Part shown: positions 1 to 39,864 of the stretch, one piece after another
How the letters are laid out: each line of letters begins with the position of its first letter
Numbering within the stretch: the stretch's first letter is position 1
Source of the DNA: Candidatus Rokuibacteriota bacterium
Lineage (GTDB): Bacteria > Methylomirabilota > Methylomirabilia > Rokubacteriales > CSP1-6
DNA length: 39,864 nucleotides
NCBI GenBank assembly: GCA_016209385.1
Contig: JACQWB010000289.1
Coordinates: 1 to 39,864, forward strand
Direction: 5' to 3'
The notes under the pieces: generated by a model
What the model was told of the DNA's origin: nothing
What the model saw: only the letters and a program-made list of their open reading frames with translations
Databases searched by the model: none
Made by a program: the position numbers and the translations under genes

Positions 1-558
1 CGCGAGCTCCGTGTCATCCACGTCACGACGCACGTCGCGCTCCGCCGCGTCCCTGATCTCGTCACGCGCGACCGCGTCCTCCGGACGATCCGGCTCGGCC
101 ACGAGGCGATGCGCCGCCTCGGGATCAGGGCCCCGCGCATCGCCGTGTGCGGGCTCAACCCCCACGCCGGCGAGGGCGGGCTCTTCGGCGACGAGGAGCG
201 GGTTGCCATCGGTCCCGCGATCGAGGACGCGCACGCCGAGGGGATCGACGCGACGGGCCCCTGGCCCGCCGACACGATCATGAGCCGCGCGCGCGGCGGC
301 GAGGTCGACTGCGTCGTCGCGATGTACCACGACCAGGGGCACACGCCGGTCAAGACCCTCGGCTTCCGCTACGACGACGCGACCAAGGCGTGGACGGGGA
401 TGAGCGGGGTGAACGTGACGGTGGGCCTGCCGATCCTCCGCGTCTCGGTGGACCACGGCACCGCGTTTGACCGGGCCGGCCGGGGCACGGCGAACCCCGA
501 GAGCATGATCGAAGCGATCCTGGTCGCCGCGGAACTGGCGCGTCACCGGCAGGCCTGA
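1..558 (+). CDS. pdxA: PdxA-family dehydrogenase, C-terminal part (5' end outside window)
   Basis: The reading frame is open from base 1 and ends at TGA 556-558, so about 185 C-terminal residues of a roughly 330-residue family are present. The family signatures are visible: LNPHAGEGGLFGDEE, MYHDQGHTPVKTLGF and VDHGTAFDRAGRG. The histidines that bind the divalent metal in PdxA are all there (in VTTHVAL, YHDQ and VDHGT). PdxA oxidises and decarboxylates 4-phosphohydroxy-L-threonine in pyridoxal phosphate synthesis. The paralogue PdxA2 acts on 4-phospho-D-threonate or related sugar acids. The next gene starts 3 bases after the stop and is another decarboxylating NAD-dependent dehydrogenase. That pairing fits a sugar-acid catabolic PdxA2-type role at least as well as vitamin B6 synthesis. 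The family call is firm and the substrate is open. Confidence 0.88.
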   Translation, partial: RELRVIHVTTHVALRRVPDLVTRDRVLRTIRLGHEAMRRLGIRAPRIAVCGLNPHAGEGGLFGDEERVAIGPAIEDAHAEGIDATGPWPADTIMSRARGGEVDCVVAMYHDQGHTPVKTLGFRYDDATKAWTGMSGVNVTVGLPILRVSVDHGTAFDRAGRGTANPESMIEAILVAAELARHRQA

Positions 559-561
559 GCC

Positions 562-1644
562 GTGGGGCGCTACCGGATCGCGGTGCTCGCAGGGGACGGC
601 ATCGGCCCCGAAGTCATCGCCGAGGCGCTGAAGGTCCTCCGGGCGGTACCTGAGCCGGCGCGCCTCGCGCTCGACTTGGACCTCGCGGAGACCGGCGCCG
701 GGTGCTACCAGCGGACCGGCGAGGACCTCCCGCGCGAGACGCTCGAGGTCAGCCAGGCGGCCGACGCGATCCTCTTCGGCGCCGCGGGCCTCCCCGAGGT
801 CCGCCTCCCGGACGGGACCGAGGTCGCCCCCCAGCTCACCCTCCGCGTGCTCCTCGACCTCTACGTCGGCCTGCGTCCCATCAAGCTCTACCCCGGAGTG
901 CGGAGCCCGCTCCGGCTCGCCGCGGACGAGCGCGTGGACTACGTGATCGTCCGCGAGAACACCGAGGGCCTCTACGCCTCCCGCGGCGCGGGCGTGCGCG
1001 TCGGGAACCAGGTCGTGACCGACACCCTGGTCGTCACGCGCGCCGGCACCGCCCGGATCTGTCGCCAGGCCTTCGACCTCGCGCGGCGGCGCGCCGGCGC
1101 CCCCCGCGACGGCCAGCGCCGGGTCACGTGCGTGGACAAGTCGAACGTGCTCAAGAGCTACGCGTTCTTCCGCGAGGTGTTCGACGAGGTGGCCGCGGAC
1201 TACTCGGAGGTGCAGGCCGAGCACGCCTACATCGACGCGATGACCATGTACCTCGTCCAGGCCCCGTCCCGGTACGACGTGATCGTCGCCGAGAACATGT
1301 TCGGGGACATCCTCTCGGACCTCGCGGCCGCGACCGTCGGGGGGCTCGGCCTCGCGCCCTCGGGGGACGTCGGCGACCACTACGGCCTCTTCCAGCCCTC
1401 CCACGGAACCGCCCCCGACATCGCGGGAAAGGGGGTGGCCAACCCGCTCGCGACGATCCTCTCGGCCGCGCTCATGCTCGACTGGCTCGGCCGCCGCACG
1501 GGCGACGGCGACGCCGAGGCCGCGGCGCGGCGGATCGAGGCGGCCGTGGCCGCGGTGCTCGCCGCGGGGCGTGTGCTCACGCCCGACCTCGGCGGGAGCG
1601 CCTCGACGGCCGCGGTCGGCGACGCCGTCGCCGCCGCGCTTTGA
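562..1644 (+). CDS. Isopropylmalate/isocitrate/tartrate dehydrogenase-family enzyme
   Basis: The 360-residue protein has the usual length for the beta-decarboxylating dehydrogenase family, which oxidises 2-hydroxy acids with NAD(P) and a divalent metal. The N-terminal AGDGIGPEV, the substrate-loop [16 protein letters not shown], the metal-binding [14 protein letters not shown] and the cofactor-binding [17 protein letters not shown] are all visible. The start is GTG at 562, three bases after the stop of the PdxA-family gene, so the two are very probably co-transcribed and coupled. 3-Isopropylmalate dehydrogenase (LeuB), homoisocitrate dehydrogenase and tartrate/malate dehydrogenase share these motifs, and I cannot separate them by eye. 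No leuA, leuC or leuD is in the window, and the PdxA partner favours a catabolic hydroxy-acid role. Confidence 0.85.
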
Positions 1645-1700
1645 CGCATGAGCGAAACAGGCAATACCGGCCGCCCGTCCGCGCGCTCCTGGCCGAAGCG

Positions 1701-1776
1701 CTCCGAGCGCGGGCTTTGCCCGCGCAACCCTACCTGGGGGAAGGTTCGGAAGGGGGGCGAAGCCCCCCTCCGAGGG
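1701..1776. repeat. Composite double-hairpin intergenic repeat, copy A
   Basis: Hairpin 1 is GCGCGGGC-TTT-GCCCGCGC at 1707-1725. A CTGGGGGAAGG-type linker follows. Hairpin 2 has arms AGGGGGGC / GCCCCCCT at 1751-1758 and 1762-1769, extended by three more pairs around a bulged A. Related copies lie at 38411-38481 and 39684-39733, and a reversed one at 16751-16791. This copy begins just past the zwf stop in the transcript direction and could serve as its terminator, although no T-run follows. Confidence 0.75.
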
Positions 1777-1777
1777 A

Positions 1778-3322
1778 TCACAAAGTCCTCCACCAGCGAT
1801 TGTCTCCCTGGACGAGCCTGTCGGACTCGAGCGGGCCCCACGTCCCGGCCGGATACTCGGGCAGCCACCGGGCTCCCGAGCTCTGCCAGAAGTCCAGGAT
1901 GTTGGTCACCCAGGCCCACGAGGCCTCGACGGCATCGCGCCGCATGAAGAGGGTCGCGTCACCGGCCATGACATCGAGGAGCAGCCGCTCGTAGGCTTCG
2001 GGCGACGCCTCGCCGAAGGTGGAGCCATAGCGGAAGTCCATCTTCACCGGGTAGACGCGCGCCTTGGGGCCGGGGAGCTTGGAGGAGATCCGGAGCGACA
2101 TCCCCTCCTCGGGCTGGATGCGGATCGCCAGGACGTTCGGGTCGAGCGGGTTGGACGGGTCGGCGTTGAAGAGGATCTGCGGGACGTCCTTGAACTGGAT
2201 GGCGATCTCGGTCGCGCGCTTGGGCATGCGCTTGCCCGTCCGGATGTAGAACGGCACGCCGGCCCAGCGCCAGTTGTCGATGAAGAGCTTGAGCGCGACG
2301 TAGGTCTCGCTAGTGGAGTCGGGCCGCACCCCTTCCTCCCGCCGGTACCCGGGGACGTCCTGCCCGTGGATGTAGCCCGTGCCGTACTGGGCCCTCACCA
2401 CGTAGCGGTCCACGTCCTGGCCCGCGATCGGCCGCAGCGCGCGGAGGATCTCGAGCTTCGCGTCGCGGACGACGTCGGCGTCCAGGGCCCACGGAGGCTC
2501 CATGGCGGTCAGGCACACCAGTTGCAGGATGTGGTTCTGCACCATGTCGCGCAGCGCCCCGGCCTCCTCGTAGTAGCTCGCGCGGATCCCCACCCCCTCC
2601 TGCTCCGCCACGGTGATCTGCACGTGGTCGACGTACTTCTGGTTCCAGAGCGGCTCGAAGATGCTGTTGGCGAAGCGGAGGACGAGGAGGTTCTGAACCG
2701 TCTCCTTCCCCAGGTAGTGGTCGATGCGGAAGATCTGGCGCTCGTCGAAGACGGCGGCGAGGGTCGCGTTCACCTGGCGAGCGGAGTCCAGGTCCCGCCC
2801 CACCGGCTTCTCGACGATGATCCGGGAGAACGGGCCCGGCCCGTCGGCCGGCATCACCATGCCCGCCGCCTTGAGCTGCTGGACGCAGGTCTCGATGAAG
2901 CTGGGCGGGATGGCGAGGTAGAAGACCCGGTTCCCCGGGATGGCCAGCTCGGCCTCGATCTTCTCCAGGCGCTCCTTGAGCTGGGCGTAGGTCTGGGGGT
3001 CGTCGAAGGAGCCGGTGAGGTAGAAGAGGGTCCGCTCGAAGTCGGGCCACCGGCCCGGGTCCAGGGGCTGACGCGAGAACTTCTGGACGCCCTCACGGGC
3101 CAGATTCCTGAAGCCCAGGTCGTCAAGGTCGAGGCGCGAGAAGCCCGTGACCGCGAAGGTGGCGGGCAGCACACCGTCCAGGGCGAGGTTGTAGACAGCC
3201 GGGAGGAGTTTTCGACGGGTGAGATCGCCGCCGCCCCCGAAGATGACCAGACTGCACGGCTGCGGGATCAGTGTCTTCGCCAAGCCGCCGGTGAGAGGGT
3301 TCTGAACCGTCGTCTCCGCCAT
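1778..3322 (-). CDS. zwf: Glucose-6-phosphate 1-dehydrogenase
   Basis: The 514-residue protein matches the family length. It catalyses glucose-6-phosphate + NAD(P)+ to 6-phosphogluconolactone, the entry to the oxidative pentose-phosphate pathway. The N-terminal nucleotide-binding loop is VIFGGGGDLTRRKLLPA, where the family usually has GASGDL, and the active-site signature RIDHYLGKE is intact. The ATG at 3322 has a GAGGTG ribosome-binding site 4 bases upstream. It is the last gene of the minus-strand pentose-phosphate operon, separated from the small lipoprotein gene by 53 bases that hold a perfect hairpin. Downstream is the double-hairpin repeat. No 6-phosphogluconolactonase gene is present between zwf and gnd. 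Confidence 0.97.
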   Translation of the reverse strand: MAETTVQNPLTGGLAKTLIPQPCSLVIFGGGGDLTRRKLLPAVYNLALDGVLPATFAVTGFSRLDLDDLGFRNLAREGVQKFSRQPLDPGRWPDFERTLFYLTGSFDDPQTYAQLKERLEKIEAELAIPGNRVFYLAIPPSFIETCVQQLKAAGMVMPADGPGPFSRIIVEKPVGRDLDSARQVNATLAAVFDERQIFRIDHYLGKETVQNLLVLRFANSIFEPLWNQKYVDHVQITVAEQEGVGIRASYYEEAGALRDMVQNHILQLVCLTAMEPPWALDADVVRDAKLEILRALRPIAGQDVDRYVVRAQYGTGYIHGQDVPGYRREEGVRPDSTSETYVALKLFIDNWRWAGVPFYIRTGKRMPKRATEIAIQFKDVPQILFNADPSNPLDPNVLAIRIQPEEGMSLRISSKLPGPKARVYPVKMDFRYGSTFGEASPEAYERLLLDVMAGDATLFMRRDAVEASWAWVTNILDFWQSSGARWLPEYPAGTWGPLESDRLVQGDNRWWRTL

Positions 3323-3352
3323 GGGTCACCTCGTCGCGATTGACTCGGGCCA

Positions 3353-3376
3353 ATTACTTTCCGGTGCGAAAGTAAT
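3353..3376. other. Perfect 9-bp stem-loop between lipoprotein gene and zwf
   Basis: ATTACTTTC at 3353-3361 pairs exactly with GAAAGTAAT at 3368-3376 around a 6-base loop (CGGTGC). It is AT-rich in a very GC-rich region, touches the lipoprotein stop codon and sits about 30 bases before the zwf start. No T-run follows on the minus strand. It may be an mRNA-stability, processing or operator-type site rather than a classical terminator. Confidence 0.55.
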
Positions 3377-3765
3377 CAGCGCTCCGGTATCCTAAAGCGC
3401 TCGTCCTTCCTGATCTCGAACATCGGTCGGCCGTCCTTGTCGAAGAACCGGATCGTATCGGTGATGCTCGACGGCCGCCCCTCGCCGACTCGGCGGCTCT
3501 GGGCGTCGAAGAGCTCGTACGTGCCGTAGGGGCTCAGTCTGGCCCGCCCGATGCGCGTGCCATTCTTGTCGAAGATCTGGAGCTCCTCTTCAATTCTTTG
3601 GTCGCCAGAAACGTTTACGTCAGTTGGAACCGTAGTGACCAGTTTAAAGATCACGTGGGGCCGGGTGTCTTCGGATTGTTGCGGCGAAGGAGAGGGAGAA
3701 TACACTGGGTAGGCACAGCCAAGCGCCGCCATCGTGAAGCAAAGTCCGATAATGCGCTTACGCAC
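3376..3765 (-). CDS. Small putative lipoprotein of unknown function
   Basis: The 129-residue product starts at GTG 3765, six bases after the gnd stop. A short charged start (MRKR), a hydrophobic stretch and LGC at residues 15-17 form a plausible lipobox, so it is likely lipid-anchored after cleavage before the Cys. The mature part begins with a Ser/Pro/Gln linker. It then has two similar beta-rich segments: EELQIFDKNGTRIGRARLSP and the later DTIRFFDKDGRPMFEIR share a F-D-K-(N/D)-G pattern. I do not recognise a named family. The DNA is noticeably less GC-rich than both flanking genes, which suggests a later insertion into the operon. It could equally be an envelope protein with no metabolic role. 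Confidence 0.7.
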   Translation of the reverse strand: MRKRIIGLCFTMAALGCAYPVYSPSPSPQQSEDTRPHVIFKLVTTVPTDVNVSGDQRIEEELQIFDKNGTRIGRARLSPYGTYELFDAQSRRVGEGRPSSITDTIRFFDKDGRPMFEIRKDERFRIPER

Positions 3766-3771
3766 AGCTAT

Positions 3772-4755
3772 TTAGCCCCCGCTCGGGCGCTCGATGTGGC
3801 CGCCGAACTTGTGGCGCATCGCCGACAGGATCTTCTCGGCGAACGTGTGCTCCTGCCGCGAACGGAACCGCGTGTAGAGAGAGGCCGAGAGCACGTCGGC
3901 GGGCACCGCCTCTTCGACCGCCGCCATCACCGTCCAGCGCCCCTCGCCGGAATCCTGGACAAAGCCAGTGTAGCTCGCGAGCGTCGGGTTTTCGACCAGC
4001 GCGGCTGCCGTGAGGTCGAGGAGCCACGAGATCACCACGCTGCCGCGCCGCCAGACCTCGGCGATGTCCGCGGCGTTGAGGTCGTAGCGGTGATCCTCCG
4101 AGAGCTCCTTGGAGTTGGCGTTGCGGAAGATGTCGAAACCCTCCGCGTAGGCCTGCATGAGGCCGTACTCGATGCCGTTGTGCACCATCTTGACGAAGTG
4201 GCCGGCGCCGACCGGGCCGCAGTGGAGGTACCCCTCTTCGGCGGTGCCGCCGAGGCGCTCGCGTCCGGGTGTGCGCGGGGTAGTCCCCCGTCCCGGCGCG
4301 AGCGTCTTGAAGATCGGGTCGAGGTGCTGGACCGCCTCCCTGGGACCGCCGATCATCAGGCAGTAGCCCCGCTCGAGCCCCCAGATGCCGCCGCTCGTCC
4401 CCACGTCCACGTAGTGGATGCCCTTCGGCTTCAGCGCCTTGGCGCGGCGCACATCGTCCTTGAAGTACGAGTTCCCCCCATCGATGATGATGTCGCCCGC
4501 CTCCATTCGCTCGGCCAGCGCCACGACCGTCTGCTCGGTGGGGTCGCCCGCGGGCACCATGATCCAGGCCACGCGTGGCTTGGTCAACTTGCGGGCGAAC
4601 TCGTCGAGCGATGCAGTCCCGACGGCGCCCTCGCTCGCCAGCTGCTCGACGCTCTTCCGGCTCATGTCGAAGACGGCGCACGCGTGGCCGCCGCGCATCA
4701 GCCGGCGCACCATGTTGGCGCCCATGCGACCCAGCCCGATCATGCCCAGTTGCAT
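3772..4755 (-). CDS. gnd: 6-phosphogluconate dehydrogenase, decarboxylating, short (GndA/YqeC) type
   Basis: The 327-residue protein matches the short form of the enzyme, not the approximately 470-residue E. coli form. It oxidises and decarboxylates 6-phosphogluconate to ribulose-5-phosphate. Residues 1-30 carry the Rossmann loop [13 protein letters not shown]. The catalytic segment is [22 protein letters not shown], with the Lys and His-Asn expected, and the substrate-binding [10 protein letters not shown] is present. An acidic residue follows the second Rossmann strand (VFDMSRK), which in this short class usually goes with NAD preference. That cofactor assignment is inference. The ATG at 4755 has AAGGAG 7 bases upstream. 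It lies between tal-pgi and the small lipoprotein gene. Confidence 0.95.
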
Positions 4756-4839
4756 TGTTCGTTCTCCTTATCCGGCCTCGCCTCGTGGCGGGCCTGCCTC
4801 ACGGCATGGCCGACGCCCCTCGGCTCGAACTGCTATCGG

Positions 4840-7692
4840 CTAGCTTCCAAGCGCTGCTTCGAGCAGGCGGCAAGCCCGGTCCAGGGCCGCCGGGTCGGGC
4901 GCCGGCAGGTTGATCCGGAGCGCCCGACGCCCTGTCGCCTCCAGGGACATAAAGTCCCCCAGGGCCTGGGCCAGCTCGAGCACGCCGAACGAGAACCTCT
5001 CGCCGGGGATCGCCACGTCCTCTTTGCGATCGGCCGTGAACAGGATGAAGACCCCGGAGTTGGCGCCGCCCTTGTGGAGCTGCCCGGTGGAGTGGAGGTA
5101 GCGTGGCCCAAAGCCTAACATCGTGGCGACCCGTTTACGGTCGCGGATCGCCGTGCGGAGCCGGCCGAGCCGCTCCTCCAGGCCCGGGTCCAGCGGCAGG
5201 TAGGCCAGGAGGCCCAGGTAATCGCCGGGGTTCGCCAGGTCCAGGAAGGCGCGGAGCGCCCGGCCGGGATCGGTGGCCAGATCCCCGAGCTTGTCGATGA
5301 CGACCCGGTCGAAGGTGAGGCTGGTCCCGTCCACGGTGAGCTGGGCCGGCGCGATCGGGAGCCGCCCCTCGGCGGCATGGCGGGCGAGGAGGGCCTTGGT
5401 CGCGTCCTTGGCCTGCTGGACGTTGGGCTCGTCGAACGGGTTGATGCCGAGGATCGCCCCCGCGGTGGCGGTGGCGATCTCCCAGCGGACGAACTCGGCG
5501 CCGATGGCCATAGCGTTGACCAGGCGGATGTTCACGATGGGATGACCGGCCGCGCGCAGCCGCTCCACCTTGCCGTCGCGCTCGTGCTCGTCCACGTCGC
5601 CCCCGTGCAGGCGCAGGCGGACGAAGAGCCGGTCGTTGCCATATACCTCGGGCGGCCCGAGGGGCTCGCCCGCCACCGGCACGATGCCCGTGCCCCGCTT
5701 GCCCGTGGATTCGGCGATGAGCTGCTCGATCCAGAGGCCGAACGGGCGCAGGCGCGGGCCGGTGATGAGCGTGAGCTTGTCGCGCCCGGCGCGCGCCGCG
5801 CTCCCCATGGCGATCCCGAGGGCCACACCCGGGTTCTGGGCGATTGCGCCGGTCGGCCCGCAGAGGAGGGCCATGCCCCGCCCCCAGGCCAGCAGCGCCG
5901 AGACATCGATCCCCATGAGGGCGGCGGGCACCATCCCGAAGAACGAGAGGGCGGAGTAGCGGCCGCCGATGTCCGCCGGGTTGACGAAGACCTCGCGGTA
6001 GCCGTCGTGCAGGGCCTGCTCGTGGAGTGCGGTCCCCTCGTCGGTGATGGCGACCAGGTGCCGGGCGGGCTGCGCCACGCCGGCCGCCTCGAGGCACGAC
6101 TTGAAGTGGGCGGCGAGGGCGTTCGGCTCGACGGTGGTCCCGGACTTGCTCGCGACGATGAAGAGCGTTTCCCGCATCGGCACGCTCCGCTCGACCGCGC
6201 GCACGGCGCCCGGATCGGTCGAGTCGAGCATGGTGAAGGCGGGGAAGCCCCGCTCCACGCCCAGGACGGCGCGCATCACCTCAGGGGCGAGGCTCGAGCC
6301 TCCCATGCCGAGGAGCACGACGTGCCGGATTCCGTCCGCCCGCACGCCGCCGGCGAAGCGCTTGAGCCGGGCCAAGTTCTTGGCCATGAGCTCTGGAGAC
6401 TCGAGCCAGCCAAGGCGGTTGGCGATCCGCTTCTGCTCCGCCGGATCCTCGGACCAGAGGTCGGGCCGCTTGGCCCACACCCCCTCGACGAAGCCGGCGA
6501 GCTGGAGCTCGACGTTGTAGCGGTCCAGCTCCCGCCCCAGCTTGGCCCCGGCGATCTCGTAGCCCGCCCTGAGGAGCGCGGCCTTGCGCTTGGTGTCGAT
6601 GCCCAGCATGAGAGCGTCGAAGGAGTCCTCGAAGGCCTGGAGCCCTTCGGTCTTGAGCCGGCCGTAGATGGCGTTCATGTCCACGCCCACGGCCCCGAGC
6701 TCGGCGAAGACCCGACGCGCGCCGGCCACGTCCTGCTCGATCGTCGGGCGGGCCCGGCCGTGGTCACGGAAGGCAGCCAGCGCGCCGGGGGGCATGGTGT
6801 TGACCGTGTCCGGGCCCACCAGCTCCTCGATGTAGAGGACGTCGCTGTACTTGGGGTTCTTGGTTCCCGTGGACGCCCAGAGCGGGCGCTGGCGCCGAGC
6901 CCCCTGCGCCTCCAGCGCGCGGAACTCTTCGCTGGTGAAGATATCCTGGAACCGCTGGTAAGCCAGCTTGGCGTTGGCGATGGCCGCCTTGCCCTTGAGG
7001 GCGTCGAGCCGCTGCTTGGTCTCGGGCTCGCGGGCCGCCGCCGAGAGCCGGTCGAGCTCCTTGTCCACCGCCGTATCGATGCGGCTCACAAAGAAGCTGG
7101 CGACGGAGGCGACCCTTTTGATGTCGCCGCCCTTCGCCAGACGATCCTTGAGGCCGTCGATGTACGCCCGTGCCGCCGCCTCGTAGTCGGCCTGGGAGAA
7201 AAGCAGGGTGATGTTGACGTTCACCCCCTCGGCGATGAGGCGTCGGACGGCGGTGAAGCCCGCCGCGGTCCCCGGCACCTTGATCATGACGTTGGCGCGC
7301 TTGAGGCGCTTCCAGAGGGCCAGCGCCTCGGCCACCGTGCCGTCGGCGTCGTGAGCCAGGGTGGGCGAGACCTCGAGGCTCACGTAGCCGTCGCCGGTCT
7401 GGGTCGCCTCGTAGACGGTGTGGAGGATGTCGGCGGCCTCGGCGATGTCCTCGGTGACGACGCGGGTGTAGATCTCGCCGGTAGGCATCCGGCGGCGTGC
7501 GATGAGGGCGATCTCCTCGTCGTAGGCGTCCGTCTTGTTCACCGCCTGCTCGAGGATGGTGGGGTTGGAGGTCACGCCGGCCAGCCCGTCCCGAGCGATG
7601 AGGCGTAGAAGCTCGCCCGAGGCGAGGAGGTGACGGCTCATGAAGTCGTACCAGACGCTCTGGCCGTACTGACGGAGGTCAATCAGCGCCAT
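4840..7692 (-). CDS. tal-pgi: Bifunctional transaldolase / glucose-6-phosphate isomerase
   Basis: This 950-residue fusion has transaldolase at about residues 1-365 and phosphoglucose isomerase at about 385-950. The first half shows GVTSNPTILEQAV near the N-terminus and NVMIKVPGTAAG, whose Lys forms the Schiff base with sedoheptulose-7-phosphate. The second half shows LGMGGSSLAPEV, VASKSGTTVEP, and the C-terminal HSTGQLHKGG-type isomerase segment. One polypeptide therefore links the non-oxidative pentose-phosphate reactions to the fructose-6-P/glucose-6-P interconversion and can recycle carbon to zwf. Such fusions are known in several bacterial phyla. The ATG at 7692 follows a GGGAGG site by about 6 bases, 16 bases after the transketolase C-half stop. 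Confidence 0.95.
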   Translation of the reverse strand: MALIDLRQYGQSVWYDFMSRHLLASGELLRLIARDGLAGVTSNPTILEQAVNKTDAYDEEIALIARRRMPTGEIYTRVVTEDIAEAADILHTVYEATQTGDGYVSLEVSPTLAHDADGTVAEALALWKRLKRANVMIKVPGTAAGFTAVRRLIAEGVNVNITLLFSQADYEAAARAYIDGLKDRLAKGGDIKRVASVASFFVSRIDTAVDKELDRLSAAAREPETKQRLDALKGKAAIANAKLAYQRFQDIFTSEEFRALEAQGARRQRPLWASTGTKNPKYSDVLYIEELVGPDTVNTMPPGALAAFRDHGRARPTIEQDVAGARRVFAELGAVGVDMNAIYGRLKTEGLQAFEDSFDALMLGIDTKRKAALLRAGYEIAGAKLGRELDRYNVELQLAGFVEGVWAKRPDLWSEDPAEQKRIANRLGWLESPELMAKNLARLKRFAGGVRADGIRHVVLLGMGGSSLAPEVMRAVLGVERGFPAFTMLDSTDPGAVRAVERSVPMRETLFIVASKSGTTVEPNALAAHFKSCLEAAGVAQPARHLVAITDEGTALHEQALHDGYREVFVNPADIGGRYSALSFFGMVPAALMGIDVSALLAWGRGMALLCGPTGAIAQNPGVALGIAMGSAARAGRDKLTLITGPRLRPFGLWIEQLIAESTGKRGTGIVPVAGEPLGPPEVYGNDRLFVRLRLHGGDVDEHERDGKVERLRAAGHPIVNIRLVNAMAIGAEFVRWEIATATAGAILGINPFDEPNVQQAKDATKALLARHAAEGRLPIAPAQLTVDGTSLTFDRVVIDKLGDLATDPGRALRAFLDLANPGDYLGLLAYLPLDPGLEERLGRLRTAIRDRKRVATMLGFGPRYLHSTGQLHKGGANSGVFILFTADRKEDVAIPGERFSFGVLELAQALGDFMSLEATGRRALRINLPAPDPAALDRACRLLEAALGS

Positions 7693-7708
7693 GTTCGCCT
7701 CCCTCCCC

Positions 7709-8698
7709 CTAGCGGGCCGTTACCGCAGCGCCCTTGCCCTTGCGGGCCAGGACGCGGTCGATGGCCCCGAGGATGTCCGCGGCCGTGAGGCCGTAGGCCC
7801 GGAACAGCTCCTCCGCACTGCCGGACTCGGCGAAGGCGTCCGGCAGGCCGACGAACTCCATAGGGACGGGCCGGCGCCGGGCGGCGGCCTGGGCCACCAG
7901 GCTCCCCAGCCCCGGCCGCGCCAGGTGCTCTTCGGCCACGACGATGGCCCCGGTTTCCTCGGCGGCCAACCCGACGGTCGCCTCGTCGAGCGGTTTGGCC
8001 GTGTGGCAGTCGATCACCCGCGCGTGGATTCCCTTACGCTCGGCCAGTTCCGCAGCCTGGCAGGCGACGGCCACCATGAGGCCGTTGGCGATGACGGTGA
8101 CGTCATCCCCGTCGGAAAGGGTCTTCGCACGGCCGAAAGAGAAGCGCTCGCCGGGGGCGTAGATCCGGAGAGCCCGCGGGCGTCCGACCCGGAGGTAGAC
8201 CGGGCCGTAGTGCTCCGCGGCCGCGCGCACGAGCGCCGCTGTCGCGACCTCGTCGGCGGGCACCGCCACCGTGAAGCCGGGCAGGCAGCAGGCCAGGGTG
8301 ATGTCCTCGATGCTCATCTGCGAGGGGCCGTCCTCGCCGAGGGAGATGCCGCCGTGGCTCCCCACGAAGTTCACGTTGAACTCCATGTAGGCGCAGCAGA
8401 TGCGGAGCTGCTCGTACCCCTTGCAGAGGAGGAAGGAGGCGAAGCTCGAAGCGAAGGGGATCAACCCACCCGCGGCGAGGCCGGCGGCGATCGAGCAGAG
8501 GTTCGCCTCGGCGATGCCCACGTCGAAGAACCGGTCCTTGAACTTCTTGCCGAACAGCGCGGTGTACGTGGACTTGGACAGGTCGGCGTCCAGGACCACG
8601 ATCCGGGGGTTCTCCTCGCCCAGCTCGGCCAGGGTGCGTCCGTAGGCCTCGCGGGTCGCGAGGCCGAGCTCCATCGGGGACGGCCAGCGCCGGATCAC
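7709..8698 (-). CDS. Transketolase, C-terminal subunit
   Basis: The 329-residue subunit carries the pyrimidine-binding and C-terminal domains of a split transketolase. The catalytic Glu that activates thiamine diphosphate lies in FFDVGIAEANLCSIAAGLA. SHGGISLGEDGPSQMSIEDI is the usual substrate-loop region. The frame stays open upstream to 9358, but that part overlaps the N-subunit gene. I place the start at GTG 8698, which overlaps the N-subunit TGA as GTGA, a typical translational coupling. The two chains together transfer two-carbon ketol units between pentose and hexose/triose phosphates. Confidence 0.94.
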   Translation of the reverse strand: MIRRWPSPMELGLATREAYGRTLAELGEENPRIVVLDADLSKSTYTALFGKKFKDRFFDVGIAEANLCSIAAGLAAGGLIPFASSFASFLLCKGYEQLRICCAYMEFNVNFVGSHGGISLGEDGPSQMSIEDITLACCLPGFTVAVPADEVATAALVRAAAEHYGPVYLRVGRPRALRIYAPGERFSFGRAKTLSDGDDVTVIANGLMVAVACQAAELAERKGIHARVIDCHTAKPLDEATVGLAAEETGAIVVAEEHLARPGLGSLVAQAAARRRPVPMEFVGLPDAFAESGSAEELFRAYGLTAADILGAIDRVLARKGKGAAVTAR

Positions 8699-9546
8699 GG
8701 CTTCACCTCCGGGCCGATCTCCTGCAGCGCCCGCGCGATCTCCTCGGGCTTGTCCGGGACACTGCCGTGGTACTTGAGCTGGTTCTCCATGTAGGAGACT
8801 CCCTTGCCCTTGACCGTCGAGGCCACGATCATCGTCGGCCGGTCCTGGACCCGGGCCGCGTCGGCGAAGGCGCGCAGGATCTGCTCGTAGTTGTGACCGT
8901 CGATCTCGATAGTGTTCCACTTGAACGCACGCCACTTGTCGGCCAGCGGTTCCAGATCGGTGATCTCCTCGACGCTGGCGTCGAGCTGGAGCCGGTTGTA
9001 GTCCACGATCGCGCAGAGGTTGCCGAGCTTCACATGGGGGGCGTACATGGCCGCCTCCCAGATTTGCCCTTCCTCGCACTCGCCGTCGCCGAGCAGGATA
9101 TAGGTCCGTGACGGGCTGGCGCGCAGGCGTGCCGCCAGCGCCAGGCCTATCCCCATGGACAGGCCGATGCCGAGCGAGCCGGTCGAGGCCTCGACGAGCC
9201 CGAGCTTCCGCCGGTCCGGGTGCCCCTGCAAGGGGCTCCCGAAGCGGCGGAGCGACGTGAGGAGGTCGTGGGTGATGTAGCCCGCCTCGGCGAGGGTCGC
9301 GTAGAGGACCGGACAGGCGTGGCCCTTGGACAGGATGAACCGGTCGCGGTCCTCCCACAACGGCTCAGACGGCCGGTGGCGCATCACCGCGAAGTAGAGG
9401 CAGGTCACGATGTCGGCCGCCGACAGGCTCCCGCCCGGGTGGCCTGAGCCGGCCGCGGTGAGCATCTCGATGACTAGCCTGCGGATGCGCCGGGCCTGCG
9501 TCTGGAGTGCTCGAATGTCCACTGCCTTCGGGTCCATGGCCCTCAT
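8695..9546 (-). CDS. Transketolase, N-terminal subunit
   Basis: The 283-residue subunit carries the pyrophosphate-binding domain. GSGHPGGSLSAADI lies near the N-terminus, LSKGHACPVLYA in the middle, and the ThDP/metal motif runs from GDGECEEGQIWEAA to VDYNRLQLD. The start is ATG 9546, overlapping the rpiA stop as ATGA. A second in-frame ATG at 9537 is possible. Its stop overlaps the C-subunit start. The split arrangement with separate N and C chains is common in archaea and several bacterial phyla. Confidence 0.94.
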   Translation of the reverse strand: MRAMDPKAVDIRALQTQARRIRRLVIEMLTAAGSGHPGGSLSAADIVTCLYFAVMRHRPSEPLWEDRDRFILSKGHACPVLYATLAEAGYITHDLLTSLRRFGSPLQGHPDRRKLGLVEASTGSLGIGLSMGIGLALAARLRASPSRTYILLGDGECEEGQIWEAAMYAPHVKLGNLCAIVDYNRLQLDASVEEITDLEPLADKWRAFKWNTIEIDGHNYEQILRAFADAARVQDRPTMIVASTVKGKGVSYMENQLKYHGSVPDKPEEIARALQEIGPEVKP

Positions 9547-10232
9547 GTCTCCTTTCGCGTCAGCTCCCGAATCTTCCCCCCCTCCGCGACGAGCACCGCG
9601 TGGGCGGTCCCGAGGAAGAGCCCCGTGTCCACGACCCCCGGGATCGCGCGGATCGTGTGCTCGGCGACGGCCGGGTCGGCGAGGGGCCCGGTGCCGCAGT
9701 CGAGGATCAGATTGCCGTTGTCGCTGACGAACGGACGCCCGCCCTCCCGCCTGAGCTCAGGTCGGTAGCCGAGGGCCTGCAACCGCCGCCGGCACAGCGG
9801 CTCGGCGAACGGGATCATCTCTACCGGTAGCTTTCCCCGCGTGCCCAGGGTTGCCACCAGCTTCTCGGCGCCAACCAGGATGATCTGGCGCCGGGACGCA
9901 GCCGCCACGATCCGCTCCCGGACCAACGCCCCCCCGTATCCCTTGATCAGGTTGAGTTGGGGGTCCACCTCGTCGGCGCCGTCCACTGTAACATCCAGGA
10001 CGGCCTCGTCGAGCCCCACGAACGGCAGCCGGAGCTCCCGGGCCAGGCGCGCCGTGGCCTCCGAGGTCGGCACGCACTGGACGCGCAGCCCCTCGCGGAC
10101 CCGCGCCGCGAGCGCGCGCACGAAGGCAGTCGCGGCGCGGCCCGAGCCGAGCCCGACGGCCGTGCCGTCGCGGACGTACTCGAGGGCCCGCGCGGCCAGG
10201 AGCGAGAGCGTGGCCTCCTCACCCTCGGGCAC
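9543..10232 (-). CDS. rpiA: Ribose-5-phosphate isomerase A
   Basis: The product interconverts ribose-5-phosphate and ribulose-5-phosphate. GLGSGRAATAFV is the phosphate loop, TVDGADEVDPQLNLIKGYGG holds the catalytic acid region, and EKLVATLGTRGKLPVEMIPFA is a conserved C-terminal segment. A TTG at 10247 also opens the frame. I prefer GTG 10232 because GGGGAG sits 6 bases before it, and because the 229-residue product then begins about 13 residues before AARALEYV, as usual for RpiA. It is the first gene of the pentose-phosphate run and is coupled to transketolase N by an ATGA overlap. A ribulose-phosphate epimerase is not in the window. Confidence 0.93.
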   Translation of the reverse strand: MPEGEEATLSLLAARALEYVRDGTAVGLGSGRAATAFVRALAARVREGLRVQCVPTSEATARLARELRLPFVGLDEAVLDVTVDGADEVDPQLNLIKGYGGALVRERIVAAASRRQIILVGAEKLVATLGTRGKLPVEMIPFAEPLCRRRLQALGYRPELRREGGRPFVSDNGNLILDCGTGPLADPAVAEHTIRAIPGVVDTGLFLGTAHAVLVAEGGKIRELTRKET

Positions 10233-10304
10233 CAGCGTCTCCCCCAACCCCGGCTTCGACGCTCTCCTGGGGACCGACGGCCCACATGCGTCGGATTTGC
10301 GCCG

Positions 10305-11873
10305 CTACCGTGCGAACGGGTTCCGGTTGAACTTCAGGAGGGGCAACCGGATGCCGCCGACGAAGACCCGGTTGGCCCGGATCCGGAGCGGGGGCGCAAA
10401 CCCCGTGGCGCCGGCCGCGGAGACCACATCGTCCTGCTCCACCCCGTCGCCGCTGACGCCCAGCCCGCCCACGAGCTGCCCCGCCCTGTAGAGCGGCATG
10501 CTGCCGGGGAAGAACACGATGCCGCTCTGGTTCAGGTTGGCGGCCTGGCTCCCCTGCCTGCACGGCGCGGTGACGTCGTTCAGGTAGAGCTGGAAGAACG
10601 GGCCGGGGGCGGTCCCGTCGATGCCGGGCGGATAGAGGGGCTGGGCCCCGAAGCTGATCGTGCGGTTGGTGACCGCGGTCCCGATCGGCACGCCCGGCAG
10701 GTCCTCGGCCGTCCGGCTCTGGCCGCTGAAGTAGATCACGTTCCGCGCCTTCGCGACGGAGACGTCGATGCTGAAGATGGTCGCGTCGGGCATGCGGAAG
10801 AGTCCGAGGATCCGTCCCTGGAGGTCCGTGACCGCGATCACCATCCGGGTCGTGCTGCCGAGGGGGAGGCGGATCGCCGCGCGGGCCCGGTTGGCGATCG
10901 CGACAGCCTGGTTGACGATCTGCTCTACCTCCGCCGCGGTGAGCTCGGAGCTGCCGGTCGGGCCCACGAGCCAACCGTCGGCGACGCCCGCCGCGCCGCG
11001 CGGGCTGTCCAGCAGCCCCAGGAGCGTTCCGCTGAACACGCCGGGGCCGGTGCCCGGTGGCTGCCGCGTCTGGTTGACGAACGGCAGCGCGATCCCGTCG
11101 AGGAAGATCACGCCCGGCGACGGTACCCTCGGCCCGAACCGCGAGTCGGGGACGCTCCCGACGAAGGCCGCGAACTCGGCCAGGTCCGACGCGACGCCGG
11201 CGACCCCGATCCCGCCGACGACCTCGCCGTCCTTGAAGATCGGGACGCCTCCGCCGTTGACGGCCTCCGGGTCGCTGTCGAAGAGGTCGGCCTTGCCGGT
11301 GGCGATCCCGAGCCCGCACCCCCGCGTGTCGGAGCTGTTGCAGGGGAGCCCGTCATTGATCCCGAGGAGCGATCGGGCAGGGCTGATCTCCTTTCCCGGA
11401 TTGAAGGTCGTGTTCAGCGAGCACCCCCGGTTCGTGTTCTCGATCCCGTAGAGGGCGGCGTTTGCCTTGTTCCGGATCCCCGGCGGGAAGTGGATCCCGC
11501 TGATGAAGCGGACCGTTCGTGAGGAGAGGGGCGCCTGGTTGTTGCTGAAGAAGGCTCCCGTGCGGGCTAGGGCGATGGCCAACTCGAAGGCGTGCACCGG
11601 TTGTCCAAAGTTCCCGACCGCCGCACCGAGGAGGGGGGCGTCGGGTTTGAAGAAGAGCCCCAGCGGGGTTCCTTCGCGGTCGGTCACCGCGATGACCATG
11701 GTCGTGGCGTCGAGCGCCTCGGCCGCCCGGCGGATGATCGCGGTGACGTCGCTCGCGGTGAGGAAGGCGGCGGCCTCGGCGCGTCCTCCCGCGCCGCCGC
11801 CGAGCACGGCGAACAGCAGCCCGACGCAGCCCGCACGCACTGCCTTCGATGCCCGACACCTCGACTCGCTCAT
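10305..11873 (-). CDS. Secreted tandem HbpS/GlcG-type (DUF336-like) protein
   Basis: The 522-residue protein has a signal peptide (Arg-rich start, hydrophobic run, cleavage near GGRAEAAA). Two copies of the small HbpS/GlcG fold follow. Each copy shows the pattern MVIAVTDREGTPLGLF / MVIAVTDLQGRILGLF, then AVAKARN- or LARTGAFFSNN-like text, then GGVPIFKDGEVVGGIGVAG / GSMPLYRAGQLVGGLGVSGD. Single-domain relatives include haem-binding HbpS of Streptomyces and GlcG of glycolate operons. Long inserts with several Cys (GCSLN, PCNSSD, RGCGLG, APCRQG) are unusual and suggest disulfides. The start ATG 11873 has a GGAGGA site. It lies between the cytochrome operon and rpiA, in the same orientation. Haem binding or delivery near so many c-type cytochromes is attractive but unproven. 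Confidence 0.78.
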   Translation of the reverse strand: MSESRCRASKAVRAGCVGLLFAVLGGGAGGRAEAAAFLTASDVTAIIRRAAEALDATTMVIAVTDREGTPLGLFFKPDAPLLGAAVGNFGQPVHAFELAIALARTGAFFSNNQAPLSSRTVRFISGIHFPPGIRNKANAALYGIENTNRGCSLNTTFNPGKEISPARSLLGINDGLPCNSSDTRGCGLGIATGKADLFDSDPEAVNGGGVPIFKDGEVVGGIGVAGVASDLAEFAAFVGSVPDSRFGPRVPSPGVIFLDGIALPFVNQTRQPPGTGPGVFSGTLLGLLDSPRGAAGVADGWLVGPTGSSELTAAEVEQIVNQAVAIANRARAAIRLPLGSTTRMVIAVTDLQGRILGLFRMPDATIFSIDVSVAKARNVIYFSGQSRTAEDLPGVPIGTAVTNRTISFGAQPLYPPGIDGTAPGPFFQLYLNDVTAPCRQGSQAANLNQSGIVFFPGSMPLYRAGQLVGGLGVSGDGVEQDDVVSAAGATGFAPPLRIRANRVFVGGIRLPLLKFNRNPFAR

Positions 11874-12093
11874 CGGTCCTCCTCTAGTGCCGTGCCAACT
11901 AACTTCGCCTTACTTCGTCCTCCGACCACCCTTCGGGCGGTGCCCGCGGCCATCCTCAACGTACAACCGCGTACGCCTCCGGTGGCCTCCTCCCTGCGTC
12001 CTGCACCCACCTTCGGTGGGTACCCGGCTCGTTATTTGGCGCGGCACGCTAGGGCTTACCCGTTCGGTTAGGTCCAATCTGTTGGAGGCCCCC
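11874..12093. other. Intergenic region with short hairpins
   Basis: This 220-base gap between the decahaem gene and the HbpS-like gene has no coding signal I trust. It contains ACCCACC-TTC-GGTGGGT at 12005-12021 followed by ACCCG. That is the same layout, with paired base changes, as the module at 16711-16738 and 38353-38380. A weaker related hairpin lies near 11928-11945. The first bases hold the GGAGGA site of the HbpS-like gene. Confidence 0.5.
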
Positions 12094-13569
12094 CTAGCTG
12101 CCCGACCGTGGCGGTCTGGCCGCAGCAGGCTGAGGCGCGCCGGTCGCCAGTTCGCGGATCGTGAACGGCCCGTTCAGGTCACGCTCCCGCGTCTTGTCGT
12201 GGTAGAGGTGGCACTCGACGCAGCCGGAGCGCGTCCCGCCGCCGGCGCGGTGGCATTCGCGACAGGTCGCAATGGACGGTAGCAGCACGTCGGTGGTCGC
12301 CGTACTCTGCGCCGCCCTGTGGCACTCGGCGCATGCCAGCACCCGGTGGATGCCGTGGTCGAAGCGGCTGTGGGAGAGCCAGCGCACGGGGATCGCCGGG
12401 AGCGCCACCTCGGGGAGCTTCTCGGGCGCGGAGGTCAGCGTGTGGCAGAACTCGCACTTCTGCTTGAAGAGAGTCGCCTCCGCGCTCTGGATCTGCGCGG
12501 CGACCCATTGTTGGGGTGAGGCCACCTCCTCAGGCTCCTCGCGCCGGCCGACCCGGCCCCGCGGCCGCTCCGCTTCCTCCGCCCCCTTGATCAGCCCCAG
12601 CTCCTGGCAGCGCGTCTTCAACTCCTCGGTGGCGCGATCCCCGCCCCCACCTTCCGCCTTCTGAAGGGGCTGGCACTGCTCGAACGCCGACGTGAACGCC
12701 TCGCGCAGGAAGGCGCGGGTGATCAGCGGCCTGTCGTGGGGCACCTCCGCGCCGGGAAGACGCGCGTCGAAGTCGAGCGGGTGACAGGCCGGCCCGCAGT
12801 GGAGCGCGTAGCGGATCGGCGCGAGGTAAGCCTGCCGCGCGTCCGGCTGATGGCAGTAGCTGCAGGCGAGCTGGAGCCCCGCCGGCGTCGCGCTCAGCCC
12901 CTTCGTGCCCTTCCGGGCCTTCAGCTCGTCGACGCCCTTGAGCCCGGCCTTGAGGTGCTTCTGGTGGTTGAGCTTCATCTGGGCCGTGTCCTTGAGCCGG
13001 GCTGCGTCGTCGAGCCTGACGCGGAGCAGGCGGGTCTTGTCCTTCACGGTGACGGCGAACTCAGGGTGGCCGGCGTGGAAGCTCCGGATGCTCCGCTCGT
13101 AGCCGGTCGCCGCGTCCCTGGTCTTGAGATCGGCGTGACACCGGGTGCAGTGGCGGTCGCTCATCGACGCGAGCACCACGTGCCCCTCGTGCTCCACGTG
13201 GCAGGTGTTGCACCCGGGCGTGAAGATTTCGTTGGCGTGGTGGACGGGGGCGTCGTGGCACGTGAGGCACGCCTGCTCGGAGACGCGGAGCCAGAAGCCC
13301 CGGCGGGCCGGGCCCGCCTGGTTCGCTGCCTGGGCCGGGGCGTGGCACTGGCCGCACTGGAGGCCGAACATGGCGTGCGCCGTCGAGACCGGCCCGCTCG
13401 TGTAGATCGTCTGGTCACCGCGCGCGGCCAGCACGAGCAGCCAGCCGGCGGCGAGGGCCGGCGCGCCGACGGTCAGGATGAGCTTCAGGCGGCGGAACCG
13501 ATGGAGCTGCTTGAAGTAGTGCAGCTCGATGCGCTTGGCGCGGATCTTGGCCGTGTACCGGCGCAGCAT
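12094..13569 (-). CDS. Membrane-anchored decahaem cytochrome c
   Basis: The 491-residue protein has a basic N-terminus and one uncleaved-looking hydrophobic segment at about residues 29-49, then a periplasmic part. Nine CXXCH motifs (CGQCH, CLTCH, CNTCH, CTRCH, CSYCH, CEFCH, CAECH, CRECH, CVECH) and one CGPACH (CX3CH) would attach up to ten haems. They fall in two groups split by a charged, haem-free stretch rich in Glu/Arg/Gly at about residues 300-350. Scattered FHAGH, NHQKH and RFDHGIH are likely distal haem ligands. The ATG at 13569 has GGGAGG 4 bases upstream, 13 bases after the cytochrome b stop. It is the natural periplasmic acceptor or donor for that cytochrome b. I do not recognise a named family beyond multihaem cytochrome c. 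Confidence 0.88.
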   Translation of the reverse strand: MLRRYTAKIRAKRIELHYFKQLHRFRRLKLILTVGAPALAAGWLLVLAARGDQTIYTSGPVSTAHAMFGLQCGQCHAPAQAANQAGPARRGFWLRVSEQACLTCHDAPVHHANEIFTPGCNTCHVEHEGHVVLASMSDRHCTRCHADLKTRDAATGYERSIRSFHAGHPEFAVTVKDKTRLLRVRLDDAARLKDTAQMKLNHQKHLKAGLKGVDELKARKGTKGLSATPAGLQLACSYCHQPDARQAYLAPIRYALHCGPACHPLDFDARLPGAEVPHDRPLITRAFLREAFTSAFEQCQPLQKAEGGGGDRATEELKTRCQELGLIKGAEEAERPRGRVGRREEPEEVASPQQWVAAQIQSAEATLFKQKCEFCHTLTSAPEKLPEVALPAIPVRWLSHSRFDHGIHRVLACAECHRAAQSTATTDVLLPSIATCRECHRAGGGTRSGCVECHLYHDKTRERDLNGPFTIRELATGAPQPAAARPPRSGS

Positions 13570-13582
13570 CGGGCCTCCCCGG

Positions 13583-14515
13583 CTAGTACCTGAGCGCGGT
13601 CACGGCGTGCACCGCCGAGAGGAGCAGCAGCGCCATCGAGAGCGGCACGTGGACGAGGAGCCAGCCGTGCAGCCAGTGGTGCAGGCGCTTCTGCTGCGCG
13701 AGCTGCCGTCGCTCCTCGCAGATCGCCTCCAGCTCGTTCACCGTCTCGTGGAGCGAGGGCGGGAGCGCGGTCCGGAGGTGCTGGAACAGCACGGTCGTCT
13801 TGACCGGTGTCGCGAGACGCCCGTCGCGGGGCAGCTTCCTGTCGAGGAAGGCACGGATGTCCCGCAGATAAGCGTCCTTCAGGAGCGCGCTCCCGGCCGC
13901 GGGTCCCGCGGATGGCGGCCGCGGGCGGGGGGTCGGTCGCGGCGTGACCTGGCCCGCGTGAAGCCCGCCGCCGCCCCGTCGCGCGAGGGGCGCGCCCGGT
14001 GCCGTGACCGGCAGCGGGCCGCATACCGCCGCGGCCACCTCGTCGGCCTCGGCCTGGAGCTGGAGGACGACCGAGTCGATCTCCTCGTAGATCGTCTCCA
14101 GCGGAACCTGGACCATCATCACCCGCGGGAGGAACTGCTGCACGAGCAGGCCGAAGATCCCGCTCGCGACGACCGCGATGAACAGCCACATCAGCACCTG
14201 GGTCAGCGCCCCGCCGAACTCGAAGCCGCTGTGGAAGAGGACGAGCGGCAGGCTCAGTAGCCCGAACCAGATGTGCCCCCGCATCCAGGTCGAGCCCCTC
14301 CCGAGCCGCCACGTCGGCACCTTCCGCCGGGCCCCCAGCACGCCCGCGTACACCATCAGCGCGAACCCGGCGATGCCGTAGGCCAGGCCCGGCCAGCTCC
14401 CGCCGCTCGGTCCGTTGACCGAGGCCTGATGATAGGGGACGTACGCGATCGTCGCCCCGGCCAGGATGACGAGGCAGATCACGAGCCAGCGGGTGTGGGT
14501 CGCGTCAAGGATCAT
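13583..14515 (-). CDS. Integral membrane di-haem cytochrome b-like protein
   Basis: The 310-residue protein has about five hydrophobic helices: residues 9-28, 43-62, 81-99, 105-129 and 280-305. A long soluble, Pro/Gly/Arg-rich loop spans about 130-275. Helix 3 carries H81 and H95, and the last helix carries H289 and H303. Two His 14 apart in each of two helices is the classic arrangement for two b haems stacked across a membrane. H279, H280 and H283 add further candidates. No known family name is visible to me. The gene lies 18 bases after the Fe-S/cNMP gene and 13 bases before the decahaem gene, so it most likely carries electrons across the inner membrane, perhaps exchanging with quinone. 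The start ATG 14515 has GAGGG upstream. Confidence 0.82.
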   Translation of the reverse strand: MILDATHTRWLVICLVILAGATIAYVPYHQASVNGPSGGSWPGLAYGIAGFALMVYAGVLGARRKVPTWRLGRGSTWMRGHIWFGLLSLPLVLFHSGFEFGGALTQVLMWLFIAVVASGIFGLLVQQFLPRVMMVQVPLETIYEEIDSVVLQLQAEADEVAAAVCGPLPVTAPGAPLARRGGGGLHAGQVTPRPTPRPRPPSAGPAAGSALLKDAYLRDIRAFLDRKLPRDGRLATPVKTTVLFQHLRTALPPSLHETVNELEAICEERRQLAQQKRLHHWLHGWLLVHVPLSMALLLLSAVHAVTALRY

Positions 14516-14533
14516 GAAAGCCCTCTTCGCTCC

Positions 14534-16693
14534 TCACCGAGCTCCCGGTCCCAGCTTCTCAGCGAAGAACTTCACCGGCTCCACCCGCAGCGCCGCCTCG
14601 TGGGGGCAGGCGTTCACGCAGGCGGGCTCGGCGTACTCCCGGCTCAGGTCGCAGGTAGTGGCCTTCTCCTTGACCACGGCCTTCCTGCGGCCCGGTCGCT
14701 CGGGGTCGTCAACCTCCACGCTGAACGCGTGGAGGTTGATGTTGCCGTAGGGGCACTGCTGGGCGCACAAGCCGCAGCCGATGCACCAGTCCTCGATCAT
14801 GATCTCCAGGGAGTCGCGCCGGCGGATCGAGCCCACCGGGCAGCCCACCATGCAGAGCGGATCGCGGCAGGAGTAGCAGGAGGTCGCGACGAGGTACTTG
14901 TCGAAGCGCAGGCCGTCGCGGAGGAGCCGCGTGATCCCGTCGTGCGCTGCGGCGCAGGCCCGCACGCACAGGTCGCACCGCGTGCAGCGCTCGAGGTCGA
15001 TCAGGAGGAGGCTCTGCGCCTCCATGAGCCCCTTGTTGAGGAAGTCGTCGAGCTGAACGGTGGTGACCGTCTCGAGCCGCTTCGCGTCGGCGTCGAGGCG
15101 GGCCCGGGCAATTTCGGTGAGGCTCCGCCGAATGTCCGGGAACCGCTCGAGCATCGCGTGGAAGTCCTCGGCGCGAATGCGGACCACCTCGACGTGGTCC
15201 AGGGCGCTACACGTCGCGGTGCGGACGCCTTCGCCGAGCAGGCCTATCTCGCCGAAGTAGTAGCCGCGTCCCAGGTACGACACGACTAGCTCGCCGCCGG
15301 GGAAGGCCTGGGTGACCTTCACAAACCCGGTGCGGATCAGGTAGAAGCTGATCGCAGGGTCGCCCTGGCGGAAGATCACCTGGCCGGGGTCGAAGCGGAG
15401 CAGCTCGACTTGGTCGCGCAGGCGCGCGAGGAACTCGTCGGTCAGGCCAGCGAAGATGGGCACGCTGCGGAGATGCGTGTCCAGCGCCCGCTCGCGGTAT
15501 GCCCGATCGAGCTGCGCCCGGAAGTGCTTGCTCTTCTGGAGCATGTGCAGGACGTTCCGCAGCATTTCCAGCAGCTCGGTCTCCTCGGCGGCCCGGACCG
15601 TTGCCGAGCGCGGGTAGAAGCTCATGCAGGTCATCTCGCCGAAGAGGTCGCCCGCCTGAAGGTGGGCCACCGGGTTGTCGTACTCGAGGTCCACGGGCGC
15701 GTCGATCGGGATCCAGCGACGCGGGGGCTGGTCCCGGGGGTCGTCCCGGCTCCCGACGAGGCTCGTGAGGCGCTGGAAGAAGTTCGACACGCCGCCCTTC
15801 GATCGCCGGCCCCCGCTCTTGACGTGGGCCATCGGCGCGGAGATGAAGACGTCCACCTTGCCCCGGAGGATGTAGAAGGCCGTGGAGCCGAACTCGCCTT
15901 CGCGACAGATGATCTCGCCGGGCTGGAACTTCCGGCGGAGGACGGCGCCCCGGTTCAGATCGAGGAACGTCCCCGACACCCCCTGGAAGATCGGGAACGC
16001 CAGGAGCTGGTCCGGTTCCATCTCCTCGCCCTGGGGCAGCTCCACGTCCAGGACCTTCTTGTTGGTGAGCGCGCCGGTGGGGCAGGAGACCATGCACTCG
16101 CCGCACGACACGCACGAGGACTGCCCCATCGGCAGGTCGGCGTCGAAAGCGATGCCGGCGGCATAGCCCTTGCCCGTGCGCCCGATGACGAAGTTGTGCT
16201 TGATGTCCGCGCAGCCGCGGATGCACCGGTCGCACAGGATACACGCGGTGTGATCGACGCTGATGATGAGCGACGAGGCGTCGGCGCCCCGTGGGGAGCG
16301 GTACCGGGAGAACCGGGGCTCGCGCAGGCCTTCCCGGGCGGCCAGGAGTTCCAGCTCACAGTCTCCGGTGGCCTGCTGCCGCGCGCACGGCGCCGGGTGG
16401 TCCGCGAGGAGGATCTCCAGGAGCGTGCGGCGCGCCCGCCGGGCCCGCTCCGTGTCGGTCAGCACGATCATCCCGTTCTCGACCTGGCGGATGCAGGAAG
16501 CGGCGAGCACCCGGGCGCCCTGCACCTCGACGGAGCACACGCGGCAGACCCCCACCGGGTTCATGTGCGGGGCGTGACAGAGGGTGGGGATGTCGATCCC
16601 GAGCCCTCGGGCGGCATCATAGATCGTCGTGCGCGTGGGCACGATCGCCGCCTTGCCGTCGATGATAAGCTCGACCTGCTGCTCCGCGCTCAT
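14534..16693 (-). CDS. Fe-S / double cNMP-domain / Fe-S fusion protein (NuoG/HoxU-like plus DmsB/HybA-like)
   Basis: From ATG 16693 the product is 719 residues. Residues 1-80 are a 2Fe-2S ferredoxin with C39, C50, C53 and C67. Residues 99-112 match the His-Cys cluster of NuoG/HoxU (H99, C103, C112) but Q106 replaces one Cys. C151/154/157/161 and C194/197/200/204 bind two 4Fe-4S clusters. Residues about 235-385 and 405-530 are two cNMP folds with phosphate-cassette motifs FGEMTCMSFYPRSATV and FGEIGLLGEGVRTATC. The first has a roughly 50-residue insertion. Residues 560-700 form a four-cluster ferredoxin of DmsB/HybA/NrfC type, where S684 stands for a Cys. An in-frame GTG at 16714 is an alternative start; neither has a clear ribosome site. 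Placed after NuoEF and before cytochrome b, it probably carries electrons from flavin to membrane haem, with the cNMP folds as structural or regulatory modules. Confidence 0.9.
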   Translation of the reverse strand: MSAEQQVELIIDGKAAIVPTRTTIYDAARGLGIDIPTLCHAPHMNPVGVCRVCSVEVQGARVLAASCIRQVENGMIVLTDTERARRARRTLLEILLADHPAPCARQQATGDCELELLAAREGLREPRFSRYRSPRGADASSLIISVDHTACILCDRCIRGCADIKHNFVIGRTGKGYAAGIAFDADLPMGQSSCVSCGECMVSCPTGALTNKKVLDVELPQGEEMEPDQLLAFPIFQGVSGTFLDLNRGAVLRRKFQPGEIICREGEFGSTAFYILRGKVDVFISAPMAHVKSGGRRSKGGVSNFFQRLTSLVGSRDDPRDQPPRRWIPIDAPVDLEYDNPVAHLQAGDLFGEMTCMSFYPRSATVRAAEETELLEMLRNVLHMLQKSKHFRAQLDRAYRERALDTHLRSVPIFAGLTDEFLARLRDQVELLRFDPGQVIFRQGDPAISFYLIRTGFVKVTQAFPGGELVVSYLGRGYYFGEIGLLGEGVRTATCSALDHVEVVRIRAEDFHAMLERFPDIRRSLTEIARARLDADAKRLETVTTVQLDDFLNKGLMEAQSLLLIDLERCTRCDLCVRACAAAHDGITRLLRDGLRFDKYLVATSCYSCRDPLCMVGCPVGSIRRRDSLEIMIEDWCIGCGLCAQQCPYGNINLHAFSVEVDDPERPGRRKAVVKEKATTCDLSREYAEPACVNACPHEAALRVEPVKFFAEKLGPGAR

Positions 16694-16710
16694 ACACGCT
16701 CGGAGGGAGG

Positions 16711-16791
16711 CCACCCACGCCTTCGGCGCGGGTACCCGCCCCTTCCGATACCTCCCCCCAAGGGTTGCGCTGGCGAAGCCAGCGCTCGAAG
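16711..16791. repeat. Intergenic repeat: 28-base module plus reversed double-hairpin element, copy D
   Basis: Bases 16711-16738 are identical to 38353-38380 (28 bases, core ACGCCTTCGGCGCGGGTACC), and the following CCCTTCCGAT-type text is also similar. Bases 16751-16791 are an inverted copy of the composite element, with hairpin GCGCTGGC-GAA-GCCAGCGC at 16767-16785. Compared with copies A-C, one base pair in the stem differs on both arms, which keeps pairing. It separates the NuoEF gene from the Fe-S/cNMP gene inside one minus-strand run. Confidence 0.75.
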
Positions 16792-16873
16792 GAGCGTGCG
16801 ATGGCCCAATGAAAACGCGCCGGTTGACACAGGGTGTCTCATACGCTCGCGCCGTCTGGGAGGCGCCTCCCCG

Positions 16874-18556
16874 TCAGGCCATGGCGCAGACGCCCGAAGG
16901 GCAACGCCTCCGGGCGAGGTGCTCCTCGACCTCGTCCCGGAAGTGGGTGAGGACCGAGCCGATCGGGTTGGGCGCCACCTGGCCGAGGCCGCAGATCGAC
17001 GTGAGGGCGAGCGCCTCGGACAGCTCGCCGATCAAGTCCAGGTCCTCGCGCCGGCCACGCCCCCGGCTGATGTCGGTCAGGATGTCCACCATCTTGGCGG
17101 AACCGACCCGGCACGGCACGCACTTGCCGCACGACTCGTTCTTGAAGAAGCGCACGGCGTTCAGCGCCATGTCCAGCATGCACGTTCCCTCGGCGCAGAC
17201 GACGATCGCTCCCGAGCCCAGCATGGAGCCCGCGTCGGCGAGCGACTTGAAATCGAGCGGGACGTCGAGCATGGCAGGCGGGAGGAACCCGGACGACGGC
17301 CCGGAGGGTGCGAAGGCCTTGAGGCGGCGGCCGCCCGAGACGCCCCCGGCGCGATCGAAGATGAGCTCGCGGGTCGGGGTGCCCATCGGGATCTCGTAGA
17401 CGCCGGGGCGGGCGACGTGGCCGCTCACGCCGACGAACTTGAGGCCGGGAGCCCCGGACCGGCCCTCCGCCTTGAACCACTCCACGCCCTTCAGGAGGAT
17501 CGGCGGGACGAAGGCGAAGGTCTCGACGTTGTTGATGACCGTCGGCTTGTTGTAGAGCCCGTGAGTGCCCGGGAACGGCGGCTTGTTGCGGGGCTCGGCG
17601 CGCCGGTCCTCCAGGGCCTCGAGGAGCGCCGACTCCTCCCCGCAGATGTAGCCGCCGGGGCTCACGAAGATCGAGAGGTCGAAGCTCACGCCGGAGCCCA
17701 GGAGGTCCCGGCCGACGAGCCCCGCGCGCTGGCACTGCTCGAGCTCCTGCTCCAGGATCACCCGCTGGGCCTCGTACTCGTGGCGGATGTAGATGATGCC
17801 CGTCCGCGCCCCCGTCACGACGCCGGCGAGGACCATCCCTTCGATGACAAGGTGGGGGATATGCTCCATGATGAACCGATCCTTGATCGTGCCCGGCTCG
17901 CTCTCGTCGGCGTTGCACACGACGTACTTCGCGTCCCCCGGCGCGTTCCGGACGATCTCCCACTTGAGACCGGTCGGAAACCCTGCCCCGCCCAGCCCGC
18001 GCAGGCCGCTCTCCTTCAGCGCGGCGAGGGTCCCGGCGGCGTCGCGGCTCGCGAGTAGCTTTCGCAGCGCCTCATAGCGCTGGCCTCCCGCGTACGGATC
18101 GATCCGCAGCGGAGCCTCCGGCCGTTGCACCTCAGGGTGCGGAAAGCGCCGTCCTGCGGCGGCGGCCTCGACGTGCGAGTAGAGGGAGGCGGAGGTGAGC
18201 CGCGCGACGATGGCGTCGTTGACGGACGCGGCCGGGGCGCAGTCGCACTGGCCCAGGCACGAGACCTCCCGGATCGCCACGCCGCTAGGGCCGAGCCGGG
18301 CGACGCGGGCTTCCACGGCGCTCCGGAGATCGTCGGCGCCGTTGAGGTGGCAGGAGAGGTCGGCGCACACGCGGAGGTCGATGGCGGGCGGCGGGGCAAG
18401 CCGGAAGTGGGGGTAAAAGCTGGCCAATCCCTGGAGGTGATAGAGCGGGGTCTGGGTTCGCTCGGCCAGAGCCCGCAGCTCGGCTGCGGGCAGATAGCCA
18501 TGGGTGTCTTGGATCGCCCGAAGCTCCTCGATGATCACTGGCCGCGCCCCTGGCAC
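16874..18556 (-). CDS. NuoE-NuoF fusion: NADH-oxidising flavin/Fe-S subunit
   Basis: The 560-residue product joins a NuoE-like thioredoxin-fold 2Fe-2S domain (residues 1-130; C64-x4-C69 and C100-x3-C104) to a full NuoF/HoxF-like domain. The latter has the FMN/NADH loop GLRGLGGAGFPTGLKW, PGGYICGEESALLEALE, and the 4Fe-4S ligands ESCGKCVPCR plus a later Cys in TSICGLGQ. It would take a hydride from NADH (or NADPH) to FMN and pass single electrons through Fe-S clusters. No other complex I genes (nuoA-D, H-N) or hydrogenase subunits are nearby, so this is a stand-alone diaphorase, as in HoxF, NAD-dependent formate dehydrogenase or bifurcating enzymes. The start GTG 18556 has only a weak ribosome site. 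A consensus-like promoter lies 31-60 bases upstream. Confidence 0.93.
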   Translation of the reverse strand: MPGARPVIIEELRAIQDTHGYLPAAELRALAERTQTPLYHLQGLASFYPHFRLAPPPAIDLRVCADLSCHLNGADDLRSAVEARVARLGPSGVAIREVSCLGQCDCAPAASVNDAIVARLTSASLYSHVEAAAAGRRFPHPEVQRPEAPLRIDPYAGGQRYEALRKLLASRDAAGTLAALKESGLRGLGGAGFPTGLKWEIVRNAPGDAKYVVCNADESEPGTIKDRFIMEHIPHLVIEGMVLAGVVTGARTGIIYIRHEYEAQRVILEQELEQCQRAGLVGRDLLGSGVSFDLSIFVSPGGYICGEESALLEALEDRRAEPRNKPPFPGTHGLYNKPTVINNVETFAFVPPILLKGVEWFKAEGRSGAPGLKFVGVSGHVARPGVYEIPMGTPTRELIFDRAGGVSGGRRLKAFAPSGPSSGFLPPAMLDVPLDFKSLADAGSMLGSGAIVVCAEGTCMLDMALNAVRFFKNESCGKCVPCRVGSAKMVDILTDISRGRGRREDLDLIGELSEALALTSICGLGQVAPNPIGSVLTHFRDEVEEHLARRRCPSGVCAMA

Positions 18557-18586
18557 CTCAGGACTCGATGGTATCGAACGGGAGTC

Positions 18587-18616
18587 AACATAGCGTCAGC
18601 GTCTGCTCTCTGTCAA
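18587..18616 (-). promoter_or_regulatory. Candidate sigma-70-type promoter for the NuoEF operon
   Basis: On the minus strand TTGACA (18616-18611) is followed after 18 bases by TATGTT (18592-18587). Transcription would begin about 20-25 bases before the NuoEF GTG. Both hexamers stand out in GC-rich DNA, and the gap is a divergent intergenic region. Seen by eye only. Confidence 0.5.
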
Positions 18617-18676
18617 TCGCTGATTGGGCTCGCGAGCCCGGGAGTCCGTCGGCGGCTGTCGGCTCCCCGGTTCGCT

Positions 18677-18706
18677 TTGACAGCGTCGTGCTCACCGTGT
18701 TATAGG
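18677..18706 (+). promoter_or_regulatory. Candidate sigma-70-type promoter for the outer-membrane barrel operon
   Basis: TTGACA (18677-18682), an 18-base spacer and TATAGG (18701-18706) mirror the opposite promoter in spacing. If it is used, transcription would start near 18713, downstream of the first in-frame ATG at 18708. The barrel protein would then have to start further in, after GGGGGAGGA at 18752-18760. Confidence 0.4.
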
Positions 18707-18707
18707 G

Positions 18708-20732
18708 ATGCGCGGTAGGATCTCCGGGCCCAGCGGTGAACCCCTGACGGCGGGGGAGGAACTGATCACGACTGTCGAGCGACGCTGGGGAGCTGTGTTC
18801 ACCGCGCTGATCCTCTGTACGAGCCCCGGCACGAGCTCGGCGGAGCCGCTGGATCCTCCGGTAGCGAGTCAGTTGAGGGCAGGACCCGTCCCGTGGGGTG
18901 CCGCGTCCCCGTCGGGCGCGGCGCCGTCCTGGTTGGCCCAGCGCCTCCGGCGGCCGGGCGCGGAGGAGCCGAAGGAGGAGGCACCGCAGGAGAAGCCCGC
19001 CCCCCAGCCGTTCGTTCAGCCGCCGGTCGAGCCGCCCGTGGGATTTGCCGGGCGCTCCCTCCTCCGTCCGCGCGCCACGCAGACGAGCCCCGAGTTCGTC
19101 CCCCTGGAGGACCGCTGGCGCATCGGGTTTCCCGAGTGGAAGCGGTACGAGCGCCGCATCGAGGCGCCGTACGTCGAGGGGCGCTGGTGGGATCCCTACA
19201 ACCAGAACGTCCTCAAGGGCGACTTCCCGGTCCTCGGCCAGCACATCTTCCTGAGCCTGTCGGCGATCAGCGACACCCTGTTCGAGCTGCGACGCATCCC
19301 GCTCCCCAGTAACGTGAGCGCCGAGGACCCCGACAGCGCCGAGTTCTTCGGGTCCGGGGACCAACGCTTCGTCAACCAGAACTTCATCCTGTCGCTCGAG
19401 GTGTTCAAGGGGGACACCGCGTTCAAGCCGCGAGATTGGGAGTTCAGGATCACGCCGGTCTTCAACCTCAACTTCCTGGACGTGCAGGAAACCGGGGTCG
19501 TGAACATCGATGTCCGCGAAGGGACGACGCGGAAGGAGGTCCACAGCACGTTCCAGGAGCTGTTCGTCGAGTACCACCTGGGCGACCTGAGCCCCAACTA
19601 TGATTTCGTCTCAAGCCGCTTCGGCATCCAGGGCTTCACCAGCGACTTCCGCGGCTTCATCTTCAGTGACAACACGCTCGGCTTCCGGCTCTTCGGCGAC
19701 CTCCAGTCGAACCAGAACCAGTTCAACGCGGCCTACTTCCGCCCGCTGGAAAAGGACACCAACAGCGGGCTCAACCGGCTCTTCGACACCCGGGGCCAGC
19801 ACCTCGCGATCCTGAACTACTTCAGGCAGGACTTCCTGTGGCTCGGGTACACGGCCCAGCTGAGCTTCCACTACCTCCACGACAGCGGCGGGGTCCACTT
19901 CGACGAGAACGGCTTCCTCGTCCGGCCCGCCGCCGTCGGGTTCGTGCGGCGGACCCGGCCGAACACCGTGGACGTGGCGTACCTGGGCTGGACGGGCGAC
20001 GGCCACATCGGGCCGCTGAACCTCACGCACGCGTTCTACCAGGCGCTCGGCCGCGACACGTTCAACCAGATCGCCGGCCAGCCGCTGGACATCAACGCGC
20101 AGATGGCCGCCCTGGAGCTGTCGGTGGATCTGGACTGGCTGAGGCCCAAGGCGTCCTTCTTCTGGGCCTCCGGTGACTCCAAGCCGCTCGACGACCGGGG
20201 CCGCGGCTTCGACTCGATCTTCGACAACCCCAACTTCGCCGGCGGGGGATTCAGCTACTGGCTCCGCCAGGGGCTCCCGCTGACGGGGACCGGGCTCGAG
20301 CTGGTGGGCCGCAACAGCCTGCTCCCGAGTCTCCGGGGCAGCAAGATCGAGGGGCAGCCGAACTTCGTCAACCCGGGCCTCTTCCTGTTCAACGTCGGGA
20401 GCGACGTCGAGCTGACCCCCAAGCTCAAGGCGTCGCTCAACCTGAACTTCCTCCGGTTTCACCGGACCGCGCCGCTCGAACTCCTGCTCTTCCAGCCGGA
20501 CATCCGCCACGATATCGGGTTCGATTACAGCCTCGGGTTCCGGTACCGGCCGTTCCTGAACGAGAACGTGACCATCACGGCGGGGGCTTCGGCGCTGACG
20601 ATCGGTGGGGGCTTGAAAGACGTGTACACGTTTGACACATTGGAGTTCGGGGCGGGCGGGTTGCAGGTCGTCAAGAACGACCCGTTCGATCACCTGTACT
20701 CGGCCTTCCTGGCCGTCACGTTCACCTACTGA
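18708..20732 (+). CDS. Outer-membrane beta-barrel (porin-like) protein, first conduit
   Basis: The 674-residue frame contains a signal peptide at about residues 25-45 (RRW, hydrophobic run, cleavage near SSA). A Glu/Lys/Pro-rich linker (about 82-110) follows, then a long run of alternating strands rich in Tyr/Phe/Asn. It ends in AVTFTY, the aromatic C-terminal signature recognised by the BAM machinery. The first 100 residues after the linker resemble a plug or periplasmic part. The start is uncertain: ATG 18708 lacks a ribosome site and overlaps a candidate -10 box, while a strong GGGGGAGGA at 18752 is followed by no ATG/GTG at normal distance. The decahaem lipoprotein begins 24 bases later. 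By analogy with MtrAB/PCC complexes the barrel could house or dock a cytochrome, but I see no sequence match to MtrB. Confidence 0.82.
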   Translation: MRGRISGPSGEPLTAGEELITTVERRWGAVFTALILCTSPGTSSAEPLDPPVASQLRAGPVPWGAASPSGAAPSWLAQRLRRPGAEEPKEEAPQEKPAPQPFVQPPVEPPVGFAGRSLLRPRATQTSPEFVPLEDRWRIGFPEWKRYERRIEAPYVEGRWWDPYNQNVLKGDFPVLGQHIFLSLSAISDTLFELRRIPLPSNVSAEDPDSAEFFGSGDQRFVNQNFILSLEVFKGDTAFKPRDWEFRITPVFNLNFLDVQETGVVNIDVREGTTRKEVHSTFQELFVEYHLGDLSPNYDFVSSRFGIQGFTSDFRGFIFSDNTLGFRLFGDLQSNQNQFNAAYFRPLEKDTNSGLNRLFDTRGQHLAILNYFRQDFLWLGYTAQLSFHYLHDSGGVHFDENGFLVRPAAVGFVRRTRPNTVDVAYLGWTGDGHIGPLNLTHAFYQALGRDTFNQIAGQPLDINAQMAALELSVDLDWLRPKASFFWASGDSKPLDDRGRGFDSIFDNPNFAGGGFSYWLRQGLPLTGTGLELVGRNSLLPSLRGSKIEGQPNFVNPGLFLFNVGSDVELTPKLKASLNLNFLRFHRTAPLELLLFQPDIRHDIGFDYSLGFRYRPFLNENVTITAGASALTIGGGLKDVYTFDTLEFGAGGLQVVKNDPFDHLYSAFLAVTFTY

Positions 20733-20756
20733 TCGAGCCCGAGGGCAGGAGCGACG

Positions 20757-23700
20757 ATGGCGCGGCTGGGCGGACACACGACGGCGCGGGCGCTGTGGAC
20801 GGCGCTGGTGGTGATCGGCGCGGTTGCCGCACTGGTCGCAGCCTGCACGATGTCCCCGGGTCCTGAGCCCGGACGGCAGGTGGTCCCCCGGCCCGCGGCG
20901 GCGCCCGCCACCGAAGGCCCGCCCCTCAGCAAGCAGACCCAGGCCGACGCCGATCGGAAGAGCGCCGGGTGTGTCACCTGCCACACCAAGACCGACTCCC
21001 CGTCCATGCACATGGCGACCACGGTGAAGCTCGGGTGCATCGACTGCCACGGCGGCCGCGTCGACGTCCGCCTCCCGGCGGGCGCGGCCAAGGACTCCCG
21101 CGAGTACGACGAGGTGAAGAAGCAGGCCCATGTCGAGCCGCGCTTCCCCGACGCCTGGAGGAGCTCGGCCAACCCGGTCCGGTCCTACACGCTGCTCAAC
21201 CGCGAGAGTCTCGAGTTCCTCCAGTTCGTGAACCCGGGTGACCTCCGCGTGGCGCGGCGGACCTGCGGGCCCGAGGGGTGCCATCCGGCCGAGGTGTCCC
21301 AGGTCGAGAAGAGCATGATGACGACGGGTCCCATGCTCTGGGCCGCGGCGCTCTACAACAACGGAGGCTACCCGATCAAGCAGCCGCGCTTCGGCGAGAG
21401 CTACGGTCCCGAAGGCGCCCCCCAGCGCGCGGTGACCGTGCCGCTCCCAACGCCGGAGGAGACGGCGAAGAAGGGCGTCCTCCCCTACCTCGATCCGCTG
21501 CCCCGGTTCGAGATCACCCAGCCGGGCAACATCCTGCGCGTGTTCGAGCGGGGCCAGCGCCGCCCCCTGGAGCTCGGGGTTCCGACGCTCGACGAGGACC
21601 CGGGCCGTCCCGCCAACCGGCTCAGCGCGCGCGGGCTCGGCACGCTCAACCGGACCGACCCGGTGTGGCTGAACCTACAAAAGACGCGGCTCTTCGACCC
21701 CGCGCTCTCGTTCCTGGGGACCAACGACCATCCGGGCGACTACCGCTCGAGCGGCTGCTCCGCTTGCCACGTGATCTACGCCAACGACCGGTCCCCGGTC
21801 CACTCCGGACCGTTCGCGAGGTTCGGGAACCTGGGTCGGAGCGACACGGCGGACCCGACGATCCCCAAGGGCGAGTCCGGCCACCCGATCAAGCATGTCT
21901 TCACCAACTCCATCCCGTCGAGTCAGTGCGTCGTGTGCCACCACCACCCGGGGACCACGGTGACCCAGAGCTACTTCGGCTACACGTGGTGGGACAATGA
22001 GACCGACGGCGAGCTGATGTATCCGCCGACGGAGCGCCGGCTCGCGGCGTGGCAGGTCGACGCGATCCAGCGCGCCAACCCCGAGGGCTCGGCGCTGCGC
22101 GGTCTCTGGTCCGATCCCGAGTTTCTCGCCAACGTCGTTGACCTCAACCCGAAGCTCAAGCGGACCCAGTTCGCGGACTTCCACGGCCACGGCTGGGTCT
22201 TCCGCGGCGTCTACAAGCAGGACCGGAAGGGGAACCTGCTCGACGCCAAGGGGAGCGTCGTTGCCCACGACGACCCGGAGCGCTTCAAGAAGGCGGTCCA
22301 CTTGAAGGACATCCACCTCGAGAAAGGGATGCACTGCGCGGACTGCCACTTCAAGCAGGACGTCCACGGCAACGGCAAGCTCTACGGCGAGACGCGCAAC
22401 GCGATCGAGATCGACTGCATCGACTGCCACGGGACCATGCAGCAGCGGACCACGCTCAAGACATCCGGGCCCGCGGCGCCGAAGGGAGGGACCGAGCTGG
22501 CCCAGCTCCAGACGCCCTTCGGCCAGCGGCGCTTCGTCTGGCGCGGCGACAAGCTGATCCAGCGGTCCATGGTGACCAAGGACCTCGAGTGGGAGGTCGT
22601 CCAGACGGCCGACACCGTCAACCCCAACTCGGAGTGGGCGAAGGCCCACCCCGGCGAGAGCCTGCGCTCGCGCCTGGCCAAGACGCTCCGCAAGGACGGC
22701 AAGACCTGGGGCGACGTGCCGGACACGGAGCAGGAGCTGGCCCATGCCAACGCCCGGATGACGTGCTTCTCCTGCCACACCGCGTGGGTGACGAGCTGCT
22801 TCGGCTGCCACCTGCCGATGAAGGCCAACGAGCGCAAGCCGCTCCTCCACAACGAGGGGGACGTGCTGCGGAACTGGACGCCGTACAACTTCCAGACGCT
22901 GCGCGACGACGTCTTCATGCTGGGCGTCGACGGGACGGTCACAGGGAATCGGGTCGCGCCCGTCCGCTCAGCCTGCGCGGTGCTGGTCGGCTCCCAGAAC
23001 GCGAACCGCGAATGGGTCTACGCGCAGCAGCAGACGGTCTCGGCCGAGGGCTTCGCCGGCCACGCGTTCAGCCCGTTCGTGCCCCACACCGTCCGCGCCA
23101 CCGAGACCAAGATGTGCACCGACTGCCACGTCGCGGCGAAGAACGACAACAACGCCTGGATGGCGCAGGCGCTGATGCAGGGGACGAACTTCTACAACTT
23201 CCTGGGGCGCTACGTCTACGTCGCCGAGGGCGGGCACGGGTTCGAGGCCGTCGCCGTTACCGAGCGGGAGGAGCCCCAGGCGGTGATCGGCAGCTACCTG
23301 CACGAGGTGGCCTACCCGACCGGCTACGGGAAGCACAAGGAGCGCGGGAGCGTCCTGAAGGAGAGCGTCCACCACCGCGGCCGGGATGTCCTCGGCCTGT
23401 TCGGGCGCGACGAGATCCTCAGCATCCAGCTCCGCGGCGAGTACCTCTACACCGCGAACGGGCCCGGCGGGTTCCGCGCCTACGACGTGGCCCAGGTCGA
23501 CCAGAAGGGCTTCTCCGAGCGGATCGTCACGGCGCCCGTCTCCCCGCTCGGGCAGCGCTTCTACGTGCGGACCAGGTACGCAACGGCGGTCGCGTCGCCC
23601 ACGACCCTGGCCGTGGACCCGACCCGATCGCGCCGCCCCGAGAACCAGGAGCAGCCGATCCACCCGCTCTACGCCTACCTCTACGTGACCGACCGCGAGG

Positions 23701-24656
23701 AGGGGCTGGTCGTCATCGGCAACCGTGCCGGAAGCCGCAACCGTCCCGGGGTCGCGACGCTCCTGGACGGCGACCCGACGAACAACTTCCTGGAGCGCGC
23801 GGTCACCTTCAACCCGGGCGGGATCCTGAACGGGGCCGTCAACCTCACCATCGCGGGGACCTACGCCTACGTCCTCGCCGACCGGGGGCTGGTCGTCGTC
23901 AGCATCGACGATCCCCTGAAGCCCAGGGTCGTGGCCGAGGTGGGTCCGCCGGCCATTGTGAAACCCCGGGCGGTCGCCGTGCAGTTCCGCTACGCGTTCG
24001 TCACCGATGCGGAGGGGCTGAAGGTCGCGGACGTCACCTTCCCCGAGCGCCCGCGTCTGCTCCCCGGGGCGGTGGTCCGGCTGAGCGACGCCCGCGGGCT
24101 CTACCTGGCGCGAACCTACGCCTACGTGGCGGCCGGCGCTCAGGGGCTTGCGATCATCGATATCGAACGACCCGAGCGGCCGGTTCTGGACCAGCTCTAT
24201 ACCGCCGACGGCGCCATCAACGACGCCCGCGACGTGAAAGTGGGCATGACCAACTCGAGCCTGTTCGCCTACGTTGCCGACGGCAAGAACGGCCTTCGGG
24301 TGATCCAGCTGACCTCCCCGCGCGACACGCCCGGCAATTTCGGGTTCAGCCCGCGGCCGGGCCCGCGCCTGATCGCCACCTACCCGACCCGGGGGCCCGC
24401 TCTGGCCGTCTCCAAAGGCACCGACCGGGACCGCGCCGTGGACGAGGGCGGCAACCAGATCGCCGTGTTCAATCGGCTGGGCTCCCGGCCGTTCAACCTG
24501 GCCGAGATGCAGCGGCTCTACCTGCGGGGCGGCCAGCTCTACGCGGTCAGCGACGAGCCTCCGGCTCCGCCGCGCCCGCCCCGTGAGGAGCTGAAGAAGG
24601 AAGAAAAGGAAGAGGAAGCGCCCGCGCCGAGGCTCCGGCGTCCCGGCCGGGAGTGA
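20757..24656 (+). CDS. Decahaem cytochrome c lipoprotein with C-terminal LVIVD beta-propeller
   Basis: The 1,299-residue protein has a signal peptide ending in LVAAC, a likely lipobox, so it is probably lipid-anchored in the outer membrane. Residues 70 to about 790 hold nine CXXCH motifs plus CGPEGCH (CX4CH). From about 800 on there are seven LVIVD-type repeats, for example [31 protein letters not shown] and [16 protein letters not shown], predicting a seven-bladed propeller. The tail is a charged Pro/Glu/Lys stretch. The haem part is clearly paralogous to the 11-haem protein at 27035-29941: both share NPGDL..., CGP(E/S)GCH, PGDYR..GC.ACHV.Y, TIPK.E..HP.KH and the paired CH-x-x-W region. ATG 20757 has GGAG upstream. 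A surface-facing electron-transfer protein paired with the barrel is the likeliest role. Confidence 0.9.
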
Positions 24657-24696
24657 GGCGATTCGAAGGAGTCTCGCCGCGAGAAGGGGGTCACTC

Positions 24697-25956
24697 ATGT
24701 TGCAGCTCGCCGCTTGTCGGGGTGTCGCGCTGTCCGCTGCGGCCGTCGCGGTGTTCGTCGCGGGGTCGCTCCTGCCCGGCGCCGCCTGGGTGAGCATCGC
24801 CCACGCCCAGGCGAAGGAGGCCTACAAGTACACCGGCGCCGCCTCGTGCGGGGCGTCCAACTGCCACGGGAGCACGAAGCCGAAGGCCGATTACCCGAAG
24901 CTCAACGAGAACGTGGTCTGGTTCCAGAAGGACAAGCACGCCAAGGCCTTCGCCACGCTCACCAACGAGAAGCTGAAGTCGGGCGTCCGCCCCTCCAAGA
25001 TCGCCGGGAATCTGAAAATTGCTAAAGCCGAGACCAGCGACCGGTGCCTGGACTGCCACGCGGTCAACGTCAAGAAGGAGCTGAGAGGCCCCAAGTTCGA
25101 CATCAGCGAGGGCGTTCACTGCGATGGCTGCCACGGCCCCGCGGAGAAGTGGCTGGAGCCCCACGCGGAGAAGGGCTGGACCCACGAGCAGTCGGTGAAG
25201 GTGGGGATGTACGACACCAAGGACCTGCTCCTCCGGGCCGACAAGTGCGTGTCCTGTCACCTCGCCATCGACCACGAGTTGGTGACCGCCGGCCACCCGG
25301 ACCTCCTCGCCTTCGAGCTGGACACCTTCAGCGCCTCGATGCCGCCGCACTGGCGGGACAAGGGGACCTGGTTCGGGACCCGCGCCTGGGCGACGGGCCA
25401 GGCGATCTCGCTCCGCGAGGCGATGAAGCAGCTCGCGGACCGTGCCGGCAAGAACGCCCCGGAGAAGCTGCTCGCCGAGGCCTGGCAGAAGGGGCGCGGC
25501 CACGCCGCGGTCTTCCGCCACCTGCTCGGCCTCGTCGCGCCGGACGCGCAGAAGGCGCTGGCTCAGGACCTGGGGACCCTGGCCGACCTCCTCGGCAAGG
25601 GCGCCGGAGACCGCGCGAAGATCGCTGCCACCGCGGGCCAGGCGGCCAAGACGGTGGGCCAGCTGGCCGCGAGGATCGCGACCCGGGAGTTCGACAAGGC
25701 GGGGACCCAGGCGCTCATCCGGAGCATCGCGGGCGACGGGGAGAGTATCTCGGCGGTCGGGATCCGCGGCGCCGAGCAGGCCGCCATGGCGCTCGACCGG
25801 CTCTACACCACCTACTCGAAGTCACCCGGCGAGAAGTCGGACAAGGCGCTGCAGGGCGTGCTCGACAAGCTCTTCGGTGACATCGAGGATCCGAAGAAGT
25901 TCGACGCGAAGCAGTTCGCCGCGGAGCTGAAGGCGTTCCAGGCGGGTTTCAAGTAA
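24697..25956 (+). CDS. Periplasmic tetrahaem cytochrome c (c554-like)
   Basis: The 419-residue protein has a Sec signal peptide (cleavage near AHAQA). Haem motifs are CGASNCH (CX4CH), CLDCH, CDGCH and CVSCH within the first 190 residues, an arrangement like cytochrome c554 and related NiR/HAO partners. GVHCDGCHGPAEKWLEPH and VSCHLAIDHELVTAGHPD are typical of that group. Residues 200-419 are haem-free and mostly helical, rich in Ala/Lys/Leu, with no family I recognise. The start ATG 24697 has GGGGGT upstream and lies 40 bases after the decahaem lipoprotein gene, so it is likely the third gene of that operon. It would shuttle electrons in the periplasm between the inner membrane and the outer-membrane module. 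Confidence 0.85.
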   Translation: MLQLAACRGVALSAAAVAVFVAGSLLPGAAWVSIAHAQAKEAYKYTGAASCGASNCHGSTKPKADYPKLNENVVWFQKDKHAKAFATLTNEKLKSGVRPSKIAGNLKIAKAETSDRCLDCHAVNVKKELRGPKFDISEGVHCDGCHGPAEKWLEPHAEKGWTHEQSVKVGMYDTKDLLLRADKCVSCHLAIDHELVTAGHPDLLAFELDTFSASMPPHWRDKGTWFGTRAWATGQAISLREAMKQLADRAGKNAPEKLLAEAWQKGRGHAAVFRHLLGLVAPDAQKALAQDLGTLADLLGKGAGDRAKIAATAGQAAKTVGQLAARIATREFDKAGTQALIRSIAGDGESISAVGIRGAEQAAMALDRLYTTYSKSPGEKSDKALQGVLDKLFGDIEDPKKFDAKQFAAELKAFQAGFK

Positions 25957-25968
25957 TCGGGGGCGTGC

Positions 25969-27033
25969 TCACCGGGCACCGCTGCTGGGCCAGGCCCGGA
26001 GCGCCAGCTCCTGGTCGATGACCCGCTTGAAGCTGGCGAAGGGCTGAGCGCCCTCCAGCAGCCGGCCGTTGATGAAGAAGGTCGGCGTCCCCGTGACGCC
26101 GGCCTCTTTCGCGTCGGCGAGGTCCTCGGCCACTCGCGCCGCCGTCTTCCCACCGTCGAGACACGCCCTGAAAGCCCGCACGTCCAGGCGCAGCTCCTCC
26201 GCCAGGGACCCGAGCTTTTCCGGGCCGAGCTGGGGCGCGCTGGCGAAGACCCGCGCGTGGTAGTCCCAGAACCTTCCCTGCTCGCCGGCGCACTCCGCCG
26301 CCTCGGCGGCGAGCCTCGCGTGGGGATTCCGCTCGAGGGGGAAATGGCGGTAGACGCGCCTGACTTCCTTCGGGTACGCCTCGAGCACCTGTTGCAGGAC
26401 GACCTGCGCTCTGGCGCAGAACGGGCACTGGAAGTCCGAGAACTCGACGATCGTCACCGGCGCGTGCTTCGGCCCCCTGGCGGCGGCCCCGGGGACGACC
26501 AGATAGTCTGACGCGATCGGGGTCGGAGGCTCCAGGTGCACGCGGACGCGAACCCTGGTTCTCAGCTCCTCCACGAGTCGCCGCGTCAGCTCGGCCTCCT
26601 TCGCTTGCTCCAGATAGCGCCTGAACGCTTCCCTGGCCGCCGCCTCCGGCGCCTGGACCGAGTGCTTGCGCTCCCGATAGAAGGCGTCCAGCTCCTGATC
26701 CGTCACGCGGACTCTCGCCTTGACTTCGGTCTCGAGCAGCCGCTGGACCGGGATGCCGCGCCGCGCGGCCTCCCGCTCGAGGAGCTTGTCTTCGATGAGC
26801 TTGTCCAGCGTCTGGCGCTGGAGCTGGTAGATCTCCTGCTTCAGTCGATACAGCCGGTCGCCGAGCGCTTTATCGACGGCGTCGGCGGTGATGGCGTCCC
26901 CGTCCACCTCGGCGAGCACGCGAGTCTCCCCCTGGCCTCGCGGCGGGCCTGCCCACGCGCCGGCGACCGCCAGGACCGCGGCCACGGCTGCAGCCAGCGC
27001 GAGCCACCGTCGAGCGTGGGGTGTGCCGCTCAT
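25969..27033 (-). CDS. Exported DsbA-like thioredoxin-fold protein with SurA-like N-terminal helices
   Basis: The 354-residue protein has a signal peptide (cleavage near WAGPPRG). Residues 40-165 are helical and resemble the N-terminal part of SurA/parvulin-type chaperones (VDGDAITADAVDKALGDRLY). Residues 185-354 are a DsbA/thioredoxin_4 domain with active site C203-P-F-C206 and the cis-Pro loop GVTGTPTFFINGRLL. It starts one base after the stop of the 11-haem gene (TGAgATG), so the two are translationally linked. Its likely job is thiol redox or chaperone work during maturation of the multihaem proteins, particularly the neighbour that has a 14-Cys non-haem insert. Its 3' end faces the tetrahaem gene 12 bases away. 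Confidence 0.88.
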   Translation of the reverse strand: MSGTPHARRWLALAAAVAAVLAVAGAWAGPPRGQGETRVLAEVDGDAITADAVDKALGDRLYRLKQEIYQLQRQTLDKLIEDKLLEREAARRGIPVQRLLETEVKARVRVTDQELDAFYRERKHSVQAPEAAAREAFRRYLEQAKEAELTRRLVEELRTRVRVRVHLEPPTPIASDYLVVPGAAARGPKHAPVTIVEFSDFQCPFCARAQVVLQQVLEAYPKEVRRVYRHFPLERNPHARLAAEAAECAGEQGRFWDYHARVFASAPQLGPEKLGSLAEELRLDVRAFRACLDGGKTAARVAEDLADAKEAGVTGTPTFFINGRLLEGAQPFASFKRVIDQELALRAWPSSGAR

Positions 27034-27034
27034 C

Positions 27035-29941
27035 TCAGGGCCCGGGTTGGGACGGGATCTGTGGGACCTGGGGGTTGTTGAGGATCTTCTCGATGGCGCT
27101 GATGTCCAGCGAGCTGGTACCCACGTGGGTCGTGGGTTTCACCTGGGTGAGCTTGCGCACCTTGATCTGGCCCCCTTGGACCTCGAGCTCGAGGTTGACG
27201 AAGCGGTCGGTATCCACGAGGACCTCGTCGCCGTTCTTGAGGGAGAGGCCGGTGGCGGGGTTCGAGGACGAGAGGTCCTCCGGAGCGATCGAGAGGTCGC
27301 CCTTTCCGTTGGTGAAGATCCGCACCCTGCGCGAGATCCGGATGTCGCGGAAACCGTTGGGCGCGCTTGGGTCCAGGACCCGGCTCTTTCCGGTGCCGAG
27401 GCCGATGGCCTTGGCCACCTGCTCGATGTTGAGCGTGTCCTGGAACCCGGGCGTCGGGTGACAGCTGTCGCAGTTGCGCGGGATCTTGCGCACCGTGTGG
27501 GGGAACAGGGGGTTCATCATCAGGGACGGAAGGTGCCGGCCGTTCTCGATGGTCGTGAAAGCGAAGTTGAACATCCGCACGCCACAGCTCCCGCTGGGGC
27601 AGTCGGGGTTGTCGGTGGGGTTCTTGGGATCGAAGAGGCACGCTTGCCCGTCGTTGGCGCCGCCGAAGCAGACCCGGCTCAACGTGCCGCCCTCGCACTT
27701 GCCCCCGGTGCCGCAGTCAACGTCGAGCGAGCAGCTCTGGCCCACGCGCGTCCCCGCCGTGCACTGCTTGCATTGCCCCTCCGCCTCGGCGCTCCGGCCG
27801 CTCCGGGGTCCGCCGGCGCAGCTCAGGGCGGGGCAGCTCCCCCCCGGACAGTCGCTGTCGTTCTCGCAGAGGCCTCGGTCGTTGCTCCCGCCGGAGCAGC
27901 GGCTGAACTCGAGGAAGTTGCCCTCAGAGAGGTTCGCCTCGGCGCCACCGCCTCCCGCCACCTTGTTGGCGAAGAGGGTGGCCTGGCCGCCCGTGTGGTA
28001 GTTCTGGATCCGGCCCTTGGCGTTGATGCCCAGGATGAGCTGGTCGAACGTCGTCACGAAGCGCGGCTGGCCCTGGGTGGCGTTCCGCACCTCGTTGTCC
28101 ATGTAGCTCCGCTGGAAGAAGCCTCCGGAGTCGGAGGACGTATAGTCGGTGATCATGTGGCACGAGTTGCACTGGTCGTGCCACTTCGCGTGGCAGGTGT
28201 AGCACTCGAGCCGGCCGTGGAGCACGTGCGAGGGCCCCTGCGCGTTAGGATTCCGCCCGCTGTCGATGACCTCCTTGATCTGCACGACGGGCCGGACCTC
28301 ACCGGTGGTGTTGAGCCGGAGGAAGACCCGGCCCTCGCCGTCCCGGAAGAGCCCGCGGACCGGGTTGCCGAACCGGGTCTTGAGGTTGCTCACCTCGAAG
28401 GCGCTCCCGTGACACGACTCGCACTGGATCTCGGTCTTGTGGAACCGGTCGGTGTAGATGTGGCCGTCGCCGTGCATCTCCCGCTTGGTGTGGCAGTCCA
28501 CGCACGCCATGCCGCGCTCGGCGTGGATGTCGGGCGGCGTCTCGTCGAAGTCGTTGGCGGTGTTCTCGTCCACGATGAAGAACGGGTTTCGCGGTGCCTG
28601 CTGCGTGGACACGCGGATGTCGCGCCGCCAGATGCTTTGTGTTGGGAACCCCTTGACGATATCCGAGCCCAATCGGCTCGGGTCGTAAGAGCGACCGAAG
28701 AGGAGATCGCCGGGCTTGAAGTACCTTGGCGCGCTGGGATAAAAGCCGCCCTTGCGGCCACCGATTGTGAAGTCATCCACCCGGTTGTTCTCGTTGTGCT
28801 CGTTCAGGATCCTGAACTGCGGCAGCGCGTTGTCCCCCTGCGGCCGCTCGCGGAAACCGAGGAAGCGCTGGGTATGGCGGGCGCCCCGGTTGTGACAGTG
28901 GGCGCACTGCTCGATGGGGGTGAACCGGACGATCTTGTGCTTGACAGGATGGTCGGTCTCGTTCTTCGGGATCGTCTGGTCGAAGCTCTCGCTGAACCCC
29001 TCGCTCTTGTACACCACGTGGCAGGCCGTGCAGCCGGTGGGGCGGTAGTCGCCCGGGGCCTTCGACCCTGACGTGTAGAGGTGGCAGCGGCCGCAGTCGG
29101 TCTGGATGTAGAAGGTGGCCATGCCCAGGCTGTTGCTCTTCTTCCCGGCGCGGATCTCCTGGTCGTTCCGCGGGACCTCCTTCGTGATGGCCGGGATCGT
29201 CCCCGGGATGCTCGGGTCGAAGTTGGGATCGACGATGGGCTCGCCGCGGGGGAGGAGGATGGCGAGCTTCGCGACCTTGTCGCCATCCCGCTTGTCGGTG
29301 GCGTTCCCCACGAAATCCGTCACCCGCCCCTCGCTGGCGCCGGGATGGCCGTTGGCGAAGTAGATCCCGCTCATCAGGCCCGCGACGGTGGCGTGGAGCG
29401 AGCGCGTCACGCGCTCGACGATCTCGCCGTGGCAGCCGCTCGGCCCGCACGACTGCTGAGCCACCAGGAGGTCGCCGGGATTGCGGAAGCGCCGGTAGGC
29501 GAGGAGCGCCGGGTCGCGGTGGTCGCTGTTGGTGGGGTCGTCCTGCCGGTACATCCGCGGCCCGCGCTTCTCTTTGGGGGCGGCATCGGTGGTGTGGGTG
29601 CCGGTGGTCAGGGGGAACTCACCGAAGTTGGCGGGGCGGGGCACGTGGGCCCGCTCCTTGTCGGCCTGGGTGTCGTCGCCGCCGTGGCACTCGGCGCAGC
29701 GAACCGCGCCGAAGGGGTGGATCTGCTCGACGATCTTGAGCCCGCGGTGGCAGCCCGAGTTCTCGCAGGTGTTCTTCCTGAAGACTTTGATGCCCGCGTG
29801 CGCGGGCGGGAGCAACGGGCCGGAAGAAAACGGGGTCGGTTCGCGGTCCCCGCTCGCGAATATCAGGAGGGAGAAGACCAGCACGCCCGCGGGCAGCCAC
29901 AGGCGGCCGCGCCGTGCCAGTCTCCGTCTGAGCGCGCCCAT
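27035..29941 (-). CDS. Large 11-haem cytochrome c with a Cys-rich repeat insert
   Basis: I start it at ATG 29941 (968 residues), where AAAGG precedes by about 6 bases and a basic stretch plus one hydrophobic helix forms the export signal or anchor. The frame opens at 30025. Nine CXXCH motifs and two CX4CH motifs (CENSGCH, CGPSGCH) give eleven haem sites. Between haems 10 and 11, residues about 679-785 contain 14 non-haem Cys in three repeats of the pattern C-x-G-x-x-x-D/x-G-x-x-C...D-x-D-C-x-x-G-x-C. The haem region is paralogous to the decahaem lipoprotein at 20757. The C-terminal 150 residues are haem-free. It lies between the 15-haem gene and the DsbA-like gene in a minus-strand operon. 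Confidence 0.88.
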   Translation of the reverse strand: MGALRRRLARRGRLWLPAGVLVFSLLIFASGDREPTPFSSGPLLPPAHAGIKVFRKNTCENSGCHRGLKIVEQIHPFGAVRCAECHGGDDTQADKERAHVPRPANFGEFPLTTGTHTTDAAPKEKRGPRMYRQDDPTNSDHRDPALLAYRRFRNPGDLLVAQQSCGPSGCHGEIVERVTRSLHATVAGLMSGIYFANGHPGASEGRVTDFVGNATDKRDGDKVAKLAILLPRGEPIVDPNFDPSIPGTIPAITKEVPRNDQEIRAGKKSNSLGMATFYIQTDCGRCHLYTSGSKAPGDYRPTGCTACHVVYKSEGFSESFDQTIPKNETDHPVKHKIVRFTPIEQCAHCHNRGARHTQRFLGFRERPQGDNALPQFRILNEHNENNRVDDFTIGGRKGGFYPSAPRYFKPGDLLFGRSYDPSRLGSDIVKGFPTQSIWRRDIRVSTQQAPRNPFFIVDENTANDFDETPPDIHAERGMACVDCHTKREMHGDGHIYTDRFHKTEIQCESCHGSAFEVSNLKTRFGNPVRGLFRDGEGRVFLRLNTTGEVRPVVQIKEVIDSGRNPNAQGPSHVLHGRLECYTCHAKWHDQCNSCHMITDYTSSDSGGFFQRSYMDNEVRNATQGQPRFVTTFDQLILGINAKGRIQNYHTGGQATLFANKVAGGGGAEANLSEGNFLEFSRCSGGSNDRGLCENDSDCPGGSCPALSCAGGPRSGRSAEAEGQCKQCTAGTRVGQSCSLDVDCGTGGKCEGGTLSRVCFGGANDGQACLFDPKNPTDNPDCPSGSCGVRMFNFAFTTIENGRHLPSLMMNPLFPHTVRKIPRNCDSCHPTPGFQDTLNIEQVAKAIGLGTGKSRVLDPSAPNGFRDIRISRRVRIFTNGKGDLSIAPEDLSSSNPATGLSLKNGDEVLVDTDRFVNLELEVQGGQIKVRKLTQVKPTTHVGTSSLDISAIEKILNNPQVPQIPSQPGP

Positions 29942-30051
29942 CCTCAGCCTTTCCGTGTCAACCGCCTTGGTGGGACCACGATGCGAACCCGGTCTCCGCA
30001 GCAGTGTCGAGCGGACCGGCGACAAAAGTCAAGAGGCTCGCCGCAGCCATG

Positions 30052-31518
30052 TCAGCGCAGCTCCCGCCGGTGACAGCGCGAGCAGGTCGGCTCGTGGGTG
30101 TGGCAGGTATAGCAGCTCCGGAGGTTCAGGATGGCGAGTACGGCATGAGCGCCGCCCTCGTCGCGGACGAACGTCCGCAGCGGGATGTGGCTGCGGGGCA
30201 GCACGCTGTGGCAGGCGACGCAGAAATCCCCGGTGTGGCAGTTGGTGCAGACCTTGCGGTCCAGGGCCGCGAGGCGGCCGTGGAGCATCTCGGCGAAGCG
30301 GAGCCCGACGTGGGAGCGCGGCTGCATCGAGCTGTGGCAGCCGGCGCAGTTGTTCTGGCCCACGTTGACAAACCGCGTGTGGCAGGCGCCGCACTGGTTG
30401 TCGGGGTCGCGGGCCTGCGCCTCGTGGTGGACGCGGAAGGCCTCGGTGTGCGCGATCGCGGGGGAGACGGGATCGGAGGCGCGCGGCCTGAGGTCGGCGT
30501 GCATGACGGTGTGACAGGTCTGGCAGTTCTTGATCAGGGTTTCGGCGCGGACAAATGTCGCGTTGGCATGACAGGCGGCACACTCCCGCATCGTGGGGAG
30601 CCGGGAGGCTGTGTCCACGGCGTGCTTCTGCAACACGGGCGCGTGGCAGGTCGTGCAGTCGATTGGGGCTCCGTCGCGCCGTTGGAGATGGCTCCCGTGG
30701 TTGAACGGGCGGATATCCCGGTACGCGTGTTGACCGGCAGTCGGAAGGGCGTGGCCGCGCGCGTGCGGATTGCCCGCCAGGTCTGAGGCAGGGTGCGCGG
30801 CGCCTTGTGGCCTCGTGGTGGCGGTCCGCCTCATGTTGCGGTCAATGCGCTCGAGGGCGTGGCAGGTGAGGCATCGATCGACGACGTCTTCTTTCGCCAG
30901 CGCCGGTTTGGCGCCGCCGGCCCCCGCGTGGCAGGCGGCGCACTCGGGATGGCCGGGGCGCGCGGGGCTCGGCGCCTTTGCCTCGACCGTGTGGCAAAAG
31001 ATGCAGTCCTGGCGGATCCCCAGAAGCTTACTGACCGGCGGGCGGGGGTCGACGTGCGACGCGTGGGAGAACTGGGCCAGGGTCAGCCTCCCGGAGGGAA
31101 ATCGGCCGACCGCCTCACCCTTGCCGGTGTGGCAGGTCCGGCAGAGCGCGGTCGCCGTGGTCTCCGCCTTCACATTCTCCTTTTTGAAGTCGTCCTCGTG
31201 GCATCCCTCACACGCTGCGTGCCCGGGGCGAACGGAAAAGGCGAGCTCGTGGCCCGGCTTGGGAGTCTGGGCGGTGTCGTGGCAGGCCGTGCAGACCACG
31301 TTGAGATCGGTGACGTGCACCTGGTGAAACGGCTTAGGCGCGGTGGCCGGAGGGGTGGCGGGCTTCCCCTGTCCCGTAACCGGCGGACTCTTCACCATCC
31401 ACCCGAGGGAGAGACTCAGGAGGGTAAGGACAAGCAGGACAAAGCCGCGCGGCCAGTGGACCGTCTCCGCGCTGCTCGCCGTCTGCGCCTGCCCCTCGGC
31501 TGAGTTGTCCGTCTTCAT
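30052..31518 (-). CDS. 15-haem periplasmic/membrane-anchored cytochrome c
   Basis: The 488-residue protein has a single hydrophobic segment (about residues 24-43) followed by a Pro/Ala/Thr linker and 15 CXXCH motifs. That is one haem per about 30 residues, ending in CYTCH and CSRCH near the C-terminus. Many isolated His (HQVH, HASH, GHPE, NHGSH, PRSH) could be the sixth ligands. Such density suggests an elongated haem wire, as in MtrA/OmcA-like or NrfB/doubled c3-type proteins, though no family name is certain. The start ATG 31518 comes 13 bases after the barrel stop, and the 11-haem gene follows about 110 bases later. In a porin-cytochrome model this is the natural MtrA-like candidate that crosses or enters the barrel. 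Confidence 0.88.
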   Translation of the reverse strand: MKTDNSAEGQAQTASSAETVHWPRGFVLLVLTLLSLSLGWMVKSPPVTGQGKPATPPATAPKPFHQVHVTDLNVVCTACHDTAQTPKPGHELAFSVRPGHAACEGCHEDDFKKENVKAETTATALCRTCHTGKGEAVGRFPSGRLTLAQFSHASHVDPRPPVSKLLGIRQDCIFCHTVEAKAPSPARPGHPECAACHAGAGGAKPALAKEDVVDRCLTCHALERIDRNMRRTATTRPQGAAHPASDLAGNPHARGHALPTAGQHAYRDIRPFNHGSHLQRRDGAPIDCTTCHAPVLQKHAVDTASRLPTMRECAACHANATFVRAETLIKNCQTCHTVMHADLRPRASDPVSPAIAHTEAFRVHHEAQARDPDNQCGACHTRFVNVGQNNCAGCHSSMQPRSHVGLRFAEMLHGRLAALDRKVCTNCHTGDFCVACHSVLPRSHIPLRTFVRDEGGAHAVLAILNLRSCYTCHTHEPTCSRCHRRELR

Positions 31519-31531
31519 CCCACGCGACCGG

Positions 31532-33169
31532 CTAGTAGTGGACGTCGAACCCGACCCGGACTGTGTGCTGGTGCGCGATGTCCGGGTTGAACTCCGGGTT
31601 CCCCCGATCGATCCCGTACTCGATTCTCAGGTCGGCCGTGCGGTGGACGCGGAGGCGTCCCCGCAGGTATCCCCCTGCCGTGGTGACGCCGGTGACCTCC
31701 GCGAGTCGGTTCCGGCTGTCGAAGAGACCGAAGTACCCTCCGACGCGGGCGCTGAAGTGCGAGCCGAGGCGGTAGTGGAGCTCGCCGTTCAGCTCGTGGT
31801 AGTCGGTCTCTCCGGCACGATTGATGTCGTCGAAGCGCAGCGCCCGCACCACGGCGCTCACCGGGCTTCGTTCGACGTGCCGGAAGCGGTACTGGAAGAG
31901 GGCATCCCAGCGTTCCAGCGGCGTCCAGACGGCCCGCAGCGTCACCTGCTCGAACGAGTTGTCGAAAGCCTCCTCCGTTCCGTCGACGAAGCGCGCGGCC
32001 ACGCCTCCACCGAGCGTCAGCCAGGAACGGAGCTGATGATCGGCGTCGAGCGTCAGGTGGGTGGCCGGTCGGATCCGCAGGAGGAAGAGCCGTTTAGCAG
32101 CCTCGCGCTCGCGGAAGATGTCGAAGGAGAAGTCCTCGTCGGTGAGCCGGCGCACCGCGCTTCCGCGAATCGTCCACGGGCTCGCCGGGGCTGCGTACCA
32201 GCCCCGCACGCCCAGATCGATGGGGTGGACGTTGCGAAAGGTCAGAAACGCTCCCGCCCGCAGGTCGCCGATCTGCTGGGTGGCATCCAAGGCGTACCGG
32301 TGAAAGCCGGGCAGGAAGAAGTAGTTGACCGTCCCGGAGGTTCCCGGCTGGAACTGGTACGACGCGCTGCCGCCCATCGAGAAATCCGCCTCCCGGCCGC
32401 CAAAAAAGTTGACGCGGCGGCCGGAGAACACAGCGGCTTCGAGCCGCGAGTCGCGATAGCCGAGCGTCGCGCCGTCGATGACGGGGCTGCCGAGCAGCTG
32501 GGGGGTGGTGTCGAAGACGAATTGCCGGCCGAGGCGAAGGCTCGACTGAGACAGGGCCCCGGTTCCCAGCCCGTTCATCTCGGCGTACCCGTTGAGCACC
32601 TGGGTGCGCCGGCCGCCCCCGAAGGCGTCCAGAATGCTCTGGAACGGAGACCCAGCCCGAGTCCCGTCGAGGTCATCCTGATGAATGAGCGACACGTAGG
32701 TATTGAGCCGTGGGTCGCCGTAGCCGCGCGTCCCGAGGACCAGGTACGAGTAGAGCCGGTCGTCGCTCGCTTCGAACACCTGGGGGAAGGAGAAGCCTTC
32801 GGGGGTCACGGTGCCGGGCGGCCCGTCGTCGATCACGAACGATCGGGTCGGGCGACCGGTGAAGCTGACGAAGTTACGCGTGTAGGTGGAGCCGAGGCGA
32901 AAGATCAGGTGGTCGAGGAAATTGGTGGCCGCTGTCGGCTGCTCCGGCGCCGGCGCGGGGGGGGCCGGTTCGAGGCCGCGCGGTTTCTCGGGCGCTTCGC
33001 CACCGTAGATCCGCCGCCAGAGCTCCTCGATCCGGGCTGGCGGGCCTCCGCCCGCGGGTTGGGCGGCCAGGCTCACCGCGGACGTCCACAGCAGAAGCCC
33101 GAGAGCGCCAGCCCCGGCGACCGAGAGAGATCGTGGAAACGAGCTCAGATGGGGCCGCCCTCTCCGCAC
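31532..33169 (-). CDS. Outer-membrane beta-barrel protein, second conduit
   Basis: The 545-residue product starts at GTG 33169 with a signal peptide (SVAGAGALGLLLWTSAVSLAAQ split by eye; cleavage near LAAQ). A Pro-rich linker and then a full-length barrel with repeating amphipathic strands follow, ending in VRVGFDVHY, a C-terminal aromatic BAM signal. It has no Cys pair of the MtrB CXXC type that I can see. The frame lies directly before the 15-haem gene. Barrel, 15-haem and 11-haem proteins would form a porin-cytochrome set comparable in layout, not in sequence, to MtrB/A/C. No ribosome site is obvious at the GTG. Confidence 0.82.
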   Translation of the reverse strand: MRRGRPHLSSFPRSLSVAGAGALGLLLWTSAVSLAAQPAGGGPPARIEELWRRIYGGEAPEKPRGLEPAPPAPAPEQPTAATNFLDHLIFRLGSTYTRNFVSFTGRPTRSFVIDDGPPGTVTPEGFSFPQVFEASDDRLYSYLVLGTRGYGDPRLNTYVSLIHQDDLDGTRAGSPFQSILDAFGGGRRTQVLNGYAEMNGLGTGALSQSSLRLGRQFVFDTTPQLLGSPVIDGATLGYRDSRLEAAVFSGRRVNFFGGREADFSMGGSASYQFQPGTSGTVNYFFLPGFHRYALDATQQIGDLRAGAFLTFRNVHPIDLGVRGWYAAPASPWTIRGSAVRRLTDEDFSFDIFREREAAKRLFLLRIRPATHLTLDADHQLRSWLTLGGGVAARFVDGTEEAFDNSFEQVTLRAVWTPLERWDALFQYRFRHVERSPVSAVVRALRFDDINRAGETDYHELNGELHYRLGSHFSARVGGYFGLFDSRNRLAEVTGVTTAGGYLRGRLRVHRTADLRIEYGIDRGNPEFNPDIAHQHTVRVGFDVHY

Positions 33170-33247
33170 AGGGACGCGTCGTGAAAACCTTGCTCCCTCA
33201 ACTCAACGGGCGTCGCGCGCTACCCGGAGCTGGACGATCGCAATCGC

Positions 33248-33607
33248 TCACTTGGCGACCGAGCGCACGAAGGCGGCAAGCGCTTTGGCTTCTTCCTCCT
33301 TGAGTTTTGCCTTGTAGGAGGGCATGATCTTCGACTTCCCGACCCCTCCCCCCCCCTTCAAGATGATGTCCAGGAGGTACTCGTCGGTCAGCTTGCCCAT
33401 CTCCTCCTTGTTGGTCCAGTCCACGGCCTTGCCCTTGACTTTTTTGAGCTGCTCGCCGTCTCCCTTACCCTCCGGTCCGTGGCATTTCACGCAGTGTTGT
33501 TTGTAGAGCGCGCTGACCTCCTGGGCCACGGCAGGATACGCGCTAACGGCTAGGATCGAAGCGAGGGCGAATGCGCCACCGATGAGCTTCCCCCACCCAC
33601 TCCGCAT
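33248..33607 (-). CDS. Monohaem class I cytochrome c
   Basis: The 119-residue protein has a clear signal peptide (cleavage near AVAQE). One CVKCH haem motif lies near residue 40, and a later KIMPSY supplies the axial Met, followed by the usual C-terminal helix. It is a typical small soluble periplasmic electron carrier. It is the promoter-proximal gene of the second conduit cluster, about 80 bases ahead of the barrel gene. A candidate promoter lies 60-90 bases upstream. It could ferry electrons between inner-membrane donors and the 15-haem protein. Confidence 0.93.
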   Translation of the reverse strand: MRSGWGKLIGGAFALASILAVSAYPAVAQEVSALYKQHCVKCHGPEGKGDGEQLKKVKGKAVDWTNKEEMGKLTDEYLLDIILKGGGGVGKSKIMPSYKAKLKEEEAKALAAFVRSVAK

Positions 33608-33666
33608 GCGGCTCCCCCCTTTGGTAGATCGTGTGCGGCCAGTTGGCCTGGGTAGGCTTGCAACAC

Positions 33667-33695
33667 CGAATAGGACCGCCCCAGATATTTGTCAA
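33667..33695 (-). promoter_or_regulatory. Candidate promoter of the cytochrome c / second barrel operon
   Basis: On the minus strand TTGACA (33695-33690), a 17-base spacer and TATTCG (33672-33667). The -35 is perfect and the -10 is weak (three of six). It lies about 60 bases before the cytochrome c start, in a divergent intergenic region. Confidence 0.4.
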
Positions 33696-33749
33696 GCGGT
33701 TTTTTCGCCGATGGGACACGCGGAGCGCGTTCGACCCGGAAAGATTCGG

Positions 33750-33778
33750 TTGACAATGCCACGGCGGGAAAAAATACT
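33750..33778 (+). promoter_or_regulatory. Candidate promoter of the NDH-2 remnant / NapC operon
   Basis: TTGACA (33750-33755), a 17-base spacer and AATACT (33773-33778). It is followed by a 7-bp stem CCCGGGA ... TCCCGGG and a GGAGGG ribosome site before ATG 33822. Confidence 0.45.
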
Positions 33779-33821
33779 AATCCCCGGGAAAGTCCCTTTC
33801 GCTCCCGGGAGCGGAGGGCCG

Positions 33822-34434
33822 ATGGCCGGACGACGACCCACGCGCATCCTCATCCTCGGTGGCGGCTTTGGGGGCTGGTACGCCGCGATGGCGCTGCAGA
33901 AGCGCTTGGCGCCGGACCCCGGCGTCGAGATCACGCTCGTCAACCAGGACAACTACTTCGGCTTCCGGCCGATGCTCCCGGAGGTGATCTCGGGCAGCAT
34001 CGGGATCTTCGATTCGATCATCCGCCTCCGGCGCCTGTGCCCTCGCGTGACCCTCTACGCCCGGGAAGTTGAGGAGGTCGACCTCCACCGGCGGCTGGTG
34101 ATCACCTCCCGCGGAGTGAGTCACCGGGCCGCCGCGCTCGAGTATGACCATCATCAAAGGGGAGGTCGAGGTCGCCGGCGAACGCCCCGGGGAGCCAGAG
34201 GCCGTAGTCGCCAAGCCGGGTCCCGGGCAGTGGTTTGGAGAGCTGGCCCTCATCAGCCGGACGCCGCGGAGCGCCACGGTGCGGAGCCTGACCCCCCTCG
34301 ATGTGCTGACGCTGGATCAGGAAGGGTTCAGCGCTTTGTTCAACCATATCCCGCGGCTTCGTCAGTTGTTTCGGCACCGGGCTCCGGAGCGCAGCCAGGT
34401 GTCCACCTGGCCGCGCTCTTACGGGAGGGAACGT
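33822..34434 (+). pseudogene. Internally deleted NDH-2-type NADH dehydrogenase with C-terminal cNMP domain
   Basis: From ATG 33822 (GGAGGG site upstream) the frame encodes about 107 residues of the N-terminal FAD-binding part of a type II NADH dehydrogenase: RILILGGGFGGWYAAMAL, then TLVNQDNYFGFRPMLPEV and ending AALEYDH. At about 34141 homology stops. In another frame it resumes with MTIIKGEVEV...WFGELALISRTPRSATVRS, the second half of a cNMP fold. The middle of the dehydrogenase and the first strands of the cNMP fold are missing. The simplest reading is a deletion joining the two ends of one NDH-2/cNMP gene, or an assembly error. The frame of the first part runs on without homology to 34451. 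The remaining cNMP half is in frame with the next gene. Confidence 0.75.
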
Positions 34435-35148
34435 ATGGTCGGCTCCAGTAAGCCCCGCTCGGTCCGTCGCGCGGGTCCGCTGCTCCTGCAGGTCCAGCCG
34501 GCTTCGCTGTTCGTCGCCAAAGAGATCAAAAGCTACGAGGAGTGGAGCCGGGAGATCACGATCGCGGTCAGCGTCCTGATCCTGATCCTTCTGGTCGCGA
34601 CCCTTGTCTCCCAGCGGCGGCGCCTGCTCGAACCGACCGCCAAGTGGATCTTTCTGCTCGGCGTCGTCGTGCTCCCCGGGTTCGCTGCGCTCACGGGGAT
34701 CTTCACGGTCTTCAAGATGGGGGAGCGGGCCGAATTCTGCGGCTCTTGCCATCCGGTCATGGACCCGTACATCAACGACCTGCTCGATCCCAAGAGCGAG
34801 ACGCTGGCCGCCGTGCATAACACCCGCCGGCTCATTCCGGAAGGCCAGTGTTACGCGTGCCATGTCACGTATGGGATGAACGGGACGTTCAAAGCGAAGC
34901 TGAACGGGTTGAGCCACGTGTGGAAGTTCTACACCAAGAGCTGGAAGCTCCCCATCAAGTTGTACGAGGAGTATTCCAACGTCAACTGCACCCACTGCCA
35001 CGCTGGCGGGAAGAAGTTCGAGGAGGCAGACGTCCACGTGGGCCTGGCCGACGACCTCAAGTCGGGGAAGGAATCCTGCGTCAGCTGTCACACGCCGGCG
35101 CACCCTCCCCAGGTCGTCAAGAAGGCCAGCACGGAGGCCGCGCGATGA
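34435..35148 (+). CDS. NapC/NirT/NrfH-like tetrahaem membrane cytochrome c
   Basis: The 237-residue product starts at ATG 34435 with GGGAGG five bases before it. The same frame is open back to 34144 through the cNMP remnant, so a 334-residue fused product cannot be excluded. Two hydrophobic helices (about residues 40-62 and 70-92) are followed by CGSCH, CYACH, CTHCH and CVSCH. The first is in EFCGSCHPVMDPYINDL, typical of NapC/NrfH quinol dehydrogenases, which take electrons from menaquinol or ubiquinol to periplasmic cytochromes. Its TGA overlaps the next ATG. It could be the quinol entry point to the nearby multihaem proteins, parallel to the cytochrome b route. Confidence 0.88.
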   Translation: MVGSSKPRSVRRAGPLLLQVQPASLFVAKEIKSYEEWSREITIAVSVLILILLVATLVSQRRRLLEPTAKWIFLLGVVVLPGFAALTGIFTVFKMGERAEFCGSCHPVMDPYINDLLDPKSETLAAVHNTRRLIPEGQCYACHVTYGMNGTFKAKLNGLSHVWKFYTKSWKLPIKLYEEYSNVNCTHCHAGGKKFEEADVHVGLADDLKSGKESCVSCHTPAHPPQVVKKASTEAAR

Positions 35149-35708
35149 GGCGGCTGGTCGCGGCGCTCCAGGCCTTCAACGAAGAGACGAAGCGGACGGT
35201 CTTGCTCGTCGCAGTAGCCCTGGCCGGCCTCTACGCCCTGGTCACGATCGGCTCGATGGCGAAGGTGACCGCGCTCACCATGCTCCTCTTCATGAGCGCC
35301 CAAACGCTGCTCCTGGCCGCCGCGGTGTGCTACGTCGCGGTCATCATCATGACGCGCGAGAGCATCTCGCAGCAGCACTTCGAGCCGGGCCAGGTTATCT
35401 TCCGGCAGGGCGATCCGGGGGACGACGTCTATGTGGTCATCAGCGGTGAGGTGGAGGTGATCCGGGAAAGTCCGGGAGCCGGGGAACACGTCGAGGCCCG
35501 GCTCGGACCCGGGGATTTCTTTGGCGAGATGGCCCTCATCCGAACCGCCCCCCGGATGGCCACGGTCCGGGCCCAGACACCCCTGGACGTCATGGTAATG
35601 CGCCGGGGCGCGTTCCTGTCGCTGTTCACGCACCTGCCCGCGCTGCGGCAGACGTTCCAGCAGGTCGTCCAACAGCGCATGGCCAGCGCCGCCGGAACAA
35701 AGCGCTAA
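35145..35708 (+). CDS. Two-helix membrane protein with cytoplasmic cNMP-binding domain
   Basis: The 187-residue protein starts at ATG 35145, overlapping the NapC-like stop as ATGA. Two hydrophobic helices fill residues 15-68. A complete cNMP/CAP-type fold follows: FEPGQVIFRQGDPGDDVYVV, then GDFFGEMALIRTAPRMATVR with the phosphate-binding Glu and Arg kept. It has no DNA-binding domain, so it is not a CRP-type regulator. Coupled to a quinol cytochrome, it may sense a cyclic nucleotide and modulate electron flow, or the fold may serve as a protein-docking module. The domain is clearly similar to the remnant at 34144-34380. Confidence 0.85.
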   Translation: MRRLVAALQAFNEETKRTVLLVAVALAGLYALVTIGSMAKVTALTMLLFMSAQTLLLAAAVCYVAVIIMTRESISQQHFEPGQVIFRQGDPGDDVYVVISGEVEVIRESPGAGEHVEARLGPGDFFGEMALIRTAPRMATVRAQTPLDVMVMRRGAFLSLFTHLPALRQTFQQVVQQRMASAAGTKR

Positions 35709-35791
35709 GATCGCCCCGGGAATGGGGAGAACCAGGCGTATGGCCAGGGGCGCCAACCTGAAGGACGCATAGCTTGACAGCAGCGATGTCT

Positions 35792-36043
35792 TCAGGGGCA
35801 CCGCGTCCACAGGGCGAAGTAGACGGGAGAAACGATCAGGATCACCAGCGCAGAGAGCAGGTACATGCCGGGCAGCGCGTCCGGTCCGACCCGCCTGAGA
35901 AAGAGCGACCCCGCCACCGAGAGCGCCACGACCAGGCCACCGACGAGAAGGGCATTGAAACAGGTGAGGTACAAGAGCGGCGGCCATTCCTCGGAGGCGA
36001 CCAGGAAGACCTTGCCGAGCCGTTCGTCTAGCCTGGCGTTCAT
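35792..36043 (-). pseudogene. N-terminal fragment of an MFS/nucleotide-translocase-like transporter
   Basis: The 83-codon frame encodes a cytoplasmic start and two hydrophobic helices with SLFLRRVGPDALPGMYLLSAL between them, reminiscent of the first hairpin of ATP/ADP-translocase-like MFS proteins. It stops after ALWTRCP. A transporter of this kind needs about 12 helices, and no continuation is visible in any frame downstream, where only about 80 bases separate it from the convergent cNMP gene. I read it as a truncated gene, possibly cut by the same rearrangement that damaged the NDH-2 gene. A real two-helix protein is the alternative. Confidence 0.45.
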
Positions 36044-36233
36044 TCGGACTTACGGCTCGCGAGCGGGCCGCCGCCGGTGACACGGGTCCCTCTCCCCGGC
36101 CGGGCGCCGGGGGTCGAGCAGACCGGGCCGGCGCGAGCCAAGCCGGGCTCAAGGAGCTACTTGATCAGCTGGACGACCTTCCGAAAAAGCGCGGCGCGGT
36201 TCGCGGTCGATCGGTGGGTGGTCGAGCAGGGCT

Positions 36234-38267
36234 TCAAGGGGTGCGCTTCCGCCGAGCCGGGACCCGGCGTGGGCGCTTCCCCGCTGGGGTGCCGAGCTCT
36301 TCGAATTTCTGGCAGTAGAGCCGCACCGTCTTCACGTACTCGGCGTGGCTCCAGGTCAGCGGCGAGACCGAGAGCGGCTCGCCCGTGTACGGGTGGAGCT
36401 GTTCGGCGAGGACGCCGCTGGGCAGGGCGTGCTCCGCCACCCATTCGAGGATCTCCCGGGGTCGCCGGAGATCGTCCCGCGATTTGGCGATGGCGATCCA
36501 CCACTGGGCCAGCCAGAGCGCACAGATGAACCACGGGTTTCCCGGGACCCGCTCGATGTCGTCGCTCCGCCGGTAGTAGTAGTCGTTCTCGTACCGCGCC
36601 ACCCCGCCGATCGGTGTCTGCACCCAGAGGCGCTGTTCGATCGCCCGCATGGTGTTGACCATCTCCGGCGCGTCGGGGGGGAGGACGCCGAACGCGAACG
36701 GCGCGTAGAGGCTCGAGTCGATCGTGGGGTCGACGCTGAAGCCGTCGTTCGTCAGGTTCAGCATCCGGGCGAAGCGGCCGAGGTCCGATCGGTAGAGGTG
36801 CTCGAGGGCCGCCGCCTGCATCCCCTCGTACCCCTCCCGGCACCGCTTCTCCAGGGCGGCGTCCTTGAACAGGCGGGCGAACTTCGCGCCGGCCTCGAGC
36901 CCGGCACAGACGGCCGCCGTGGTGAAGGTGAACACCCCGTACCGCTCCTCCCAGAGGTCGTAGGACTCCAGCGGCAGCCCCGTCGGCGCGTGCCGGTACT
37001 GGAGCATGAACCTGGACGCTGGTCGGATCAGGCGCTCGAACAGCGACCGCACGAACGCGCGGTTGCCCGACATCTCGTAGTGGTGCCAGAGGGCCCAGAG
37101 GACCAGCGCGGTCTCGTCCTCCTGGATCGGGAGCTTGGGTTTCCCGTCCCGGACCCACGGGTGCCACGAGCTGCCGAGGGAGCCGTCGGGGTTGAACTTG
37201 TGGAGCAGGTAGCCCTCCGGGTAGTAGGTCGGCTTGGGCATCAGCGTGGCGCAGAACTTGAAGAACTTCTCGGTCAGCTCGGGGTAGCCCGCCAGGTCCA
37301 GCGCGTGCGCGACCAGGGCGCCGTCCCGCGGCCACATGTAGCTGTAGGTGTCGCGGTTGAACATCGAGGAGTCGCCGTCGTTGGCGGCGATGATCGCTCC
37401 GCCGGTGTCGATCTGCGTGCGGATGATGAGGAGGCTCCGGCGGTAGAGATCCACCAGGCCGGTGGGAAGGTCACAGAAGTCGGCGTCGCGCTCCCGCCTC
37501 CACTCCCGCCAGTGGGCGCGCGTCTCGTTGAGGAGCCGGTCGAAGCCGGGCTCCTTCTGGACGAGCATGTTCAGGGCTTTGACCTCGAAGTAGCCGCGGT
37601 CGAGCGCGATCCAGAAGCGAAACCGCACGCTGCCGTGGGGCGGGATGATCTGGCGGAGGCTGATGGCGGAGTCCACGGACCCCTGGGCGATCGGGTTCAT
37701 GCCGAGCTCGCCGTCCTCGGCATCCCGCCAGGTCCCTTCGAGGCCGCCGTACTCCTTGGTGCCCGTGGCGTACTGAAAGATGCCTTTCCCGTCGTCGCCC
37801 CGGCCGTTGACGAGAAAATACCTGGGACCCTTGTAGTGGATGACGAAGTCGTTCACCGGCTCGTAGTAGGCCGTGTCGCCGTCGGCGTTCTCGGCGATAT
37901 GGAGGTCCTGGCAGAAGAGGAGCCGGGCCTCGCGCTCCACGCCCCAATGGTTTGTGACCTCGAAGGCGCGCAGCACGAGCATGTGCCTGGGGTGGACCGC
38001 GTCGTGGCAGTGGACCGAGACGCCCAGCTCCCGGTCCTGGAGCTCGACGTCCGTGACGAGGGTCTCCGGCTCGTACTCCATCCGCCGCTTCCACGCCGGA
38101 TCGTGCAGCCACCGGAAGCGTCCGGCGATCCACAGGCCGACGCGGCAGGGATGGCCGACGGTGTGGTTGTAGCGACCGACGTAGGGGAAGTACAGGTCGC
38201 GCAGGCAGTACGCGCTGTCGAAGTTGACCAGCAGGCTGCCGTTCCCGATCGGGAGATCCCGCGGCAT
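36234..38267 (-). CDS. Glycoside hydrolase family 15 (glucoamylase-like) enzyme
   Basis: The 677-residue protein has the two-part layout of bacterial GH15: an N-terminal beta-sandwich (residues 1 to about 260) and an (alpha/alpha)6 catalytic barrel. Barrel motifs include SYMWPRDGALVAHALDLAGY, YDLWEERYGVFTFTTAA with the likely general acid, and VLAEQLHPYTGEPLSVSPL with the likely general base. No signal peptide is visible, so it probably acts in the cytoplasm. Family members hydrolyse alpha-glucans, dextrins or trehalose, and the substrate is not clear here. The start ATG 38267 has a weak ribosome site. Released glucose could enter the pentose-phosphate pathway encoded elsewhere in the window. 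Confidence 0.92.
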   Translation of the reverse strand: MPRDLPIGNGSLLVNFDSAYCLRDLYFPYVGRYNHTVGHPCRVGLWIAGRFRWLHDPAWKRRMEYEPETLVTDVELQDRELGVSVHCHDAVHPRHMLVLRAFEVTNHWGVEREARLLFCQDLHIAENADGDTAYYEPVNDFVIHYKGPRYFLVNGRGDDGKGIFQYATGTKEYGGLEGTWRDAEDGELGMNPIAQGSVDSAISLRQIIPPHGSVRFRFWIALDRGYFEVKALNMLVQKEPGFDRLLNETRAHWREWRRERDADFCDLPTGLVDLYRRSLLIIRTQIDTGGAIIAANDGDSSMFNRDTYSYMWPRDGALVAHALDLAGYPELTEKFFKFCATLMPKPTYYPEGYLLHKFNPDGSLGSSWHPWVRDGKPKLPIQEDETALVLWALWHHYEMSGNRAFVRSLFERLIRPASRFMLQYRHAPTGLPLESYDLWEERYGVFTFTTAAVCAGLEAGAKFARLFKDAALEKRCREGYEGMQAAALEHLYRSDLGRFARMLNLTNDGFSVDPTIDSSLYAPFAFGVLPPDAPEMVNTMRAIEQRLWVQTPIGGVARYENDYYYRRSDDIERVPGNPWFICALWLAQWWIAIAKSRDDLRRPREILEWVAEHALPSGVLAEQLHPYTGEPLSVSPLTWSHAEYVKTVRLYCQKFEELGTPAGKRPRRVPARRKRTP

Positions 38268-38485
38268 AAGTCAGCGAAAGGATACCACGAGCGGGTGGGC
38301 TCCCGCCCCGGCGCCCCGGCCGCTAGGCGCACGCCGGCCTCAGTTCGCGCGCCCACCCACGCCTTCGGCGCGGGTACCCGGGCCCCCTCCGATTACTAGT
38401 AATGCCCTTCGAGCGCGGGCTTCGCCCGCGCAACCAATTCCTGGGGGAGGCCTCGGAGGGGGCCGTCGAGGCCCCCTCCGATTAT
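38268..38485. repeat. Intergenic repeat block: 28-base module plus composite double-hairpin copy B
   Basis: Bases 38353-38380 duplicate 16711-16738 exactly. Hairpin 1 (GCGCGGGC-TTC-GCCCGCGC) is at 38413-38431. A CTGGGGGAGG linker follows, and hairpin 2 is at 38453-38481. The block fills the gap between the PaaA-like gene and the GH15 gene. I see no coding potential in it. Confidence 0.75.
38453..38481 (-). terminator. Strong 12-bp hairpin just after the PaaA-like gene
   Basis: The arms TCGGAGGGGGCC and GGCCCCCTCCGA pair perfectly around GTCGA, five bases past the stop codon of the minus-strand gene. No T-run follows on that strand, so termination is likely but not certain. It is also hairpin 2 of the repeat element. 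Confidence 0.5.
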
Positions 38486-39313
38486 CTAGAGGAAGTGGCG
38501 GTTCTGGTGCTCGTCGGGGGGCTCGAGGCCTAGGGCCGCGAGCTTCCGATCCACGTACCCCTTGTACGCCTGGCGGATCTCGGCGTTGCCGACGCTCTTG
38601 AGCCCCCAGTGGATGAACTTGGGGGCGTTGGGGGAGTCGGAGCGGCCGAACATGTCCAGGGCCGCCGGGTACCACTTCACCAGGAGCTGCTGGGTCAGAG
38701 CCCGACCGGCCCGCGCCGCGCAGAGCTGCTGGAGGAAGTAGTAGCCCATCTCCGAGTGCCCCAGCTCGTCCCGCTCTACCGTGGCGGCGAGCTTCCGCAG
38801 GGGCAGGTAGCTCGACTCCCGCCAGTCGCGCGCGTGAAAAGCCCCGTTCAGATCCACGAAGAAGTGGAAGAAGGCATCGTCGGCCCAGCTCTCGCGGGGC
38901 AGGTGGAAGGCGTAGTGGGTGTAGGGGACATCCTGCAGGGCGAAATCCGGGGCCAGGCCGGTGGCCAGACGATGAAAGAGGATGGCGTGCTTCATCTCCT
39001 CCGCCAGGTACTCGGCCTTGAGGGCCTTGGCCTCGACCGACGGGGCCAGGGCTTCGGCCACGTCGGCGCAGGTCGCCATGAATCCCCAGAAGCTCTTGTT
39101 GCCGGCCCGTTCCCCCTCGTGGCGGAGGAGCTTGAGGAGGAGCGCCGTGTACTCGACGGGGAGGGCGTCGCCCTCGTCGAAGCGGTAATTCGGCCGGCTC
39201 ACCTGGCAGGTGAGCGCCGGTAGCGGGTCTCCCTGGGCGTACGCCTTCCGCCAGAAGGGCCAGAGGCCCGGGTGTGCGTGAGACGTCCTCTCCGGTTTTG
39301 CGCCTTCGCTCAT
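38486..39313 (-). CDS. PaaA/PaaC-like ferritin-fold di-iron protein
   Basis: The 275-residue helical protein has two E-x-x-H-type segments, AEYLAEEMKHAILFHRLA and TVERDELGHSEMGYYF, as in the ferritin-like PaaA/PaaC subunits of phenylacetyl-CoA epoxidase and related di-iron oxygenases. The Glu and His would bind two irons. No PaaB, PaaD, PaaE or phenylacetate-CoA ligase gene is nearby, so phenylacetate catabolism is not supported by context. It may be a stand-alone di-iron oxidase. The start ATG 39313 has GGAGG eight bases upstream. The small Cys protein gene lies 30 bases upstream in the same direction. Confidence 0.8.
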   Translation of the reverse strand: MSEGAKPERTSHAHPGLWPFWRKAYAQGDPLPALTCQVSRPNYRFDEGDALPVEYTALLLKLLRHEGERAGNKSFWGFMATCADVAEALAPSVEAKALKAEYLAEEMKHAILFHRLATGLAPDFALQDVPYTHYAFHLPRESWADDAFFHFFVDLNGAFHARDWRESSYLPLRKLAATVERDELGHSEMGYYFLQQLCAARAGRALTQQLLVKWYPAALDMFGRSDSPNAPKFIHWGLKSVGNAEIRQAYKGYVDRKLAALGLEPPDEHQNRHFL

Positions 39314-39343
39314 CGCTGCCGCCTCCTTACCCGACGCCCCGCG

Positions 39344-39592
39344 TCAGCTTCTCCGGGTCAGCCGCTGCTGGTGACCGCAGGCGCACCCCAGGAGCCCCTC
39401 GGCGTAGAGGGCTGCCTGGGCGGCGACCAGGGCCGAAGCCATGCCGGGGAGCAGCTTGTCCCCCACCGTCCCCAGCACCTTCCCGCACCCTCCGCAGAGG
39501 AGTCGGTAGTAGGTGCCGTAGGCCGCCGGGTGATCCAACCGAATCCCGACGGCCTCGTAGGCCTGACGGATCTCCTCGACGATCTCGCTCAT
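39344..39592 (-). CDS. Small Cys-rich protein, possible zinc or metal site
   Basis: The 82-residue protein has two Cys pairs, LLCGGCGKVLG at about residues 33-36 and GCACGHQQ at about 70-72, separated by a hydrophobic helical stretch. This looks like a split zinc-ribbon or metal site. I do not recognise the family. It precedes the PaaA-like gene by 30 bases on the same strand, so the two may be one operon and this protein may assist that di-iron protein. The start ATG 39592 has only a weak ribosome site. Confidence 0.6.
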   Translation of the reverse strand: MSEIVEEIRQAYEAVGIRLDHPAAYGTYYRLLCGGCGKVLGTVGDKLLPGMASALVAAQAALYAEGLLGCACGHQQRLTRRS

Positions 39593-39683
39593 GACACGGG
39601 ATCCCGCACGCGGCGGCGGGCGCCGCGCGATTGTCCGCGGAGACCTTACCTTACTGACTGTGCCGGGCGAGTGTCAATGCCTG

Positions 39684-39733
39684 CTAGCGAAGCGCTCCGG
39701 GCGCGGGCTTCGCCCGCGCAACCCCGGGGGAGA
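39684..39733. repeat. Composite intergenic repeat, copy C (hairpin 1 only)
   Basis: GCGCGGGC-TTC-GCCCGCGC at 39701-39719 is preceded by CGCTCCG and followed by AACCCCGGGGGAG, as in copies A and B. The second hairpin is absent. It is again just downstream of a minus-strand gene end. Confidence 0.7.
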
Positions 39734-39771
39734 CTTTCTATGACCCTTGTCAAGAACTTTTTTTTTCACGG

Positions 39772-39864
39772 TCACGCCGCCCGGCGTAACTGCTGCCGCG
39801 CCATGGTCGCCAGGTGGTAGGTCTCGTCGTATGGCACCTGCCGACTCCACATGACGAAGATGAC
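39772..39864 (-). CDS. C-terminal end of an unrecognised protein (runs off the window)
   Basis: Thirty codons read from the window edge to TGA 39774-39772, giving VIFVMWSRQVPYDETYHLAT and then MARQQLRRAA. The composition is protein-like, and the frame ends just before the repeat copy C. It reminds me loosely of transposase C-termini, but this is too short to assign. Confidence 0.4.
   Translation of the reverse strand, partial: VIFVMWSRQVPYDETYHLATMARQQLRRAA

Follow-up and report, generated by a model that had tools for sequence, protein, structure and literature searches.

The window, that is, the whole stretch of 39,864 nucleotides that was analysed, contains at 14534..16693 on the minus strand a gene for a fused protein of 719 aa, in which a HoxU/NuoG-like Fe-S N-module, tandem CNB domains and a four-site ferredoxin follow one another. 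The open reading frame at 14534-16714 (minus strand) encodes 726 aa from a GTG codon, and the ATG at 16693, which gives the 719-aa product, agrees with the onset of homology among relatives; residues of the fused protein are numbered throughout in the 726-aa frame. Upstream on the same strand lies a NuoE-NuoF fusion (16874..18556; 560 aa), a NADH dehydrogenase module with an FMN domain, a 2Fe-2S and a 4Fe-4S site. Downstream, and also on the minus strand, are a membrane cytochrome b (13583..14515) with two invariant His pairs, about five transmembrane helices and a predicted cytoplasmic helical domain, an N-terminally anchored decahaem cytochrome c (12094..13569) with nine CXXCH motifs and one CX3CH, and a protein with two HbpS-like domains and a signal-like N-terminus (10305..11873). 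Divergent from the genes for NuoEF, the fused protein, cytochrome b and the decahaem cytochrome, three genes are read from the plus strand. They encode a predicted outer-membrane beta-barrel (18708..20732), with no Pfam hit and judged porin-like by its N-terminus, its aromatic C-terminus and its position; a multihaem lipoprotein (20757..24656) with nine CXXCH and one CX4CH, LVIVD repeats and partial likeness to ExtM; and a secreted tetrahaem cytochrome c554-like protein (24697..25956), which is a frequent neighbour.

Further along the window, a second multihaem cluster at 25969-33169 on the minus strand encodes a SurA/DsbA-like protein, a multihaem cytochrome of 996 aa, a protein of 488 aa in which 15 CXXCH motifs occur and a barrel-like protein of 545 aa. 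At 33582-35708 on the plus strand, an NDH-2-like N-terminal frame (33582-34451) runs into a frame (34144-35148) in which a cNMP domain is joined to a NapC/NirT tetrahaem domain, and a protein with TM and cNMP parts (34848-35708) follows. Since some relatives have NapC as an independent gene and the cNMP part in another frame, about 550 aa long, the copy in the window may be truncated or frameshifted.

In the fused protein, the N-module (16049..16681, minus strand, as are all its domains) holds a 2Fe-2S site, a His-Cys site with one Cys missing and two [4Fe-4S] sites. Pfam recognised Fer2_4 at residues 12-88 (53 bits), Fer4_7 at 158-215, with the 2x[4Fe-4S] region at about 150-217, and NADH-G_4Fe-4S_3 at 95-134, the last with 23 bits and thus under the 27-bit cut-off. 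The two CNB domains, CNB-A (15530..15952; cassette FGEMTCMSFYPRSATV) and CNB-B (15125..15427; cassette FGEIGLLGEGVRTATC), were matched by the cNMP_binding model PF00027 in three pieces with 129 bits, against a cut-off of 27.5; a variable insertion at about 293-345 interrupts the first domain, and the second spans 440-524. The C-terminal four-site ferredoxin domain (14579..15007), of DmsB/DsrO/HycB-like type, was covered by several Fer4 models, with four ferredoxin motifs at about 572-710, and its fourth site reads CxxS...C...C. The AlphaFold model of the full-length protein had a mean pLDDT of 68 and a pTM of 0.47; the CNB and 2Fe-2S parts were confident and the rest low.

The domain search and about 90 relatives with the full architecture confirmed the single-chain order of 2Fe-2S, His-Cys site, 2x4Fe-4S, cNMP, cNMP and 4x4Fe-4S claimed in the initial annotation, and its placement of the gene between NuoEF and a membrane cytochrome b was also correct. 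These relatives come from Rokubacteria, Acidobacteriota and Planctomycetota and from independent assemblies, and because so many of them share the fusion, we rejected an assembly error or chimera as its origin. Misreading of a formate dehydrogenase or hydrogenase was likewise rejected, as the fused protein has no catalytic domain; an N-module relative encoded elsewhere in the same genome is a protein of NAD-formate-dehydrogenase type without CNB domains. The full architecture was found in 9 of the 95 Rokubacteria/Methylomirabilota genomes searched, own genome included. The carriers in Acidobacteriota are many, many of them soil organisms, with the cultured Granulicella aggregans among them, and those in Planctomycetota include records labelled Kuenenia. 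A short form, which consists of CNB-CNB-ferredoxin only, also exists, and one form or the other was present in 18/347 Acidobacteriota and 19/294 Planctomycetota genomes of the samples. One Rokubacteria genome (G062) carries a second, divergent fused relative (L128:4841-9538) that has no His-Cys site and whose disrupted C-terminus is followed in frame by a SodB-like sequence.

Conservation of the cluster ligands was analysed in an alignment of 90 relatives, 87 of which cover the His-Cys site. The 2Fe-2S ligands C46, C57, C60 and C74 were all conserved, the pair of [4Fe-4S] sites in the N-module, which are of the Nqo3/HoxU type, had all eight Cys 100% conserved, and in C-terminal sites one to three the Cys were essentially invariant (C625 in 87/89). 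The N5-type His-Cys site reads H106..C110..Q113..C119 in the fused protein; H106, C110 and C119 were present in all 87 relatives and the second Cys in none of them, its position being occupied by Q (82%), E (13%) or H (6%), whereas HydA1 and a formate dehydrogenase have the full HxxxCxxCxxxxxC. At the fourth C-terminal site, Ser691 of the fused protein corresponds to Cys691 in 84% of relatives and to Ser in 16%, and the four-site ferredoxin has 15 of 16 Cys and a score below the NCBIfam cut-offs. Complete sites number six, namely the 2Fe-2S site, two in the N-module and three in the C-terminal domain, and two more, each without one ligand, may hold a cluster, for example [3Fe-4S]. The 'up to eight clusters' proposed earlier for this protein thus stands as an upper bound, but not as a number of complete sites.

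The named families nearest to the N-module were HydA-type hydrogenase, HoxU and NuoG, all far below the curated NCBIfam cut-offs (for HoxU, PRK07569, 162.6 bits against 333; for NuoG, TIGR01973, 122.3 against 470). Its best PDB matches were HydA1 and NAD-dependent FdhA, with NuoG also among the nearest solved structures, and a fold search gave formate dehydrogenase and HydABC. The N-module of complex I (NuoE-NuoF-NuoG N-terminus), HoxFU, HydABC and NAD-dependent formate dehydrogenase resemble our system in the NuoEF partner and in the order of 2Fe-2S and 2x[4Fe-4S]; however, in the fused protein the N-module is followed by CNB-CNB-ferredoxin and not by an H-cluster, NiFe or Mo domain, and its family lacks the second Cys of the His-Cys site. 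As for the C-terminal domain, subunits of the DmsB/DsrO/HycB type have four Cys groups in the same order, with DsrO and DmsB from NCBIfam and HycB3 and formate hydrogenlyase subunit 2 from the PDB among the nearest matches, but the domain studied here is below every curated NCBIfam cut-off, lies behind CNB domains and has one ligand Cys changed to Ser in its own clade.

The neighbours of the full and short forms were then compared. NuoEF adjoined the fused form in 89/91 loci and the short form in 0/18, and no separate N-module was seen near short forms. On this evidence of gene order, the N-module is the entry point for NADH, because its presence and that of NuoEF go together. Cytochrome b adjoined both the fused form (80/94) and the short forms (11/13 and 8/8), and the same was true of the decahaem cytochrome (80/87, and 12/13 and 7/8, respectively). 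A tree of 75 rows based on the shared core showed at least three gains or losses of the N-module. From these neighbour counts, the lack of a separate N-module beside short forms and the repeated gain or loss, we conclude that, at the level of genomes, this is a conserved modular family, with CNB-CNB-ferredoxin, cytochrome b and the decahaem cytochrome as its core and the N-module plus NuoEF as a NADH plug-in. The barrel/multihaem pair was found near only about 40% of fused loci, a proportion that partly reflects short flanks. The two-domain HbpS-like protein occurred near the cluster in 29/73 loci.

Taking together the architecture, the ligand residues, the gene order, the coupling of N-module and NuoEF and the cyclase linkage described below, all of which are read from sequence, we propose that the fused protein is probably the cytoplasmic electron-carrying subunit of a NADH-driven electron exporter controlled by cyclic nucleotides (cAMP or cGMP). 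In the complex and direction of flow that we infer, NuoEF would oxidise NADH via FMN, and the electrons would enter the 2Fe-2S/4Fe-4S N-module and pass across the CNB-A/CNB-B hinge to the C-terminal four-site ferredoxin, which would dock on the cytoplasmic side of cytochrome b. Through the two b haems, the electrons would then cross the membrane and reach the anchored decahaem cytochrome, from which they would move on to the porin/multihaem pair of the outer membrane in loci that have one, or else to another acceptor in the periplasm. The predicted outer-membrane pair next door makes outward electron export the likelier purpose. The earlier idea that the protein is a long electron wire is supported.

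The features of cytochrome b are consistent with such a path. H81, H95, H289 and H303 were invariant across 52 relatives, and the residues of the pairs H81/H95 and H289/H303 are each 14 apart. The model (pLDDT 88) showed helices at 6-31, 41-63, 74-96 and 103-136 and a long helix at 253-309, with an Arg-rich loop at 62-76 and a charged stretch at 130-282, both of which should be cytoplasmic. With the loop and the stretch on that side, one haem would lie near each membrane face, and from the His pairing and topology the H81/H289 haem would be on the cytoplasmic side and the H95/H303 haem on the periplasmic side. No relative in the PDB was found by sequence profile, and a fold search gave none that was significant; some members of the family show weak similarity to Ni_hydr_CYTB, DUF4405 and Ferric_reduct. 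Such likeness would also suit a cytochrome b that exchanges electrons with the quinone pool, as part of a regulated NADH:quinone or quinol-linked complex with the decahaem cytochrome as a side branch, and di-haem cytochromes b often bind quinone. In addition, the inputs of extracellular electron transfer known from the inner membrane, CymA, CbcL and ImcH, are multihaem cytochromes of the c type that are linked to quinol (PMC6295460). However, the haem pairs are positioned such that together they would cross the membrane, and nearly every locus has the decahaem gene next door; we regard a quinone-linked role as rather unlikely.

We now turn to the CNB domains. Among the fused relatives, E360 and R369 of the CNB-A cassette were 100% conserved, and E489 and R498 of the CNB-B cassette were conserved in 99% and 98%, respectively. 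The first cassette had a mean column identity of 0.94, the top value of 289 windows of 21 columns over residues 230-540. In a fold search, the tandem domains matched PKG I-beta first (E 5e-19), followed by yeast, trypanosome and mammalian PKA regulatory subunits. The PKA regulatory subunit and PKG likewise have two tandem CNB domains with intact cassettes, but the fused protein has no kinase, is coupled to Fe-S domains, shows about 20% identity to them and contains the CNB-A insertion.

If the CNB domains are in use, the cell must make their ligand. Class III cyclases were found in 40/40 genomes of a linkage sample, selected because the cluster lies on long contigs in them, and in 29/30 carriers of another sample; the own genome gave about 19 hits. 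Such a cyclase lay within 15 kb of the cluster in 21 of the 40 genomes, where genome size and the number of cyclases would predict 0.87, and in the 17 genomes with a single cyclase it was the linked one in 12, against 0.12 expected. As a control, a cyclase was within 15 kb of other NuoF-family genes in 0/62 cases in 38 of the same genomes, whereas the NuoF of the cluster had one at this distance in 19/38 (Fisher p 3e-10, with the caveat that these p-values ignore shared ancestry). The linked cyclases vary, with CHASE2 proteins downstream or upstream, FHA-GAF proteins upstream, a zinc-ribbon/AAA/TPR protein in the Rokubacterium L076 and an undefined sensor in the planctomycete L079; given this variety of domains and positions, the linkage probably has more than one origin. 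We take it as an independent indication from genomes that such regulation is real. No class III cyclase was seen on the window's own contig. Another linked cyclase is found in the planctomycete G504, where 4 bp separate the gene for a cyclase-FHA protein (L169:4759-5778) from a downstream fused relative (5782-8262) that has no adjoining NuoEF.

The conservation of the cassettes at 98-100% agrees with the claim of the initial annotation that both cNMP folds keep the Glu and Arg of the cassette, and together with the linked cyclase genes it supports the suggestion made there that ligand control of the chain is conceivable. As the CNB domains lie between the two Fe-S halves, binding of a nucleotide could alter the contact or distance of the halves and in this way open or close the wire. 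In terms of energy, we reason that electron flow from NADH to c-type haems is downhill and by this route would bypass energy conservation at a quinone site, which would make tight switching sensible. Whether a second messenger from a neighbouring sensor cyclase, for instance one with CHASE2 or FHA-GAF domains, gates transmembrane NADH-driven electron export directly and allosterically via tandem PKA-like CNB domains is, in our estimation, an even question.

With the same electron chain, the CNB domains could instead be structural spacers or dimerisation parts that have lost ligand binding. The insertion in CNB-A is poorly conserved, and the CNB folds are retained in divergent relatives that have lost the cassette arginines, in keeping with this alternative. 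In these Acidobacteriota short forms (L155-L159 and L168), the cassette Glu is kept, the Arg of CNB-A is replaced by Gln and CNB-B has no Arg, and the cytochrome b and decahaem neighbours remain. Ligand binding may have been lost in these, the most divergent of the short forms, and would then not be universal in the wider family. Cyclase absence in the genomes of the Arg-lacking relatives followed no clear pattern (none in G108, one weak in G272 and two to four in the others). In the fused family, however, the Glu and Arg of both cassettes are nearly invariant, no other stretch of the CNB region is as well conserved as the first cassette, and cyclase genes occur near the cluster far more often than chance would give. 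Degenerate CNB domains were not favoured after these two tests, and a purely structural role is unlikely.

Electrons might also run inward, from a donor in the periplasm or outside the cell, for example Fe(II), through the decahaem cytochrome and cytochrome b to the fused protein and NuoEF, which would then make NADH. In NAD-reducing hydrogenases and in formate dehydrogenases, N-modules of the HydA1/FdhA kind operate in either direction. CymA- and CbcL-type proteins occur in metal reducers and in metal oxidisers alike (PMC6295460). Against inward flow, NADH is such a strong reductant that making it from NAD with electrons at the usual potentials of periplasmic haems would be uphill. Moreover, many hosts are soil Acidobacteriota, one of them a cultured Granulicella, and these are not known as lithotrophs; we consider inward transfer quite unlikely. 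That the CNB domains sense a ligand other than a cyclic nucleotide, such as haem or a redox gas, as in some CRP-family proteins, is very improbable: many CRP-fold sensors have a swapped ligand and an HbpS-like gene is nearby, but the canonical Glu/Arg cassette, usually lost from such sensors, is retained in the fused protein, and cyclases are linked.

As a NADH-driven exporter, the system would be similar to CymA, CbcL or ImcH with porin-cytochrome conduits in having an inner-membrane cytochrome, a periplasmic multihaem protein and a predicted outer-membrane barrel/multihaem pair, and would differ from them, as they are described (PMC6295460), in its cytoplasmic NADH/Fe-S input with CNB domains and in its separate cytochrome b and decahaem cytochrome. 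Cyclic nucleotides and electron export are likewise tied in Shewanella, where cAMP-CRP is reported to control extracellular electron transfer genes; that control is transcriptional, whereas the CNB domains considered here are within the electron carrier itself. Each of the constituents, namely CNB domains, N-modules, four-cluster ferredoxins and porin-cytochrome systems, is known already, and their combination was in no family model or paper that we found: the Pfam and NCBIfam models and the open-licence literature searched gave no match to the fusion, although an earlier description elsewhere is possible. The same literature gave nothing on LVIVD repeats paired with multihaem proteins.

In the usual view, the control of respiratory chains lies with substrate, redox state and gene expression. 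If the proposed mechanism is true, a cyclic-nucleotide switch inside the electron path would amount to post-translational control of electron flow by a second messenger. In addition, it would equip soil Rokubacteria, Acidobacteriota and Planctomycetota with an input to extracellular or periplasmic electron transfer that is fed by NADH and not by quinol; none of the three known input families, CymA, CbcL and ImcH, offers this (PMC6295460).
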